Positions 1 through 64,000 of a stretch of 64,000 nucleotides of DNA are shown one piece after another (positions within the stretch are counted from its first letter, which is position 1; each line of letters begins with the position of its first letter). This DNA is from Shewanella colwelliana ATCC 39565. Its GTDB lineage: Bacteria > Pseudomonadota > Gammaproteobacteria > Enterobacterales > Shewanellaceae. Position numbers and translations under genes: made by a program. The stretch spans positions 62,001 through 126,000 of the forward strand of contig NZ_JAEC01000007.1 of assembly GCF_000518705.1 (NCBI RefSeq), read 5' to 3'. The notes under the pieces are model-generated. The model searched no databases. It was not told the DNA's origin and was given only the letters and a program-made list of their open reading frames with translations.

Positions 1-349
1 TGATTAACTTATGTGCCTTTTCGATAGAACCAGCTTTGTCGAATGAGAGTCTTGCATCTACTTCAGTAGAGATGCGGCCTGGGACAATTTTGAGGATCTC
101 TAAACCGATATTGACGGCGAGCTTGTCGCCTGCATCTTCAATCTGTTGCGCGATATCATCGCTTTGAGATGTTGCCCAAGCAATGGCGTTATCGATAAGG
201 TGGCTGTACTCGGGAATTTGTGCTGCTTTTAGGATAAGTGAAGGGTTAGTTGTTGCATCTTGTGGTTGATAGCGCTTGATGGCTTCGATATCGCCCGTGT
301 CGGCAACAATAGTGGTAATGGATTTGAATTGCTCTAGTGTATTAGCCAT
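1..349 (-). CDS. tal: Transaldolase, N-terminal part (cut by window edge)
   Basis: The first 116 residues of a transaldolase are visible; the rest lies beyond the left edge. Transaldolase moves a dihydroxyacetone unit between sedoheptulose-7-P and glyceraldehyde-3-P in the non-oxidative pentose phosphate pathway (cytoplasm). The protein begins [20 protein letters not shown] and contains the family signature [13 protein letters not shown] near residue 32 and [14 protein letters not shown] near residue 93. The Schiff-base lysine lies outside the window. The ATG at 347-349 is preceded by AAGGATG at a good distance. A single HexR-like half site (ATTACA, 449-454) lies upstream, but no full palindrome was seen. 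In Shewanella, tal is usually followed by pgi, which cannot be checked here. Confidence 0.93.
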
Positions 350-562
350 GAAAATTACATCCTTCTTAAGAAGCAGCTTAAGTTATGAAGTTTACTAACG
401 AGTATTAGACGCGATTTTGCTGATATTTCCAACCATGAATGAAAAAAAATTACAGAAAAGTTGCTAAATATCAGTAAAAGTCGAATTTAAAAACGCCATT
501 TAGTTAACTCGTTGGTTTGTATCTAATGGTCTAAGAGTATAACCCTTAAAGTATTACAGTAA

Positions 563-592
563 AAAAAATCGCTGCCAATGCAGCGATTTTTT
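563..592 (-). terminator. Rho-independent terminator after the OmpA-family gene
   Basis: A perfect 12-bp stem (AAAAAATCGCTG / CAGCGATTTTTT) encloses a 6-base loop, with T-runs on both strands. It sits just after the stop codon of the OmpA-family gene. The rest of 350-627 is AT-rich and shows only the leader of tal. Confidence 0.85.
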
Positions 593-627
593 ATTTAGCC
601 TAAGTTTAAGTTGTTAGAGTGCGACAA

Positions 628-1731
628 CTATTTAATTAGTGCTTCTTTGCGTACACCAGTGACATGGGCTTCAATACGACGGTTTGCTTTGTTGGCTTCA
701 GCAGAGCTACCTTCAATAATAGGTTGGGTGATACCGTAACCCTTTGAAGAAACACGATCTTGGCTGATACCATATTTGCTCACTAGGATCTCGGCGACCG
801 CATCGGCACGACGCTCCGAAAGATCCATGTTGTAGTCAGGGTTACCGACATTTGATGCATGGCCAGAGATTAGCACTGTTGAACGTGGATGCTCATTCAT
901 GTAAGCAGCAAGTTTCTCGATGCGCTCATATGACTCCTGCTTAACAACTGAAGAGTTATTAGCAAATAGAATTGAGCCGACATCACGTTGTTCAGTGACC
1001 TCTTTGTACAATGTACAACCGTTGGCATCGACCTGATGGTTTGCAGGGGTATCTGCACACTGATCTTTATCATCGGTGACACCATCATTGTCAGAATCGA
1101 CTGGAATGACTGCTAGTGGTGCAACGACTGCTGCTGGTGCGGAGCTGCCAAAGCGATAGCTAAGCTCTAGACCATAGTAGTTGCTTTCCATCTCTAGGGT
1201 GTTCCACTTATCTTCATCTAAGTTTTCATAGCGACGGTATTTCGCTTGAAGCTTTAGGTTTTCAGTGAAGTTATACCCGATACCTGCACCAACATATGGG
1301 GCTATACCACTGTCGCTGTAATATTCGCTGCCCCACTGCTTGTTATTAGACAGTAGATAGTTCATGGCTCCAGCTTCAGCTGAAAGACTCCAGCGCTCAG
1401 CAAAGGGCCAAAAACCGACAACACCTAGAGTCATGCCTTTGGCACCTGCATCATTAAGTTTGTCGGCATAATCCACCCACTCCGCGCGTCCAAGGTCGCG
1501 GTAACCCAGTTCAACACCAAAATAGTCATTGAATAGGTAACCACCGAAAACGTCCCAGGCATAGGGCTCATCTTCGCCACACACCTTCATGGTCTTCTGA
1601 TCGCAGTTAGGCTCATAGTTATTTAGACCTAAACCACCACCGACATACCAAGGGCTGAGTTCTTGCGCAGCATTCGCTGCAAATGGGAGCATTGAGGTAA
1701 GCAGAATAGCTTTTAAAGTATTATTCATCAT
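628..1731 (-). CDS. OmpA-family outer membrane protein
   Basis: Outer membrane porin-like protein of 367 residues. A signal peptide (MMNNTLKAILLTSMLPFAANA) is followed by an OmpA-type 8-strand beta barrel (about residues 20-200, aromatic-rich strands such as YVGGGLGLNNYEP). Next comes a short thrombospondin type 3 calcium-type repeat (DSDNDGVTDDKDQCADTP, about 215-235). Last is a C-terminal OmpA domain that binds peptidoglycan (GHASNVG and LSERRADAVAEIL, about 290-320). I chose the ATG at 1729-1731 because AAAGGA lies 8 bases before it; a further upstream ATG at 1764 would add 11 residues in front of the signal peptide and is unlikely. It probably anchors the outer membrane to the cell wall. 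It is a single gene with its own terminator. Confidence 0.88.
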   Translation of the reverse strand: MMNNTLKAILLTSMLPFAANAAQELSPWYVGGGLGLNNYEPNCDQKTMKVCGEDEPYAWDVFGGYLFNDYFGVELGYRDLGRAEWVDYADKLNDAGAKGMTLGVVGFWPFAERWSLSAEAGAMNYLLSNNKQWGSEYYSDSGIAPYVGAGIGYNFTENLKLQAKYRRYENLDEDKWNTLEMESNYYGLELSYRFGSSAPAAVVAPLAVIPVDSDNDGVTDDKDQCADTPANHQVDANGCTLYKEVTEQRDVGSILFANNSSVVKQESYERIEKLAAYMNEHPRSTVLISGHASNVGNPDYNMDLSERRADAVAEILVSKYGISQDRVSSKGYGITQPIIEGSSAEANKANRRIEAHVTGVRKEALIK

Positions 1732-1904
1732 TTTCCAAATCCTTTGATTAGTCTCTTCCCTCATGCTGTTTCACTATCTGTAGAAACAAGCCAGCACTTT
1801 GAGGAGGGATCCTTTAGTTTTATCGCTAGCAGCAATATTATCTTATGCTTAGAGTGATAATTCCAATTTTATTAACGAGTTTTTTTCATCTGCTAGTTAT
1901 TTGC

Positions 1905-1937
1905 AATAAAAAAGGCGCTTTCTGATGAAAGCGCCTT
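1905..1937 (-). terminator. Rho-independent terminator after phosphoketolase
   Basis: An 11-bp perfect stem AAGGCGCTTTC / GAAAGCGCCTT with a 4-base loop is followed on the minus strand by TTTTATT. It lies 20 bases beyond the phosphoketolase stop codon. Confidence 0.85.
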
Positions 1938-1956
1938 AAGAAGTACTACTTGTGAC

Positions 1957-4323
1957 TTATCGAGTCCATACCCAGTTTTCGATGTTGCTTGGGTCTACAC
2001 CGTTCGCCTTAATGTAGTTTCTATGGTCTACAAGACGTTGCAACATATCGGTAGTGATACCTACGTGTTGGGTTTCGTCGATAACACCTTGTTGGAATAG
2101 CTTGTAAGCCATGTCGATAACGAGGTGGTAGCGAGAAGTACCATTACGAACACCCATATCAAATGGTGTAGTCGTTGAACCTTCCTCTTCGTAGCCTTTG
2201 ATGCGGAATCTATGGCTGCCTTTATAATCAAATACCAGTTTCTTGATGGTATTTGGATAACCGTGATAGTTAAACACGACACCTTTATCGGCAGTAAATA
2301 CTTCATCCATCAACCATGGCTTGCTTTGGAACTCTAAGCTACCTAAGCCGCTGCTGGTTAATTCAGTTACGCTCACAAAACGGATACGTACTTTTGGTAG
2401 TAATTCTCTGATTAGAACCAGTGATGCCATCGACTCTTGGGTTACGTAATCACCACAACCTACTAGTACAACATCAGGGTTTTCATCTGAGGCAAAGTCC
2501 CAAACCATTACACCATCTTTAGCTTGTTGACGTGCTTCATCAAGTGTCAACCACTGTGGTAGCTCTTTTTTACCTGCGACTAAGATGTTGAGTTTGTCAC
2601 GGTCTTCATAAGCACGCTCGGTGTAAACCAGTGTGCTGTTACCATCAGCAGGAAGATACGCTGAAATGATCTTAGGGTGTTTCTCTAGCATCGCGCCCAA
2701 GAATGATGGGTTCTGATGTGAGTAGCCATTGTGATCTTGGCGCTCAAGTAGCGACGATAGTACAACGTTACACGCAGGTACTGGCTTACGGAAATGTACG
2801 CCTTGGCTCGCATAGACATACTTACAGTACTGGTCAGCCATTGATGAAACCACTTGCGAGAATGCTTCGTAAGTTGGGAACATTGCATGACGACCCGTTA
2901 CTGTGTAACCGTGAAGCATACCGAATAGCAGGTTCTCAGAAAGCAATTCAATGACGCGGCCATCGCGAGACATATCTTCGTCCCAGCTCTCGATAGGCCA
3001 TTGCCATGCACGATCTGTTTCTTCAAATACGGCTTGAAGCTGATTTGAATACGTTTCATCAGGGCAGAATATACGTAGGTTACGCTGATCACGGTTGAGT
3101 TTCATCGCATCGCGCATCCACTCACCCATCTTGTACATAGATTGACCACGTTGACCACGAGGTGTTTCTGCACCGTAAGCGAGCTTTTCTAGATCAGGTT
3201 GTGCTAGGGCACGAACGACTTCTCCGCCGTAGCTTAACTTTTGACGACCACAGGTTAGCTCTTTTGGTGGGAGTAGTGACTGAATATCTTCATCGAAAAT
3301 CAGCTCACCCTTATCATTCATGCTATAAAGTTCGTCGAACTTGTAGCTGGCTAGCCAAGTGTCTAATGCGGCAAGGTGACCTTTATCAGTTGCACACTTA
3401 TTAACAATAACTTGGTGTGATTCACAGTTGCCTTCAAGCTTCTTGCCATCGAATTCAGCTGTACCTGTCCAACCTTTGGCGGTACGCATAAGAATAACAG
3501 GCCAGCGTGGCTTAACAACGTCTTCACCTGCACGAGCACGAGTTTGGATATCGTTAATCATTTCATATGATTTATCCATAGCCGCTGTCATTTGCACGTA
3601 TACGTCTTCTTCAAGCTCATCATCTACGATGATTGGGAAGTAGCCTAGACCTCTAAATTCAAGGTCTAACTCTTCGTGGCTCATTCTACCCATACGTGTT
3701 GGGCCAGAGATTTTATAACCGTTAATATGAACAATCGGCAGTACAGCACCATTGTTTTTAGGAGAAACTAAGCGGTTAGCATACCAAGAAGCGGCTAATG
3801 GACCGGTTTCTGACTCACCATCACCAATTAGACATGCAGCGATAAGATCTGGGTTATCAAGTACAGCACCCCACGCAACTGAAAGTGAATAACCTAATTC
3901 ACCACCCTCTAGAATTTGACCAGGAGCTTCAGGGTTTGCGTGTGAAGGATAACCATATGCCGCAGAAAACTTCTGACAGATATCAGTAATACCATCTTCG
4001 TTATAAGGAATAATGTCTGGGTAGTAGTGGCTTAAAGAGCCTTCCATGAAGAGGTTAGCTTGTACTGCTGGGAATCCGTGGCCTGGGCCGACTAGGTAAA
4101 CGAAAGAACGATTGTGCTTTTTAATTAGACGGTTAACGTTAGCGTAGACAAAGTTGATACCGGGGCAGGTACCCCAGTGCCCAAGCAGTCTAGGCTTAAT
4201 ATCGCTATGTTCTAAAGGTCGCTTGTAAAGCACGTTTTTTTTCAAGTAAATTTGTGACGTCGCTAAGAAGTTAGTGGCTCTAACAAATTTCTTTAATGCG
4301 CCGATCTCTTGCTGTTGTGACAT
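1957..4323 (-). CDS. xfp: Phosphoketolase (xylulose-5-P / fructose-6-P)
   Basis: Thiamine diphosphate enzyme that splits xylulose-5-phosphate or fructose-6-phosphate with phosphate to give acetyl phosphate and a shorter sugar phosphate. At 788 residues it is full length for the family. Visible signatures are LLGHWGTCPG near residue 46, GPGHGFPA, EGGELGYSLSVAWGA, the TPP-binding stretch GDGESETGPLAASW, and YSHQNPSFLG in the C-terminal half. The ATG at 4321-4323 (MSQQQEIG) follows GGGG by 6 bases; an in-frame ATG 12 bases upstream (4335) has no Shine-Dalgarno sequence. The gene is divergent from the alanine symporter. A perfect HexR-type palindrome lies 58 bases upstream, which fits control together with central sugar metabolism. 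Confidence 0.95.
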   Translation of the reverse strand: MSQQQEIGALKKFVRATNFLATSQIYLKKNVLYKRPLEHSDIKPRLLGHWGTCPGINFVYANVNRLIKKHNRSFVYLVGPGHGFPAVQANLFMEGSLSHYYPDIIPYNEDGITDICQKFSAAYGYPSHANPEAPGQILEGGELGYSLSVAWGAVLDNPDLIAACLIGDGESETGPLAASWYANRLVSPKNNGAVLPIVHINGYKISGPTRMGRMSHEELDLEFRGLGYFPIIVDDELEEDVYVQMTAAMDKSYEMINDIQTRARAGEDVVKPRWPVILMRTAKGWTGTAEFDGKKLEGNCESHQVIVNKCATDKGHLAALDTWLASYKFDELYSMNDKGELIFDEDIQSLLPPKELTCGRQKLSYGGEVVRALAQPDLEKLAYGAETPRGQRGQSMYKMGEWMRDAMKLNRDQRNLRIFCPDETYSNQLQAVFEETDRAWQWPIESWDEDMSRDGRVIELLSENLLFGMLHGYTVTGRHAMFPTYEAFSQVVSSMADQYCKYVYASQGVHFRKPVPACNVVLSSLLERQDHNGYSHQNPSFLGAMLEKHPKIISAYLPADGNSTLVYTERAYEDRDKLNILVAGKKELPQWLTLDEARQQAKDGVMVWDFASDENPDVVLVGCGDYVTQESMASLVLIRELLPKVRIRFVSVTELTSSGLGSLEFQSKPWLMDEVFTADKGVVFNYHGYPNTIKKLVFDYKGSHRFRIKGYEEEGSTTTPFDMGVRNGTSRYHLVIDMAYKLFQQGVIDETQHVGITTDMLQRLVDHRNYIKANGVDPSNIENWVWTR

Positions 4324-4381
4324 AAATAACCCCATTTATAGTAAGCAAAAAGTTAATCAAAGCTCATGTGGTGCACTATAT

Positions 4382-4398
4382 TTGTAATTTTATTACAA
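4382..4398. promoter_or_regulatory. Putative HexR operator upstream of xfp
   Basis: TTGTAATTTTATTACAA is a perfect 7+3+7 palindrome; the symmetry extends one base further on each side. It matches the known Shewanella HexR motif TGTAATwwwATTACA. HexR is an RpiR-family, KDPG-responsive regulator of central carbon genes. The site is 58 bases upstream of the xfp start and about 350 bases from the symporter start. The match is seen in the sequence; regulation of xfp by HexR is an inference. Confidence 0.7.
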
Positions 4399-4542
4399 AA
4401 ATGTGTCCCACATCTTACTTTTTGAAAGTCGTTAATTTAGATTTGTGTTAACTTTTTGGTCGTAAAATCTCTGTTACCAGTGTTAATACAGTAGCTTATT
4501 TTTGTTTTTGTGCGTGATGCTAGTGTCATGTAAATGGGTAAT

Positions 4543-4558
4543 TGTGATCTGTATCACG
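4543..4558. promoter_or_regulatory. Putative CRP site upstream of alanine symporter
   Basis: TGTGATCTGTATCACG matches the CRP consensus TGTGA-N6-TCACA with one mismatch. It lies about 190 bases upstream of the symporter ATG and on the far side of the HexR-type site from xfp. Confidence 0.55.
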
Positions 4559-4748
4559 CTGACTATTTTTAATGCTATGCTATTTTGGCGTGTCGAGTGC
4601 GGCAGGCATCTTGTTTTGGCAAGGTGAAGGATAATTCGAAAAGAAAAATCTGCTGACATTCTTGGATCAAATTAGGAAGGAATTTAAATACAGACCGTTT
4701 CATATCAGTAAGCTTGATGTGAAGTCGTCACGGGGATTAGAGAGTACT

Positions 4749-6227
4749 ATGTTGGAATCGTTATTAAGCTTGGTCGAGTCGACCGTTAACACATTAAACG
4801 GCATGTTATGGGGTAGTGTGCTGATCTATGTGTTAGTTGCAGCCGGTGTGTTATTTACAATACGCCTAGGCTTTATTCAGTTACGCATGTTTGGACATGG
4901 CGCAAAACTGGTTATTCAAGGCCGCGAAAAAATTGATGGCATATCATCATTTCAGGTTTTTTGTACATCTATGGCGGCGCGAGTTGGTACGGGAAACATG
5001 GCAGGTGTTGCTGTTGCGATAACTGTGGGTGGTGCTGGTGCTATTTTTTGGATGTGGTTAATTGCACTACTTGGTATGGCAACCGCTTTCATTGAGTCGA
5101 CTTTAGCGCAAGTATACAAGGTTAAAGACAGCGAAGGTCAATACCGTGGAGGCCCTGCATACTACATGGAGCGAGGTTTAGGTAAGCGTTGGATGGGGAC
5201 AGTGTTCTCTATCTTACTCATTATCGCATTTGGCTTTGCTTTCAATGCAGCGCAAGCCAATACCATGACAGATGCGCTGAATAATGCGTTCGGTTTAGAT
5301 AAAACCATTGTCGGACTGATCATTGTGGCAGCAGCGGCATACATCATTACTGGTGGGTTGAAAAAAGTTGCTAAAGCATCTGAATTAATTGTGCCAGTTA
5401 TGGCAGTTGCTTACTTAGCCATTGCACTGGTTGTTTTGGTGATGAATATCGAGCAAGTACCCAGCGCACTAGCCTTGATAGTAAAAAGTGCGTTTGGTTG
5501 GGAAGAAGCTGCCGGTGGTGCCATGGGGGCTATGATGGCGGGCATTGCACGTGGCTTGTTCTCTAACGAAGCGGGCATGGGTAGTGCTGCCAATATTGCT
5601 GCATCGGCGACACCAAACCCTAATCATCCGGCATCGCAAGGTTTTGTACAGATGATAGGTGTATTCGTTGATACCTTGGTTATCTGTAGTGCATCGGCGG
5701 CTATTATTTTGTTATCAGGCGTACTAGATAACCCTGGCGATCAAAAAGGAATTGGGCTATTACAGCTAGCATTGACCAATGAGATGGGGAGTTGGGCTGC
5801 CTATTTTGTGGCATTTGCTATTATCTTGTTCTGTTTCTCGTCGATTATTGCCAGCTATAGCTATGCTGAAAGCAATGTGATGTTTTTGACTAAGAGCAAA
5901 AAGGCACTTTATGTATTCCGTGGACTTGTTCTTGGGATGGTGATGGCAGGCTCTGTTGCATCGTTGCAGTTAGTATGGAACTTTGCTGATGTGTCTATGG
6001 GAATGATGGCACTAGTTAACATTGCTGCGATTGTGATGCTCTCTAAGGTAGCCTTTGCTGTGATAAAAGATTACGAACGTCAGGTAAAAGCTGGCATGAC
6101 ACCTACATTTGATTCGTCTAAGTTTCCTGAAATTGATGGTTTAGAAGGTGGTATCTGGAAAGGTAAACACACCCCTACAGTGTTGACTAATGAGCCGACT
6201 AAACCAGGCGCAGTGCCAGAAGTTTAG
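4749..6227 (+). CDS. Sodium:alanine symporter (AGCS family)
   Basis: Inner membrane Na+-coupled symporter for alanine or glycine, 492 residues, about ten to eleven membrane segments. Family features are the TRxGxxQLRxF-type segment (IRLGFIQLRMF), AARVGTGNMAGVAVA, WLIALLGMATAFIESTLAQVYK, GGPAYYMERGLG and GLFSNEAGMGSAANIAASA. I chose the ATG at 4749 (MLESLLSLVEST); the frame stays open to a TTG at 4662, but those extra 29 residues are charged and do not resemble the family. GAGAG lies 6 bases before the ATG. The gene stands alone behind a CRP-type site and is followed by a terminator about 100 bases downstream. Confidence 0.92.
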   Translation: MLESLLSLVESTVNTLNGMLWGSVLIYVLVAAGVLFTIRLGFIQLRMFGHGAKLVIQGREKIDGISSFQVFCTSMAARVGTGNMAGVAVAITVGGAGAIFWMWLIALLGMATAFIESTLAQVYKVKDSEGQYRGGPAYYMERGLGKRWMGTVFSILLIIAFGFAFNAAQANTMTDALNNAFGLDKTIVGLIIVAAAAYIITGGLKKVAKASELIVPVMAVAYLAIALVVLVMNIEQVPSALALIVKSAFGWEEAAGGAMGAMMAGIARGLFSNEAGMGSAANIAASATPNPNHPASQGFVQMIGVFVDTLVICSASAAIILLSGVLDNPGDQKGIGLLQLALTNEMGSWAAYFVAFAIILFCFSSIIASYSYAESNVMFLTKSKKALYVFRGLVLGMVMAGSVASLQLVWNFADVSMGMMALVNIAAIVMLSKVAFAVIKDYERQVKAGMTPTFDSSKFPEIDGLEGGIWKGKHTPTVLTNEPTKPGAVPEV

Positions 6228-6328
6228 GCGAAAGTGGGGTTGGGTTAACTCGAGGCTGTTTATTTTTTTGAATAGAAAAGTTAAGTTCGCAAGATAAACA
6301 GAATCGAGTAATTGAATTAGCACTATCT

Positions 6329-6360
6329 AAAAAACCACGCTGTTTATGCGTGGTTTTTTT
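6329..6360 (+). terminator. Rho-independent terminator between symporter and yaaA
   Basis: The stem AAAAAACCACGC / GCGTGGTTTTTT encloses a 7-base loop and ends in a T-run. Confidence 0.85.
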
Positions 6361-6416
6361 ATGGAACCATTAGTATCATAGGTCGCAATTAGGTTGTATT
6401 TAATCAAGGAAAACGG

Positions 6417-7190
6417 ATGCTTATTTTAGTCTCTCCAGCTAAAACGCTAGATTATGATAGTCCTGCAAGTACCCAAGCGTATACAGTGCCGGATCTGCTG
6501 CAACATAGCCAAGAGCTTATTGGGGTTTGCCGTGAGCTCACGCCCGCCGATATCGCATCATTGATGAAGGTGAGTGACAAGATTGCAGGGCTGAATGCTG
6601 CTCGGTTTGCATCGTGGCAACCTGACTTCACCTTAAATAACGCCAAACAAGCCTTGTTTGCGTTTCGTGGCGATGTGTATACAGGATTAGATGCAGATAA
6701 TTTATCGCCTGAGAGCCTGGCACGGGCGCAAAATCAGCTGCGAATATTATCAGGTCTCTATGGTTTATTGCGCCCGCTTGATCTCATGCAAGCTTATCGG
6801 TTGGAGATGGGGACGCGTTTGGCAAATCCTCGGGGAAGTAATCTGTATCAGTTTTGGGGAGACATTGTTACAGAGCAAGTAAACAGTGCGTTGGCTGAAC
6901 AAGGTGATGAGATTATCGTTAACCTTGCGTCTAATGAGTATTTTAAAGCGGTTAAACCTAAATTACTCAAAGGTCAGCTTATCACGCCCGTATTCAAGGA
7001 TAAGAAAAATGGTCAGTATAAAGTGATTAGTTTTTTTGCCAAAAAAGCGCGCGGTATGATGGTTCGCTACATGCTTGATAATGAAGTTAATAGCATAGAA
7101 CAGCTGATCAAGTTCGATGTTGCGGGTTATTACTATAGCGACACTGAATCGAGCTCCAATGAACCCGTGTTTTTGCGAGAAGAGCAATAG
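6417..7190 (+). CDS. yaaA: Peroxide stress protein YaaA (DUF328)
   Basis: Cytoplasmic protein of 257 residues, the normal family length. In E. coli, YaaA limits free intracellular iron during peroxide stress and binds DNA; the exact chemistry is not settled. It begins [16 protein letters not shown] and carries the conserved stretches [31 protein letters not shown] and [13 protein letters not shown]. The ATG at 6417 follows CAAGGAAAACGG. It is a single gene that converges on the M28 peptidase gene through a shared terminator. Confidence 0.94.
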
Positions 7191-7232
7191 CATATTTGGT
7201 CATGAGTGACTGAGTTTATTCAGTTATAGGTC

Positions 7233-7266
7233 AATAAAAAAGCAGCCAATAGGCTGCTTTTTTATT
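7233..7266. terminator. Bidirectional terminator between yaaA and the M28 peptidase
   Basis: A perfect stem AATAAAAAAGCAGCC with its complement around the loop AATA has T-runs on both strands between converging genes. Confidence 0.88.
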
Positions 7267-7273
7267 GAATCGA

Positions 7274-8683
7274 TTAGTCTGTTTCGGGCTCGGGTAACGG
7301 CCTTAGTTCAATGTTGGATTGTGCCATCAAATAGGCAAATTGCGCATAAGCCGCTACATTCTGCGCGAGCGCTTTAGGATCAATTTTATCTAGGGTGTCA
7401 TTAGGCGTGTGATGATAATCAAAGTAGTCGGTACCATCTTGGCGAAGTGATGCTACAGGCACACCATAGCTTGGCAACATTGATACATCAGGGCCTCCTG
7501 AGGCGGTGTTAGTGCCGGCGGCGACGCCATTGGCTGCCATGCTTGCAGTTAATGTTTGTATGTCCTTAAAGGCATCGTCAGCGACTTTAAAGTCTATTTG
7601 ATAAATAGGCCCTGCACCGAAATCGGATTCTGCTGCTATGTAGTGATTGCTCAACTCTGCTTGATGGGCTTTAGCGTAAGTTTTTCCACCAACGAGCCCC
7701 ACCTCTTCTGCTGCATAAAGCACCACTCTAATGGTTCTCGCTGGTTTTTGAGGCAGCTGAGAAATAAGGTGGCCTGCTGCGGTCACTATCGCCACTCCCG
7801 CGCCATAGTCAATGGCTCCAGTGCCCTCATCCCACGAGTCCAGATGGGCTCCAATCAGCACAATTTCATCTGGTTTGCTGCTACCCGTCACCTCTCCAAT
7901 CACATTATAAGAGGTGGCATAGCCTTTGTTCTGTGGTGACATGTTCAGGTTAAGAACAACATCTGGATTGCGCTTTAACATTAATGTCAGCAAGTCGGCG
8001 TCAGGGTTTGACATTGCGGCCGCAGGGATTTTAGGTATGCCATCTTGATAGCGCATCATTCCTGTATGCGCCATTCTGTCATGATCGGTACCAATTGATC
8101 TTATCACAATGGCAATCGCGCCTTTTTCAGCGGCTGCCACCGCACCTTTAGAGCGTCCACCGACAGTCATGCCATAACCTTTACCGGTTTTAAAGCGTGG
8201 TGTGATGTGATCAATGAAGACAATCTTCCCTTCTACATCATCGGGGGTTGCTTGCTTGAGCTCTGCTAACGTTGCAAACCTAATGATTGGCGCACTAATG
8301 CCTTGTTCAGGGGTCCCAACACTCCCACCTAAGGCTGTAATAACTATGGGTTGAGGATACGGTGATACAACGGCTGCTTTAGCTTCGCCACGCAGCCATA
8401 CAGGAACTTGGACTGGTTCTTTGTAGACTTTATCAAAGCCTAGGCTGGACAGTTTTTCCTCGGCCCATTGCACGGCAATTAAATCTTGTGCACTGCCAGG
8501 CAGTCTTGGGCCTACTTCAACGGTTAATGACTCAACGATATCGTATGCTAACGGTGAACTGAGTGCTTTTTGCTGCAATTGTGCACTAACACCTTGATTT
8601 CGGTCTGTGGTAGGGGTGTGCTGGCAACCAATTATGGCCGCAAAAATGATGCTGCTAAGAAGGATAAGAGGGGAGCTTTTCAT
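7274..8683 (-). CDS. M28 family zinc peptidase, predicted lipoprotein
   Basis: Predicted secreted metallopeptidase of 469 residues with a lipoprotein signal (lipobox AIIGC, Cys20). A protease-associated (PA) domain occupies about residues 110-240 and an M28 catalytic domain about 260-460. Zinc-site elements are AHLDSWDEG (His, Asp), AEEVGLVGG (catalytic Glu pair), ESDFGAGPIY (Asp) and DYHHTPNDT (last His). The usual DDGAG segment reads DYGAG here. The architecture resembles carboxypeptidase Q-like and Ap1-type aminopeptidases; the substrate is unknown. The ATG is preceded by AAGGAAAC. It is a single gene sharing its terminator with yaaA. Confidence 0.88.
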   Translation of the reverse strand: MKSSPLILLSSIIFAAIIGCQHTPTTDRNQGVSAQLQQKALSSPLAYDIVESLTVEVGPRLPGSAQDLIAVQWAEEKLSSLGFDKVYKEPVQVPVWLRGEAKAAVVSPYPQPIVITALGGSVGTPEQGISAPIIRFATLAELKQATPDDVEGKIVFIDHITPRFKTGKGYGMTVGGRSKGAVAAAEKGAIAIVIRSIGTDHDRMAHTGMMRYQDGIPKIPAAAMSNPDADLLTLMLKRNPDVVLNLNMSPQNKGYATSYNVIGEVTGSSKPDEIVLIGAHLDSWDEGTGAIDYGAGVAIVTAAGHLISQLPQKPARTIRVVLYAAEEVGLVGGKTYAKAHQAELSNHYIAAESDFGAGPIYQIDFKVADDAFKDIQTLTASMAANGVAAGTNTASGGPDVSMLPSYGVPVASLRQDGTDYFDYHHTPNDTLDKIDPKALAQNVAAYAQFAYLMAQSNIELRPLPEPETD

Positions 8684-8818
8684 GAGTTTCCTTTATTTTT
8701 ATTACGTATGTCCCATTTTTTAAAACAATCTAGCAAAAAGTGTGCTTTATGTCCCGACTATATCTTTAAGTCAACGCTATATTAGTGCCGGGGTTTGTTT
8801 TAGGAGAAATTGCTCGTA

Positions 8819-9115
8819 ATGAATATAGAATTAATGCAGCAACGAGCAGACAATGCTGTTGTGTTGCTAAAGGCTTTGGCGAATGAACGCCGACTGTTTA
8901 TCTTGTGTTACCTTCTTAGTGAAGGCGAGATGTGTGTCGGTGAGATGAATAAAAAACTAGGGTTGAGCCAGTCTGCGCTGTCACAGCACTTAGCGTGGTT
9001 AAGAAAAGATAATTTAGTTGAGACTCGTAAAGAAGCTCAGACAGTATTTTACTCGCTTAAGAGTAAAGAGGTGTCTGAGATCATCAAGTTACTTAACACT
9101 ATCTATTGCCACTAA
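8819..9115 (+). CDS. ArsR/SmtB-type regulator, HlyU-like
   Basis: Winged-helix DNA-binding protein of 98 residues. The core LLKALANERRLFILCYLL ... LSQSALSQHLAWLRKDNLVETRKEAQTVFYSL is very close to Vibrio HlyU, which relieves H-NS silencing of virulence genes and senses redox state through two cysteines. Cysteines are present in ILCYLL, EMCVGE and at the C-terminal IYCH. The target here is unknown. AGGAG sits 12 bases before the ATG at 8819; an in-frame TTG at 8810 sits only 3 bases after it, so the start is not certain. It is divergent from the M28 peptidase and has its own terminator. Confidence 0.87.
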   Translation: MNIELMQQRADNAVVLLKALANERRLFILCYLLSEGEMCVGEMNKKLGLSQSALSQHLAWLRKDNLVETRKEAQTVFYSLKSKEVSEIIKLLNTIYCH

Positions 9116-9134
9116 TTGATCTAGTGGTTAAGTG

Positions 9135-9168
9135 AAAACTGGTAGGGCTTAGGCTCTATCAGTTTTTT
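9135..9168 (+). terminator. Rho-independent terminator after the HlyU-like gene
   Basis: A stem of about 12 bp (AACTGGTAGGGC with its partner, including G-U pairs) has a 4-base loop and ends in seven Ts. Confidence 0.8.
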
Positions 9169-9258
9169 TGTGCCTGAAGTTTGCCGGATATTGCGGCCAT
9201 AGGTTGCTAAGCTTGAAGAGAAAACTAAAGCGGCGTTAGCTTTGGGCGAATTTTGGAC

Positions 9259-9290
9259 ATAAAAAAACCGGCTTAAGCCGGTTTTTTTAT
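9259..9290 (-). terminator. Terminator after rpsT
   Basis: A perfect palindrome whose core ACCGGCTTAAGCCGGT is flanked by A7 and T7 stretches lies just beyond the rpsT stop codon. Confidence 0.85.
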
Positions 9291-9303
9291 GTCGCTAACA
9301 GAA

Positions 9304-9570
9304 TTAAGCAGCTAGTGCTTTGATTCTGGTGTTCAAGCGAGACTTTTGACGAGCAGCTTTATTCTTGTGAATAAGGCCTTTAGTCGCCATGCGGTCAACG
9401 ATTGGTTGTGCAACATTAAATGCTTCAGTCGCCGCTTTGTGATCGCCAGCATGGATAGCAGCGATTACTTTTTTAACGTATGAACGTAACATTGAACGAC
9501 GGCTAGCGTTATGCTGACGACGTTTTTCAGATTGAAGCGCGCGCTTCTTTGCAGACTTGCTATTAGCCAA
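9304..9570 (-). CDS. rpsT: 30S ribosomal protein S20
   Basis: Primary 16S rRNA-binding protein of the small subunit, 88 residues, rich in Lys, Arg and Ala. It reads (M)[18 protein letters not shown] at the N-terminus and ends [11 protein letters not shown]. The start is a TTG at 9568-9570, with GGAG 7 bases upstream. E. coli rpsT also uses UUG, which is part of its translational autocontrol. The frame is open to an ATG at 9633, but those extra 21 residues are not part of S20. It is divergent from murJ. Confidence 0.97.
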
Positions 9571-9817
9571 GGTGCAACTCCTAAAAGGGTTAGATATTTT
9601 TAAAGGTCGAGGAATATGCCTTTTTTCTGTCACTTTGTCAATGACAATGATCAGATCTTTATCTTAAAGATAAATTAATCGGAGCAGTCTTGGCGTTCTT
9701 CAACCTAACTCGTGTAATATGGGCGCAATTCTAGCAGTAAATGCTGCCAGGTGACAGGGGGTAGATCGACTTTTCGGTTGATTTTGTCGCTAGTTCTCGC
9801 TCGCTTCAGGGGGTCTT

Positions 9818-11377
9818 TTGAGCAGGAAACTATTTAAGTCAGGTATGATTGTCAGTGCTATGACGTTGATTTCTCGTGTTTTAGGTTTAGTTCGTGATGT
9901 GGTTATTGCCAATTTAATGGGGGCAGGTAGTAGCGCAGACGTTTTCTTTTTTGCTAACAAAATCCCTAATTTTTTACGCAGATTATTTGCCGAAGGGGCT
10001 TTTGCTCAAGCGTTCGTCCCGGTTTTGACTGAATATCAGGAGAAACAGAGTGATGAAGAGGTGCGAGTTCTGTTGGCTAAAGTCGCCGGTACACTTGGTT
10101 TAATTGTTACCCTAGTTACGCTAGTGGGGGTGATTGCATCGCCCGTGCTCACCGCACTTTTTGGTGGAGGGTGGTTTTTAGCTTGGGTCAATGATGAGCC
10201 GAATGGAGAGAAGTTTGAACTGGCTTCCTTGATGCTTAAAATAACGTTTCCCTATTTATGGTTTATTACCTTTACGGCATTAGCAGGCTCTATTCTGAAT
10301 ACGCGTGGTCGTTTCGCGGTATCAGCCTTTACCCCTGTTTTCCTTAATATTGCTATTATTGCAGCGGCTATCTATTTAGCCCCCAATCTAGAGAAACCTG
10401 AAATCGGCCTTGCGTGGGGCGTTTTTGCTGGTGGACTGATTCAGTTTTTATTCCAAATCCCTTTTCTAATGCGTGAAAAGGCCTTAGTCAAACCCGCTTG
10501 GGGCTGGCAGCATCCTGGGGTGGTAAAAATTAGAACTCTGATGATTCCTGCATTGTTTGGGGTGTCGGTGTCTCAGATTAATCTGCTGCTGGATACCTTT
10601 ATAGCCAGTTTTCTGGTTACGGGGTCTATTAGTTGGCTTTACTATTCTGATCGTCTGCTGGAATTTCCTCTGGGGTTATTTGGGATTGCAATTGCTACGG
10701 TGATTTTACCTGCCTTGTCAAAGAAGCATGTCAATGATGAAGGTAAGGGCTTCAAACAGACGATGGATTGGGGCGTTAAAGCCATTTTGTTAATGGGATT
10801 ACCTGCCATGTGCGGCCTTATCGTACTTGCAAAACCTATGCTGATGGTACTGTTTATGCGGGGAGCGTTTACCATCGATGATGTCAATATGGCGTCCATG
10901 AGTCTGATGGCCTATGGCAGTGGTTTACTCAGCTTTATGATGATCAAGGTTTTAGCTCCTGGCTATTACTCTCGTCAAGACACTAAAACACCCGTTCGCT
11001 ATGGCATCATCGCGATGGTGAGTAACATGGTGTTTAATTTAATCTTGGTATTTCCTTTTGGTTATGTCGGCTTAGCAATTGCTACGTCTATGTCTGCACT
11101 ATTAAATGCTAGTTTGTTATATCGAGGGCTACACATTGCTGGTGTTTATAAAGTTGGCCGTCAAACACTACTGTTTTTTGGCAAAGCACTTTGTGCATCA
11201 GTAGTTATGATTTTCGTACTATTCCAATTGCTTCCAGACTTAAATGCTTGGCTCAATTTTAGTTTTATTGATCGCGCAACTTACTTATTTGGCTTAATCG
11301 CGGCGGGTGCTGTGGCGTATCTATTGTGTATGTTATTGTTGGGAATTCGTCCTTGGAGGATTAAAGCTGGCTTTTGA
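9818..11377 (+). CDS. murJ: Lipid II flippase MurJ
   Basis: Inner membrane protein of the MOP superfamily, 519 residues with about 14 membrane segments. It moves the peptidoglycan precursor lipid II to the periplasmic side. It begins SRKLFKSGMIVSAMTLISRVLG and has the conserved ADVFFFANKIPNFLRRLFAEG stretch and the YYSRQDTKTPVRYG loop. The start is a TTG at 9818 with CAGGGGG 5 bases upstream; no ATG gives a full-length protein. It heads the run murJ-ribF-ileS-lspA-fkpB-ispH. Confidence 0.95.
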   Translation: MSRKLFKSGMIVSAMTLISRVLGLVRDVVIANLMGAGSSADVFFFANKIPNFLRRLFAEGAFAQAFVPVLTEYQEKQSDEEVRVLLAKVAGTLGLIVTLVTLVGVIASPVLTALFGGGWFLAWVNDEPNGEKFELASLMLKITFPYLWFITFTALAGSILNTRGRFAVSAFTPVFLNIAIIAAAIYLAPNLEKPEIGLAWGVFAGGLIQFLFQIPFLMREKALVKPAWGWQHPGVVKIRTLMIPALFGVSVSQINLLLDTFIASFLVTGSISWLYYSDRLLEFPLGLFGIAIATVILPALSKKHVNDEGKGFKQTMDWGVKAILLMGLPAMCGLIVLAKPMLMVLFMRGAFTIDDVNMASMSLMAYGSGLLSFMMIKVLAPGYYSRQDTKTPVRYGIIAMVSNMVFNLILVFPFGYVGLAIATSMSALLNASLLYRGLHIAGVYKVGRQTLLFFGKALCASVVMIFVLFQLLPDLNAWLNFSFIDRATYLFGLIAAGAVAYLLCMLLLGIRPWRIKAGF

Positions 11378-11441
11378 GGCTGATTATCGTGCTTAGCTGG
11401 TATATAATCCGCGAACTTATGCTTGCTAGTTATTGAATGTA

Positions 11442-12377
11442 ATGGAACTGATCCGCGGTATACACAATATTTTACCCAAACATCTTGGCTGTGTGCTGAC
11501 TATCGGAAATTTCGATGGCGTTCACCGGGGTCATGCTGAAGTGATCAGCGCTTTGGTGAAAAAAGCCCGCCTACACGGTGTTCCGGCAACGTTAATGACC
11601 TTTGAACCGCAGCCTCAAGAGTTGTTTCGGGGAGAAAATGCCCCCGCGAGATTGAGTCTGCTGCGTGATAAAATAGTACTGCTAGAAGAGTTAGGCATAG
11701 ATAGATTGCTGTGTGTGAACTTTAACCAGAAGTTTGCGTCTATGCCGCCTGAATATTTTATTGAGCAATTATTGGTCAAACAGTTGGGTGTTCGATATTT
11801 AGTGGTGGGTGATGACTTCTGCTTTGGTAAACAGCGAGCGGGCGACTTTAATATGCTTAAGGCTGCTGGTGAGCAATATGGGTTTGCCGTGGTCAGTACA
11901 CAAAGTTTTACCCTTGCAGACAAGCGCGTAAGTTCTACCGAGATTCGGGCGCAGTTAGCCAAAGGTAATTTGGAACAAGCAAGGCGTTTGCTCGGGCATC
12001 CTTTTACTTTATGCGGCAGAGTTGCACACGGTGAGAAGATAGGGCGAACAATTGGTTTCCCTACCGCAAATATTGCTTTGAAGCGCAAAGTATCACCTGT
12101 CCGAGGTGTGTTTGCGGTCAAACTTTATTGGGAAGGTAGCGACATCTATGAAGGTGTTGCGAATGTTGGATTTAGGCCAACCGTTAATGGTCAAAACTGT
12201 CAATTAGAAGTCCATTTATTTGACTTTGAAGGTGATCTATATGGGAAGACCGTTGAAGTTGAATTGGTGGCAAAAATTAGAGATGAACAGCCATTTAGAT
12301 CGTTAGATGCGCTGAAAGATCAAATTAAAAATGATGCTGATAGAGCGAGAGCTTTACTTGGCAGCGATGCAAGCTAA
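11442..12377 (+). CDS. ribF: Bifunctional riboflavin kinase / FAD synthetase
   Basis: Makes FMN and then FAD from riboflavin and ATP in the cytoplasm; 311 residues. The N-terminal nucleotidyltransferase domain has GCVLTIGNFDGVHRGH (the HIGH-like site), VVGDDFCFGKQRAG and SSTEIRAQL. The C-terminal kinase domain has GRTIGFPTANIAL (the PTAN motif) and GVANVGFRPTV. I chose the ATG at 11442 (MELIRGIHNI), which matches E. coli MKLIRGIHNL; an in-frame TTG 9 bases earlier has no better ribosome site. It lies between murJ and ileS, the usual order in gammaproteobacteria. Confidence 0.96.
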   Translation: MELIRGIHNILPKHLGCVLTIGNFDGVHRGHAEVISALVKKARLHGVPATLMTFEPQPQELFRGENAPARLSLLRDKIVLLEELGIDRLLCVNFNQKFASMPPEYFIEQLLVKQLGVRYLVVGDDFCFGKQRAGDFNMLKAAGEQYGFAVVSTQSFTLADKRVSSTEIRAQLAKGNLEQARRLLGHPFTLCGRVAHGEKIGRTIGFPTANIALKRKVSPVRGVFAVKLYWEGSDIYEGVANVGFRPTVNGQNCQLEVHLFDFEGDLYGKTVEVELVAKIRDEQPFRSLDALKDQIKNDADRARALLGSDAS

Positions 12378-12407
12378 TTGTTTAGCTAACAAAATGGTAT
12401 AGGATCA

Positions 12408-15230
12408 ATGAGCGACTATAAATCTACTTTGAATTTGCCGGAAACAGCGTTTCCGATGCGTGGTAACTTGGCTAATCGTGAGCCAGAGATGTTGAAATCT
12501 TGGACCAAAAATGGTCTGTACCAGAAGATTCGTGAAAGTCGCAGCGGTGCCAAACCTTTTATTTTGCACGACGGCCCTCCTTATGCGAATGGTGATATTC
12601 ATATTGGGCATTCAGTCAACAAAATCCTTAAAGATATTATCGTTAAGTCTAAGACAATGTCGGGCTTTGATGCGCCATATATCCCTGGTTGGGATTGCCA
12701 TGGTCTGCCAATCGAATTGAAAGTTGAGCAGAAAGTCGGCAAGCCTGGTCACAAAGTCACTGCAGCTGAGTTCCGCCAAAAATGTCGTGAGTATGCCGCT
12801 AAGCAAGTTGATGGCCAGCGTGACGACTTTATCCGTTTAGGTGTGTTGGGTGATTGGCAAAACCCATATTTAACAATGGACTTCAGTACTGAAGCGAATA
12901 TTGTTCGCTCATTATCAAAAGTTATCGACAGTGGTCACTTGCATAAAGGTGTTAAGCCTGTGCATTGGTGTACCGATTGTGGTTCGGCGTTGGCTGAAGC
13001 TGAAGTTGAGTATGAAGACAAGATGTCTCCTGCAATCGATGTCGCATTCTCTGCGGTTGATAAGCCAGCCTTACTCGCTAAGTTTGGTCTGAATGAGTAT
13101 GCATATACTGTTTCAATGGTTATTTGGACAACTACGCCATGGACGTTGCCTGCTAACCGAGCATTAGCCGTCGCGGGTAATATCGAGTATACCTTGGTTG
13201 AGATGGTTAAAGATGGCGAAACTCAAGCATTGGTTTTAGCAACCGATCTTTACGAGTCATGTATCGAGCGATTCGGTGCTGAGTCGCATACTGTTCTAGG
13301 CACTGTGTTAGGCAGTGAGCTTGAGTTATTGCGCTTTAGTCATCCGTTTTACGACTTTGACGTGCCAGTTATTTTGGGTGAGCACGTCACTGTTGATTCT
13401 GGTACTGGTGTGGTGCATACCGCTCCGGGTCATGGTCAAGATGATTTCGTGGTTGGACAAAAGTATGGTCTAGAAGTCGCTAACCCAGTTGGTGATAACG
13501 GTGTTTATAAAGCCGATACCGAAATCTTTGCCGGTTTACACGTATTCAAAGCAAATAAAAACGTTGTTGAGCTGCTAGGTGAAAAGGGCGCGCTACTTAA
13601 TCACGTGCAGATTAAGCACAGTTACCCGCATTGCTGGCGCCATAAAACGCCAATTATCTTCCGTGCTACGCCGCAGTGGTTTATTTCGATGGACCAAAAA
13701 GGTCTAAGAAATCAAGCGCTAGGCGAGATTGAAAAGACGCAGTGGATCCCTGATTGGGGGCAAAGCCGCATCGAGAAGATGGTTGAGAACCGCCCAGATT
13801 GGTGTATTTCTCGTCAACGTACTTGGGGTGTTCCAATTACCTTATTTGTACATCGTGAAACTGAAGAGCTTCACCCAGATAGTGTGTCATTAATGGAACG
13901 TGTCGCTAACCGCATTGAGCAAGAAGGTATTCAAGCTTGGTGGGATCTCGATGCATCAGAACTGCTTGGCGATGAAGCTGAGCAATACCGTAAAGTCACC
14001 GACACATTAGATGTTTGGTACGATTCAGGTTCAACTTTCTCATCTGTTGTTGCGTCACGCCCTGAGTTTAATGGTCATCCTATTGACCTATACCTAGAAG
14101 GTAGCGATCAGCATCGTGGTTGGTTTATGTCATCCTTGATGATTTCCACTGCGATGAATGGCAAAGCACCTTACAAACAAGTATTGACCCATGGTTTTAC
14201 CGTTGATGGTCAAGGCCGTAAGATGTCTAAGTCTGTCGGTAATGTGATTGCACCACAGCATGTGACCAATAAATTAGGTGCTGATATCCTTCGCTTATGG
14301 GTTGCTGCCACCGATTATAGCGGTGAAATGACAGTTTCAGACGAAATCCTTAACCGTAGTGCTGATGCTTATCGTCGTATTCGTAACACTGCGCGCTTTC
14401 TGTTAGCCAATATCAATGGGTTTGATCCAGTGAAAGATATGGTTGCCATCGATGATATGGTTGCGCTAGACCGTTGGGTTGTTCGCCGTGCTGCTGCATT
14501 GCAACAAGAGCTACTCGAAGCCTATGAGCAATATAACTTCCATTTGGTGACACAAAAACTGATGCAGTTCTGTTCAGTTGAACTAGGTAGTTTCTACTTA
14601 GATATCATTAAAGACAGACAATACACAGCTAAAGGCGATAGCAATGCGCGTCGTAGTTGTCAGTCAGCCTTATATTTGATCTCTGAAGCTATGGTGCGTT
14701 GGATAGCACCAATCCTAAGCTTTACTGCCGATGAAATTTGGAAGCTGCTTCCAGGTGAACGAGCTGAGTATGTATTTACCGAGACTTGGTATGAAGGCCT
14801 TAAATCAGTGACACTTGAGTCTGATTTGAGCGACACCTATTGGGAACAATTACTCAGTGTGCGCGCTGAAGTTAATAAAGTGATCGAAAATGCCCGCCGT
14901 GAAAAGACCGTAGGCGGATCATTAGAAGTTGAGATCACTTTGTATGCAGATGAAGCGCTTTCATCTGCATTAGCTATTCTGGGCGACGAACTGCGTTTTG
15001 TACTATTAACCTCTAAAACGACACTGGTGGATCTAGCCCAAGCACCTGCGGATGCTATTGATACTGAGTTGTCATCGCTCAAACTTGGTCTTAACAAATC
15101 GGCGGCAGAAAAGTGTGAACGGTGTTGGCATCATAGAGAAGATGTTGGTCAAGTCGTTGAACACCCAACTCTTTGTACTCGCTGTGTGACTAACATCGAA
15201 GGTGACGGCGAAGCTCGTCAGTTTGCTTAA
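12408..15230 (+). CDS. ileS: Isoleucyl-tRNA synthetase
   Basis: Class I synthetase of 940 residues that charges tRNA-Ile and edits valine. The HIGH motif is HIGH at residues 65-68 and KMSKS is at 605-609. The editing domain contains [14 protein letters not shown] and [18 protein letters not shown]-terminal zinc finger is formed by Cys903, Cys906, Cys923 and Cys926, as in the E. coli type that makes no mupirocin-resistant signature. The ATG follows AGGATCA. It starts 31 bases after ribF and is followed 11 bases later by lspA. Confidence 0.98.
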
Positions 15231-15241
15231 GGGATATATTG

Positions 15242-15754
15242 ATGCCATCTAGCTGGAAAGAGAGTGGCTTACGTTGGTATTGGATAGTTGTGTTGGTGTT
15301 TATCGCCGACCAACTGTCTAAACAATGGGTACTAGCCAGTTTTGACCTTTATGAGTCAATTAAATTGTTGCCGTTTTTTAATTTTACGTACGTACGTAAT
15401 TACGGGGCGGCATTTAGCTTTTTAAGTGATGCAGGCGGTTGGCAACGTTGGCTATTTACAGTCGTTGCCGTTGGTTTTAGTACGCTATTAACGGTTTGGC
15501 TGCGTAAACAGCCTAGTGGAATGTGGCGTTTAAACCTAGCTTATACGCTTGTTATCGGTGGTGCCCTTGGGAACTTAATAGATAGATTACAACATGGTTT
15601 TGTGGTCGACTTTCTTGATTTCTATTGGAACACCAGTCATTTCCCAGCCTTTAATATTGCCGACTCCGCAATTTGCATAGGTGCCGGTTTGATTATCATT
15701 GATTCGTTTATCACCGAACGCAAAGCGGATGGCGAAAATGCCGCCAAGGGGTAG
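15242..15754 (+). CDS. lspA: Lipoprotein signal peptidase (signal peptidase II)
   Basis: Inner membrane aspartyl protease that cuts the signal peptide from prolipoproteins; 170 residues with four membrane helices. The two catalytic aspartates lie in GALGNLIDRL and FNIADSAICIG, and the N-terminal motif IADQLSKQW and NYGAAFSFL are conserved. The start is the ATG at 15242 with AAGGGA upstream; a TTG directly before it is the alternative. Its products in this window would include the M28 peptidase and the GH20 hexosaminidase lipoproteins. Confidence 0.96.
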   Translation: MPSSWKESGLRWYWIVVLVFIADQLSKQWVLASFDLYESIKLLPFFNFTYVRNYGAAFSFLSDAGGWQRWLFTVVAVGFSTLLTVWLRKQPSGMWRLNLAYTLVIGGALGNLIDRLQHGFVVDFLDFYWNTSHFPAFNIADSAICIGAGLIIIDSFITERKADGENAAKG

Positions 15755-15758
15755 TTAA

Positions 15759-16181
15759 GTGTCAGTATCTCGTTCATTGTTATGCCACATGAATATTTTA
15801 TTGGAAGATGGGTCAACTGCTGATAGCACGAAAGCATCAGGTAAGCCAGCTAAGCTAAATATAGGCGATGAAACCTTAAGCCCAGCTTTTGAAGCTCAAC
15901 TTGTAAACCTCAAAGAGGGTGATAAGCATAGCTTTACTCTACAAGCCGTTGATGCTTTTGGTGAGTCAAGCCCTGATGCAATTCATCATATGGACAGGAG
16001 CAAGTTTCCTGCCGATATGAGCTTAGAGGCTGGTGTTATAGTCAGTTTTGCCGGGCCTGGTGGTAGCGAAATTCCCGGTATCGTCCGTGAGGTTGCAGGT
16101 GATTCTGTAACGGTTGATCTTAATCATCCGCTTGCAGGGCGAACCGTTACTTTTGAACTAGAAGTCGTTGAGGTGCACTAA
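15759..16181 (+). CDS. fkpB: FKBP-type peptidyl-prolyl isomerase, SlpA type
   Basis: Cytoplasmic prolyl isomerase and chaperone of 140 residues. It has the SlyD-like split FKBP fold: [26 protein letters not shown] in the first part, an inserted flap (about residues 70-110), and [20 protein letters not shown] at the end. The start is a GTG at 15759, 7 bases after AAGGGG. It sits 4 bases after lspA and 2 bases before ispH, so the three are almost certainly co-transcribed, as in E. coli. Confidence 0.93.
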
Positions 16182-16183
16182 CT

Positions 16184-17140
16184 ATGTCAATGGTCAATCC
16201 GCCACAAAACTTGCAGATTAAGCTGGCTAACCCCCGTGGTTTTTGTGCGGGTGTCGACCGTGCAATCAGTATTGTAGAGCGTGCGTTAGAACTGTTTTCT
16301 CCACCTATCTATGTGCGTCACGAGGTGGTTCATAACCGCTACGTAGTACAAAATTTAAAAGATAGAGGTGCGGTCTTTGTCGATGAGCTTGACCAAGTTC
16401 CTGATGACAGTATTGTGATCTTTAGTGCCCATGGTGTCTCACAAGCTGTGAGAACCGAAGCTAAAATGCGCGGATTACGAGTGTTTGATGCGACTTGCCC
16501 GCTGGTGACTAAAGTGCACCTGCAGGTTACTCGAGCGAGCCGAAAGGGTATTGAGTGTATCCTTATCGGTCATGCTGGGCATCCTGAGGTTGAGGGGACT
16601 ATGGGGCAGTATGATAACCCCGAAGGTGGGGTTTTATTAGTTGAGTCTCCCGCTGATGTCGAAGCTCTTGTCGTTAAAGATCCTGAAAACTTATGTTTTG
16701 TTACCCAAACAACGTTGTCTATGGATGACACAGCAGATGTCATCGCCGCCTTGCAAACACGTTTTCCGTCGATTCAAGGGCCACGTAAAGATGATATTTG
16801 CTATGCAACGCAGAATCGTCAAGATGCTGTGCGCAATGTTGCTGATGATGTGGATCTGTTCATTGTCGTGGGTTCAAAAAATAGCTCTAACTCTAACCGC
16901 CTCAAAGAGCTGGCGATTAAAAAAGGCACGCAGTCTTACTTAGTCGATAATGCAGACGATATCGTTCCTGCTTGGTTTGATGGGGTTGCGAAAGTTGCCG
17001 TTACAGCGGGGGCGTCAGCACCTGAGGTCTTGGTAAAACAAGTTATCGATGCCATTGCTACCTTAGCCCCGAGTATTATCACTGAAGTTGAAGGGCGCAA
17101 AGAAGATACTGTTTTTGCTGTCCCTGCAGAACTCAGGTAA
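16184..17140 (+). CDS. ispH: 4-hydroxy-3-methylbut-2-enyl diphosphate reductase
   Basis: Iron-sulfur enzyme for the last step of the MEP isoprenoid pathway, giving IPP and DMAPP; 318 residues. The three cluster cysteines lie in [23 protein letters not shown] and [11 protein letters not shown]. The substrate-site TQTTLS and [11 protein letters not shown] motifs are present. The ATG at 16184 opens the frame; a second in-frame ATG lies two codons on. It ends the housekeeping operon and is followed by a terminator. Confidence 0.97.
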
Positions 17141-17162
17141 ACAAGACATTGTTTATATTAAT

Positions 17163-17189
17163 AAAGGAGGCTTATGCCTCCTTTATTTT
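17163..17189 (+). terminator. Rho-independent terminator after ispH
   Basis: The stem AAAGGAGGC / GCCTCCTTT has loop TTAT and is followed by ATTTTT. Confidence 0.85.
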
Positions 17190-17372
17190 TGCCTAAAAAT
17201 TATACATGATATATGGAATTACATTTTTAGACGCTAATATTACTAGCGAGTAACATTCGACTAATCTATGATTAACTAGTATAGTTTGAAGTTGCGCTAA
17301 CTTTCAGATTTTTAAAGAGTAAATGACTGATATAACTGTCAAAAGTATGGCGAATAGCGGAGATTTGACACC

Positions 17373-17924
17373 ATGAAAAATAGTGGGAAAGGGTTTTCCC
17401 TCATCGAAGTGATGGTATCACTGGTAATAATGGTTATCGGCTTAATAGGGATTTTTAACCTTCATATAGTCGCGAAACGCGGTAGCTTTGAATCATTCCA
17501 GCAGACCCAAGCCTCATATTATGCCAATGATATCATCAACAGGATGAAGCTGAATTCAACTCAACTAGCAAGCTACGCAGGCACTTACAGTGGAATACCT
17601 TCCTCTGCAACGGCTTGTAATGCTGCGGCTTGTACACCATCTCAGATGCAATTGAGGGACATTTATGAGTGGCAATCGTCATTCACTGGAGCTGACGAGA
17701 CTGTAGGCAGCCAAAATGTTGGTGGGTTAGATACGCCTACAGCTTGTATAGAGGTTAATACCGATACTGTGACCAATACCAATACTGTGACCGTTGTACT
17801 TGCATGGCGAGGAATTCGAAAGACGACAATTGATACAGGTTCTCCCATCGTTGATACCTCGACATCTTGCGCTGCGAGTAAAGAAAATCGCCGCATATTT
17901 TCAATTCGAACAGTGATCATTTAG
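17373..17924 (+). CDS. pilV: Type IV pilus minor pilin PilV
   Basis: Minor pilin of 183 residues that primes type IV pilus assembly in the inner membrane. The class III leader is short (MKNSGKG), and prepilin peptidase should cut before FSLIEVMVSLVIMVIGLIG, with Glu at +5. The globular part has paired cysteines (TACNAAACTP, TACIEVN, TSCAAS). It is the first gene of pilV-pilW-pilX-pilY1-pilE and begins 232 bases after ispH, so a promoter probably lies in that gap. The base composition is more AT-rich than the housekeeping genes upstream. Confidence 0.9.
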   Translation: MKNSGKGFSLIEVMVSLVIMVIGLIGIFNLHIVAKRGSFESFQQTQASYYANDIINRMKLNSTQLASYAGTYSGIPSSATACNAAACTPSQMQLRDIYEWQSSFTGADETVGSQNVGGLDTPTACIEVNTDTVTNTNTVTVVLAWRGIRKTTIDTGSPIVDTSTSCAASKENRRIFSIRTVII

Positions 17925-18908
17925 ATGAAATATATGGCTAAAAATTTGAAAACATTTCAATCAGGTATGTCGCTGGTTGAGTTAATGGTCGCTATGGTCA
18001 TCGGCCTGTTTTTAACTGCTGGCGTGTTTACTATGTTTAGTATGTCGTCATCTAATGTGACGACAACCAGTCAGTTTAATCAATTACAAGAAAACGGCCG
18101 GATCGCATTGGCTATTATGGAGCGTGATATAAGCCAACTAGCGTTCATGGGGGACATGACGGGAACCGATTTTGTCGTTGGTAGCAACACTACGATTAAT
18201 TCTGCTGCGGTGCCAAATGACTGTGTGGGTGGAGGTGTTAATAATGCGACATTACCAAATGCGACAGCATCTCATTTTCGTCGGATATGGGGCTATGAAG
18301 CTGGTGTCAGTGGGGGCAGCTTTAATTGTCTAAGTGGTGTTAAGATAAATACGGATGTACTACAAATTAAGCGATTTATTGGGCCAAATACTTTATCACC
18401 AACTACCGCTTCTAGACATTATGTTGCGACAACATCGAGCCAGGCAATATTCTTCACTGGAAACCAAGTTACGCCAGTGCTTGCAAGCAGTCGGTATTGG
18501 GAATATCAGCATCACATATACTTTATCAGAGATGATGGTGATATTCCTGTTTTAAGGCGTCGGACACTCACCGTTGCAAATGGGATGAATAATGAAGAGC
18601 AATTGGTTGAGGGAATTGAAAATTTTAGAGTTCTATATGGTATTGATGATGATGGCGATGATATACCAAACCGGTATGTTCCAGTCGCTAGTGTGGACAC
18701 TGTTATGTGGGATAATCAATCATTTCAACGTGTTGTTGCAGTTAAATTATATGTTCTAGTGCGATCGGTAGAGCAAGATCGCACTTATACAAACGAAACC
18801 AAATATTTACTTGGTGATAAGACTATTAATCCGCCACAGGATAATTTCAGGCGAAAAGTGATGTCGACTACTGTCGTTCTTGAGAATCCAGTGTTAATTC
18901 GGAGTTAG
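17925..18908 (+). CDS. pilW: Type IV pilus minor pilin PilW
   Basis: Minor pilin of 327 residues. The prepilin site is QSG before MSLVELMVAMVIGLFLTAG, with Glu at +5 but Met rather than Phe at +1. The large C-terminal domain contains RALMER-like segments (GRIALAIMERDISQLAFMG) and ENFRVLYGIDDDGDDIPNRY, typical of PilW. The start codon directly follows the pilV stop with no spacer, so translation is probably coupled. An ATG three codons further in is also possible. Confidence 0.9.
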   Translation: MKYMAKNLKTFQSGMSLVELMVAMVIGLFLTAGVFTMFSMSSSNVTTTSQFNQLQENGRIALAIMERDISQLAFMGDMTGTDFVVGSNTTINSAAVPNDCVGGGVNNATLPNATASHFRRIWGYEAGVSGGSFNCLSGVKINTDVLQIKRFIGPNTLSPTTASRHYVATTSSQAIFFTGNQVTPVLASSRYWEYQHHIYFIRDDGDIPVLRRRTLTVANGMNNEEQLVEGIENFRVLYGIDDDGDDIPNRYVPVASVDTVMWDNQSFQRVVAVKLYVLVRSVEQDRTYTNETKYLLGDKTINPPQDNFRRKVMSTTVVLENPVLIRS

Positions 18909-18914
18909 ATTAAG

Positions 18915-19385
18915 ATGAGTATGCAAAAGCAGAAAGGGGTTGTGCTATTTTTCTCACTTATTTTGCTTATTATAATGACTGTTATTGGTGTGGCACTTGC
19001 GGTGAATTCAACCCAATCGCTGCGTATGGCTGGTGCTGGAACTGAGCGAATAGAGGCCAAGGCTTTAGCTGATGGCGGTGTGGCTGCCGTATTGTTGAAT
19101 AAGACTCCAGCATTTTTAGCAACCATGTCTGATATCGACAACAGCAATGCTTTATCTGGCGGAACACAGGTATTAGTACCACTTCCTTTAGTCGATGATG
19201 GGGCTGGTGGTCTTAAGGTGGAGCCTAAAAATGTGAGTTGTCAACGTACTAAGTTGATCAGCTCGAATTTGGAATGTCGACGTATTGAGATATCTAGTAC
19301 GGTAAGTTTTGGTCGGGATAATTTAGGTCAACTTACAGTGGTTACAGGTATTGAGCAGGAAGTGCTCAAAAGGGGTGGAATATGA
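18915..19385 (+). CDS. pilX: Type IV pilus assembly protein PilX
   Basis: Minor pilin of 156 residues. After MSMQKQKG comes the hydrophobic helix VVLFFSLILLIIMTVIGVALA. It lacks Glu at +5, as is usual in PilX and the related GspK. The segment NSTQSLRMAGAGTERIEAKALADGGV matches the family. It starts 6 bases after pilW and overlaps pilY1 by 4 bases (ATGA). In the known minor-pilin priming complex, PilX links the other minor pilins to PilY1. Confidence 0.88.
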   Translation: MSMQKQKGVVLFFSLILLIIMTVIGVALAVNSTQSLRMAGAGTERIEAKALADGGVAAVLLNKTPAFLATMSDIDNSNALSGGTQVLVPLPLVDDGAGGLKVEPKNVSCQRTKLISSNLECRRIEISSTVSFGRDNLGQLTVVTGIEQEVLKRGGI

Positions 19386-22300
19386 AGCTTAGTCAAATAT
19401 TATGTGCAAGCCTTGTTGCTGCATTGACACTGCCGGGGCAATCACTGGCTGACGATACCGATTTGTATTTAAATCCAGAGTTAACTCAAAACCGTAGTAA
19501 AGTTTTAATTATATTTGATAACTCTGGCAGTATGGATGCAGAGGTTGAGGGGGCGCAAAAGGGCTATGACCCTACCGTAACTTACCCTGCTGTTGGTAGC
19601 TCTAATTCGTATCAAGGACGAATGATCTATTTTACTGTAGGCACAGGGATGGACGAGTCCTCATTACCAGTGCCAGATAGTCCTTCTGAATCTCGGCGAT
19701 TTAATGAATTAATCAATGGTTGTGCTGCGGCAAAAACAGCATTGGATAAATATGGTCGTTTTACAGGCTATATTCGTGAGTTTAAGTTTACCGGGAATGG
19801 TAAAGGCACATGGCAGCAAATTAAAGAAAATAGCGGTGCTGAAAAAAACAACCCAGTAGACTGTGGTGAAGATATTGAAGCGGGCATAACTGATAATAAT
19901 AAGAGTTTAACTGGGTATGAACTTGGTTATCCCCAGGATAGTGTTAAATCTGGCAATACTTATATCCCCTATGGTGCTACAGACTCTGCTGCGCAAGATA
20001 CGGCAAAAGCTATAGGCTTCGGCACCGGAGAGTTAGTGAGTCTATATACTGATAATTATCTACGTTGGTACACACTGTATAAAGGTGGTTTGCTGCCACC
20101 CGACGAAACTCCACCAACTCGGCTAGAAATGGCGCAGAGTGCAATTACAGGTGTGATTAGCTCTATCCCCTCTGTCGATTTTGGTTTGGCTCTTTTTAAT
20201 TTAAACTATCCTGATGAAGGTGATAGAGATGGCGGGCGTATTGTCGCGGGCATTAAGCAAAGAACAAGTGCTGAAAAAGATTTATTGATTAGTACAGTTG
20301 AGAATATACCCGCTGAAACAAATACTCCTTTGTGTGAAACCTTATTTGAGGCTTATAAGTATTTTAGCGGAGGGGGAGTTACCTTTGGGCATTCTGATAG
20401 TAAATATTCGAATTGGTACCGAGCTAACAGGCCGCCCTATGACTCAAGCATTGAAGTGAATGGTAGTTATAAATCTCCATTGACTGAGTGCGCTAAAATT
20501 GCGTACGTGATTTATATTACAGATGGAGCGCCAACGGTTGACACCAGTGCGGATGACTTTATAAAAGCATTAAATGATGCACCATATGAATATGACACCG
20601 TTAGGAATAGGTCTAGCTATTTACCTGCATTAGCAGGATATATGTATAACAATGATATCCTGCCTAATGTAGATAATTTTCAAAGAGTTATTACTCATTC
20701 AATTGGTTTTAGTTTAGCAGAGGGCTCTGAAGCTGAGCCATTATTGATTGAAACTGCTAGACGCGGTGGTGGTAAGTACTTTGCTGCTAATGATACCGCA
20801 CAGTTACAAGAAAAAATTAGTAATATAGTTGATGAAATCACCAAGACAGGTCAGCGCTTTTCCGCTCCTGGTGTGGCTTTTAGTAACGCAGACCCTACAA
20901 GAACATTGGATTCTGCATATTATGCACTCTTTCGCCCTTCTCAAAGTCCAAAGTGGGCTGGTAATCTCAAAAAATTGAAGGTTAACTCAAGTGGAGCTCT
21001 CGTTGATGCAAAAGGTAAGTTAGCGATTGATAGCTCTGGGGGGATTTCCGAAACTGCTTGTAGTTTTTGGAGTGATTGTGCAGGAACACCTGATGGTAAT
21101 GATGTTATTCTTGGAGGGGCCGCTAGAACTATTTCTCCCGACAAACGTAACTTATACAGTGATATCGGCTCCGGTGGCTCAGTTACTGCCTTCTCTGTGG
21201 CTAATGCGACATCATATGCTGGAGGAACGAGCTCCTTAGCGACATACATGTCATTGCCAGATTCGACTGCTGACTTAACTAAAGCGTTTGAATGGATTAA
21301 AGGTAACAACGTTGATAAAGCTGATGATGGGGAATTCACATCCGAAGACTTTGCTGGCGTTCGAGGGGATATTGTGGGGGATCCGCTGCATTCGCAACCT
21401 CTAGCCATTGACTACGGCGGTGATGGTTCAAATGTGGTTATATTTTTTGGGACAAATCATGGGATGCTTCACGCCTTTAAAGATACAGGTTCATCAGTTT
21501 CTGAGAGCTGGGCATTTATGCCCTATCAATTGCTTCCCAATGTCACGACTCTTAGAGGGAATAATTATGCTCTAGGTCATAGTGTGTATGGAATGGATGG
21601 CTCACCTGTCGCGTATTTAGAGAGAAACTCTAGTGGTGCAATAACTAAAGCGTGGTTATTTATTGGTATGCGAAGAGGTGGTGAAACATACTTTGCGTTT
21701 GATGTGACAGATCCTTCAGTTCAACCCAAATTATTGTGGAAAGTGTCTAATAGTACCGATGGATTCACCGATTTAGGACAAACTTGGTCAACCCCAGTTG
21801 TGACTAGAATCCCTGGTTCTGACAAACCAGTAGTAATTTTCGGCGGTGGTTATAATAATGGCTATGATTCTGGTACGGGAGAAAACTCCGACGGACGTGC
21901 TGTTTTTATTGTTGATGCAGAAACAGGCTCATTAGTGCATAAATTTGGAGCGAGTGGTAATACCATATTAAGTGGTATCGAAGATTCCGTCGTTGGATCT
22001 ATCGCGACGTTGGATAGTGATAGTGACGGCTATACAGATAGATTGTATGCATCCGATTTGGGCGGTAAAGTTTGGCGCATGGATATGCCATCTGATGATA
22101 AGAGTACTTGGAGTGGATTTAAGTTTGCTGATTTGGGTGGTACATTAAGTAACGATCGTCGTTTCTTTTATGAGCCAATTGTTGCCCAAACCTACTTTAC
22201 TAACACGACTAAAGTCACTGTTACCGATGCGTCAGGTACGACATCAACTGTCGCCTATCAAAATGTTCCTTATGATGCTGTGACTATAGGAACAGGTAAT

Positions 22301-22984
22301 AGGGCAGAACCATTAGAACGAACAACTAATGATATGTTTTATGTCTTACAAGATAGGAACGTAATTACTCAACAGTTTGGTTCTGGAGGTTCGGCCGTAC
22401 CTGAAGCGATTACTTTTTCGAATCTCTACAATGTGACATCAGCATCACCGACTACAGAAGCTGAAAATATCGAATTTGGCACTAAGAAAGGTTGGTATTA
22501 TGACTTTCCCGTTGCAGGGGAAAAAAGTTTATCGCCTTCAATCATCATTAAAGGAAAGGTTTATTTTACGTCCTTTATTCCGACACAACCAGCGGCTGAT
22601 CAAGATGTATGTACCGTTTCTTCTGTTGGTAGATTGTATACATTAGATCTACATAAAGGGGCTCGTTATTCTGAAGAGTATGTTATTGACGTATGTGATA
22701 ATTGTATTCCGCAACCTCCAAAAATTATCACTCCGCCAGTAGATAAGCCGATTCCTTGCGAGGGGGAGGATTGTCCAAAACCTTGTGAAGGAGAGGAGTG
22801 TCCAAAACCTTGTGAAGGAGAGGAGTGTCCAAAACCTCCTGAGCCTGATTGCGAAAGCCAGATTATGTTGATCATTGGTAAAGGTATTTGTGATGACAAT
22901 GGATTTAATTGTACAGGAACCATTAACCTTGATGCCTGTTTAAACACCAATAAACTTTACTATCATCAAGATGAGAATAATTAG
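19382..22984 (+). CDS. pilY1: Type IV pilus tip-associated adhesin PilY1
   Basis: Large secreted protein of 1200 residues with an Sec signal peptide (cut after QSLA). The N-terminal half has a von Willebrand A-like fold with a complete MIDAS start DNSGSM near residue 45 and TDGAP near residue 380. The C-terminal half is a beta-propeller domain ([27 protein letters not shown] split over its blades) with a calcium-loop [18 protein letters not shown] near residue 880. At the end are a triple PCEGE-CPK repeat and several extra cysteines. PilY1 sits at the pilus tip and supports adhesion, surface sensing and pilus extension. A strong GGGGTGG lies just before the ATG, which overlaps pilX. Confidence 0.93.
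22754..22834 (+). repeat. Three tandem 27-bp repeats in pilY1
   Basis: Three direct in-frame units of 27 bases encode [18 protein letters not shown] and PCEGEECPK. The second and third units (22781-22807, 22808-22834) are identical; the first differs at a few bases. The number of units could change by slippage without breaking the frame. Confidence 0.95.
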
Positions 22985-22986
22985 TA

Positions 22987-23376
22987 ATGCAAAAAGTGAA
23001 CGGCTTTACCCTAATAGAATTGATGATAACTGTAGCAATTGTTGGGATTTTGGCTTCGATTGCCTATCCCTCTTACATCGATTACATCACTAAGAGTGGT
23101 CGCTCTGAGGGGGTTGCGGCTGTTATGCGGGTGGCAAACCTGCAAGAGCAATACTATTTGGATAATCGTACTTATGCGACCGACATGTCTAAACTTGGTC
23201 TTGCTAATCCCTTTGTTACAGAGCATGGTCATTACAGTGTTGCTTCGGCTGGGACTAGCTCTTTTACGATTACAGCTACAGCTCAAGGCAGCCAAGCTGC
23301 CCGTGATTCGATATGCGCGACAATTACCATGACATCTGCGGGGGTTAAAGGCCCCTCTACGGAGTGTTGGAAATGA
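22987..23376 (+). CDS. pilE: Type IV minor pilin PilE
   Basis: Pilin-like protein of 129 residues. The leader MQKVNG is followed by [24 protein letters not shown], with Glu at +5. The segment [24 protein letters not shown] and a C-terminal cysteine pair ([13 protein letters not shown]) match the minor pilin PilE rather than the major pilin PilA. It starts 2 bases after pilY1 and its stop codon overlaps the next gene. Confidence 0.9.
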
Positions 23377-23672
23377 TGAAATTTATATGTGCTTTATCTT
23401 GCGTCGTTTTATACAGCTTTTCGATGCCAGTTTTGGCAGCAAAGCAAGACTATAAATGCTATATCAATAGTACTAAAAAGGGCGAGCAAGTGGTGTTTTA
23501 TCGCTGGGATGAAAAAGATGCTCGCTTAAGAGCGGCTAGTTTACCTGGTAAGCAGCTGACTGATAAAAAGGGCAAGAAGTACTTCATTAAAGAAGTGGAA
23601 GAATGTGTTCCCTTGAGCCAAGAGTTTAGTAGTAAGCGGGCAAAGGCGAAAGATAAGCAAACCTTAAGATGA
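23373..23672 (+). CDS. Small secreted protein at the end of the pilus operon (TapY2-like)
   Basis: About 99 residues with a signal peptide ([23 protein letters not shown]) and a basic, cysteine-poor mature part ([20 protein letters not shown] ... VEECVPLSQ). The ATG at 23373 overlaps the pilE stop (ATGA), with GGAG 9 bases upstream, so it is translationally coupled to the pilus genes. I believe it corresponds to the small TapY2-type protein found at this place in Shewanella and Aeromonas, but I recognise this mainly from position and size. Its function is unknown; a periplasmic partner of PilY1 or PilE is a guess from context. Confidence 0.75.
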
Positions 23673-23703
23673 CGGTTTAAGTCGCTCTTATAGATAGTAA
23701 AGC

Positions 23704-23730
23704 AAAAGCCCTGCGATGCAGGGCTTTTTG
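23704..23730 (+). terminator. Terminator of the pilus operon
   Basis: The stem AAAGCCCTGC / GCAGGGCTTT has a 3-base loop and is followed by TT. Confidence 0.85.
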
Positions 23731-23772
23731 TCATATTGGAGCTCTGGAGGTTAAATTTGGATGCTGTAAGGT

Positions 23773-24264
23773 TTAGCAAGAGCCACCATCGACACCATAG
23801 GAGACTTTTCCGCTAGTGCTAATATCGACGCTTTGAGACTCAGCCGTTTTTCCGCCAGGACAGTAGATAAGAGTTCCACCAGATGATAATCCCTCTGGGG
23901 AGAAGGTGATGGTGCCCGAGGGACCCTTAACTTTGTCATTGCTGTGAAAGCTGTCTATAGCCCGTAATTCATGATCGTTGTCATCTGCATCGGTGATAAA
24001 GACTCTAATGCCACCTTTCCAGTCTGTTCCTGTGCCACAAGAGGTTGCACTCGCAAATGGGCAGACATTAACCGTAGCCCCATAGCTTATGGCTTGGTTG
24101 CGTGAGAACGCTAAGATATTATGGATTTTTTCGACATTACTGTTTGCTCGGAACCCTTCATACATAGACACCATTGAGGGAACCCCTACTGTTAGTAGAA
24201 TTCCTGCTATCACAATTGTCACCATCATTTCGACTAAGGTGAATCCTAGTAAATGTTTACGCAT
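23773..24264 (-). CDS. FimT/GspH-family pseudopilin (first copy)
   Basis: Predicted minor pilin of 163 residues. The leader MRKHLLG precedes FTLVEMMVTIVIAGILLTVG, with Glu at +5. The GspH/FimT domain follows, with RANSNVEKIHNILAFSRNQAISYGATVNVCP and a C-terminal FSPEGLSSGGTLIYCPGG. It is transcribed against the pilV-pilE operon. The second copy upstream on the same strand is clearly related, and 131 bases separate them. It may join the same minor-pilin complex. Confidence 0.88.
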   Translation of the reverse strand: MRKHLLGFTLVEMMVTIVIAGILLTVGVPSMVSMYEGFRANSNVEKIHNILAFSRNQAISYGATVNVCPFASATSCGTGTDWKGGIRVFITDADDNDHELRAIDSFHSNDKVKGPSGTITFSPEGLSSGGTLIYCPGGKTAESQSVDISTSGKVSYGVDGGSC

Positions 24265-24395
24265 GTTTCTTTGTCCTCGCGAAGCCTTGAGTAAGTATAT
24301 GCGAGATACAGACGGATTTCAGTATATATAAGCTATTCTTTTTATAGCCAATATAATGGCTAATAATGGTTGTTTGACACCATCTTAACGATGCG

Positions 24396-24908
24396 CTAAT
24401 TGGAACAATAAATCGTTTTTTGATTTGAAAACCGAACTCTTCCTGCTTGATTAACGATGACAGCCTTTGAGTTTGAGCTGGTTGCCGAATTCGGACAGTA
24501 CCTTAGTGTACCATTGGTGCCAGAGGCTAGGCCATCAGGCTGAAATCTCACCGCAGAGCGGTTATAGCTGACGATATCTTTTGAGTTGAATGGAGAGGTT
24601 TGCAGTAAAATCGCATCATTACCATCTAACTGGTTTCTGTCACCGCTATCGGTAAAGACTGTTAATCCATTTCCCCAGTTACTGTCGCATTGATTATCTT
24701 TTACTGGGCACACAGTGACTCTCACGCCATAGCTGATGGCGGCATTTCGGCCAAATTGCAGTGTTTGTTGAATAACTCGTATGCTGGAGTTAGCGCGTTG
24801 GGCTTCATAAAGACTTGAAAGATTCGGTACAGCGATACTAATCAGTGTCGTAGCAACGACTAATGTTGTCATTAACTCTACTAAGGTAAATCCGTAATGG
24901 TATTTCAT
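24396..24908 (-). CDS. FimT/GspH-family pseudopilin (second copy)
   Basis: Predicted minor pilin of 170 residues, with leader MKYHYG before FTLVELMTTLVVATTLISIAV. It shares with its neighbour the pattern RANSSIRVIQQTLQFGRNAAISYGVRVTVCP, an aspartate-rich loop (TVFTDSGDRNQLDGND) and FQPDGLASGTNGTLRYCP. The tail differs (RVRFSNQKTIYCSN). It probably arose by tandem duplication of an ancestral fimT. It has its own leader region, so the two may be separately expressed. Confidence 0.88.
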   Translation of the reverse strand: MKYHYGFTLVELMTTLVVATTLISIAVPNLSSLYEAQRANSSIRVIQQTLQFGRNAAISYGVRVTVCPVKDNQCDSNWGNGLTVFTDSGDRNQLDGNDAILLQTSPFNSKDIVSYNRSAVRFQPDGLASGTNGTLRYCPNSATSSNSKAVIVNQAGRVRFSNQKTIYCSN

Positions 24909-25127
24909 GGCTCGTCCCTTGATCTAATTTATCGCTCGCGTCCTGCAAGCAATTTGAGAGGAATATCACCTCGCAATATCCAATTATAGTAAGCTGTGCT
25001 GTGGCTAGCGTTAGGTTTTTATATTGTTCTGCTCTATGAATAATGCTTCTGTTTACATCTTGATATAATCAACTTCTGTGCACGCTGATGGCATGGTAAG
25101 CTAAACACAATTACAGTTTTATTTTAA

Positions 25128-25478
<351 letters not shown>

Positions 25479-25487
25479 ACAATTAAA

Positions 25488-25527
25488 AATAAAAAAGCCG
25501 TTGAATCATATCAACGGCTTTTTTATT
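25488..25527. terminator. Bidirectional terminator between glnB and nagR
   Basis: A perfect 17-bp stem (AATAAAAAAGCCGTTGA and its complement) has a 6-base loop and T-runs on both strands. Confidence 0.9.
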
Positions 25528-25542
25528 TTGTTTGTATTGTCA

Positions 25543-26574
25543 TTAATTGTGTTTGACTAAATCGGGGGCCGATGACGAGTCTCTAATCACTGGCTCTGGT
25601 ATAAACACCTGATCTGTTAGGTTGTCTTCACTTTTACTTTGTTTGGCAATGAGCAGTTCAGTGGCAATTTGTGCAATTTTTTGGTTCGGTTGATGTACGG
25701 TGGTGAGTTTTGGCCAAGTTTGTCTCGAAAATGGACTATCTTCAAAACCAACAATAGAGAGTTCAGCTGGAATTTGTACACCTTCTAATCTGGCGGCAAA
25801 AAGTGCCCCCGCGGCTATTTCATCGTTACAGGCTACAATCGCTGTCGGTTTGTTTGAGTTGCTAAGTAAACTCTTTGCTCCGCTCACACCAGATTCAAAT
25901 GAATATTCACCACTGATTATATATTTTTCATCTACATTGAGTTGATTCGCTAGCATAGCCTGCCGGAATCCAGCTAGGCGCTCTTTAGTCGATTCGTGTT
26001 GATGATCACCAGCGAGAAAAGCGATCTCCTTGTGGCCTAAATCAATTAAGTGCTGCGTGATTGAGATGGCGCCATGCTTATCGTTCACCAATACCGATAG
26101 TCCGCCATGTTGATCGGCTGCTTCGCCAGCAATAATTCGCACGTAATTGGCGTTAATTTTATCTAATGCGGCAAGTACATTCGGGTCTTCAGATAGTGGT
26201 GGAGTAAGTACCAGCCCTGATAGCCTTGCATGACGAACCAGATCGACAAGTTCCTCACAGATGCTATCTGATTTAGCATCACATGGATGGATCAGCAGCT
26301 CATAACCTCGCTGCTTGCAGGAGGATAAAATACCGTTTTGCATATCAATGACATAGTAAGCATTAGGGTTGTCATAAACAAATGCGATGACATAGGATTT
26401 AGTGCCTGCTAAATTTCTTGCTGCCACATTGGGTTGGTAGTTTAATGCCGCAATAGCTTCATTGACTTTGTCGATAGTGGTTTGTCTTACTGAAGGCTCT
26501 TTATTGGTCACTCTAGAGACCGTTTTTATGGATACTCCAGCATGCTTTGCGACATCATTAATGGTTACTTTCAT
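25543..26574 (-). CDS. nagR: LacI-family regulator NagR of the GlcNAc regulon
   Basis: Transcriptional repressor of 343 residues. The N-terminal HTH reads TINDVAKHAGVSIKTVSRVTNKE, followed by the hinge YQPNVAARNLAGTKS and a periplasmic-binding-protein-like sensor domain (SIVGFEDSPFSRQTWPKLTTVHQP). In Shewanella the NagR of this position is a LacI-type protein controlling GlcNAc and chitin-sugar genes, unlike the ROK-type NagC of E. coli. Five matching operators lie in the next 16 kb. The ATG at 26574 has no strong Shine-Dalgarno sequence. No clear operator was seen close to its own start, so autoregulation is doubtful unless the receptor's site serves both. Confidence 0.9.
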   Translation of the reverse strand: MKVTINDVAKHAGVSIKTVSRVTNKEPSVRQTTIDKVNEAIAALNYQPNVAARNLAGTKSYVIAFVYDNPNAYYVIDMQNGILSSCKQRGYELLIHPCDAKSDSICEELVDLVRHARLSGLVLTPPLSEDPNVLAALDKINANYVRIIAGEAADQHGGLSVLVNDKHGAISITQHLIDLGHKEIAFLAGDHQHESTKERLAGFRQAMLANQLNVDEKYIISGEYSFESGVSGAKSLLSNSNKPTAIVACNDEIAAGALFAARLEGVQIPAELSIVGFEDSPFSRQTWPKLTTVHQPNQKIAQIATELLIAKQSKSEDNLTDQVFIPEPVIRDSSSAPDLVKHN

Positions 26575-26881
26575 CTAGCGGATACTCGTTGTGGTAGCTG
26601 TCAGCTAGACAAACTACAAAACTTAACATCATTCAAACGACATGCTGTATAAATACCCAGCAAATCACGCTTCCCCTGGCGACAATATTGCTAACTTTTA
26701 ACCCATTAAGCAATCACCAAATTAATTTATTCAGTTAATTTAGAAAAGCTGACTTTAGTTTGAAAAAATCTATTTGTAATTTTAGTTATTAAAATACAGT
26801 TGGTTATCTACTTAGCGCAATTGGCTAACACTGTTGCCTAGGTGTAAAATTAAGTCTATTTTCTCCTTTTTGGTTATTTTG
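26575..26881. other. Intergenic region between nagR and the receptor gene
   Basis: About 300 AT-rich bases upstream of the promoter-like site of the receptor. No gene or strong hairpin was seen; it must hold the nagR promoter. Confidence 0.5.
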
Positions 26882-26911
26882 TTGTGGCGCATCTGTTAAT
26901 TGTTGTGTAAT
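26882..26911 (+). promoter_or_regulatory. Putative promoter of the TonB receptor gene
   Basis: A -35-like TTGTGG (26882-26887) and a -10-like TGTAAT (26906-26911) are 18 bases apart. The NagR operator begins 12 bases after the -10, covering the expected transcription start. Confidence 0.4.
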
Positions 26912-26922
26912 CTTTAACCTCA

Positions 26923-26940
26923 CATGACAGCGTTGTCATT
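26923..26940. promoter_or_regulatory. NagR operator before the TonB receptor gene
   Basis: CATGACAGCGTTGTCATT is a near-perfect palindrome (ATGACA-N4-TGTCAT) that recurs before other genes of this cluster. It lies 62 bases upstream of the receptor ATG. By chance its ATG is in frame with the receptor, which lengthens the open frame but is not the translation start. Confidence 0.85.
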
Positions 26941-27001
26941 CCTGATTGAAGGAATGGGCATGGAAAATAAAACGATAATAAAGTTATGGAAGGGAAACGA
27001 G

Positions 27002-29599
27002 ATGCGACCATCTACTTTTAAGAAAAGTGTACTAGCTACAAATATTGCGTTACTCATGAGTGGTGCAATGTCTGTTTCTGCTATTGCAGCAGAGGCAGAA
27101 GCCGTCAATACAGATAATATCGAAAAAATCGAAGTGCGCGGTATCCGTGCCTCACAACAGGCGAACTTAAATGCCAAGCGTTTCTCTGATGGTACCGTTG
27201 ATGCCATTACTGCAGAAGATATTGGTAAGTTCCCTGATAAAAACGTTGCTGAATCTCTGCAGCGTATTCCAGGTGTCACCATTCAGCGCCAATTTGGCGA
27301 AGGTGCAGGTGTATCGATCCGTGGTGCTGGGCAAGACTTGACCCTTACAACACTTAACGGCCAGAACGTAGCGTCTACTGGCTGGTTTGTTCTGGAGCCT
27401 GCCAAGCGTTCCTTTAACTACGAGCTTCTTCCTTCTGAGTTGGTTGGTGACCTCGAAGTTTACAAATCTTCACAAGCCGATATCGCTGAAGGTGGTGTGG
27501 GTGGTACGGTAATCGTTAACACTCGTAAGCCTCTCGATATGGACTCACTCTCTTTCTACGGGTCTGTAGAAGGTCAGTACCAATCAGATTCTGAAGAAAC
27601 CGACCCACAATTCTCAGGTCTTGCTAGCTGGAAGAATGATTCTGAAACATTCGGTGTTTTAGTCTCTGGCGTATTGCAAGAGCGTAGCCTGCAGCGCCAA
27701 GGTAATGAAGCGTTTTGGGAGTGGGGTGCAGGCCCTGTTGCATTTGAGCAAGAGCGTGAGCGTTCAGCGCTAACCGCAACTTTCCAATATGCACCAACAG
27801 ACGAATTAAACTTTGTTTTCAATGCGATGGATATGCAAATGAAAGCAAATAACACTAACTATGCTTTATGGTTAACGCAAGCTGATACCTCATGGGGTGG
27901 CGGCGTTACTGAAGAGTGGTTAGGTCAAACGACTGACGCTGACGGAAACATTACCAACCAAGGTACTCAGGTTAAAGGTCCGCTAAATGTAGCATATTGG
28001 CAGGCTCGTCCTCGTGAAGCGACCATGAAGTCACAAGTATTCGATTTAAAAATGGAATACGCGGGTAACGGTTATGACTTTAGTGCGCAAATCGGTGATA
28101 CCACTTCATCTGGTGGTACTGATTTTGAAATGGTTGTAGATGACGGAACTGGTGGTACACCAATTCCTGGCGGAAGCTACGACTTTACCGGTGGCGGACA
28201 AACTTGGGATACAAATGGCTTCGATATGGCCACTTATGATCCAGGTTCATTGACTATGGGTACAGGTTCAAACTTCAACCGTACGCCAAAAACTGATGAT
28301 GAAACCTATGCACAAGCTGATATCAAGTTTGACGTTGATTGGGGCGTAATCGATTCAGTTAAGACTGGTATTAAGTATGCTAAACACAATACGACCAGCC
28401 GTAAGTTTGAATATGAGCAAGATGCAAACTTCGATACACGTATTTCAACTGCGGATATTGGCGCTGGTACCATTGATGTTGGTGCAGGTGATTACCAAAT
28501 CGCTAAGTTCGATCCAGAAGCGCTTAAAGCGTGGGCACGTAGCAGCATAACTGGTGAGCATGAGGACCTTGGCTCTTACAGTGAAATCGAAGAAGATAAC
28601 TATGCTGCTTATGTGATGGCAAATTTCTCTGGCGACGGTATTCGCGGTAACTTCGGTGTACGTTATGCAGGTACTAATGCATCTTCAACCTACTATGTTG
28701 AAGGCAAGAAAACCTCTACTGATGCCGATTATGCTGAATGGCTACCAAGCTTAAACGTTGCTTTTGACCTTGCTGACGATGTCATTATGCGTGCTTCTGC
28801 TGCCCGTGTTATGGCTCGTCCGCAATATGTTGATATGTACGTTAACCCAAATGTATTGGGTGCTAATGACGATACACCAAACAACCAATACTGGGTGACA
28901 GGTAATATCGGTCTTAAGCCTTTTGTGGCTAACCAAATTGATCTTGGTATCGAATGGTATTTCAACTCTGATTCACTAGTATCTGCTGCACTATTTATGA
29001 AGGATGTTAAAAACTTCGTAACCATTAGTGAGTACCATGCTACGTCAGATGAAATTGATTTCCCTCTGCCACCTGATGAAGCTGCTAATGGCTGGACTGT
29101 TCAAGAGAAGAACAACGGTAAGTCTGCACTCATTCAAGGTTTAGAGCTTCAGTATCAACAAGATTACGGTAATGGTTTCGGCTCTGTTGTTAACTATACC
29201 TACACAGATACAGAAACAGATGCTGATACGTTCACCGATGGAAATCCATTCCTCAGTGATAGCTCTAAGCATTCTTATAACTTAACTGGTTACTTTGAAA
29301 ACGAACTATTCCAAGTGCGTCTTGCGTACAACTGGCGTAGTGAGTACATGTTACGTGAGTCTGGTTCATACGGTAACCGTCTACACGAAGACTACGGTAG
29401 CTTAGATTTAAGTGCTACTTGGCATGTAACTGAAAACATCGATATCAAACTTGATGGTAATAACTTACTTGAAGAGTCTTCTAAGCAATTTGGTAATAAC
29501 CAAAATCCAACTAGCTATAGCGGCTTCGTCGAAGGTTTCCCATTGTATGAATATGAAATGGCTCGCCGCATAACATTAGGTGCAAGTTTCAGATTCTAA
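27002..29599 (+). CDS. TonB-dependent outer membrane receptor, chitin-sugar type
   Basis: Outer membrane active transporter of 865 residues. A long signal peptide (MRPSTFKKSVLATNIALLMS ... SAIAA) is followed by a plug domain (IRASQQANLNAKR, DAITAEDIGKFPDKNVAESL, GVTIQRQFGEGAGVSIRGAG) and a 22-strand barrel ending ITLGASFRF with the terminal Phe needed for insertion. The plug style is that of the carbohydrate receptors of Alteromonadales and Caulobacter. Position next to nagR and a NagR operator indicates chitooligosaccharides or GlcNAc as substrate. I chose the ATG at 27002, after GGAAGGGAAACGAG; the longer frame begins inside the operator. Confidence 0.9.
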   Translation: MRPSTFKKSVLATNIALLMSGAMSVSAIAAEAEAVNTDNIEKIEVRGIRASQQANLNAKRFSDGTVDAITAEDIGKFPDKNVAESLQRIPGVTIQRQFGEGAGVSIRGAGQDLTLTTLNGQNVASTGWFVLEPAKRSFNYELLPSELVGDLEVYKSSQADIAEGGVGGTVIVNTRKPLDMDSLSFYGSVEGQYQSDSEETDPQFSGLASWKNDSETFGVLVSGVLQERSLQRQGNEAFWEWGAGPVAFEQERERSALTATFQYAPTDELNFVFNAMDMQMKANNTNYALWLTQADTSWGGGVTEEWLGQTTDADGNITNQGTQVKGPLNVAYWQARPREATMKSQVFDLKMEYAGNGYDFSAQIGDTTSSGGTDFEMVVDDGTGGTPIPGGSYDFTGGGQTWDTNGFDMATYDPGSLTMGTGSNFNRTPKTDDETYAQADIKFDVDWGVIDSVKTGIKYAKHNTTSRKFEYEQDANFDTRISTADIGAGTIDVGAGDYQIAKFDPEALKAWARSSITGEHEDLGSYSEIEEDNYAAYVMANFSGDGIRGNFGVRYAGTNASSTYYVEGKKTSTDADYAEWLPSLNVAFDLADDVIMRASAARVMARPQYVDMYVNPNVLGANDDTPNNQYWVTGNIGLKPFVANQIDLGIEWYFNSDSLVSAALFMKDVKNFVTISEYHATSDEIDFPLPPDEAANGWTVQEKNNGKSALIQGLELQYQQDYGNGFGSVVNYTYTDTETDADTFTDGNPFLSDSSKHSYNLTGYFENELFQVRLAYNWRSEYMLRESGSYGNRLHEDYGSLDLSATWHVTENIDIKLDGNNLLEESSKQFGNNQNPTSYSGFVEGFPLYEYEMARRITLGASFRF

Positions 29600-29618
29600 T
29601 TTGATAGGATTTACTGTA

Positions 29619-29650
29619 TAAAAAAAGAGGAGTTTATCTCCTCTTTTTTA
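29619..29650 (+). terminator. Terminator after the TonB receptor gene
   Basis: The stem AAAAAAGAGGAG / CTCCTCTTTTTT encloses TTTAT. It may set the receptor at a higher level than the genes that follow. Confidence 0.85.
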
Positions 29651-29700
29651 TATCAAAAATTTAATGATTTTAATAAGAAGCCCCCAAGGACCTTTTATCT

Positions 29701-30399
29701 ATGTCAAATCAAATAACCCTGTTAGATCCAAGTAAACATGCAGACCTAAAAATTGGTAATGCCGATTTTAATCATCTAGCCGAACAGCACATCTTACCTA
29801 TCTCTTTACATGAATTTGCCCGTGCTGCGACCGAATACCCCATTGTCTTTGTTAAGAATGCTGAAACTGGTGAGTTTCAGGCTGTTGTTATGCTTGGTTT
29901 AAAACCAGGGCAAAACTTAAGTGTGGCTGAAGGCCTGTGGTTGGGCCAATATGTGCCTAACGTGGCAAAAGATTATCCGTTGGGTGTCGTGCTTAATGCC
30001 GATCAACCAGATAAAATTTGGATCGGTATTCGCGAGAATTGTCCACAAGTGGGCACAGAAAAGGGTGAAGCACTGTTTGCTAATGGCGAAGAAACACCTT
30101 TTTTCACTCAGCGCCGTGAAGCGATTGTCAGGCACTTCGAAGAAGACCAAGCCAGTAAGGCGATTTTACAACTCTTAGCGAAAAAAGAGTTGTTCGTGCA
30201 GCAAGCACTTACCATCAATGTCAATGGTGAGCAGCGCAACATTAACGGTCTGTACATGATCAGTGAGGCCAAGCTTAATGAACTGTCAGATGAAGACTTT
30301 CTCGACTTACGCAAGCGTGGTTTGTTGGGCCCTATTTATGGTCACCTAACTTCACAACATCAGGTACACCGTCTAGCTCGCGCAGAGGCGTCAGCGTAA
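29701..30399 (+). CDS. SapC-family protein
   Basis: Cytoplasmic-looking protein of 232 residues with no signal peptide or membrane segment. It matches the SapC family (PF07277), first named from the Campylobacter S-layer locus: LNHLA-like NADFNHLAEQHILPISLHEF, EYPIVFVKNAETGEFQAVVMLGL, and a C-terminal EAKLNELSDEDFLDLRKRGLLGPIYGHL cut by short loops. Such genes often lie between TonB receptors and tryptophan-halogenase-like genes in sugar loci of marine bacteria; the function is unknown. It lies 101 bases after the receptor, behind a terminator, and 32 bases before the halogenase-like gene, so it probably forms an operon with the latter. AAGGA lies 11 bases before the ATG. Confidence 0.82.
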   Translation: MSNQITLLDPSKHADLKIGNADFNHLAEQHILPISLHEFARAATEYPIVFVKNAETGEFQAVVMLGLKPGQNLSVAEGLWLGQYVPNVAKDYPLGVVLNADQPDKIWIGIRENCPQVGTEKGEALFANGEETPFFTQRREAIVRHFEEDQASKAILQLLAKKELFVQQALTINVNGEQRNINGLYMISEAKLNELSDEDFLDLRKRGLLGPIYGHLTSQHQVHRLARAEASA

Positions 30400-30431
30400 C
30401 TCTAGGCTAAAGTAAGATAGGAGACCGTTTG

Positions 30432-31988
30432 ATGTCTGATAATAGTAAGCGGCCGATGAAAGTGCTAATTGTTGGCGGTGGTACAGCGGGATGGTTGGCC
30501 GCCAACCATCTAGGCAAGAAGTTTTCAGCATCAGAGGGTCTCAGTGTTGAGGTCACGCTAATCGAAAGCCCTAACATTCCTAATATTGGCGTGGGTGAGG
30601 GCACAGTTCCAATGATGCGCGATACATTGCGTTATTTGGGGATTGATGAAGGCGACTTTATACGCCAAACCGATGCGACCTTTAAACAGAGCATTAAGTT
30701 TATTAACTGGACTGATAATCCACAGCCAGATAATCCCACCTATTATCACCACCTATTCGACTATCCTAAATGGGACAATTCAGCGTTGATGTGGCTGAAC
30801 GAGTCGGCAGAATCGACCAGCTACGCAAACAGTGTCTCCCCTCAAGGTTACTTTGCTGACTTGGGCTTAGGGCCTAAGACGATGACCCAACCTCAGTATC
30901 AAGGTGAAACGAGCTACGCTTATCATCTTGATGCCAATAAATTCTCAGTATTATTGCGTGACAATGCGGTTAAACGTTTTGGTGTTAGTCATATCCTTGA
31001 TGATGTCACGGATGTGCTGGTGGATGATGCGAAACAGATTCAGTCTGTAACAACAGTTAACCATGGGGTATTAGAAGCCGATCTTTATGTTGACTGCACC
31101 GGGTTTAGTGCGCGCTTAATCGAGCAAGCCTGCGAGGTGCCCTTTGTTGATAAGGGCGATGTGCTGTTTGTCGATACAGCGCTTGCAGTACAAGTGCCTT
31201 ACGAGCAAAGTGATACGCCAATTCCCTGCTTTACGCTGTCAACAGCACAAGAGGCGGGCTGGATTTGGGACATAGGTTTAACCGAGCGTAGGGGGGTAGG
31301 TTATGTCTACTCGAGTCGTCATAGTACTCAAGCTGAGGCTGAGCAGGTCTTAAGGAAGTATTTAGGTACAGCGGGCGATAAGTTAGCGTTGCGCAAGATT
31401 GAAATGCGTATTGGCTATAGAGAACGCGCTTGGCATCAAAACTGTGTCGCCATCGGGTTATCAGCTGGGTTTGTTGAACCACTTGAGGCGACGGGGTTAC
31501 TGGTCTTTGATGTGACATCAAGAATGCTTGCTGAGTGCTTTCCTGCACATCGCGATGCCATGCCATTAGTTGCTGAGCAGTTTAACCGGCGGATCACCCA
31601 CACATGGGATAAAGTGATTGATTTTATTAAGCTGCATTATGTGGCATCTAAAAGAAGTGATAGCCAATTTTGGTTAGATAATCGGCAAACTAACACCATC
31701 CCTGAGTCGCTGCAGCAAAAGTTGGCTTTATGGCGCTATCAACTGCCTAGCCGATATGAGTTTGCCTCTACCATGGAGATCTTTAATTTAGAAAACTATC
31801 TCTATGTTCTATATGGAATGGACTTTGACACTGACATTGCACCTTGGACAGTAACCGATGCGCAGCAATCTAAATACCAAGCTCAACAAGCTCAGTTGCA
31901 GCAATATGTCCAAGCGGCACGTAAACAACTACTGCCGCATAGGGAGTTGATTGCACGTATTAAGCAGTATGGTATTTCTAAGGTGTAG
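30432..31988 (+). CDS. Tryptophan-halogenase-like flavoprotein (copy 1)
   Basis: FAD-dependent protein of 518 residues in the tryptophan halogenase family (PF04820). The nucleotide motif is VLIVGGGTAGWLAANHL. Lys85 (DATFKQSIKF) and Glu352 (FVEPLEATG) correspond to the catalytic Lys79 and Glu346 of PrnA with the same spacing. The halogenase WxWxIP motif is altered to WIWDIG (277-282), so the last Pro is missing. This makes true halogenation uncertain. The context is a GlcNAc locus, not a natural-product cluster. AGGAGA lies 8 bases before the ATG at 30432. A paralogue converges on it from the other strand. Confidence 0.85.
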   Translation: MSDNSKRPMKVLIVGGGTAGWLAANHLGKKFSASEGLSVEVTLIESPNIPNIGVGEGTVPMMRDTLRYLGIDEGDFIRQTDATFKQSIKFINWTDNPQPDNPTYYHHLFDYPKWDNSALMWLNESAESTSYANSVSPQGYFADLGLGPKTMTQPQYQGETSYAYHLDANKFSVLLRDNAVKRFGVSHILDDVTDVLVDDAKQIQSVTTVNHGVLEADLYVDCTGFSARLIEQACEVPFVDKGDVLFVDTALAVQVPYEQSDTPIPCFTLSTAQEAGWIWDIGLTERRGVGYVYSSRHSTQAEAEQVLRKYLGTAGDKLALRKIEMRIGYRERAWHQNCVAIGLSAGFVEPLEATGLLVFDVTSRMLAECFPAHRDAMPLVAEQFNRRITHTWDKVIDFIKLHYVASKRSDSQFWLDNRQTNTIPESLQQKLALWRYQLPSRYEFASTMEIFNLENYLYVLYGMDFDTDIAPWTVTDAQQSKYQAQQAQLQQYVQAARKQLLPHRELIARIKQYGISKV

Positions 31989-32007
31989 CGCCACACATAT
32001 TTTCGGC

Positions 32008-32039
32008 AACAAAAAACCGCCAATAGGCGGTTTTTTGTT
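32008..32039. terminator. Bidirectional terminator between the two halogenase-like genes
   Basis: A perfect 14-bp stem AACAAAAAACCGCC with loop AATA has T-runs on both strands between converging genes. Confidence 0.9.
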
Positions 32040-32049
32040 TTGAGCGTGT

Positions 32050-33561
32050 TTACTTTGCCAGTTTAGCTAAAAAGGCCTCATGAGACATTGATGCATCAAG
32101 TGCTTGCTGTTGCTGTGCTTTAAGCCGAGCAAGCGTTGCGGTGAGCGCTTCTCTGGTTGTTGGTAGGGTAATGGCGGGAACATGGTCCATGCCGTACAAT
32201 ACAAAGCGGTAGTTCTCATCGGTAAAAATCGTATTGAAGCTGCCTGCTAAATCCATATATTCGCAGGTTTTATGTTTCCATATATCGATTCTGTCTTGTA
32301 GCCCTTTGGCATACTTTGCGGTCTTTGCCGCTTCCCTCCAAAACTCAGTATCGTCTCGGTCGGTTAAACAGTAATGGAGAATGATAAACTGACGTAAATC
32401 TTCATAAACGCCATTTAAGGTGCGGTTATAGGAGTCTCTTACTGCCTGAGGTGGATTTGCGCTTGAAAGGTGGGTGGCCAGTAAGCGAGCGCCAACATTA
32501 ACGATATGCAACCCTGTCGATTCTAATGGTTCGATAAACCCACCAGACAGTCCAATTGCAATACAGTTACCAACCCAAAACGCTTTGCGGCAACCAATGC
32601 GCATATCTAAATGTACGGTACGTAGGATCTCTAATTCATCACCTAAGTGTGCCCTTAACTCAGCTTCAGCTTGCTCTTTTGTTAAGCGATTACCGTCGTA
32701 AACATAGCCTGTCCCTTGGCGGTTTGACAGATCTATCTCCCAAACCCAGCCGTTGCTTAATGCGGTAGCAACAGTGTAAGACTTAGGCGGCATGTCTTGC
32801 GGGTATTTACGTTGAATCGCCACCGCTTTATTGCAGGGTAACTCTTTTTCAAATGATTGCCAGTTATCGCTGCGCAGTTTCTCAATTAGCAAGCCTTTAA
32901 AACCCGTACAATCAATAAAAATGTCTGAGCTAAACTCTCCCTTTGGGGTGGTCACTGAGGTGATGCTCTCGCCATCGGTGTTGACATCAGTGACTATGCT
33001 TTCCACATGAATCACTCCCGCTTCGCAAGCTTTCTTTCTGAGGTATCGACCCATCAACGTTGCATCGAGGTGATAACCGTAAGGTACTACACCTTGGTAG
33101 GGCGGAGAATTAGGGGCTTTAGGGCAACGTTGATGTTTTATCAGTTCAGCCGAGATGCTGGTGGCATCAGCATAGCTTAACTCTGCCTCAGGACTGTGGA
33201 CCCAAGTACTGGCGTTGTCGATGGGGCCCAATGGGCGTTGTTGCTCAAAGGGGTGAAAATATTCATGGGTGTTGCCGACTTTAGGTTTCATCCAGTTACG
33301 AAACATAATGCCACTTTTTAGTGTTGCATTAGTTTCTCTAAGTAACTCAGCCTCATCAAGTCCCATTGCTGCGAAAAAGAAGCGAATAGTGTGTACGGTT
33401 GCTTCACCCACGCCTATGGTGCCGATATCTTGGCTTTCTATTAGGGTGATTTTAACATCGCCACCAGATTGATTATAAAGCTTTTGCAGGTACATTGCGG
33501 TCATCCAACCCGAACTTCCACCGCCGACAATTGTAATTGAATTGATTGGTTTATCGCTCAT
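32050..33561 (-). CDS. Tryptophan-halogenase-like flavoprotein (copy 2)
   Basis: Protein of 503 residues and the same family as copy 1. The FAD motif is ITIVGGGSSGWMTAMYL. Lys82 (NATLKSGIMF) and the PLE glutamate (FIEPLESTG) are kept, and GTGYVYDG matches GVGYVYSS in copy 1. The WxWxIP motif reads WVWEID. It is diverged from copy 1, so this is not a recent duplication. It starts 9 bases after the TauE/SafE permease gene on the same strand, with AGAGGT before the ATG, and so belongs to a two-gene operon behind NagR operators. The substrate is unknown; oxidation or modification of a chitin-derived compound is a guess. Confidence 0.85.
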   Translation of the reverse strand: MSDKPINSITIVGGGSSGWMTAMYLQKLYNQSGGDVKITLIESQDIGTIGVGEATVHTIRFFFAAMGLDEAELLRETNATLKSGIMFRNWMKPKVGNTHEYFHPFEQQRPLGPIDNASTWVHSPEAELSYADATSISAELIKHQRCPKAPNSPPYQGVVPYGYHLDATLMGRYLRKKACEAGVIHVESIVTDVNTDGESITSVTTPKGEFSSDIFIDCTGFKGLLIEKLRSDNWQSFEKELPCNKAVAIQRKYPQDMPPKSYTVATALSNGWVWEIDLSNRQGTGYVYDGNRLTKEQAEAELRAHLGDELEILRTVHLDMRIGCRKAFWVGNCIAIGLSGGFIEPLESTGLHIVNVGARLLATHLSSANPPQAVRDSYNRTLNGVYEDLRQFIILHYCLTDRDDTEFWREAAKTAKYAKGLQDRIDIWKHKTCEYMDLAGSFNTIFTDENYRFVLYGMDHVPAITLPTTREALTATLARLKAQQQQALDASMSHEAFLAKLAK

Positions 33562-33570
33562 GGTGACCTC

Positions 33571-34467
33571 TTACTGAATGAGTAACATTGCAACCCCAGA
33601 TAATATAATCCAGCTTGCAAAAAATAATTTTAATCGTTTAACAGGCAGATATAGAGCCAATTTTTTAGCCAGTATGCCGCCGATCACAGTACCTGGCCCT
33701 GCAAATAGAACTACATTAAAATAGGCATCGCTGTGCTCGCCAAAGTGGATGAAACTTGTTGTCCACACCGTCATGGCGGTCACAATGACGCCTGTGGCAA
33801 CGGCGAGGGTGGGGTCGACTCGTCTTAGCATGAGATAGATCACGATGATTTCGCCGACGCCTACCGATAGCCAAGCGGTAATGATTCCACCGAGATAAGT
33901 AAATACGCCGAGTATGACGAGTTCTAATGAGCCGAGGCGACGGTAGCAGGCGTTGGGTTTTAGTTTGCTACTGCTATAGATTATCGCTAGCCCCAATATA
34001 ATCGAAAACAGGCTAAAGCTATGTTCTAAGGTACTGGGGGGCGGAAGCTCAAATGTTAACGTCGTCCATAGTCCCATGATTGATAGCGGAGTGCATAGTA
34101 AAAGGAGTGTTGGCAACTGAGACCATAGGTTTGATGTTTGCTGCAAAGTTTTATAGTGGTGTCGCCAGGTCAATGCACCGGCTGTCATACCAAAGCATTG
34201 AATAGCGAAAGAGGTGGCAATGCTTTGCTCTGCTGAAAAAGAGAGGTTATTAAACACAGGGATAAAGATAACACCACCGCCGGCACCTGTGGCGTTGGCG
34301 AAAATAGCGCCCGTTATGCCGAGCAGACTGTACTGCAAGTAATTACTTAATAGCCCAAAGGTGTCTGGATAGCGTGATAGCCAAATCCCCCACATTGTAA
34401 TGAGCAGCAGAATCAGCACTTGGTATTTAGCTGGAAGTTGTTTTATTTTCGCAATTGTTTTAATCAT
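33571..34467 (-). CDS. TauE/SafE-family membrane permease
   Basis: Inner membrane protein of about 298 residues with eight to nine predicted helices, in the family of sulfite/sulfoacetate exporters TauE/SafE. Typical features are the duplicated glycine-rich helices (GAIFANATGAGGGVIFIPVF and YLGGIITAWLSVGVGEIIVIYLM). The substrate cannot be read from sequence. The start is uncertain: I chose the ATG at 34467 (MIKTIAKIKQ), because the longer frame from 34548 begins inside a NagR operator; neither has a clear Shine-Dalgarno sequence. The gene is followed 9 bases later by halogenase-like copy 2, and the pair appears to be NagR-controlled. Confidence 0.8.
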   Translation of the reverse strand: MIKTIAKIKQLPAKYQVLILLLITMWGIWLSRYPDTFGLLSNYLQYSLLGITGAIFANATGAGGGVIFIPVFNNLSFSAEQSIATSFAIQCFGMTAGALTWRHHYKTLQQTSNLWSQLPTLLLLCTPLSIMGLWTTLTFELPPPSTLEHSFSLFSIILGLAIIYSSSKLKPNACYRRLGSLELVILGVFTYLGGIITAWLSVGVGEIIVIYLMLRRVDPTLAVATGVIVTAMTVWTTSFIHFGEHSDAYFNVVLFAGPGTVIGGILAKKLALYLPVKRLKLFFASWIILSGVAMLLIQ

Positions 34468-34532
34468 TAGGCTAGATAGTAATCGTTTTCTGCATGTGTG
34501 CCTATCGAATTTAGCTAGGATGTTACCAGTTG

Positions 34533-34548
34533 TTGACAGCGTTGTCAT
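34533..34548. promoter_or_regulatory. NagR operator near the permease gene
   Basis: TTGACAGCGTTGTCAT matches the operator with one mismatch in the left arm. It lies 66 bases upstream of the chosen permease start, and on that strand its ATG opens the longer frame. Confidence 0.78.
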
Positions 34549-34683
34549 TTGTTCGATTTTGGACGTTAGTGCGCGCTTACTTGCGAGGGGCTAACATTGA
34601 GGCTTGGAAGTTTTTCGCTCAAAATAAATTCTGTTTTTTGTCAAAAAAATGTAGATATTCTGTTCGTGCTTGTGTATGTTTGC

Positions 34684-34703
34684 AAATGACAGCGTTGTCA
34701 TTT
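34684..34703. promoter_or_regulatory. NagR operator between the permease and hex genes
   Basis: AAATGACAGCGTTGTCATTT is the most symmetrical copy; the arms GCAAATGACA / TGTCATTTGC extend over 34682-34705. Its centre is 153 bases from that of the other operator, so looping between them is possible. It may act on the leftward permease operon, on a rightward transcript, or both. Confidence 0.88.
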
Positions 34704-34772
34704 GCTTGTGTGACGCGGTTGTTTTGTAAGGTTTGCATTGTTAGGAAGAGGTCTCCTAATTCATGCTCTTGG

Positions 34773-34803
34773 CAGTTGTACATCGAGGATTGATGTACAA
34801 CTG
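34773..34803 (+). repeat. Perfect 12-bp inverted repeat upstream of hex
   Basis: CAGTTGTACATC and GATGTACAACTG enclose GAGGATT. No T-run follows directly. As RNA it would be a strong hairpin with an AGGA loop. A 15-codon frame (34763-34810, MLLAVVHRGLMYNCV) runs through it; there is no proof that it is translated. Confidence 0.8.
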
Positions 34804-34845
34804 TGTTTGATTTATCCAATAGTCTCTCCCCAGAAACTAGAGATA

Positions 34846-34898
34846 GCTAGGTGTTTTATCTAATGATTGATAGACAAAGCACCTGGCCTTTTTTTTAC
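34846..34898 (+). terminator. Orphan rho-independent terminator 440 bases upstream of hex
   Basis: GCTAGGTG pairs with CACCTGGC (one G-T pair) and is followed by eight Ts. No gene precedes it on the plus strand after the operator at 34684. It could end a small RNA or act as an attenuator in a long hex leader. Confidence 0.6.
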
Positions 34899-35334
34899 CT
34901 GAAAGGGGGATGGATAATCTCAAAGCAACTTATTAACCATACGTTGTCTAGTATCTTAAACGCTCGACGATTAAGCGTTGTACGCAGAGAGCTGTATTCA
35001 TATCATTAGTCAATTTTTCACACTCTCTGTTTCTCTCAATTCGTTGATGCTAAAGTACTTAACGCTATTTGCAACAGACTGGTTGTGTCGACAGAGTCTT
35101 AAGTTTTAGCTACCGCTTAGCTAAACATAGGTTAGGTTGGTTTGGGGTGAGTAAAGATTGATTATAGTGGGGCGCAGTGGAAGTCACTCAGCTCCTAGTT
35201 GTTAAAATGATTAAAAGCCACTGTCTAGATTCAGTAATGAAAACATTTACTGACGTTGCTTGGGGGAAGGCTGCGGCACCTTAATTAACCTTCAATAAAA
35301 TAAGGTTAATAGATTAAAGATTAAGAGGAATGTA
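34899..35334 (+). other. Region upstream of hex without a recognised gene
   Basis: About 435 bases. No gene, operator of the NagR type or strong hairpin was seen. Because a terminator lies before it, a hex promoter is expected here. Confidence 0.5.
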
Positions 35335-37983
35335 ATGAATAGAAATCTTGTGGCAGTCGCGGTATTGGTTTTGCTGGGAGGCACAGCATGCAGTAAGTCA
35401 GTACCTACTTCGGTTGACGATCCTTCAAGTGCACAGTCACTTTCTCAGGCGACTTTAACAAGCATTGGTCATTCGTTAGCCATCACTTACCGTACCGTTA
35501 CCAATTATCCTGAACAGTGCACGACTTCAGGTGTTGATGGCCGCTGTTTTCAGGCGCAAATAGAGCTATTGTCTCCCATCGACATTAAAGATAACAACTG
35601 GTCTATCTATTTCAGTCAGATGCGCCCCGTTAAACAGGTGTTATCTAAAGAGTTCTCCATTTCCCATATAAAAGGCGATCTGCATAAGATTAGCCCAACC
35701 GATGCGTTCACAGGCATTAAGCAGAATGAAGCAAAGGTGATCGATTTTCTTGGTGAGCTCTGGCAGTTATCTGAAACGGATGCAATGCCGAACTATTACA
35801 TTGTTGCCGATGGACTTGAACCTGTGGTGATAAAAAGCACCATGGTTGGCAAAGATGCCGAAACAGGGATGGAGTTGCGTCCCTATGTTGAATCGTTTAC
35901 CGATGCAAGGACTCAATATCGTCGCAGCGTCACAGATCAATTGCAGTGGGCAAAACCTGAAGTGCTCTTCCAAGCCAATCAAGGGGTAGATATTCAACCA
36001 GAATTAGCCATTGATACCATTATTCCAACGCCACAAATGCAAACGGTTACCTCAACAGGTAGACCCGTGTCACTCAGCGACGGTTATGTGTTGGCCTTAG
36101 GTAATGTTGAGCGCATAAAGGTCGAAGCGGCGTTGAATCGTCTAGCGCGTTTGGGCGTGAAAGCCTCTGAAACTGGCGTGTCATTAAGTTTGTTGCCGGC
36201 AGACACTCAACTAGCTGTTGGTGGTTATGAGTTAATGGTCGATGTGAAAGGGATTGTAATTAAAGCGTCTGATGATGCTGGCTACTCCTACGGATTGTCA
36301 TCGTTAGCCAGTTTGGTAAGTCTTAATGACTTAACACTTAATACCATGACCATTACCGATGCCCCACGCTACGATTTCCGAGGTATGCATGTGGATGTCG
36401 CACGCAACTTCCACAGTAAACAGTTTGTGTTAAATCTGCTGGATCAAATGGCGGCTTATAAGCTGAATAAACTGCATCTACATATGGCTGACGATGAGGG
36501 CTGGCGCCTTGAAATTGATGGCCTGCCAGAGTTAACCGATATAGGGAGTAAGCGCTGTCACGATCTCAATGAAGATACCTGCCTGTTACCGCAACTGGGC
36601 AGTGGACCAAATGCCAATGCTAAGGTTGATGGTTACTACAGCAAAGCCGATTATATCGAGATATTACGCTATGCAAGTGCGCGCCAAATTCAAGTGATCC
36701 CGTCGATGGATATGCCTGGTCACTCGCGCGCTGCAATCAAAGCGATGGAAGCACGTTACCGTTCATTGAGTGCAAAGGGGGATGAGGCTGCTGCGCAGGA
36801 GTATCGTCTAATCGACCCAGAGGACAAAACAAAGTATGCCTCTATTCAATACTATGATGACAACACGCTTAACGTGTGCATGGAATCAACGTTCCACTTT
36901 GTAGACAAAGTGATTAATGAGATTGCCGCGTTACATCATCAAGCCGGGCAGCCATTAAACGTGTACCACATTGGGGCCGATGAAACTGCGGGAGCATGGA
37001 TTGAATCGCCAATCTGCCAAGCATTCTTGCAAAATAATGAGCATGGCGTGAGCGATGAGAAAGAGTATGGCGCGTATTTTATTGAACGAGTTTCAAACCT
37101 ACTGGCCGAGAAAGGGATAGAAGCAGCTGGTTGGAGTGATGGTATGAGCCACACTCGTCCAGAGCGTATGCCTGAAATTAACCAGAGCAATATTTGGGAT
37201 GTCGTATCGCATGATGGGTTTAAACGTGCCCATAGCCAAGCTAACTTAGGTTGGGATGCGGTATTGAGTAACCCTGAGGTACTTTACTTTGATTTTCCCT
37301 ATGAGGCCGACCCTAAAGAGCATGGTTATTATTGGGCTAGCAGAGCGAGCAACGAGCGACATCTGTATAGCTTTATGTCGGCTAACTTACCGGCTAACGC
37401 AGAACAATGGACCGACATTGAAGGACGCCCATTTGAGGCGGATGACACTATTAAGTTAGATAAAGCGGGCAAACAGGTTAGCGGACCACTGGCAAAGAAT
37501 GTTCAGTTTACTGGCATCCAAGGACAGATATGGAGCGAGACCATTCGTAGTGACGATGTTGTCGAATACATGGTTTTTCCAAGGTTATTAGTGTTGGCTG
37601 AACGCGCTTGGCATCAGGCGGATTGGGAGGTGCAATACAATTATCAAGGCGCTATTTACAATCAAGACAGTGGTTACTTTACCCAAGATATGCGTGCAAA
37701 ACAGGCCGAGCAATGGGCGCAGTTTGCTAATACTTTAGGGCATAAAGAGTTGCTCAAGCTAGATCGTGCCAATATCGCCTACCGTGTGCCAACGGTCGGT
37801 GCACATATTCACGAAGGCAGCTTATACACCAATGTTATCTATCCTGGCTTAGCAGTGGAGTACCGTGTCAATGGTGGACAATGGCAACCTTACAGTAAGA
37901 CGGTAAAAGTTAATGGTAAGGTTGAAGTTCGCGCTGTGGCGGCAGATGGTCTGCGTAAAGGGCGAAGTTTGTTCGTTAACTAA
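35335..37983 (+). CDS. hex: Beta-N-acetylhexosaminidase (GH20), predicted lipoprotein
   Basis: Removes GlcNAc from the non-reducing end of chitooligosaccharides; 882 residues. The lipoprotein signal ends at LLGGTAC (Cys19 region), so it is anchored to the cell envelope. An N-terminal CHB_HEX domain (about 40-190) and a GH20b domain (about 225-345) precede the catalytic barrel from YDFRGMHVDVARNFHS. The catalytic pair Asp549-Glu550 lies in HIGADETAGAW, and WGRQ-type residues appear as GIQGQIWSE. A C-terminal CHB_HEX_C domain ends the protein. AGAGGAATGTA precedes the ATG. It lies within the NagR cluster and supplies GlcNAc to NagP and NagK. Confidence 0.95.
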   Translation: MNRNLVAVAVLVLLGGTACSKSVPTSVDDPSSAQSLSQATLTSIGHSLAITYRTVTNYPEQCTTSGVDGRCFQAQIELLSPIDIKDNNWSIYFSQMRPVKQVLSKEFSISHIKGDLHKISPTDAFTGIKQNEAKVIDFLGELWQLSETDAMPNYYIVADGLEPVVIKSTMVGKDAETGMELRPYVESFTDARTQYRRSVTDQLQWAKPEVLFQANQGVDIQPELAIDTIIPTPQMQTVTSTGRPVSLSDGYVLALGNVERIKVEAALNRLARLGVKASETGVSLSLLPADTQLAVGGYELMVDVKGIVIKASDDAGYSYGLSSLASLVSLNDLTLNTMTITDAPRYDFRGMHVDVARNFHSKQFVLNLLDQMAAYKLNKLHLHMADDEGWRLEIDGLPELTDIGSKRCHDLNEDTCLLPQLGSGPNANAKVDGYYSKADYIEILRYASARQIQVIPSMDMPGHSRAAIKAMEARYRSLSAKGDEAAAQEYRLIDPEDKTKYASIQYYDDNTLNVCMESTFHFVDKVINEIAALHHQAGQPLNVYHIGADETAGAWIESPICQAFLQNNEHGVSDEKEYGAYFIERVSNLLAEKGIEAAGWSDGMSHTRPERMPEINQSNIWDVVSHDGFKRAHSQANLGWDAVLSNPEVLYFDFPYEADPKEHGYYWASRASNERHLYSFMSANLPANAEQWTDIEGRPFEADDTIKLDKAGKQVSGPLAKNVQFTGIQGQIWSETIRSDDVVEYMVFPRLLVLAERAWHQADWEVQYNYQGAIYNQDSGYFTQDMRAKQAEQWAQFANTLGHKELLKLDRANIAYRVPTVGAHIHEGSLYTNVIYPGLAVEYRVNGGQWQPYSKTVKVNGKVEVRAVAADGLRKGRSLFVN

Positions 37984-38098
37984 CAGCTAGTTAATATTGA
38001 GGCGGCCGTTAACTTATTGATTAGCAGCCTCTTTGGCCCCTGTCGTTGGCAGCAATGAGTTAGCTCTCAGCTAAAAAACAACAGTGATGAAAATATAA

Positions 38099-38114
38099 AT
38101 GACAACGCTGTCAT
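38099..38114. promoter_or_regulatory. NagR operator before nagK
   Basis: ATGACAACGCTGTCAT is the operator with an inverted centre (ACGC instead of GCGT). The symmetrical arms extend to ATAAATGACA / TGTCATTTAT (38095-38118). It lies 94 bases upstream of the nagK start and should control nagK-nagA and probably nagX. Confidence 0.88.
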
Positions 38115-38208
38115 TTATATTGTAACATAGAGTTAACTTAATTCAGTAGACAGGGCAAAGAGTGTTACCTCATTGCTCTGGATAATAGAACTGTGGAAGA
38201 GGTCGGTC

Positions 38209-39108
38209 ATGGGATTAAACCAGGCAAAGGAAACCCCCCTATTTATTGGCATCGACGGTGGCGGAAGTAAATGTCGTGCAACCATCTATGCTAGCGACGA
38301 TACCGTCATTGGTACCGGCGTTGCTGGGCGGGCTAACCCGCTTCATGGCTTAGCGCAAACTTTCGAGTCGATTCAGCAGTCTACTGAACTTGCACTAAGA
38401 GATGCTGGATTAACAGTTGGTGATAGCAAGCTGCTCATAGCCGGATTGGGTTTAGCTGGGGTGAATGTGCCACGCCTACATCAAGATATTAGCAATTGGG
38501 CTCATCCATTCGCCAAAATGTATGTCACCACTGATCTGCATACTGCCTGCATTGGTGCCCATCGTGGCGGTGATGGTGCCGTGATCATCACAGGAACGGG
38601 CTCCTGCGGCTATGCACATGTTGGCGAGAGTCATCTGTGTCTTGGTGGTCATGGTTTTGCATTGGGTGATAAGGGCAGTGGCGCTTGGTTAGGATTAAAG
38701 GCTGCCGAGCAAGTGTTATTGCACCTCGACGGATTCGCCCCCGCAACAGCGCTCACAGAGCGCTTGCTTAATCATTTTAATGTGCACGATGCGATGGGCA
38801 TTGTTGAACACTTAGCTGGTAAGTCTTCAAGTTGCTATGCAAGCTTAGCGAGGCTGGTGCTTGAGTGCGCCAATGAGCAAGACGCGGTGGCTAAAGCGAT
38901 TGTCGTGGAAGGCGCTGCATATATTAGCGAGCTTGCCCGTAAACTGTTTAAAGTAGCCCCACCAAGATTTTCAATGATAGGTGGGCTTGCTGAGCCATTG
39001 GCAGCATGGTTAGATACCGATGTTGTTAGCAAAATCTCTCCAATTTTAGCGCCACCAGAGTTGGGTGCCGTATATTATGCAAGGCAACAGCTAGCTATAG
39101 GTAATTAA
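38209..39108 (+). CDS. nagK: N-acetylglucosamine kinase (BadF/BadG ATPase family)
   Basis: Phosphorylates GlcNAc to GlcNAc-6-P in the cytoplasm; 299 residues. The ATPase core has the phosphate-1 loop IGIDGGGSKCRATIY, the phosphate-2 segment VIITGTGSCGYAH, GGHGFALGDKGSGAWLG and the adenosine-site MIGGLAEPL. This family replaces the ROK-type kinase in Shewanella. I chose the ATG at 38209 (MGLNQAKETP), after GAGGTCGGTC; the frame stays open to a TTG at 38173. It is followed 75 bases later by nagA, the next enzyme in the pathway. Confidence 0.9.
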   Translation: MGLNQAKETPLFIGIDGGGSKCRATIYASDDTVIGTGVAGRANPLHGLAQTFESIQQSTELALRDAGLTVGDSKLLIAGLGLAGVNVPRLHQDISNWAHPFAKMYVTTDLHTACIGAHRGGDGAVIITGTGSCGYAHVGESHLCLGGHGFALGDKGSGAWLGLKAAEQVLLHLDGFAPATALTERLLNHFNVHDAMGIVEHLAGKSSSCYASLARLVLECANEQDAVAKAIVVEGAAYISELARKLFKVAPPRFSMIGGLAEPLAAWLDTDVVSKISPILAPPELGAVYYARQQLAIGN

Positions 39109-39183
39109 TAAAACCTTCGGGAAATACTGTCCACTGTAATCCTTTATGCTGTAAATGCTTAAAGGGGATTAGGAAAGAGAGTG

Positions 39184-40317
39184 ATGAAACAAACCTTGAT
39201 CGCAGAACAGGTATTTGATGGTGAAAAATTTCATCGTGAACTACCAATCACCTTTGAAGATGGCCGAATAGTTGCCTTTGACTGTGTCGCAGGTGTGACG
39301 CCACAGCAAGTGAGCGGCACACTAGTACCAGGGTTTATCGATGTGCAAGTCAATGGTGGAGGCGGTGCATTGTTAAATGCTGACCGCAGCGTTAAGTGTA
39401 TTGAAACGATAGGTAAGGCGCACGCACAGTTTGGCACCACAGGGTTTCTTCCCACGCTGATTACCGACAATATTGATGTGATGCAAACTGCCGCTGATGC
39501 AGTTGCTAAAGCGATTGATGTGGGGGCTTCTGGAGTACTTGGAGTTCATTTCGAAGGTCCACATCTTTCAGTCCCCCAAAAAGGTGTTCATCCTCAATCG
39601 CATATTCGCCGCATTTCAGATGCGGAATTAGCGATTTTTTGTCGCAAAGATTTAGGCACTAAAGTGGTTACTCTTGCACCAGAAAACGTATCTGTAGAGG
39701 TTATTAAAGCCTTAGTGGCAGAGGATGTAAGGGTTTGCTTGGGTCATTCAAATGCCGATTATGAAACGGTTGTGGCAGCGTTAGAGGCGGGGGCGACAGG
39801 CTTTACTCATCTGTTTAATGCCATGTCGCCAATGGGCTCGCGGGATCCTGGTATGGTTGGTGCGGCGATTGAAAGTCGGGATGCATGGTGTGGTCTGATT
39901 GTGGATGGCCATCATGTTCATGCTGCATCGGCGAAAGTCGCGATTTACGCAAAACCACGAGGTAAGGTGATGTTGGTCACTGATGCCATGCCACCCGTTG
40001 GCATGGCACAAGATGCGAGCTTTGAGCTATTTGGCACCCAGGTCGTTCGCCAAGGAGACCGGCTCAATGCGGTAACGGGAGAGTTAGCTGGTTGTGTACT
40101 CGACATGGTTGGCGCTGTAAACAATAGCGTTAATATGCTTGGTTTATCTTTGGATGAAGCGTTACGAATGGCGGCATTGTACCCTGCGCAGTTTCTTGGC
40201 CATGAGGCTACACGTGGGGCGTTTACGTTAGGTTGCCAGGCGGATATGGTGCTGCTTGACCAACACAGCCGTGTGGCGCGTACCTATATAGGCGGTGCGC
40301 TGGTCTATGAAGCCTAA
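39184..40317 (+). CDS. nagA: N-acetylglucosamine-6-phosphate deacetylase
   Basis: Converts GlcNAc-6-P to glucosamine-6-P and acetate; 377 residues. Metal and catalytic residues are Glu124 (HFEGPH), His188 (LGHSNA), His209 (THLFNAM) and the catalytic Asp267 (VTDAM). PGFIDVQVNGGGG marks the N-terminal barrel entry. I chose the ATG at 39184, after AGGAAAGAGAG; a GTG directly before it is in frame. In other Shewanella nagB-II lies between nagK and nagA; here only 75 bases separate them and no deaminase is seen. Confidence 0.96.
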   Translation: MKQTLIAEQVFDGEKFHRELPITFEDGRIVAFDCVAGVTPQQVSGTLVPGFIDVQVNGGGGALLNADRSVKCIETIGKAHAQFGTTGFLPTLITDNIDVMQTAADAVAKAIDVGASGVLGVHFEGPHLSVPQKGVHPQSHIRRISDAELAIFCRKDLGTKVVTLAPENVSVEVIKALVAEDVRVCLGHSNADYETVVAALEAGATGFTHLFNAMSPMGSRDPGMVGAAIESRDAWCGLIVDGHHVHAASAKVAIYAKPRGKVMLVTDAMPPVGMAQDASFELFGTQVVRQGDRLNAVTGELAGCVLDMVGAVNNSVNMLGLSLDEALRMAALYPAQFLGHEATRGAFTLGCQADMVLLDQHSRVARTYIGGALVYEA

Positions 40318-40331
40318 CGTCGATTAAAGAA

Positions 40332-40362
40332 AAAGCCCTAAAAGCCTCGCTTTTGGGGCTTT
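40332..40362 (+). other. Hairpin between nagA and nagX
   Basis: AAAGCCCTAAAAG pairs with CTTTTGGGGCTTT (one G-T pair) around a 5-base loop. Only two Ts follow before GG, so it may be a weak terminator or an RNA-processing or stability element between nagA and nagX. Confidence 0.6.
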
Positions 40363-40398
40363 GGTTTAATAAAAACAATAAAAATAGGAATCGTTTAA

Positions 40399-41535
40399 AT
40401 GGATGCAAACCAACCAAAAATCAGCAAGCCTAGGTTGATGTCACTCGATGCGCTGCGTGGTTTTGATATGTTTTGGATCTTAGGAGGCGAAGCACTGTTT
40501 GTTGGCTTATTGGCTTGGACTGGTTGGCACGGGTGGCAAATTGCTGATGCACAGATGAAACACAGCGTATGGCATGGTTTCACGTTCTATGATCTTATTT
40601 TTCCGTTATTTATTTTCTTGTCTGGTGTCGCTTTGGGTTTATCACCCAAGCGGTTAGATAAACTTCCTATGTCAGCACGCTTGCCTCTCTATCGTCATTC
40701 ATTTAAGCGATTGGGCTTGCTGTTAATTTTTGGTGTACTTTATAACCATGGTTGGGGTGTTGGCGCACCAGCTGCCGCTGACGAACTACGTTATGCCAGC
40801 GTATTAGGACGTATTGCTTTCGCTTGGTTTTTTGCTGCCATGTTAGTTTGGCACACAGCTTTACGTACGCAGATTATTATCGCTATTTTGATATTAGTGG
40901 GTTATGCGTTTTTGCAGTTATTCATGCCTGTACCCGGTGGCGTAGCGGGTGACTTGTCGATGGCAGGCTCAATCAACGCTTATGTGGACAGTCACCTCTT
41001 ACCCGGCATTAGCTACCAAGGTCAACCTACCGATCCTGAAGGTGTTTTATCGACCTTACCAGCTGTCGTGAATGCCCTCGCGGGGGTATTTACAGGGCAT
41101 TTTATTGTTAAGCAACACCCTAAAGGGGATTGGGTTAAAGTCGGTATATTGATGCTAGCTGGTGCAGCTGTATTGGCGATCGGTTGGCTGTGCGACGGTT
41201 TCTTACCTGTCAATAAGGACCTTTGGACCAGCTCATTTGTGTTGGTGACGACGGGTTGGAGCCTATTATTACTTGGTGTTTTTTATGCCTTGATTGATGT
41301 GCTTAAACTACAACGTTTGGCATTTGTTTTTGTGGTAATTGGCTGCAATGCGATCATTATCTATTTGGCATCGAGTCTAGTAAATTGGAGCTATGTCGCT
41401 CGCAGTATATTTGGTGGTTTTATCCAAGCGTTGCCTGAGTCTATGCACCTTTTGGCGGGTACTCTTGCACTGTTAACCGTGCAGTGGTTGTTACTCTATT
41501 GGATGTATAAACGTAACATATTCATTAAGGTTTAA
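40399..41535 (+). CDS. nagX: NagX, acyltransferase-3-like membrane protein
   Basis: Inner membrane protein of 378 residues with about ten helices, similar to the DUF5009 / heparan-alpha-glucosaminide N-acetyltransferase group. The N-terminus RLMSLDALRGFDMFWILGGE, with HGFTFYDLIFPLFIFLSGVA, is the family hallmark. NagX is required in Shewanella-type GlcNAc loci, and its biochemical role is not firmly known; it may transport or transacetylate amino sugars. AGGAATCGTTTAA precedes the ATG. It lies between nagA and nagP, and a hairpin that includes a NagR operator follows it. Confidence 0.9.
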   Translation: MDANQPKISKPRLMSLDALRGFDMFWILGGEALFVGLLAWTGWHGWQIADAQMKHSVWHGFTFYDLIFPLFIFLSGVALGLSPKRLDKLPMSARLPLYRHSFKRLGLLLIFGVLYNHGWGVGAPAAADELRYASVLGRIAFAWFFAAMLVWHTALRTQIIIAILILVGYAFLQLFMPVPGGVAGDLSMAGSINAYVDSHLLPGISYQGQPTDPEGVLSTLPAVVNALAGVFTGHFIVKQHPKGDWVKVGILMLAGAAVLAIGWLCDGFLPVNKDLWTSSFVLVTTGWSLLLLGVFYALIDVLKLQRLAFVFVVIGCNAIIIYLASSLVNWSYVARSIFGGFIQALPESMHLLAGTLALLTVQWLLLYWMYKRNIFIKV

Positions 41536-41600
41536 GTTTAGTTTGCAATGTTTGAGCAACTAATTGACCAGCTAAATCTGCAAGTTAGCTGAATTTTATG

Positions 41601-41638
41601 TAAAACCCAAAATGACAGCGTTGTCTTTTTGGGTTTTA
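41601..41638. promoter_or_regulatory. NagR operator nested in a long hairpin before nagP
   Basis: The operator core ATGACAGCGTTGTCTT (41612-41627, one mismatch) lies inside perfect arms TAAAACCCAAAA (41601-41612) and TTTTGGGTTTTA (41627-41638). As RNA this gives about 16 paired bases with one T-T mismatch and a GCGT loop. It sits 66 bases after nagX and about 150 bases before nagP, so it could be both a terminator-like hairpin for nagX and an operator for nagP. Confidence 0.8.
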
Positions 41639-41779
41639 TGTTTTAACATCAGTGAAACAACGGAGCTAAATTCATTACTAAATGGAAACCTGCTCAGTTG
41701 AGTTTTGTACCACTATAAGATAAAGCCGATGTCAGCCAACCTGATATCAATATATTAATTACTATAAGAAAACAGGCTT

Positions 41780-43084
41780 ATGGAAATGACATTAAATAGT
41801 GAATCTAAGCGCAGTAGCGTGATCCCCATGGCAATCGTTGCAGGGCTCTTTTTCATCTTAGGGTTTGCAACTTGGCTAAATGGCTCCTTGATGCCATACC
41901 TTAAACAGATCCTTCAGCTCACTCCGTTTCAAGCCTCTCTCATCCTTTTCTCCTTTTATATTGCTGTGACCTTTACCGCACTGCCTTCGGCATGGGTAAT
42001 ACGTAAAGTGGGTTACAAGACAGGTATGGCGCTGGGAATGGGCATTATGATGGTTGCCGGATTACTCTTTATTCCAGCGGCTAAAACCCAGGTCTTTGGG
42101 TTGTTTCTGTTCGCTCAACTTGTGATGGGGGCTGGGCAAACGTTGCTACAAACGGCCGTTAACCCTTATGTGGTGCGTATTGGCCCTGAAGAGTCAGCGG
42201 CTGCACGTGTCAGTGTGATGGGCATTTTAAATAAAGGGGCTGGGGTTATCGCTCCTCTTGTATTTACCGCATTGATTTTGGATAGTTTTAAAGACCGTGT
42301 TGGTATGGAACTCTCTCAACTTCAAATCGATGAGATGGCTAATAGCTTAGTTTATCCTTATATGGGCATGGCGCTATTTATCGGTTTCTTAGCGATTTTA
42401 GTGAAGAAGTCACCATTACCTGAACTTGAAAAGGAAGATGATCAAGTTGAAGGGGGTAAAGGCCATACCCGTGAAGCTTTGTCGCATCCAAACCTCGCAT
42501 TGGGGGTGGTGGCATTATTTTTCTACGTTGCTGTCGAAGTCATAGCCGGTGATACCATTGGCACCTTTGCATTGTCATTAGGGGTTGAGAATTACGGTGT
42601 TATGACGTCTTACACCATGATATGTATGGTGCTGGGTTATACCTTAGGTATTTTAACTATCCCGCGTTTTATTTCTCAACCAACGGCGCTAATGATTTCG
42701 GCGATATTGGGCCTGTTGCTGACCTTAGGGATTCTATTTGGCGATAATAACTCTTATGCGATTGCGAATGTATTATTGGTGCCGTTTGGTGGTGCTATGT
42801 TACCAGACACTTTGTTGATGATTGCATTCCTTGGCCTTGCAAACGCTATCGTATGGCCCGCAGTGTGGCCGCTAGCGTTATCGGGTATGGGGAAATTGAC
42901 CAGTACAGGTTCAGCGCTATTGGTAATGGGTATTGCTGGCGGTGCGTTTGGACCTCTGTTCTGGGGTTTAACCAGTTCAGCAACTTCTTTAGGCCAGCAA
43001 GGGGGCTACATGGTGATGCTCCCATGTTACCTATTTATCCTATTTTATGCCGTCAAGGGTCATAAAATGAGAAGCTGGAAGTAA
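41780..43084 (+). CDS. nagP: GlcNAc permease NagP (MFS, FucP-like)
   Basis: Inner membrane sugar:proton symporter of 434 residues with 12 helices, in the fucose/glucose/galactose permease group. Typical segments are FFILGFATWLNGSLMPYLK, LFAQLVMGAGQTLLQTAVNPYV and a C-terminal AIVWPAVWPLALSGMGK. NagP takes the place of the PTS system in Shewanella, so GlcNAc enters unphosphorylated and needs NagK. Two in-frame ATGs (41780, 41786) are possible; AGG is close to the first. It ends the cluster at a strong terminator. Confidence 0.93.
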   Translation: MEMTLNSESKRSSVIPMAIVAGLFFILGFATWLNGSLMPYLKQILQLTPFQASLILFSFYIAVTFTALPSAWVIRKVGYKTGMALGMGIMMVAGLLFIPAAKTQVFGLFLFAQLVMGAGQTLLQTAVNPYVVRIGPEESAAARVSVMGILNKGAGVIAPLVFTALILDSFKDRVGMELSQLQIDEMANSLVYPYMGMALFIGFLAILVKKSPLPELEKEDDQVEGGKGHTREALSHPNLALGVVALFFYVAVEVIAGDTIGTFALSLGVENYGVMTSYTMICMVLGYTLGILTIPRFISQPTALMISAILGLLLTLGILFGDNNSYAIANVLLVPFGGAMLPDTLLMIAFLGLANAIVWPAVWPLALSGMGKLTSTGSALLVMGIAGGAFGPLFWGLTSSATSLGQQGGYMVMLPCYLFILFYAVKGHKMRSWK

Positions 43085-43099
43085 TACAAACCCGCCATT

Positions 43100-43128
43100 A
43101 AAAAAGGAGCCTATTGGCTCCTTTTTTT
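43100..43128 (+). terminator. Terminator after nagP
   Basis: The stem AAAAAAGGAGCC / GGCTCCTTTTTT with loop TATT is followed by a further T. Confidence 0.9.
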
Positions 43129-43539
43129 GTCTGCAATAGGTGAGTATTTTTTATTACAGGGTGCATGACCACATTGAGCTGTAGCGCTTAATTTTTTTTT
43201 CAAAGTTGGCTGGCAGGTGAGATTTTCTTTTTGTATAGAGCGTTGTAACCCATAAAGCTGTGCTGCAAATGAAAAACGGTTTTACTTTGGTAGACGCATT
43301 CAGCGATTTATGCCCCGCCAATGAGACTATGCAACAGGGTTAATCGTTAGGCATAGGTTAGCGATGCTGCGCACAATAAAATAGAGGAATACTCAGTTAG
43401 CCTCTAATAGTTAGTTTTTAATCGTTAGTCTGTAATAAACGTTTAGGCGGGAGCGGTGTTCGCTGTGATGTTAATGCCACTGCGGCTGACCGAGCCATAA
43501 CATACTGTAATTGTTGCATCGGCTGTTGTTGAATTGCAG
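43129..43539. other. Gene-free stretch between nagP and the tRNA genes
   Basis: About 410 bases. I see no supported gene. A short weak dyad TAGAGG / CCTCTA (near 43382-43409) is the only structure noted. Confidence 0.5.
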
Positions 43540-43577
43540 ATATAAAAAAGCCCCGACAATGTCGAGGCTATTTTATA
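43540..43577 (-). terminator. Terminator of the tRNA-Phe-tRNA-Thr operon
   Basis: On the minus strand the stem AGCC(T)CGAC / GTCG(G)GGCT, loop ATT, is followed by TTTTTTATAT. It starts directly at the CCA end of tRNA-Thr. Confidence 0.8.
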
Positions 43578-43653
<76 letters not shown>

Positions 43654-43675
43654 TTAACTTTTTATATCTAAATAG

Positions 43676-43751
43676 TGGTGCCCGAACCCGGAATCGAACC
43701 AGGGACACGAGGATTTTCAATCCTCTGCTCTACCGACTGAGCTATTCGGGC
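43676..43751 (-). tRNA. tRNA-Phe (anticodon GAA)
   Basis: 76 bases including CCA. The acceptor arm is GCCCGAA / TTCGGGC, the D arm is GCTCAGTCGGTAGAGC, the anticodon stem-loop is AGGATTGAAAATCCT, and the T arm has GGTTCGATTCC. It closely matches E. coli tRNA-Phe and is the first gene of the two-tRNA transcript. Confidence 0.97.
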
Positions 43752-44129
43752 AGCTAAACTAAGCGTTTAACAATCTACTTCAAACTAGGTCTTATGTGAC
43801 CCGTCTCGTCTGGAGTGCGCGTATAATATAGCGATGATATTTATCCTGCAAGTGCTTTTTTAGATAAATTGGTTTGCATGGTTAGTTAATGTGCAAAAAG
43901 TTTAAAATTTGTCTGGGGTGAGTAATAACCCAACAATGATTAGCCGTTTGCCACTTATTTTAAGTCGTATTTCCTCTCTTTTTAAACCTAGTTACCGCTG
44001 TTAACTGGTATGTAAGCAGTGCCAAAGCTTTCATATTCTAAAAAATAGAACCTTATGGGCTAAATTTAACGATATACGTCAACTTAAATCGAAACTATCG
44101 TGTAGTGAACAGATTGAAGAGGTAAAAGC
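43752..44129. other. Spacer between tRNA-Phe and cytochrome b561 genes
   Basis: About 380 bases, with the tRNA promoter at 43823-43851 (listed separately). The remainder, upstream of the cytochrome b561 gene, shows no gene or clear site. Confidence 0.5.
43823..43851 (-). promoter_or_regulatory. Promoter of the tRNA operon
   Basis: On the minus strand TTGCAG (-35) and TATTAT (-10) are separated by exactly 17 bases. The following ACGCGCAC is a GC-rich discriminator typical of stringently controlled stable RNA promoters. It is about 70 bases upstream of mature tRNA-Phe. Confidence 0.75.
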
Positions 44130-44684
44130 GTGATTAGAAATAGCGAAAACCAATATGGACTCACCAGCATTGCAATGCACTGGGTATCTGCTTTGGTTGT
44201 GTTTGGCTTATTTGGACTAGGTTTCTGGATGGTTGAACTGACCTATTATAGCAGTTGGTACAAGACAGCGCCCGATATCCATAAGAGCCTTGGTGTGTTG
44301 CTGTTTGTTGCCACGCTAATTCGCTTGATATGGGGGAAGTTAAATCCTAAACCAAAAGCGTTAGCGCACCATAAAGTTTGGGAGCAGCGAATCGGGGCGT
44401 TAGTCCATCAAGCACTTTACTTACTACTGATCAGTATCATGGTCAGTGGCTACCTCATATCAACTGCAGATGATCGCGGCATTGAAGTCTTTGGTTGGTT
44501 TGAAGTGCCGAGTTTAGGGCTGTTGTTTGATGATCAGGCTGACATCGCAGGATTGGTGCATCAGTATTTTGCATACAGTTTGATGGGGTTGGTGCTGTTA
44601 CATGCACTTGGTGCAATGAAGCATCATTTCATCGATAAAGATTTAACATTAATTCGAATGACTAGGATAAAGGAGATAAAATGA
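44130..44684 (+). CDS. Cytochrome b561
   Basis: Inner membrane di-haem b cytochrome of 184 residues with four helices, YceJ type. Candidate haem histidines lie in SIAMHWVSA, DIHKSLGVL, LVHQALYLL and VHQYFAYSL. It may pass electrons between quinone and a periplasmic partner. The start is a GTG at 44130, with GAGGT 7 bases upstream. Its stop overlaps the ATG of the YceI gene (ATGA), the same pairing as yceJ-yceI in E. coli. Confidence 0.92.
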   Translation: MIRNSENQYGLTSIAMHWVSALVVFGLFGLGFWMVELTYYSSWYKTAPDIHKSLGVLLFVATLIRLIWGKLNPKPKALAHHKVWEQRIGALVHQALYLLLISIMVSGYLISTADDRGIEVFGWFEVPSLGLLFDDQADIAGLVHQYFAYSLMGLVLLHALGAMKHHFIDKDLTLIRMTRIKEIK

Positions 44685-45256
44685 AAAAGCGTTTGCTAGG
44701 GAGTTTAATTGCTGGAGTGATGTTGGTCGCTGGCAGTGTCAATGCCGCAGATTATGTCATCGATACTAAAGGTGCACACGCATCAATTCAATTTAAAGTA
44801 AGCCATTTAGGCTACAGCTTCGTTGTCGGTCGTTTTAATCAGTTTGAAGGTGGATTTAGCTTCGACAAAAACGATATTAAGGCAAGTAAGATTAATGTCA
44901 CTATTGATACGGCAAGCTTAGACTCTAATCATGCTGAACGTGATAAGCATCTGCGCAGTGCTGACTTCTTGAATGTCACCAAATTCCCTCAAGCTGACTT
45001 TGTTTCTAAGTCAGTGGTTGATAAAGGGGATGGTAAGTTTGTGCTAAATGGCGATTTAACATTAAACGGTGTGACTAAGCCTGTGGCAATTGATGCTGAC
45101 TATATTGGTGAAGGTAAAGACCCTTGGGGTGGATATCGCGTTGGCTTTGTCGGGCACACTCAATTTGCGCTAAAAGATTTTGATATTCAGATGGACCTGG
45201 GACCTGCATCTAGTCATGTCACGCTTGATCTTGTGGTTGAAGGCATTAAGCAATAG
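44681..45256 (+). CDS. yceI: YceI-family periplasmic protein
   Basis: Lipocalin-like beta-barrel protein of 191 residues with a signal peptide (cut after VNA). The family binds long isoprenoids, such as polyprenyl chains, in its barrel. YVIDTKGAHASIQFKVSHLGYSFV is split by short turns, followed by DSNHAERDKHLRSADFLNV and FPQADFVSKSV, which match YceI. GATAAAATG with AAGGAG upstream gives a clear start. It is coupled to the cytochrome b561 gene, hinting at a redox role with an isoprenoid quinone. Confidence 0.93.
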   Translation: MKKRLLGSLIAGVMLVAGSVNAADYVIDTKGAHASIQFKVSHLGYSFVVGRFNQFEGGFSFDKNDIKASKINVTIDTASLDSNHAERDKHLRSADFLNVTKFPQADFVSKSVVDKGDGKFVLNGDLTLNGVTKPVAIDADYIGEGKDPWGGYRVGFVGHTQFALKDFDIQMDLGPASSHVTLDLVVEGIKQ

Positions 45257-45275
45257 GTATACCTCTCTACCTTAA

Positions 45276-45310
45276 TTAATAAAAAAGCGCCATTGGCGCT
45301 TTTTTATTAA
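45276..45310. terminator. Bidirectional terminator between yceI and yggX
   Basis: A perfect 16-bp stem TTAATAAAAAAGCGCC with loop ATT has T-runs on both strands. Confidence 0.92.
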
Positions 45311-45331
45311 TGACTCACCAGCTAACTCAGA

Positions 45332-45610
45332 TCACTGGTCATCTTTTTGAGGAACATATCCTTCAATTTCGACATCTTTCCCTTCAAACAGAAAGTTTAT
45401 CATCTGCTCTTCGAGGAACTTACGGTCGTCAACATTCATCATGTTGAGTTTTTTCTCATTAATAAGCATGGTTTGCTTTGACTGCCAAAGAGACCAAGCT
45501 TCTTGGCTGATATTGTCAAAAATGCGCTTACCTAGTTCACCTGGATAAAGCTGAAAACCTAAACCAGCGGCTTCTTTTTTTAGGTATTGGCAGTTAACGG
45601 TACGAGCCAT
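45332..45610 (-). CDS. yggX: Fe(2+)-trafficking protein YggX
   Basis: Small cytoplasmic protein of 92 residues that protects iron-sulfur clusters from oxidation. It starts [17 protein letters not shown] with the conserved Cys7, and has [20 protein letters not shown] and [19 protein letters not shown]. The ATG at 45610 is 2 bases after the mutY stop, so the two form an operon, as in E. coli. MutY itself carries a 4Fe-4S cluster. Confidence 0.95.
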
Positions 45611-45612
45611 GA

Positions 45613-46677
45613 TTACTCCTTATTTAATACAGAACCTAAGCTAGATAAAATGCGCTCCGTTGCCGCAGCCAAACCAACTTTAGGTGGATTGGCTATGTTA
45701 TACCAGAGTGATGCGCTATCTTCCATGATCTCTCGGGCTTTAGTTATCTCAATTGAACCAATTATTGCCGTCACATCGAGATGGAAATGGCTAAAGGTAT
45801 GGCGAAAACAGCTGATAGCATCATCGGCCTGAACAGCTATGCCGTGGGTTTCCGCATATTCGTGTAGCTCTGTTAGGCTGTTAAATTGTGGGAAACACCA
45901 GAGTCCGCCCCATATCCCAGTGGGCGGTCGCTGAGTCATTAATGTCTGTCCACTATCATCTAAGACCGCTAGCATAAAGGCTTGCTTCTCAGGGATGGTT
46001 TTCTTAGGTTTTTTGCCGGGGAACTCTGCTTGACGCCCCATCAACTGGGCCTTGCAATCTATCGCAACTGGGCATAATTCGCATTTAGGTTTGCTACGGG
46101 TGCAGATGGTTGCGCCAATATCCATCATTGCCTGATTATATTGTTCTACACCCTGTTTTGGCGTCAACGATTCAGTCAGCTGCCAAAGCTGTTGCTCAAC
46201 GTCTCGCTTACCCGGCCACCCTTCAATGGCACCGTGGCGAGCAAGCACTCGTTTAACATTGCCATCTAGTATTGGGTGGTGTTGGCCAAGAGAAAGCGAC
46301 AGCACAGCACCCGCGGTAGACCGACCTATACCAGGTAAGGCTAACACCTGTTCGAAGTGAATTGGAAAATCACCTTCGTGTTCGCTGCAGATCAGTTGAG
46401 CGCTTTTGTGTAGATTTCTGGCGCGTGCGTAGTAACCAAGACCTGTCCAGTGGTGAAGCACTTCATCTTGTGGGGCATTAGCCAATGAAGCAATGGTTGG
46501 GAATCGCTTCATAAAGGCTTCGAAGTAGGGGATCACGGTGCTGACTTGCGTTTGTTGTAGCATGATCTCAGATACCCAAACCTTATAAGGGGTCTTCTTT
46601 TGTTGCCAAGGGAGGTGTTTTCGCCCTGATTGGGCATACCAGTCGGTGATCCGCTGGCTAAATAGTGCTGTTTTCAT
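45613..46677 (-). CDS. mutY: A/G-specific adenine glycosylase
   Basis: Removes adenine mispaired with 8-oxoguanine; 354 residues. The N-terminal HhH-GPD domain has [17 protein letters not shown] (catalytic Glu), the hairpin [17 protein letters not shown] and the catalytic Asp in [14 protein letters not shown]. Four cysteines in [17 protein letters not shown] hold a 4Fe-4S cluster. The C-terminal NUDIX-like domain recognises 8-oxoG ([12 protein letters not shown]). It is the first gene of mutY-yggX and is divergent from trmB. Confidence 0.96.
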
Positions 46678-46956
46678 CGCGCCAGTGTAGCCATCAGCCT
46701 AGGAATTCTCAACCTAAATAGGCTTATCGTTATCGCTTTGCTCGCACCTGTGAGGATTATTGGTATACTTTGGCAACAATAGGGCTTGCACTGCTCCATT
46801 AACTTTGGATAATGCCCTTCTTTTTATAAATCCAATCATATAAGTATCTGGGCCATATTTGGTCTTTTGCTCGGGAGGCGTCATCTTGATATGACCTCAA
46901 ACCGCGGCTATTTAGATGCTATATGGCCCGCTATGGTAGATATTGAGGCAAAGATA

Positions 46957-47673
46957 ATGAGCGACGTTACAACCGCTGAATTTAATGAAGAGGGTAAATA
47001 CCTTCGTAAAGTGAGAAGTTTTGTCTTACGAGAAGGGCGTTTAACTAAAGGGCAAGCGGTTGCAATGGAGCAGCAGTGGCCAGTAATGGGGCTTGATTAT
47101 TCGCCTGAGCCACTCGACTTAACCCAAGTCTTTGGTCGAGAAGCCGATACGGTACTTGAGATCGGTTTTGGCATGGGCGCTTCATTAGTCGCGATGGCTA
47201 AGGCAGCACCGGAATTAAACTTCATCGGTATTGAAGTGCATAAGCCTGGAGTAGGGGCTTGTTTGGCCGAAGCCGCTGAAGCGGGGGTTACTAACCTACG
47301 GGTTTTTCATCATGATGCAATTGAGGTGTTAGAAAATAGTATTTTACCTAACTCTCTTGCAAGGGTGCAGCTGTTTTTCCCCGATCCATGGCATAAAAAG
47401 CGTCATCATAAGCGTCGTATCGTGCAGCCCGAGTTTGCTCAAATGATCCGTAATAGCCTAAAGATCGGTGGTGTATTCCATTTGGCAACAGATTGGGAAA
47501 ACTACAGTGAGCATATGTTAGAGGTGATGAGTGCGGCGCCAGGTTATATGAACCAGTCGCAGGCGGGTGATTTTGTGCCTCGTCCAGATCACCGTCCGCT
47601 AACTAAGTTTGAAGCACGTGGTCATAGGTTAGGGCATGGTGTTTGGGACTTGATGTTTGAAAGAACTGAATAA
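46957..47673 (+). CDS. trmB: tRNA (guanine-N7-)-methyltransferase
   Basis: SAM-dependent enzyme of 238 residues that makes m7G46 in tRNA. Visible are the SAM site [27 protein letters not shown], the catalytic region [16 protein letters not shown], and [13 protein letters not shown] chose the ATG at 46957 ([20 protein letters not shown]), with GAGG upstream; the frame stays open back to a TTG at 46867, but the added residues do not match the family. It is followed 30 bases later by yggL. Confidence 0.95.
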
Positions 47674-47703
47674 AATTAATTATTTAATAAATGGGGTATA
47701 AAC

Positions 47704-48027
47704 ATGGCAACACGTAGCCGTCGTCTTCGCAAGAAATTACGTATTGATGAATTCCAAGAATTTGGGTTTGACGTCAATTGGACTTTTAATGAATCGGTTT
47801 CTGAAGAGCAGATCGATGCAATCGTTGATCAATTTATCTTAGATGTAATCGACGCCAGAAAACTAGGTTTTCATGGTGGTGGCCATAAAGAGTGGGAAGG
47901 CATTATCGCCACCCAAACTATTGGCAAATGTACCGAAGAAGATCGTGAAGCCGTTAGTGCCTTTTGGAAACAGCAACCAACCTCTAACGTAACCGTTAGC
48001 GAGCTGTACGATATTTGGTGGAACTAA
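47704..48027 (+). CDS. yggL: YggL family 50S ribosome-associated protein
   Basis: Small protein of 107 residues (DUF469). RSRRLRKKLRIDEFQEFGF and FILDVIDARKLGFHGGGH match E. coli YggL, which binds the large ribosomal subunit. The stop codon overlaps the ATG of the glutaminase gene (TAATG), so the two are coupled. The gene order trmB-yggL matches E. coli. Confidence 0.94.
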   Translation: MATRSRRLRKKLRIDEFQEFGFDVNWTFNESVSEEQIDAIVDQFILDVIDARKLGFHGGGHKEWEGIIATQTIGKCTEEDREAVSAFWKQQPTSNVTVSELYDIWWN

Positions 48028-48940
48028 TGCCTGAAAAGGCACTGCTTGAGCAGGTGGTGGAGCAAGTTCGCCCCTGCTTGGTCAGGGGAAGGTTGCCAAT
48101 TACATTCCTGCACTTGCTGAAGTTAATCCTAATAAATTCGGTATAGCGGTTACTTCCGTTGATGGCACGACCGTTGGCGCGGGTGACTATCTCGAACCTT
48201 TCTCAATTCAGAGTATCTCAAAAGTTTTTAGCCTTACGCTGGCGCTGACTTTATATGAAGAACATGAGATCTGGTCTAGGGTTGGCAAAGAGCCTTCTGG
48301 TCAGTCGTTTAACTCTTTGGTGCAAATAGAGTTGGAACGAGGCGTTCCCAGAAATCCGTTTATTAACGCTGGCGCACTTATTATTGCGGATTTGCTTCAA
48401 GGAAGGTTAGGGGCTCCAAAACAACGCATGCTCGAAGTGGTTCGCGCACTGAGCGATAACCGCCATGTTGTCTACGATAAAAAAGTTGCAGCATCAGAGT
48501 ATCAACACAGTGCCCGAAATGCGGCCATTGCATACTTAATGAAGTCTTTTGGCAACTTTAATAATGATGTTGATAAAGTACTCAAAAACTATTTTCATTA
48601 CTGTGCTCTGCGAATGAGTTGTGCTGATCTCTCTAAAGCGATGCTTTATTTAGCTAATGGCGGTAAGAGCCTATCTGGTGACTTAATCGTATCGCCAATA
48701 CAAACTCGCAAGCTTAATGCGTTATTGGCGACATCGGGTCTGTATGACGGCGCGGGCGAGTTTGCGTACCGAGTGGGCATGCCCGGTAAGAGTGGTGTCG
48801 GTGGCGGTATTATTGCTGTGATTCCGGGCGATATGAGCGTATGTGTTTGGTCCCCAGAGCTGGACAAAAATGGTAATTCATTGGCAGGTACTGCTGCGCT
48901 AGAAATCTTATCTCAGTCCTTAGGGCGTTCTATTTTCTAA
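48027..48940 (+). pseudogene. glsA: Glutaminase gene with a one-base frameshift
   Basis: Homologue of the serine-dependent beta-lactamase-fold glutaminase (glutamine to glutamate and ammonia). The natural ATG overlaps the yggL stop and reads [16 protein letters not shown]. At CCCC (48071-48074) the frame then slips; the next frame continues [20 protein letters not shown] without a break to the end [10 protein letters not shown]. Adding one C would give a normal 304-residue protein. All key segments lie after the break: the Ser-x-x-Lys site [28 protein letters not shown] and [12 protein letters not shown]. There is no other defect, so this is either a recent inactivation, a variable C-tract or a sequence error. 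Confidence 0.85.
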
Positions 48941-49142
48941 CCTCATTCAGTGGTGATTTAGGCTAACATCTAGCAGAAGTGACCACTCTCTATTCTTTAC
49001 TTTAGAGCGATATTGGTGTTAGTTATTGTTTTTGCTTCTAATTTTAACATTGGCATGATAAGTGTACTCCTATTGTTTATATCGCATGCTGTAGTCTTAT
49101 GGAGTAATGCGGATAACAGATAAGTCATAAAGGATGATTAAA

Positions 49143-49976
49143 ATGAAAAAGACAGCCGCTTCGTTAGGATTAACCGCATTAGTATTAGCAACGACCAGTT
49201 CAGCATGGGCCCATGGTGGCGATGATGATAATCACCTCTCTTTTGGCAGTGACGGGCATCAGTGTGAAGTTTCGTTAAATTATGATGTGGCTGTAGAGCC
49301 TAAGAAACTCACCATTAGTGAATCAAAAAAAGAAGTTTACCGTATTGAACTCGGTGAGTTGTATATCGACGGTAAACAGGTGAGTTTAAATAATCAGCAG
49401 CAAGTGATTGTTAATCAATATGCTAATGAGGTTTCAGCTCAACTTCCTGAAGTTATCGATTTGGTCCATGATGCAGTCGATATTGCGTCCACAGCCGTAA
49501 GTATGGCGCTTACCCCGCTTCTCGGTGACACCAGTGGAGCCAAAATTGATGAAATGATGGCGAGTCTAAGTGACCGTATCGACAATGTTGCGTATCAACA
49601 TGGCGATAAGTTCTATTTAGGTGCGACAGAGTCTTCTTTGGAAGATACATTCGGCCAAGAGTTTGAGCAGGAGATGGAGCAATTAGTACAAAGCTCTATT
49701 GGCAACATGATGATGACGCTAGGCAGTCAGATGATGAGCGGTGATGGTGATTCATTTGAGCAGAAAATGGAGTCATTCGCGGCTAAAATGGACAATGTGG
49801 GGAAAGACATTGAGGTTCAGTTGGAACAACAATCTGCAGATCTTGAAGCGAGAGCGGACAAGCTGTGTGATAACTTTCAACAGCTGGTGGCATTAGAAAC
49901 GAAACTCCGTGCCCAAGTTCCAGAGTTAGATAAGTACCCATTAATTAAAGCACCGAAGCAACAACTGCTTGAATAG
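49143..49976 (+). CDS. yggN: YggN-family periplasmic protein (DUF2884)
   Basis: Secreted protein of 277 residues with a signal peptide (cut after SSAWA) and a His/Asp-rich mature start (HGGDDDNHLSFGSDGHQCEV). The DUF2884 features are YRIELGELYIDGKQVSL, a helical middle part rich in Gln and Glu, and DKLCDNFQQLVALE. The function is unknown. I chose the ATG at 49143, 9 bases after AAAGGA; an ATG three codons earlier is too close to it. E. coli also has yggN just after trmB-yggL. Confidence 0.88.
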   Translation: MKKTAASLGLTALVLATTSSAWAHGGDDDNHLSFGSDGHQCEVSLNYDVAVEPKKLTISESKKEVYRIELGELYIDGKQVSLNNQQQVIVNQYANEVSAQLPEVIDLVHDAVDIASTAVSMALTPLLGDTSGAKIDEMMASLSDRIDNVAYQHGDKFYLGATESSLEDTFGQEFEQEMEQLVQSSIGNMMMTLGSQMMSGDGDSFEQKMESFAAKMDNVGKDIEVQLEQQSADLEARADKLCDNFQQLVALETKLRAQVPELDKYPLIKAPKQQLLE

Positions 49977-50024
49977 TTTATACGTGTAACACTCTCCCTG
50001 TTAGGTTTAACCAACCAGCAATTT

Positions 50025-50056
50025 CCCTACACTTTCCTTGGGTGTAGGGCTTTTTT
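50025..50056 (+). terminator. Terminator after yggN
   Basis: CCCTACAC pairs with GTGTAGGG around a 9-base loop and is followed by CTTTTTT. The rest of the gap up to 50329 is AT-rich and shows no gene. Confidence 0.82.
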
Positions 50057-50329
50057 CGTTACAGATCTCCGCAGTTCAGCGATTACTTTTCCTCTTTTAT
50101 TAAGAGCGTGTATAGTAGCTAAAAAATAGGTATTAGAATCAAAGTGCAAATCTTTGGTATACTTGTAAAAAATAATAACAATGCTGACGAAATTTCGATT
50201 TAGAAATGGGCACCAGTCTGACTCTACTCTTAGAAAAATCATTAATTGTCAAAGAAGTGCTTTTAGTACATTAACTCTTTGATTTATAATTAGTATATAT
50301 AGGGTCGCAAACACCTTAAGGCTATTCAA

Positions 50330-51271
50330 ATGTTAGAACTTTTAGAACCTATTGCAATTTTTACTCATGTTGCTCGTGCGGGGAGCTTCAGTTCCGCTGC
50401 GCGAAAGTTGGGGATATCTAAATCTAAGGTTAGTACTCAGGTGGCTGATTTAGAGCATAAGTTAGGTGTTCAACTTATCCAGCGTACCACGCGTAGTTTG
50501 AGTTTAACTGAGGCTGGGCAGCTGTTATATGCTCAGGGAGAGGAGCTTCTTCGCGATGCAGAACAAGCGGTCGCTAGCGTCCATAATCTCAATGATGCGA
50601 CCCGAGGTGTGCTGAAAGTCGGCATATCACAGTCTTTTGGTACCATGCACATCATTCCGGCGTTGCCTGAGTTTATGGCAAAGCACCCTGAACTTGAGTT
50701 GCAGGTCAGCCTGTTAGATCACAAAGTCGATGTCGTTAGTGAAGGCTTAGATCTGTTATTAACCATGTCTGAGCAACTTCCACTGGGGATGGTGGCTCGA
50801 CCGCTGATGAAGTGCCAGTTTTTGTTAGCGGCTTCACCTGAATATGTCGCTAAGCATGGCTATCCAGATCGTCCAGAGCAATTGGTTGACCATAACTGTT
50901 TGGTGTACCAAGGTGAGTGGCATGAGCACAGTGTGTGGCAGTTTAAAAAGGGCGATGACTATTGTGAAATAGGGGTTGCCGGTAACTTTAGGGTTGATAA
51001 CGCACCAGCATTAAAGTCTGCAGCAGTAAGTGGCCTTGGTGTTGTCTATCTTGCCAGCTATTTGTTAGAAGATGAGATAGACAAAGGCACCTTAGTGCCG
51101 TTGCTACCAGAGTGGCAGTTAACTCATCATCTGCCTTTACAAGCAGTCTATCCTCGTAGAAAGCATTTGGCGCCTAAGGTCAGTGCATTTATCGACTTTA
51201 TTAAAGACCATATTGGTTCACCACCCTATTGGGATGCCCCTTATGCATCGCTTTACGCTCAAAGAAAGTAG
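50330..51271 (+). CDS. LysR-family transcriptional regulator
   Basis: DNA-binding protein of 313 residues. The N-terminal HTH is IFTHVARAGSFSSAARKLGISKSKVSTQVADLEHKLG (split over two helices), followed by a substrate domain with VLKVGISQSFGTMHIIPALPEFM and LKSAAVSGLGVVYLASYLLED. It resembles the CrgA/DhcR-like group. LysR regulators often control a divergent neighbour, but none is here: yggN lies in the same direction. Its target is unknown. Confidence 0.92.
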   Translation: MLELLEPIAIFTHVARAGSFSSAARKLGISKSKVSTQVADLEHKLGVQLIQRTTRSLSLTEAGQLLYAQGEELLRDAEQAVASVHNLNDATRGVLKVGISQSFGTMHIIPALPEFMAKHPELELQVSLLDHKVDVVSEGLDLLLTMSEQLPLGMVARPLMKCQFLLAASPEYVAKHGYPDRPEQLVDHNCLVYQGEWHEHSVWQFKKGDDYCEIGVAGNFRVDNAPALKSAAVSGLGVVYLASYLLEDEIDKGTLVPLLPEWQLTHHLPLQAVYPRRKHLAPKVSAFIDFIKDHIGSPPYWDAPYASLYAQRK

Positions 51272-51372
51272 ATGGTGAGCAACAATAAACTGTTCCTAAC
51301 TTAAATTGTTGGTCAATTAACAATCAATGAGTTATCTAAAAGTTAAAAACATTGTTTTGTTTTAGAGACGAT

Positions 51373-51409
51373 AAGCCCGAAAATTTAACATTCTCGGGCT
51401 TTTTCTTTT
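51373..51409 (+). terminator. Terminator after the LysR gene
   Basis: AAGCCCGA pairs with TCGGGCTT around a 13-base AT-rich loop and is followed by TTTCTTTTT. Confidence 0.8.
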
Positions 51410-51687
51410 TATTACAGCTACTTGTATAATTTTTGTTATTTCTTAAATCAATGGCTTATTTAGCTTGGGCTAATAATTAAAAACAATTCACGTTGCAGTT
51501 CGTTCTTAATTTAATACAATGGTTGCAGTTGATTTGGGATAACCTGAAACAGATAAGTTAGTTAAGAATGACCCCTCTTAATTTAGCTTATTCGGGTTGG
51601 CGTTACTGCAATCTTGATTCAATGCTGGCAACGGTTTAAGAACTAAAACAATGCTAGCCTTAAAACCATCATCCTAGTTTTGGTTTA

Positions 51688-51716
51688 CCCCAGCAAATTC
51701 TGCTGGGGTGATTTTT
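51688..51716 (+). terminator. Orphan terminator-like hairpin
   Basis: CCCCAGCA / TGCTGGGG with loop AATTC is followed by TGATTTTT. It lies 280 bases after the LysR terminator, with no coding frame between them. Confidence 0.55.
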
Positions 51717-51836
51717 CTTCGCACTACTCTCATTTCAGTGTTCTCTAAAAGTCATTAATTTGATTGATTTTCCAGCGTGTAGCGACATTTTTTACTCAAA
51801 GTGTGAGTAGCCCAATTTGCACTAGGCTGATTGGAA

Positions 51837-51872
51837 ATACAACAAAACCACCTTGCGGTGACTTTGTTGTAT
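51837..51872 (-). terminator. Terminator after the DUF885 gene
   Basis: A long stem ATACAACAAA-(A)-CCACC / GGTG-(A)-CTTTGTTGTAT with loop TTGC begins 11 bases after the stop codon. It lacks a long pure T-run. Confidence 0.65.
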
Positions 51873-51882
51873 GTAGGCTAAA

Positions 51883-53733
51883 TTAAGAGGCGTTATTAGG
51901 TTGTGCCCACTGCATTATCTCTTGTTCAAGAACATCCAATGGTAAAGGCCCGTTTTTGAGCAGTAAGGTGTGGAACTGGCGTATATCAAACTTGTTGCCC
52001 ATAGCTTGTTTAGCTTGCTCTCTAATGGACAAAATCTTCAACATACCGACTTTATAGGCCGTCGCTTGAGATGGCATCACAATATGGCGTTCGACCATTT
52101 TTACCGCATCAGATTTAGCATTTGGCGTATTCTCAACGTAATAGTTGATGCCTTGCTCTCGGGTCCACTGCTTGGCGTGGATGCCTGTATCGACCACAAG
52201 TCTGCATGAACGCCATAGTTCCATCGCTAAACGGCCAAAATCTGAGTAGGGGTCTTGATAAAGTCCCATCTCTTTAGGAAAGAATTCACTGTATAAGCCC
52301 CAGCCTTCGATATAGGCGGTATAGCCACCAAATTTTCTGAACTTAGGGACATTTTCGAGCTCTTGAGTGATAGCAATTTGCATATGGTGACCCGGGGTTC
52401 CTTCATGGTAGGCCAGTGCTTCCATTTGATACTTAGGCATAGCTTCCATGTCGTAGAGGTTCGCATAATAGGTACCAGGACGACTGCCGTCGGGTGATGG
52501 TTGGTTATAGAAAGCTTTGCCTGCAGATTTTTCTCGAAATGCTTCGACACGCTTAACGATCATGGGAGCTTTGGGCTTAACGTAGAACACTTCATCAAGC
52601 CGAGATGAGATGTTATCGATGAGAGCTGTGGCGTCATTCAGGTAGGCGTCACGGCCCTCATCTGAAGCTGGGTAGTAAAACTGCTTATCTTCGCGCATAT
52701 ATTTAAAGAAGGCTTGCAGATCGCCCTCAAAATTGACCTGCTTCATAATTGCTCGCATCTCTTGATGGATACGGGCAACCTCTGCTAAGCCAAGTTTATG
52801 TATCTGTTCTGCTGTCATTGACGTCGTAGTGGTTCTAGCTAAGGCATTATCGTAAAAGGCTTTGCCCTCTTTAAAGCGCCATACACCATCGAGCGTTCCT
52901 GCGCGTTGTTCAAGATTGCCAATGTAACTAATCAGTCTATTATAAGCTGGCAGCACTTTGTTACTTAGTGCTTGTTTGGCTTGGCTTAATAGTTGCTGTT
53001 TTTTATCAGCACTGGCATCGAGTTTATCTACTTTACGTTGAAAGTCAGCCCATAATGCGCTGTCTTTTTGGCTATCAAAGGGAGCTCCGCTGATGATGTT
53101 GCGGCTGTCAGATAGTACATGAGTAAAGACGAATTTAGGCGCAATAATGCCAGCGGCAGCCCGCTCTTCCAATGCTTGTTGAAGTTGTTCTAAATATTTG
53201 GGTACCCCATTTAACCTACTGATATAGGCGATCGCATCATCGATTGAGCCAATCTGGTGCTGATTAATTAGGAATGAAGCCACCATTGAATGGCCACCAT
53301 ACATCTGGTTGACCGGGTAGTTATAAAGCCGCCACTTAAAATCTTCTAGGCTCTGCTCGATTTTTTGAGTGAGCAGGTCATAACTCAGTTTGGTTTGAAC
53401 ATCTAACTTATCGCGGTTTATCTCTGCCAGAAGTTGTAAATGCTTTTGCTCTCTTTGCTGCGAAGCTTTATCAGCGGCGGCCCCACGCTCATCCCATTTG
53501 CCATAATCAGTCTTAATGCCTAAGTGAGTTTGGCGAATAGGGCTTGCCATCACGTTTTCCATGAATATGGCTTCAAATAGTTGGTTTGCTTTCTCTGATT
53601 CTTTAGCGCTAACTTGCATCGTTGGCTCAGTCGGACTCATCACAGATGTAGAGAGTGGGGTTGCGAAAATGGAGCTGCTGATGAGTGTTGAGAAGGTAAG
53701 CGCAAGTATTGTTGTTTTTGTTTTTATTGGCAT
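51883..53733 (-). CDS. DUF885 family protein, putative zinc peptidase
   Basis: Secreted protein of 616 residues with a signal peptide (MPIKTKTTILALTFSTLISS..., cut near FATP). The DUF885 fold has a thermolysin-like HExxH variant HEGTPGHH at residues 443-450, followed by GGYTAYIEGWGLYSE, where a downstream Glu could complete the metal site. It probably acts as a periplasmic metallopeptidase or carboxypeptidase; the substrate is not known. It is a single gene with its own terminator. The ATG at 53733 lies after AGATCTCAT without a strong Shine-Dalgarno sequence. Confidence 0.87.
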   Translation of the reverse strand: MPIKTKTTILALTFSTLISSSIFATPLSTSVMSPTEPTMQVSAKESEKANQLFEAIFMENVMASPIRQTHLGIKTDYGKWDERGAAADKASQQREQKHLQLLAEINRDKLDVQTKLSYDLLTQKIEQSLEDFKWRLYNYPVNQMYGGHSMVASFLINQHQIGSIDDAIAYISRLNGVPKYLEQLQQALEERAAAGIIAPKFVFTHVLSDSRNIISGAPFDSQKDSALWADFQRKVDKLDASADKKQQLLSQAKQALSNKVLPAYNRLISYIGNLEQRAGTLDGVWRFKEGKAFYDNALARTTTTSMTAEQIHKLGLAEVARIHQEMRAIMKQVNFEGDLQAFFKYMREDKQFYYPASDEGRDAYLNDATALIDNISSRLDEVFYVKPKAPMIVKRVEAFREKSAGKAFYNQPSPDGSRPGTYYANLYDMEAMPKYQMEALAYHEGTPGHHMQIAITQELENVPKFRKFGGYTAYIEGWGLYSEFFPKEMGLYQDPYSDFGRLAMELWRSCRLVVDTGIHAKQWTREQGINYYVENTPNAKSDAVKMVERHIVMPSQATAYKVGMLKILSIREQAKQAMGNKFDIRQFHTLLLKNGPLPLDVLEQEIMQWAQPNNAS

Positions 53734-53857
53734 ATGAGATCTTCCGTCTGTTAATGCCTGTTATCCTAATAAAGCTAGCGGTTAATTATTTGATCTAAGT
53801 GTTAGAAAATGTTTCTGCGCGCCTAATCTCACTGCTAAGGCGCGTAGTTTTTGGAGG

Positions 53858-54997
53858 TCAATCACAAAAGTAAGAAAGTAGCTCATTAACAAACATGGTG
53901 CCTTTGGGGGTCAATTGCCAGTGTTTTTCGGCAATGGCAACCAGCCCTCTATCAGCGGCTTTTTCCATGCCAAGGGTCAACATGTCAGCGGATAACCCTG
54001 TTCGCACTTCAAATTCAGTTTTAGGGATGGGTGACATTAACCTAAAGCGATTCATCAAATACTCAAGCGCTCGGTCTTCCTCTAAAACCTCTGTTTTTTC
54101 GAACAGATACTGATCTGCCGCTAAATAGCCTTTTGGATGTTTAATCTTGACGGTTCGCACAATTTGTTGGCTTTCTGTTAGGGTAATTTTACCGTGAGCG
54201 CCACAGCCTATGCCGATGTAGTCTCCAAATTGCCAGTAGTTCAGGTTGTGTTGACATTGATAACCGGGTTTAGCATACGCAGAGATTTCATACTGCTGGT
54301 AACCCAATTGAGCAAGACGTTGTTGTCCCTGCTCATAGATATGCCATAGCGCCTCATCATCTGGTAATTGTGGAGGCTTAGAGTGAAACAGGGTGTTTGG
54401 TTCAATCGTTAATTGATACCAAGATAGGTGGGGAGGGGCTAAGCCCGCAGCGGTTTCAATGTCGGCCATCGCCTCTTCAAAGCTTTGGTTGGGTAAGCCA
54501 TGCATTAGATCGAGATTGAAGCTGTTATAGTTTGCCGCTTGTGCTTTAGCTGCTGCAATTTCCGCTTCGCTTTTGTCGTGAATACGCCCCAGCAAATTGA
54601 GCTTATCACTGGAAAAACTCTGTACACCAATCGATAAGCGTGTGACCCCTGCAGCGCGATAGGCAGCAAAATCATCATGCTCTAATGTGCCTGGGTTGGC
54701 TTCCATGGTGATCTCTATGTCACCCTCAAAACCAATTTGTGCTTTAGCGCCTTCAAGAATCGCTTGGATCTGTTTGGCATCGAAAAGTGAAGGCGTACCA
54801 CCACCAATAAAAATAGAGTGCAGTTTACGTCCTTGAACATAATCGGCATCTTGGCGAAGATCCTCTAATAGTGCGTCAACATAAGCCTGCTGAGGCAACT
54901 CACCATTTTGACCATGGGAGTTAAAGTCACAGTAGGGGCATTTTTGAACGCACCAAGGTATGTGGATATAGAGGCTGAGTGGTGGCAGTGTGAGCAT
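53858..54997 (-). CDS. hemW: Radical SAM haem chaperone HemW
   Basis: Protein of 379 residues, formerly called a CPO-like HemN. It inserts haem into target proteins. The radical-SAM cluster motif CVQKCPYCDF is near residue 16, GGGTPSLF near residue 66, and GVQSFSSDKLNLLGR follows. The HemN C-terminal domain includes LNYWQFGDYIGIGCGAHG. HemW lacks the extra cysteine upstream typical of true HemN, and this protein does too. The first base of its ATG is also the last base of the rdgB stop (TAATG on the minus strand), so it is coupled to rdgB. Confidence 0.95.
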   Translation of the reverse strand: MLTLPPLSLYIHIPWCVQKCPYCDFNSHGQNGELPQQAYVDALLEDLRQDADYVQGRKLHSIFIGGGTPSLFDAKQIQAILEGAKAQIGFEGDIEITMEANPGTLEHDDFAAYRAAGVTRLSIGVQSFSSDKLNLLGRIHDKSEAEIAAAKAQAANYNSFNLDLMHGLPNQSFEEAMADIETAAGLAPPHLSWYQLTIEPNTLFHSKPPQLPDDEALWHIYEQGQQRLAQLGYQQYEISAYAKPGYQCQHNLNYWQFGDYIGIGCGAHGKITLTESQQIVRTVKIKHPKGYLAADQYLFEKTEVLEEDRALEYLMNRFRLMSPIPKTEFEVRTGLSADMLTLGMEKAADRGLVAIAEKHWQLTPKGTMFVNELLSYFCD

Positions 54998-55599
54998 TAG
55001 CCTAAAATACCTTTAGATTTCATTTCGCTTAACAGAAGTTGCATTGCTTTACCGCGGTGACTTAGTGCATTTTTCTCATCGCTGCTGAGCTCTGCTGCGC
55101 TGCATTGGTGTCCTTCCGGGATAAATATCGGATCGTAACCATGACCATTACCGCCTTTAGGTGCGAAACCTATTGAACCTTCCCAGGCCGCTTGGCAAAT
55201 AATTGGAGTCGGGTCATCGCTGTGGCGCATATAAACTAAGATACACTGAAAGCGTGCGCTGCGTGGCTCAGGACTCTCTTTTAACGCATCGAGTAATTTA
55301 TTGTAGTTATCGCTATCTTTGGCATTCTCTCCGGCATAGCGAGCAGAATAGATGCCAGGTGCGCCACCCAATAAATCAACTTCTAATCCAGAGTCATCAG
55401 CAATGGCTGCAAGACCAGTCACTTGGGCAGCATGGCGAGCCTTAATAATCGCATTCTCGACAAATGTTGTACCAGTTTCAGGTACCTCTTCGACATTGAA
55501 TTGACTTTGAGGCAGTACTTCAATGCCAAATTGCGCCAAAATCTCTGAGAACTCTTTGAGTTTTCCTTTGTTGCCACTTGCTAAGACTATTTTATTCAT
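54997..55599 (-). CDS. rdgB: dITP/XTP pyrophosphatase
   Basis: House-cleaning enzyme of 200 residues that hydrolyses dITP, XTP and ITP. Signatures are IVLASGNKGKLKEFSEIL at the start, ADDSGLEVDLLGGAPGIYSARYAG in the middle and GHGYDPIFIPEG with SHRGKAMQLL at the end. It is the central gene of the rdgB-hemW pair, with yggU and yggT upstream, as in E. coli. Confidence 0.96.
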   Translation of the reverse strand: MNKIVLASGNKGKLKEFSEILAQFGIEVLPQSQFNVEEVPETGTTFVENAIIKARHAAQVTGLAAIADDSGLEVDLLGGAPGIYSARYAGENAKDSDNYNKLLDALKESPEPRSARFQCILVYMRHSDDPTPIICQAAWEGSIGFAPKGGNGHGYDPIFIPEGHQCSAAELSSDEKNALSHRGKAMQLLLSEMKSKGILG

Positions 55600-55737
55600 T
55601 AGGGTTCACCATGGGTGGGCTAAATATGGGCGCAATCATACCCAAGCAAGATGGTAAACGGTAGAGGGGAGGGCGTTTTTACTTAGGCTTTTTGTTGACC
55701 TTGATAAAACCGCCCTGTTTAAACATGATTTTCGATA

Positions 55738-56172
55738 TTAATCGACATAGAATTTTTGTTTAAACTTCAGCTGAGTATTTAGCTTTTTGCCATATTTGAT
55801 GGCGAGCTGAAAGTTGATCTCTTGGTCATCGCGATAAGGTACTTCGGCAATATAATAGATAGCGTCCCCCTCTCTAATCTCTCTAAAAATAAGGTTTATA
55901 CGCGCGTCCAGTAGATTGTTGGCAAGGCCTGAAATCTCAACAGGGATAGCGGGATTACCGTCTACGCTAGTATCAAGTACAGATACATTGATGATACCTG
56001 TGTAGCTACTACGCTTGATTCCGTATGTTTTAGCTATGCTAGGTGTGATAAAAGTACTACCAATCGCTACATAGTGGATGTCGTAAATTCCAACGCTCTG
56101 TTTTTGTTCTGCGGACGCCATACCAGTCATCACAAGGGATAACAGTATTGCGCATAAAATGGAACGGATCAT
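55738..56172 (-). CDS. DUF4426 periplasmic protein
   Basis: Secreted protein of 144 residues with a signal peptide (cut after GMASA). The mature part reads HYVAIGSTFITPSIAKTYGI and SSYTGIINVSVLD and is predicted to be mostly beta strand; it matches the DUF4426 family, which has no known function. It lies between yggU and rdgB, a place where this family is common in gammaproteobacteria. GAGCTC with AGGAG sits just before the ATG. Confidence 0.87.
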   Translation of the reverse strand: MIRSILCAILLSLVMTGMASAEQKQSVGIYDIHYVAIGSTFITPSIAKTYGIKRSSYTGIINVSVLDTSVDGNPAIPVEISGLANNLLDARINLIFREIREGDAIYYIAEVPYRDDQEINFQLAIKYGKKLNTQLKFKQKFYVD

Positions 56173-56258
56173 TGTGAGCTCCTGGTCACTGGATTACTGT
56201 TTTCAGTATAGTTAGTTATGCTTAATATAACGCTTTGAAGATTATTTTCTTACAATAT

Positions 56259-56549
56259 TCATGTCATTAACGCGGCAACTTCAGCTGGAATAAGCTTGGG
56301 AGACAATACTTTTATCTGTTTGTGCCGCCCTAAAGCGCCTTTTTCAATAATGATATGGCTTTTAGGTACCTTAAACATCTTAGCTAGCAATTTACTCAAG
56401 TGAGCATTAGCCTTGCCATCAATGGGAGGCGCAGTGATAGCGACTTTGAGTTCGTCACCATGGGGACCAATAATTTGGTCCCGGCTGGCTTTAGGTTGAA
56501 TATATAATTTAAGCAGCAGGTCTCCATGCTGCTCAATGACTAAACCCAT
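56259..56549 (-). CDS. yggU: YggU family protein (DUF167)
   Basis: Small protein of 96 residues. [25 protein letters not shown] is cut over two strands and is followed by [19 protein letters not shown], the DUF167 hallmark; the function is unknown. I chose the ATG at 56549 because it overlaps the yggT stop as TAATG; a longer frame from 56564 would begin inside yggT. Confidence 0.93.
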
Positions 56550-57097
56550 TAAACGTTTGCCCAAAATGGTACATATTGCGCGAGGAGAATATTGATAAAG
56601 TTAAGAATAACCATCATCACCAATAAAGAGAGGTCGAGCCCGCCCATCGGTGGAAGAATACGACGAATGGGAGCTAAAAGTGGCTCGGTTAGTTGGCCCA
56701 TCACCATCTCTATAGGGTTGTGCCCTTGGCTCACCCAGCTCAGAATCGCTCTCAAAATCAGCATCCAGAACAGCAGTACGCCTGCCTGCTTAAATACTGA
56801 GACGACTGAAACTAAAAGTATGGTGGGAATGCTGATGGCTGCGCCCGCAATCAGGCTTAGCGCAACAAATTTCAGCACAACGACTAATAGGGCAAGCACT
56901 AGCGATGCTGTATCTAAACCACCGATCGCGGGCAGCACTCTGCGCATTGGTGCGACGATAGGATGTGTAGCCTTAACAACAAATTGGCTAAATGGATTGT
57001 AAAAGTCGGCTCGAGCAAGTTGTAACCAGATGCGGATAATCACCACCATCAGATATAGATCAAAAACGGTACTGACTAAAAAACTTAATGCGTTCAT
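56549..57097 (-). CDS. yggT: YggT family membrane protein
   Basis: Inner membrane protein of 182 residues made of two similar halves. Each half has a helix pair and the sequence [23 protein letters not shown] or [23 protein letters not shown] followed by GGLD. The family is linked with osmotic tolerance and cell-envelope functions. It lies between proC and yggU, all on the minus strand. Confidence 0.93.
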
Positions 57098-57125
57098 GGT
57101 GTCTCTCTACTTAGTGTATAGAAGG

Positions 57126-57944
57126 TTAAAATTGTTTCGCCATCTCTTGAGCGCGTGCGACACAATCGCTCATCGCTGTTTTGACAATCCCTCGCAGATC
57201 GGCTTGTTCAAACGCTGCAATGGCTTGTGCCGTAGTGCCACCTTTAGAGGTAACATTTTCCCTAAGTTGTGCAGCTGAAAGCTGAGGGTTTTGCTTGACC
57301 ATTGCTGCAGCGCCTAATGCTGCCTGTTGAACCAGTTGTCTGGCAATATGTTCATCCATTCCATCTTGTTTGGCTACGTCAATCATAGCCTCCATCATTA
57401 GGAAAAAATAGGCAGGTGAACTGCCGGCTAGGGCAATAACTTGATTTAAGTCATCCTCTTGTTCAACCCATACGACTTCGCCACCGCTTTTCATCAACTG
57501 TTCACACAACAGCTTATCGGCATCACAGACACCTGCTTGCGCATAGAGCCCTGTCATTCCATATCCAATTTGGGTTGGGGTGTTTGGCATAGTGCGGATA
57601 AGTTTGATTGGCTGTCTAAAGTATTCCTGGTAACGATTTATCGTTACGCCCGCTGCTATGGTGATGAGCAGTTTTCCACTTAGGTCTATAGCGCTTAGTG
57701 CCTCACACACTTGTTGCATCAGCTGTGGCTTGACCGCCAATATGATCACATCTGCTTGTGTTGCCGCAGCGAAATTATCATGGGACACCTTAATGCCAAG
57801 CTCAGCTTTAAGGACGTCAAGTTTAGCTGCACTGGGATTGGTGGCATGGATAAGCGCTGCATCATAGCCACTTTTTACTAAACCAGAGGTGATACTGCGG
57901 GTCATGTTGCCCGCACCGATAAAGCATAATTTCTTTTGTGTCAT
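57126..57944 (-). CDS. proC: Pyrroline-5-carboxylate reductase
   Basis: Last enzyme of proline synthesis, NADPH-dependent, 272 residues. The Rossmann start is LCFIGAGNMTRSITSGLV, VILAVKPQLM follows, and the signature GSSPAYFFLMMEAMIDVA with TSKGGTTAQAIAAFE closes the active site. It begins 91 bases after yggS and is followed 28 bases later by yggT, so the group is probably one operon. Confidence 0.96.
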   Translation of the reverse strand: MTQKKLCFIGAGNMTRSITSGLVKSGYDAALIHATNPSAAKLDVLKAELGIKVSHDNFAAATQADVIILAVKPQLMQQVCEALSAIDLSGKLLITIAAGVTINRYQEYFRQPIKLIRTMPNTPTQIGYGMTGLYAQAGVCDADKLLCEQLMKSGGEVVWVEQEDDLNQVIALAGSSPAYFFLMMEAMIDVAKQDGMDEHIARQLVQQAALGAAAMVKQNPQLSAAQLRENVTSKGGTTAQAIAAFEQADLRGIVKTAMSDCVARAQEMAKQF

Positions 57945-58035
57945 AAGGGTCTCTAGTTGTGGTTATTTCTTATCAATATATGACAATATATTTGGGCCAA
58001 CACGGCAAAATACAAGTCATTGATGATTACCTTGC

Positions 58036-58725
58036 TTAGTTTCTACTGCCGAATATTGCGGTACCGATACGCACCATAGTGGTTCCGGCATCAATGGCGA
58101 TCTCTAAGTCATTGCTCATCCCCATAGAAAGGGTATCTACAGAAGGATAGACATTACGCAATTGGTCAAATAGCACTTTCATTTGTGCAAATTCCCGACG
58201 CTGTATGGCTATGTCGTCTGTCGCCGTTGGGATAGCCATTAATCCTCTCAGTTCAATACGTGGTAATGCATTGATAACTCGAGCTAAACTCATTAGCTCT
58301 TGGGGGGGGATGCCTGACTTGCTCTGCTCTGCGCTGATATTAACTTGAATACACACCTTGAGGGGCATAAGAGCTTCAGGGCGTTGGTCATTGAGGCGCT
58401 TAGCAATTTTTTCACGACTCAGGGTATGCATCCAATCGAAATGCTCTGCGATGATCTTAGTTTTATTTGATTGCAACGGACCAATAAAATGCCACTCAAT
58501 ATCTGGGCATGATGGTCGTAGTTCAATTATCTTTAACTCGCCCTCTTGAACATAGTTTTCACCAAAAAGACGTTGGCCAGCATGATAGGCCGCTAGTATT
58601 TGACTAATGGGCTTAGTTTTACTGACGGCGAGTAGTTTAATCTCTTCGCTATCACGTGATGAAATTTGCGCCGCTTGAGCAATTCTTAGGTGGGCGTTAG
58701 CGAGTCTGTCTGCTATTGTTGTCAT
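58036..58725 (-). CDS. yggS: PLP homeostasis protein YggS
   Basis: PLP-binding protein of 229 residues with an alanine racemase-like barrel and no known catalysis; it keeps pyridoxal phosphate and amino-acid balance. Features are LLAVSKTKPISQILAAY with the PLP lysine, FGENYVQEG, EWHFIGPLQSNKTK and LSMGMSNDLEIAIDAGTTMVRIGTAIFG (read across two segments). It is divergent from pilT with only 35 bases between the starts. Confidence 0.96.
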   Translation of the reverse strand: MTTIADRLANAHLRIAQAAQISSRDSEEIKLLAVSKTKPISQILAAYHAGQRLFGENYVQEGELKIIELRPSCPDIEWHFIGPLQSNKTKIIAEHFDWMHTLSREKIAKRLNDQRPEALMPLKVCIQVNISAEQSKSGIPPQELMSLARVINALPRIELRGLMAIPTATDDIAIQRREFAQMKVLFDQLRNVYPSVDTLSMGMSNDLEIAIDAGTTMVRIGTAIFGSRN

Positions 58726-58760
58726 GATGTAAGTTTTTGGTTGAATGGATATCCCATACT

Positions 58761-59798
58761 ATGGAAATCACAGAGTTACTTGCCTTTAGTGTAAAACACA
58801 ATGCGTCAGATCTACACCTTTCTGCGGGAGTATCTCCAATGATACGTGTAGATGGTGAAGTCAGAAAGATTAATTTGCCAGCGCTGGATCATCAAGGTGT
58901 GCATAGTCTCGTTTATGACATCATGAATGATAAACAGCGTAAGGATTACGAGGAACATTTAGAGATAGATTTCTCGTTCGAAGTGCCCAACTTAGCCCGT
59001 TTTCGTGTTAATGCCTTTAACCAGTCCCGTGGAGCCGCGGCGGTATTTCGTACCATTCCCAGTGAAATATTAAGTTTAGAAAAATTGGGTGCGCCCGATA
59101 TTTTCAAAAAAATATCAAGTTTCCCTCGAGGGTTAGTATTGGTAACCGGACCTACAGGCTCAGGTAAGAGTACCACCTTGGCGGCGATGATCGATTATGT
59201 GAACGAGAATAGACATGATCATATTTTGACCATCGAAGATCCTATCGAATTTGTGCACCAGAACAAACAGTGTTTGATCAACCAACGAGAAGTGCATCGC
59301 CATACCCATAGCTTTAATGCTGCACTAAGAAGTGCGCTGCGTGAGGATCCAGATGTGATCTTAGTGGGTGAGATGCGTGATCTTGAAACCATTCGACTTG
59401 CGATGACTGCGGCCGAAACCGGTCACTTGGTTTTTGGTACCTTGCACACCACCTCAGCAGCAAAGACCATTGACCGTGTGGTTGACGTATTCCCTGAAGG
59501 GGAGAAAGGTATGGTGAGAACCATGTTGTCGGAATCTCTCCAGGCGGTTATTTCGCAAACCTTGATTAAGAAGGTAGGAGGCGGCCGAGTTGCAGCTCAT
59601 GAGATCATGATGGGAACCCCAGCGATTCGTAATCTGATCCGTGAAGATAAAGTTGCTCAGATGTATTCAGCTATTCAGACTGGTATGGCCCATGGTATGC
59701 AAACCTTAGATCAGTGCTTACAAAACCTGGTCAACCGAGGCTTAATTACTCGGGAAGATGCCATGTCTAAGAGTTCTAACAAGAATGCTAGTTTTTAA
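58761..59798 (+). CDS. pilT: Type IV pilus retraction ATPase PilT
   Basis: Hexameric ATPase of 345 residues that drives pilus retraction and twitching. Walker A is GPTGSGKST (Lys136), the Asp box includes ILTIEDPIEFVH, Walker B is VILVGEMRD, the His box is GTLHTTSA, and the PilT-specific AIRNLIRED lies near the C-terminus. I chose the ATG at 58761 (MEITELLAFSVKHNASDLHL). The frame stays open to a TTG at 58737. It lies 13 bases before pilU. Confidence 0.97.
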   Translation: MEITELLAFSVKHNASDLHLSAGVSPMIRVDGEVRKINLPALDHQGVHSLVYDIMNDKQRKDYEEHLEIDFSFEVPNLARFRVNAFNQSRGAAAVFRTIPSEILSLEKLGAPDIFKKISSFPRGLVLVTGPTGSGKSTTLAAMIDYVNENRHDHILTIEDPIEFVHQNKQCLINQREVHRHTHSFNAALRSALREDPDVILVGEMRDLETIRLAMTAAETGHLVFGTLHTTSAAKTIDRVVDVFPEGEKGMVRTMLSESLQAVISQTLIKKVGGGRVAAHEIMMGTPAIRNLIREDKVAQMYSAIQTGMAHGMQTLDQCLQNLVNRGLITREDAMSKSSNKNASF

Positions 59799-59811
59799 GT
59801 AAGGTCTTATT

Positions 59812-60924
59812 GTGGAAGTTCGTCCATTTTTAAAAGTGATGGTAGAGCGAAAAGCATCGGATCTATTTATCACTGCGGGTTTTCCACCAAGTGCCAAAAT
59901 TGACGGTGAAGTAACCCCTTTAGGTGAGAATCCGTTTACACCAGCACAGTCATTAGAGTTTGTCGAAGCCTTGATGACCGAAGCGCAAATTAAAGAGTTT
60001 CATGAGAGCCGTGAATGTAACTTTGCATTTGCAGCTAAAGAGTTGGGACGTTTTCGTGTCAGTGCTTTTTGGCAACGAGAATCACCAGGTTGTGTGATGC
60101 GTCGTATCGAGACCAAAATTCCTTTGGTTGAAGATCTTAAACTTCCGCCAATTTTGAAAGATTTGGTGATGAGTAAACGTGGCCTGATCATTATGGTGGG
60201 TGGTACGGGGACGGGTAAATCAACGTCGTTAGCGGCGCTTGTCGGTTATCGAAATGCTCATGCTCGAGGTCATATTTTAACCATTGAGGACCCGGTTGAA
60301 TTTGTTCACGACCATCGTAAGAGTATCATCACTCAACGCGAAGTGGGTATTGATACCGAGTCATTTGATGCCGCACTAAAAAGCTCGCTACGCCAGGCCC
60401 CTGATGTGATTTTGATTGGTGAGATCCGTAGCCAAGAAACGATGGAGTTTGCGCTTTCATTCGCTGAAACAGGTCACTTGTGTATGGCAACATTGCACGC
60501 CAACAATGCTAACCAGGCGCTTGATCGCATTATGCACTTAGTACCTGAGAGTAAGCATCAACAGTTACTGTTCGATTTATCACTTAATTTACGTGGTATT
60601 GTCGCCCAACAGTTGGTACCCAAGAGTGATGGCTCTGGGCGACGTGCAGCAATTGAGGTGCTGATTAACACGCCTCGTGTGGCAAGTCTTATTGCTAAAA
60701 ATGAGCTACATACTCTAAAAGAAACCATGGCTAAGTCAAACGAGCAGGGGATGCAGACTTTTGACCAAGCCTTGCTGAAACTCTATGTTGATGGCGAAAT
60801 TAGCTACGCAGATGCCTTGCATCATGCTGATTCGCCAAACGACTTGCGTTTGATGATTAAGCTGCAAGGTACAGAAGCTGCCAGTACCGGATTTATGGAA
60901 GGTGTGACGCTAGATTTAGATTAA
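59812..60924 (+). CDS. pilU: PilT-like ATPase PilU
   Basis: Second retraction ATPase, 370 residues; it assists PilT under load. Walker A is GGTGTGKSTS, Asp box ILTIEDPVEFVHDH, Walker B VILIGEIRS, His box ATLHANNANQ. The start is a GTG at 59812 with AAGG 7 bases upstream. PilU lacks the AIRNLI motif of PilT and has NTPRVASLI in its place, as is normal. It is co-transcribed with pilT. Confidence 0.96.
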   Translation: MEVRPFLKVMVERKASDLFITAGFPPSAKIDGEVTPLGENPFTPAQSLEFVEALMTEAQIKEFHESRECNFAFAAKELGRFRVSAFWQRESPGCVMRRIETKIPLVEDLKLPPILKDLVMSKRGLIIMVGGTGTGKSTSLAALVGYRNAHARGHILTIEDPVEFVHDHRKSIITQREVGIDTESFDAALKSSLRQAPDVILIGEIRSQETMEFALSFAETGHLCMATLHANNANQALDRIMHLVPESKHQQLLFDLSLNLRGIVAQQLVPKSDGSGRRAAIEVLINTPRVASLIAKNELHTLKETMAKSNEQGMQTFDQALLKLYVDGEISYADALHHADSPNDLRLMIKLQGTEAASTGFMEGVTLDLD

Positions 60925-60944
60925 GATTATCGGACGTTATAGAT

Positions 60945-60976
60945 AGCGGACAATACCTAGGTGTTGTCCGCTTTTT
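60945..60976 (+). terminator. Terminator after pilTU
   Basis: AGCGGACAA pairs with TTGTCCGCT and is followed by TTTT; the 10-base loop TACCTAGGTG can itself pair. Confidence 0.88.
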
Positions 60977-61142
60977 ATCAGATTGATTTACTCATTGATC
61001 CAGGCACTTACTTATAGCGTATTCATAACGCTTTAATGAAACCATGATATATGCTAAGTGGTTAATCAGTCAGAAAGACAGATGGCAGGGGGAAATATCG
61101 CCATGCCAAAAATTAAAAATTTTGCGTGAGTAGGGAGTTAAA

Positions 61143-62162
61143 TTGGGTAACTATAAAGGCTTAACGAAAGAGCAGGGGCATCAACAACGAGCTCGCACCA
61201 CTGTTTTATTGATGAACTTAGGTACGCCGAGTGAACCAACAACATCCGCGGTTAGGCGTTATCTTGCTGAGTTTCTTGCAGACCCAAGAGTTGTTGAAAT
61301 CCCAAAACTTATCTGGTTGATGATTCTCCATGGGATTATATTACGTGTTAGGCCTGCAAAGTCGGCGGCACTGTATCAACAAATATGGAGTGAAGCCGGT
61401 TCACCTTTGATGGCCATCACCCAGAAGCAGACCCAAAAGTTAGCAGATCAATTGCAAGCCCATGGCGAAAAGGTCAACGTCGATTTTTGTATGCGATATG
61501 GCGAACCAAGCGTGAGTGATACCTTGAAACGCCTCCATAAAGAGGGCACTGATAAGTTAGTCGTTTTACCTCTCTATCCACAATATGCTGCACCAACAAC
61601 CGCGTCGGCGTTCGATGCGCTGAGTAAAGAGCTGAGCACTTGGCGATACTTGCCAGCGTTACACTTTATTAATACTTATCATGATGATCCTGGTTATATA
61701 TCGGCACTAGCTGCATCAATCAAGCGAGATTTTGAACTTCATGGTAGACCAAAGAAATTAGTGCTGTCCTATCACGGCATGCCAGAGCGAAACCTTCATC
61801 TTGGCGATCCCTACTACTGTTTCTGCATGAAGACGACACGATTGGTGGTAGAAGTGCTGGGTTTGCAAGACAGTGAGTATGTCACTACTTTCCAATCGCG
61901 ATTTGGTAAGGCTAAGTGGCTTGGGCCCTACACTGATGCGACACTGACTCAACTGGCCGCTGATGGCGTTGATGACGTTGCCATTATCTGTCCTGCGTTC
62001 AGTGCTGATTGCCTTGAAACACTGGAAGAGATTGAGCATGAAAATCGTGAAATATTTGAACAGGCTGGTGGCAAAAAGTATCGCTACATAGCTGCACTAA
62101 ATGATGAGCCGCAGCATATCGATATGATGGCAAACTTGGTTAAACCCTATCTAGCAAGATGA
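61143..62162 (+). CDS. hemH: Ferrochelatase
   Basis: Inserts iron into protoporphyrin IX, the last step of haem synthesis; 339 residues. VLLMNLGTPSEPTTSAVRRYL opens the fold, the metal His lies in LSYHGMPERNL and the catalytic Glu in PAFSADCLETLEEI. A CFCMKTTRLV segment has two cysteines close together. The start is a TTG at 61143, with GGGAG 5 bases upstream, and no ATG lies near. Shewanella genomes often have two ferrochelatases; whether this is the main one cannot be told here. Confidence 0.95.
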   Translation: MGNYKGLTKEQGHQQRARTTVLLMNLGTPSEPTTSAVRRYLAEFLADPRVVEIPKLIWLMILHGIILRVRPAKSAALYQQIWSEAGSPLMAITQKQTQKLADQLQAHGEKVNVDFCMRYGEPSVSDTLKRLHKEGTDKLVVLPLYPQYAAPTTASAFDALSKELSTWRYLPALHFINTYHDDPGYISALAASIKRDFELHGRPKKLVLSYHGMPERNLHLGDPYYCFCMKTTRLVVEVLGLQDSEYVTTFQSRFGKAKWLGPYTDATLTQLAADGVDDVAIICPAFSADCLETLEEIEHENREIFEQAGGKKYRYIAALNDEPQHIDMMANLVKPYLAR

Positions 62163-62307
62163 GATAAGGTAGTGGCTTAATCAGCGTCCTATCTATCTTG
62201 CTGCAAAGCCTATGTTTTTTATTATTAGTCAATTTTAATGCCCTAAATCGATATTGATTGGGGCATTTTACGTTAAAATGGGCGATTGTATCGATTTGAT
62301 AACCCCC

Positions 62308-62607
62308 ATGACCATTAATATTAAAGATTTATCAAAAACAGAAATTAGTTGTTCGAACTGCCAGGCTTGCTGCTGTCGTTTAGAGGTGATGATTATCAGC
62401 GACACAGGGGTTCCTGATGAACATGTGGCTGTCGATCAGTGGGGCGGGGAGACCATGCGACGTCTCGATGATGGTTGGTGTTCTGCGTTAGATCGCGAAA
62501 CCATGATGTGTTCGATTTATGAGAATCGTCCTTGGAATTGCCGTGAGTTTGAAATGGGATCCTATGATTGTGAAATAGAACGTGAGATGCTGCTTGTTAC
62601 ATCATGA
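62308..62607 (+). CDS. YkgJ-family cysteine cluster protein
   Basis: Small protein of 99 residues with the zinc or iron-sulfur-type cluster CSNCQACCC near its N-terminus, and further cysteines in DGWCSALD, MMCSIYENRPWNCREF and YDC. The motif CxxCxxCCC with C-x-IYxxRPxxCRxF defines the YkgJ family (UPF0153), function unknown. The start is uncertain: the ATG at 62308 (MTINIKDLS) best matches relatives, while in-frame ATG 62278 and TTG 62254 give longer forms. None has a strong Shine-Dalgarno sequence. Confidence 0.82.
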   Translation: MTINIKDLSKTEISCSNCQACCCRLEVMIISDTGVPDEHVAVDQWGGETMRRLDDGWCSALDRETMMCSIYENRPWNCREFEMGSYDCEIEREMLLVTS

Positions 62608-62835
62608 TTTACTTCTGTTTGTTGATTTTATACCAATCAGTATAAAAAATCTGATTACTTAGCGAGTGTTTAGCGCGTCTGAGGTAAGGCCCTTAATTGC
62701 TCCTGCATTAAGGGCATTCACAAGGTCCCAGTTGATTGCGACGAGTCAGGAATGCAGTTGTTCTGCGTTTAAGCTCGTTAACACCGCATTGGGTGGTGTT
62801 GTCGTACGGATAAAAAAGGTGCAAACAGGTGTGGG

Positions 62836-63255
62836 TTAATATTGGTTTTCGAAGTAGCTCTCAATAATTAAAACTGCAGACATGGAGTCGACTTGTCCCT
62901 TAGAGAGTGCTTTAAACCCCCCCATTTCAAACAGCCTAGCTTTAGCATCAGCAGTCGTGAGGCGTTCATCTTGAGTCGCGGTTTTTACGCCAAATCGCCC
63001 GGTAATGCGATTGGCAAACTTACGTGCTCTTTGGGTCATCTCTTGTTCGGTTCCGTCCATATTTAGCGGTAAACCAACGACGATAAGATCTGGTCGCCAC
63101 TCTTCAATCAGCATGCCTATCTCTTCCCACTTAGGGATTCCGTCATTGGCTTTTATTGACGCCAGAGGGGTTGCGCTACCAGTAATTTGTTGGCCTATGG
63201 CAACGCCGATACTTTTAGTGCCAAAGTCAAATCCCAATACCGTTGTTAAACTCAT
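62836..63255 (-). CDS. ruvX: Holliday junction resolvase-like protein RuvX (YqgF)
   Basis: RNase H-fold nuclease of 139 residues that trims the 5' end of pre-16S rRNA. The catalytic aspartates are in [15 protein letters not shown] and in the C-terminal [15 protein letters not shown], and [13 protein letters not shown] holds the conserved Glu. I chose the ATG at 63255 ([12 protein letters not shown]) after AGGAAG; the frame stays open to 63384 and would then run into yqgE. It forms an operon with yqgE, as is standard. Confidence 0.95.
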
Positions 63256-63346
63256 TATGTCATTTCTTCCTGCAATAGAATTAGGCGTGGCCTGTTTGTG
63301 ATGAGAGCTGCCACACATCAAAACCGAGTGACTTTGTAGCGGCTTG

Positions 63347-63841
63347 TCAGCGTTCATCATGTTGAGTATCAAATAAGAGCTCATGGGTAACCGGAATCGC
63401 TAACCAGCTATTCTCCGCTAGCTCCTGATCCAATTGATTTCGTCCCCAGCCGGCATAACCCAGTGCGACAATAAAATGTTCAGGTGCTTGGTGGCCGCCC
63501 AGCGATGTGAGCACGTCTCTTGAAGTCGTCAGCATTACCTCATCGCTAATCTGCAGACTGTTACTCCATTGAGATTGTGGTGTATGGAGGACAAAACCTT
63601 TCTCTTGCCCAACGGGGCCGCCAACCAGTACTTGGTTGCCTATACTCTCGGAGACTTGGTTAGCTTCATCAAGAGACATCTGTTTTAAGAGTTCATTGAC
63701 ATCGACGCCGATGGGACGATTAATCATCAGCCCCATGGCGCCTTTCTCATCGTGTTCACAGATATAGATGACTGAACGTTCGAAGAAAGTGTCGTGCAAC
63801 GAAGGCATTGCTATAAGTAAATGATTTTGCAAACTGTCCAT
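63347..63841 (-). CDS. yqgE: YqgE/AlgH family protein (UPF0301)
   Basis: Protein of 164 residues. [51 protein letters not shown] and [16 protein letters not shown] are all conserved family segments. The function is unknown; a homologue was once tied to alginate regulation. It is 91 bases upstream of ruvX on the same strand. Confidence 0.95.
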
Positions 63842-63863
63842 CTAGCACTCCACTATTGGCAAA

Positions 63864-64000
63864 TTAGCCACCTGCCAGTTTAACTTGATAGTTGAGTTTC
63901 TCAAGTATTGTCTTAAGTTGCTCGCGATTGTCGGTTTGCACCTCAATCGTAAATTCTTTGACAGTACCGCCGCAGCCGCACTGTTTCTTTAGCTTTTGAG
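63864..64000 (-). CDS. YciH/SUI1-family translation factor, C-terminal part
   Basis: The last 45 residues of an eIF1-like protein reach the right edge of the window; the start lies outside. The visible end reads LKKQCGCGGTVKEFTIEVQ and closes LNYQVKLAGG. This matches the SUI1 fold of E. coli YciH, which can discriminate against poor start codons. It lies 22 bases upstream of yqgE on the same strand. Confidence 0.9.
   Translation of the reverse strand, partial: QKLKKQCGCGGTVKEFTIEVQTDNREQLKTILEKLNYQVKLAGG

What the first reader, a model, noticed from the sequence alone, without database searches (positions are those of the whole stretch)
30432..33561. Two converging halogenase-like flavoproteins in a sugar locus, both lacking the WxWxIP proline
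Both proteins keep the FAD motif, the catalytic Lys (85 and 82) and the Glu of the PLE motif. Their WxWxIP motif reads WIWDIG and WVWEID. The site that handles HOCl seems intact, yet the motif thought to block ordinary monooxygenase activity is changed. In a GlcNAc locus the substrate is unlikely to be free tryptophan. They may oxidise or halogenate a chitin-related compound, or have a quite different flavin function.
Basis: partly seen in the sequence, partly recalled or inferred. Interest (0 to 1): 0.68.

Follow-up and report, generated by a model that had tools for sequence, protein, structure and literature searches.

The report
Halogenase-like enzymes paired with sugar receptors
Two real halogenase-family flavoproteins sit in a Shewanella chitin-sugar locus; their missing proline is a normal family variant, and the enzyme next to the outer-membrane sugar receptor travels with that receptor type, which points to a job at the receptor rather than on the sugar.

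Summary
Hal1 (30432-31988 +) and Hal2 (32050-33561 -) are full-length PF04820 flavoproteins with the FAD motif, the catalytic Lys (85, 82) and Glu (352, 347), and the motifs WIWDIG and WVWEID. The missing proline is a clade signature shared by solved relatives (2pyx WIWDIG, 9lu2 WIWDIA, 9ltb WLWDIA); Hal1-type proteins of Shewanella nag loci read WIWDIA 50, WIWDIP 12, WIWDIG 9 times. Lys and Glu are kept in 147 of 147 homologues. Both genes lie under copies of a palindrome that also precedes nagK, nagP and a nagB-like gene. A chitin-related substrate is not supported: Hal1 relatives lie within three genes of a TonB-dependent receptor in 78 of 80 loci, with various sugar genes, and across Shewanella nag loci receptor and Hal1 vary together (partial Mantel r 0.89, 43 loci), while GH20 and NagA do not follow the receptor and NagR hardly does (0.15). 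Ten of 88 informative nag loci lack a halogenase; eight of these keep a receptor 81-96% identical to one that has it. Best reading: receptor-dedicated, FDH-type flavoenzymes of unknown substrate, the receptor polypeptide or a receptor-bound compound being likelier than GlcNAc. No activity is shown.

The parts
25543..26574 (-). LacI-family regulator, NagR by position (divergent to the receptor operon)
   Evidence: Pfam LacI/Peripla_BP_3; homologue at E<=1e-110 in 89 of 117 genus genomes, with a TonB receptor next to it or one ORF away in all 89 loci looked at
26923..26940 (.). NagR-type operator of the receptor-SapC-Hal1 operon, CATGACAGCGTTGTCATT
   Evidence: overlaps the first ATG of the receptor ORF, so the receptor probably starts near 27002 (inference)
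26924..29599 (+). TonB-dependent receptor, TIGR01782 subfamily
29701..30399 (+). SapC family protein (PF07277), only copy found in the genome
   Evidence: model pLDDT 96 without PDB match
30432..31988 (+). Hal1, PF04820 flavoprotein, K85, E352, WIWDIG (listed ORF begins at TTG 30429)
32050..33561 (-). Hal2, PF04820 flavoprotein, K82, E347, WVWEID
33571..34548 (-). TauE/SafE family membrane protein (a transporter family), upstream of Hal2 in the same direction
34532..34549 (.). second, weaker operator at the TauE start (2 mismatches)
34685..34702 (.). operator between TauE-Hal2 and GH20, AATGACAGCGTTGTCATT
35335..37983 (+). GH20 beta-N-acetylhexosaminidase
38098..38115 (.). operator upstream of nagK
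38173..39108 (+). NagK GlcNAc kinase
   Evidence: NCBIfam NagK_SO3507
39181..40317 (+). NagA-type deacetylase
   Evidence: read from sequence and position; not scanned against a family library
40399..41535 (+). NagX
   Evidence: NCBIfam NagX_SO_3504
41611..41628 (.). operator upstream of nagP
41780..43084 (+). NagP GlcNAc transporter
   Evidence: NCBIfam NagP_SO3503

Best explanation
Hal1 and Hal2 are flavoenzymes of the halogenase family that serve one outer-membrane receptor. They share a regulon with it and Hal1 is inherited with it. Shown: family, fold (Hal2 model), conserved Lys/Glu pair, shared operator, association with receptors of various sugar loci, and Hal1 varying together with the receptor type. 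Inferred: a two-component cycle in which a general flavin reductase supplies FADH2, O2 and halide give a hypohalous (or other flavin-peroxide) oxidant, and Lys/Glu steer it to an electron-rich group. Inferred and weakest: the substrate is tied to the receptor, most likely aromatic side chains of the receptor polypeptide (or a receptor-bound compound) met in the cytoplasm before export, and not GlcNAc or chitobiose. Rough odds: receptor-dedicated 0.75; FDH-type chemistry 0.7; receptor polypeptide as substrate 0.28.
For: Lys and Glu 147 of 147. Two conserved clades distinct from Trp halogenases and from BrvH/Xcc4156. Hal2 fold matches PyrH and PrnA. Operators at both transcription units. Receptor within three genes of a halogenase in 78 of 80 named loci, SapC in 63. 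Hal1 identity averages 65% (lowest 53%) within a receptor type and 48% (highest 58%) between types; receptor-Hal1 partial Mantel given NagK 0.89, 0 of 2000 permutations, 43 loci; the same test gives GH20 0.04 (587 of 2000), NagA 0.08 (434), NagR 0.15 (79) although NagR is the immediate divergent neighbour. Each receptor type has its own halogenase set. No signal peptide is apparent in Hal1, Hal2 or SapC (sequence, by eye), so they should act in the cytoplasm.
Against: Ten nag loci have no halogenase, and PF04820 finds only weak hits in those genomes (best E between 3.4e-17 and 1.2e-9; at most 12 candidates scored per genome). In eight of these the receptor is 81-96% identical to one that has a halogenase (four of the eight look like one lineage), and no receptor residue tracks the loss. 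No aromatic receptor residue cleanly separates 87 halogenase- or SapC-adjacent receptors from 20 others. Co-transfer of an operon block could produce the coupling without a direct link, and Hal1 often directly follows the receptor gene. SapC also follows the receptor, though weakly (0.30, 0 of 2000). The Hal1 correlation uses only WxWDI proteins, so loci with other enzymes are outside it. No activity was measured.
Confidence: 0.45

Rival explanations
1. They are ordinary halogenases of a free aromatic small molecule (indole-like), as shown in vitro for BrvH and Xcc enzymes, and sit beside receptors because the receptor imports that aromatic compound, or TauE moves it across the inner membrane.
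For: Same fold and Lys/Glu site; BrvH of the sister clade brominates indole slowly in vitro (PMC5945002, passages); receptor coupling would also follow if the receptor brings the cargo; a TauE/SafE transporter-family gene lies directly upstream of Hal2.
Against: The receptor is in the GlcNAc regulon with NagP. TauE hardly follows the receptor type (56% within, 51% between, up to 97% between; 36 loci), so it would not bring a receptor-specific cargo. [quoted passage not shown] Unlabelled ORFs in many loci were not identified, so another transporter is not excluded.
Confidence: 0.27
2. One reading: they oxidise or halogenate GlcNAc, GlcN or a chitin oligosaccharide.
For: Co-regulation with nag genes; Hal2 orthologues seen only in nag loci, 11 of 11 regions.
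Against: Hal1 relatives are found with other sugar genes (58 of 80 loci have none of five nag gene families in view, though contigs often end early). In one genus, unchanged nag catabolic genes go with different halogenase sets. Ten nag loci have none. Electrophilic halogenation needs an electron-rich centre that GlcNAc lacks (established chemistry).
Confidence: 0.08
3. The proline-less enzymes are halide-independent flavin monooxygenases.
For: The motif was proposed to prevent monooxygenase activity (PMC5945002, passages); in Hal1 the residue next to the catalytic Glu is Ala, not Ser.
Against: Lys and Glu of the halogenation site are invariant; P, A and G occur among close relatives in the same loci.
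Confidence: 0.15
4. Non-catalytic flavin-binding partner or sensor of the receptor system.
For: Absent in ten nag loci; no flavin reductase among the ten locus proteins scanned with Pfam.
Against: Invariant catalytic pair in 147 of 147.
Confidence: 0.1

Closest known systems
2pyx (Shewanella frigidimarina), 9lu2 (Pseudoalteromonas sp. L11-2), 9ltb (Altererythrobacter sp. S1-5), solved 'tryptophan halogenases'
   Same: Same clade as Hal1 and no proline either (WIWDIG, WIWDIA, WLWDIA)
   Different: A search of the library by the entry codes found only a structural remark on 2pyx (PMC7336383, passages), no activity; gene context of these entries not examined
BrvH, Xcc4156, 9luq (indole brominase-like clade)
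   Same: Same fold and catalytic pair; some relatives also lie beside TonB receptors or SapC
   Different: Separate clade, keep WxWxIP; relatives also have Cupin_8 and DUF6445 neighbours
PrnA, RebH, PyrH, AbeH free-tryptophan halogenases
   Same: Fold, FAD motif, Lys, Glu
   Different: Different branch in the tree for those placed (PrnA, PyrH, AbeH); loop between FW and GM 57 residues in PrnA against 45 and 46 here (PyrH, AbeH and RebH not measured)
QhpG and LodB, flavoproteins needed for Trp-derived cofactors in a partner protein
   Same: Weak sequence match to Hal1; QhpG dihydroxylates a protein Trp and resembles FAD halogenases in structure (PMC7876137, passages, and abstract start)
   Different: Scores far under the curated cut-offs; not the same family

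Membership tests
Flavin-dependent halogenase family, Pfam PF04820 | full-length profile match | tested here: met
   426.5 and 404.3 bits, cut-off 21; profile 1-444 and 2-452 of 458
Flavin-dependent halogenase family, Pfam PF04820 | GxGxxG FAD motif | tested here: met
   GGGTAG and GGGSSG
Flavin-dependent halogenase family, Pfam PF04820 | catalytic Lys79 and Glu346 (PrnA numbers) | tested here: met
   K85/E352 and K82/E347; 147 of 147 homologues, window included
Flavin-dependent halogenase family, Pfam PF04820 | strict WxWxIP | tested here: not met
   WIWDIG, WVWEID; the relaxed WxWxI is met; P/A/G vary among close relatives
Flavin-dependent halogenase family, Pfam PF04820 | Fx.Px.Sx.G tunnel motif | tested here: inconclusive
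   Hal2 met (FIEPLESTG); Hal1 has Ala for Ser (FVEPLEATG)
Flavin-dependent halogenase family, Pfam PF04820 | halogenating activity | not testable with these tools
   needs enzyme assay
Free-tryptophan halogenases | falls in the PrnA/PyrH/AbeH branch | tested here: not met
   tree of 86 rows
Free-tryptophan halogenases | long substrate loop as in PrnA | tested here: not met
   45 and 46 residues against 57
BrvH/Xcc4156 indole brominase clade | falls in that clade | tested here: not met
   14-row clade at 100 without Hal1 or Hal2
QhpG/LodB protein-modifying flavoproteins | NCBIfam curated cut-off | tested here: not met
   Hal1: QhpG 37.9 bits against 240, LodB 27.3 against 400; Hal2: QhpG 31.7, LodB not listed

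The most novel reading that the evidence does not exclude
The halogenase-like enzymes are dedicated modifiers of their own TonB-dependent receptor: receptor and enzyme form an exchangeable pair, and the enzyme oxidises or halogenates receptor residues before export, tuning uptake or hiding the receptor from phages. SapC, Cupin_8, DUF6445 and TPR-sulfotransferase neighbours would be further parts of such receptor-tailoring sets.
Probability: 0.27. Interest if true: 0.85.

Novelty: new variant of a known kind. Interest (0 to 1): 0.55.

Why it matters
Proteins labelled 'tryptophan halogenase' occur in 108 of 117 genomes of this genus at the Pfam threshold, weak hits included, and such genes can be read as antibiotic genes, for example the Colwellia rebH/prnA transcripts in PMC11337851 (passages). 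Here such genes are shown in the same predicted regulon as a sugar receptor and, within one genus, varying with the receptor type and not with the sugar pathway. That turns 'what is the substrate of these orphan halogenases?' into a testable question: look at the receptor. Species with and without the enzyme but with receptors 81-96% identical give natural controls.

Tried and rejected
Lost proline as a sign of new chemistry: rejected, because P, A and G occur among related Hal1-type proteins of the same nag loci.

Chitin-specific substrate for Hal1: rejected on distribution and on receptor coupling.

A receptor residue that marks halogenase presence: none found. No column was >=90% in 78 receptors with a halogenase ORF (broken L275 counted) and <=30% in 9 without (L278 left out, the unlike receptor of L215 kept in). 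No clean aromatic contrast between 87 and 20 receptors (best F752, 0.87 against 0.25); many of the 20 come from loci with only about 1.5 kb of flank, so a halogenase further off would be missed, and two of the 87 rest on SapC alone.

SapC fold: no PDB match by Foldseek (E<=0.001: 0) or VIA-align (Z>=2: 0 of 998); this does not prove a new fold. DUF6445 profile against the PDB gave only chance hits, SapC none.

Halogenase remnants in 11 loci without one: tblastn (E<=1e-3) found none.

Literature: searches found no held paper with all their terms (tryptophan halogenase, TonB-dependent, SapC and/or GlcNAc); none of the 19 papers holds halogenase, SapC and TonB-dependent together; two searches gave listings cut at 40 of 163 and 15 of 35 without such a paper among those listed. 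Searches were about halogenases in other respects. Three likely papers (Xanthomonas and Shewanella GlcNAc work, recalled) are not held, so the gene association may well be in print elsewhere.

The search (a made-up generic 30-aa peptide) was of no use.

Full report
OBSERVATION. Both match PF04820 over nearly its whole length and are 37% identical to each other. The window lies in a 4.58-Mb genome. It belongs to the Shewanella group: genus member G002 has a contig of 520,193 bases, the length of a named S. oncorhynchi contig. A third PF04820 hit in the genome is weak (E 1.4e-10); the protein reads as a geranylgeranyl-reductase-like flavoprotein in another context (by eye).

THE MOTIF. I took 147 homologues of at least 400 aa, the two of the window included, from the window and the 113 loci then held, leaving out L001 and L002, which repeat the window. 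This set leans to Hal1: 80 loci were found with Hal1 (best 80 of 186) and 30 are top genus hits to PF04820. Lys and Glu are present in 147 of 147. Motifs ending in Asp-Ile-x: G 85, A 7, C 3, S 2, N 1, P 1 (99 in all). Motifs of the Hal2 kind, WxW(E/Q)ID: 13. The other 35 keep IP. In a tree of 86 rows, Hal1 falls in a 58-row clade (support 99) with 2pyx, 9lu2 and 9ltb, and Hal2 in a 10-row clade (100), both apart from the 14-row BrvH/Xcc4156/9luq clade (100) and from PrnA/PyrH/AbeH. The Hal1-type proteins of Shewanella nag loci read WIWDIA 50, WIWDIP 12, WIWDIG 9, WTWDIG 3, WVWDIA 3, WAWEIP 1 (second enzymes of a locus counted). On a tree with that residue masked, proline against non-proline needs two changes among 74 rows, and proline is nested among A and G. 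The proline is therefore a lineage-variable site, not a proven switch of function.

REGULATION. AATGACAnCGnTGTCATT occurs five times in the window with up to 3 mismatches (0.23 expected; 0 of 100 shuffles reach five). Sites lie at the receptor-SapC-Hal1 operon, twice before TauE-Hal2 (one of them facing GH20 too), before nagK and before nagP. Genome-wide there are eight places with up to 2 mismatches, against one for the reversed control; the five with at most one mismatch are four of the window sites plus one before a nagB-like gene (named by eye), and two of the three weaker ones lie elsewhere. A site at the receptor recurs in 20 of 26 further loci scanned (two pairs of these are the same locus); L040, L041, L045 and L065 show no site at this threshold, and L042 and L044 none at the receptor. 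NagR of Shewanella is described as a LacI-family repressor (PMC2996990, passages).

HAL2. A search with Hal2 itself found it in 7 of 117 genus genomes and in 7 of 295 order genomes, own genome and G040 counted in both; these are at least 57% identical, and three hits at 38-39% were set aside. All 11 regions fetched have Hal2 beside Hal1, with GH20 and NagK in view.

HAL1 AND RECEPTORS. Of 80 named loci, 78 have a TonB receptor within three genes of a halogenase (not seen in L090 and L107), 63 have SapC, 19 have two or more nag genes and 58 have none of five nag families in view; contigs often end early. Neighbour genes include beta-galactosidase, GH1, GH3, GH43, gluconate permease, sodium symporter and general sugar transporters (ten chosen proteins scanned each).

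THE NAG SLOT IN SHEWANELLA. I compared 89 loci found with NagR: the window, six fetched and 82 fetched. 78 have a halogenase ORF, 21 of the 89 have two full-length ones. Eleven have none: one (L278) ends at a contig edge and ten are absences in genomes with only weak PF04820 hits (at most 12 candidates scored per genome). In L275 the gene is broken in two. SapC is in 74 of 78 with and 3 of 11 without. The 88 receptors over 600 aa fall into seven types (60% identity, single linkage): type 1 (60 loci) WIWDIA or WVWDIA, four with a second enzyme, 10 with no intact one (among them L275 and L278); type 2 (10) WIWDIP; type 3 (7, the window) WIWDIG plus WxWEID; type 4 (5) WSWKIP plus WVWHIP, once WAWEIP plus WAWKIP; type 5 (3) WTWDIG plus WIWDIG or WIWDIA; type 6 (2) WIWDIP plus WIWDIA; and L215 alone, with none. 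Hal1 identity is 65% on average (lowest 53) within a receptor type and 48% (highest 58) between types; NagR 78 and 78, NagK 70 and 71, NagA 76 and 75, GH20 63 and 61, TauE 56 and 51, SapC 48 and 40, the last two reaching 97 between types. Only WxWDI proteins, the best match to Hal1 in each locus, entered the Hal1 figures (72 loci). Given NagK as a measure of descent, receptor and Hal1 correlate at 0.89 (43 loci, 0 of 2000 permutations), SapC 0.30 (46 loci, 0), NagR 0.15 (51 loci, 79), NagA 0.08 (31 loci, 434), GH20 0.04 (50 loci, 587). NagK was in view in 52 loci. Receptor and Hal1 thus appear to be exchanged together while the sugar pathway stays. Operon co-transfer explains part of this, but NagR, the divergent neighbour, hardly follows.

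HOW IT PROBABLY WORKS. Shown: family, catalytic pair, fold (Hal2), shared operator, receptor coupling. Inferred: FADH2 from a general reductase, a hypohalous or flavin-peroxide oxidant, Lys/Glu guidance. The enzymes have no apparent signal peptide, so the target should be in the cytoplasm. Because the nag catabolic genes do not differ with receptor type, GlcNAc is a poor candidate; a target tied to the receptor is better. Precedent for a related flavoprotein acting on a protein Trp is QhpG (PMC7876137, passages). Against: ten nag loci do without; in eight the receptor is 81-96% identical to ones with a halogenase (L258, L262, L263 and L267 look like one lineage; L215 carries a different receptor at 42%; that of L274 did not pass the length cut-off), and no receptor residue marks the difference.

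NEIGHBOURS. DUF6445 carries invariant H130, D132 and H223 and a nearly invariant R241, the pattern of 2-oxoglutarate-Fe(II) oxygenases (pattern recognised from memory, not confirmed by structure). A Cupin_8 protein lies beside a WQWRIP enzyme in L012. TPR-sulfotransferases lie beside the Hal pair in some non-Shewanella nag loci. TauE/SafE, a transporter family, precedes Hal2 in the window.

LIMITS. No enzymology. Open literature only, by passages and listings. Relatives are drawn from a sample that favours Hal1. Gene labels in the comparative scripts are best BLAST hits to window proteins, not curated calls, and many neighbour ORFs stay unidentified. Names such as NagR, NagA and NagB rest partly on recall and position.

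Noticed in passing
29701-30399 (SapC); alignment A1 of 58 sequences: SapC (PF07277) gives a very confident model (pLDDT 96) with no PDB match by two aligners; invariant E38, P47, K52, G57, P86, P93. It may be a new fold.
   Followed up: partly
L053:12299-13054, L085:9264-9977 and 35 others (alignment A2): DUF6445 (PF20043), named as of unknown function, has an HFD...H...R pattern like a 2-oxoglutarate-Fe(II) oxygenase and lies in 23 of 80 Hal1 loci.
   Followed up: partly
L043:11645-13261, L039:11546-12988: TPR plus Sulfotransfer_3 proteins lie beside the halogenase pair in non-Shewanella nag loci.
   Followed up: no
26924-27002: The first ATG of the receptor ORF overlaps the operator; the likely true start is the Met near 27002 (MRPSTFKKS).
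   Followed up: no
L275, L199, L273, L276: Natural losses: a halogenase gene broken in two (L275) and loci without it whose receptor is 93-96% identical to one with it.
   Followed up: partly
22754-22837: 27-bp tandem repeat, about three copies, in the 3' part of a 1200-aa ORF (19382-22984, PilY1-like by eye), encoding CEGEECPKP-type repeats.
   Followed up: no
PMC11337851 (passages): Colwellia rebH/prnA transcripts are read there as antibiotic genes; they could be receptor-linked enzymes of this kind.
   Followed up: no
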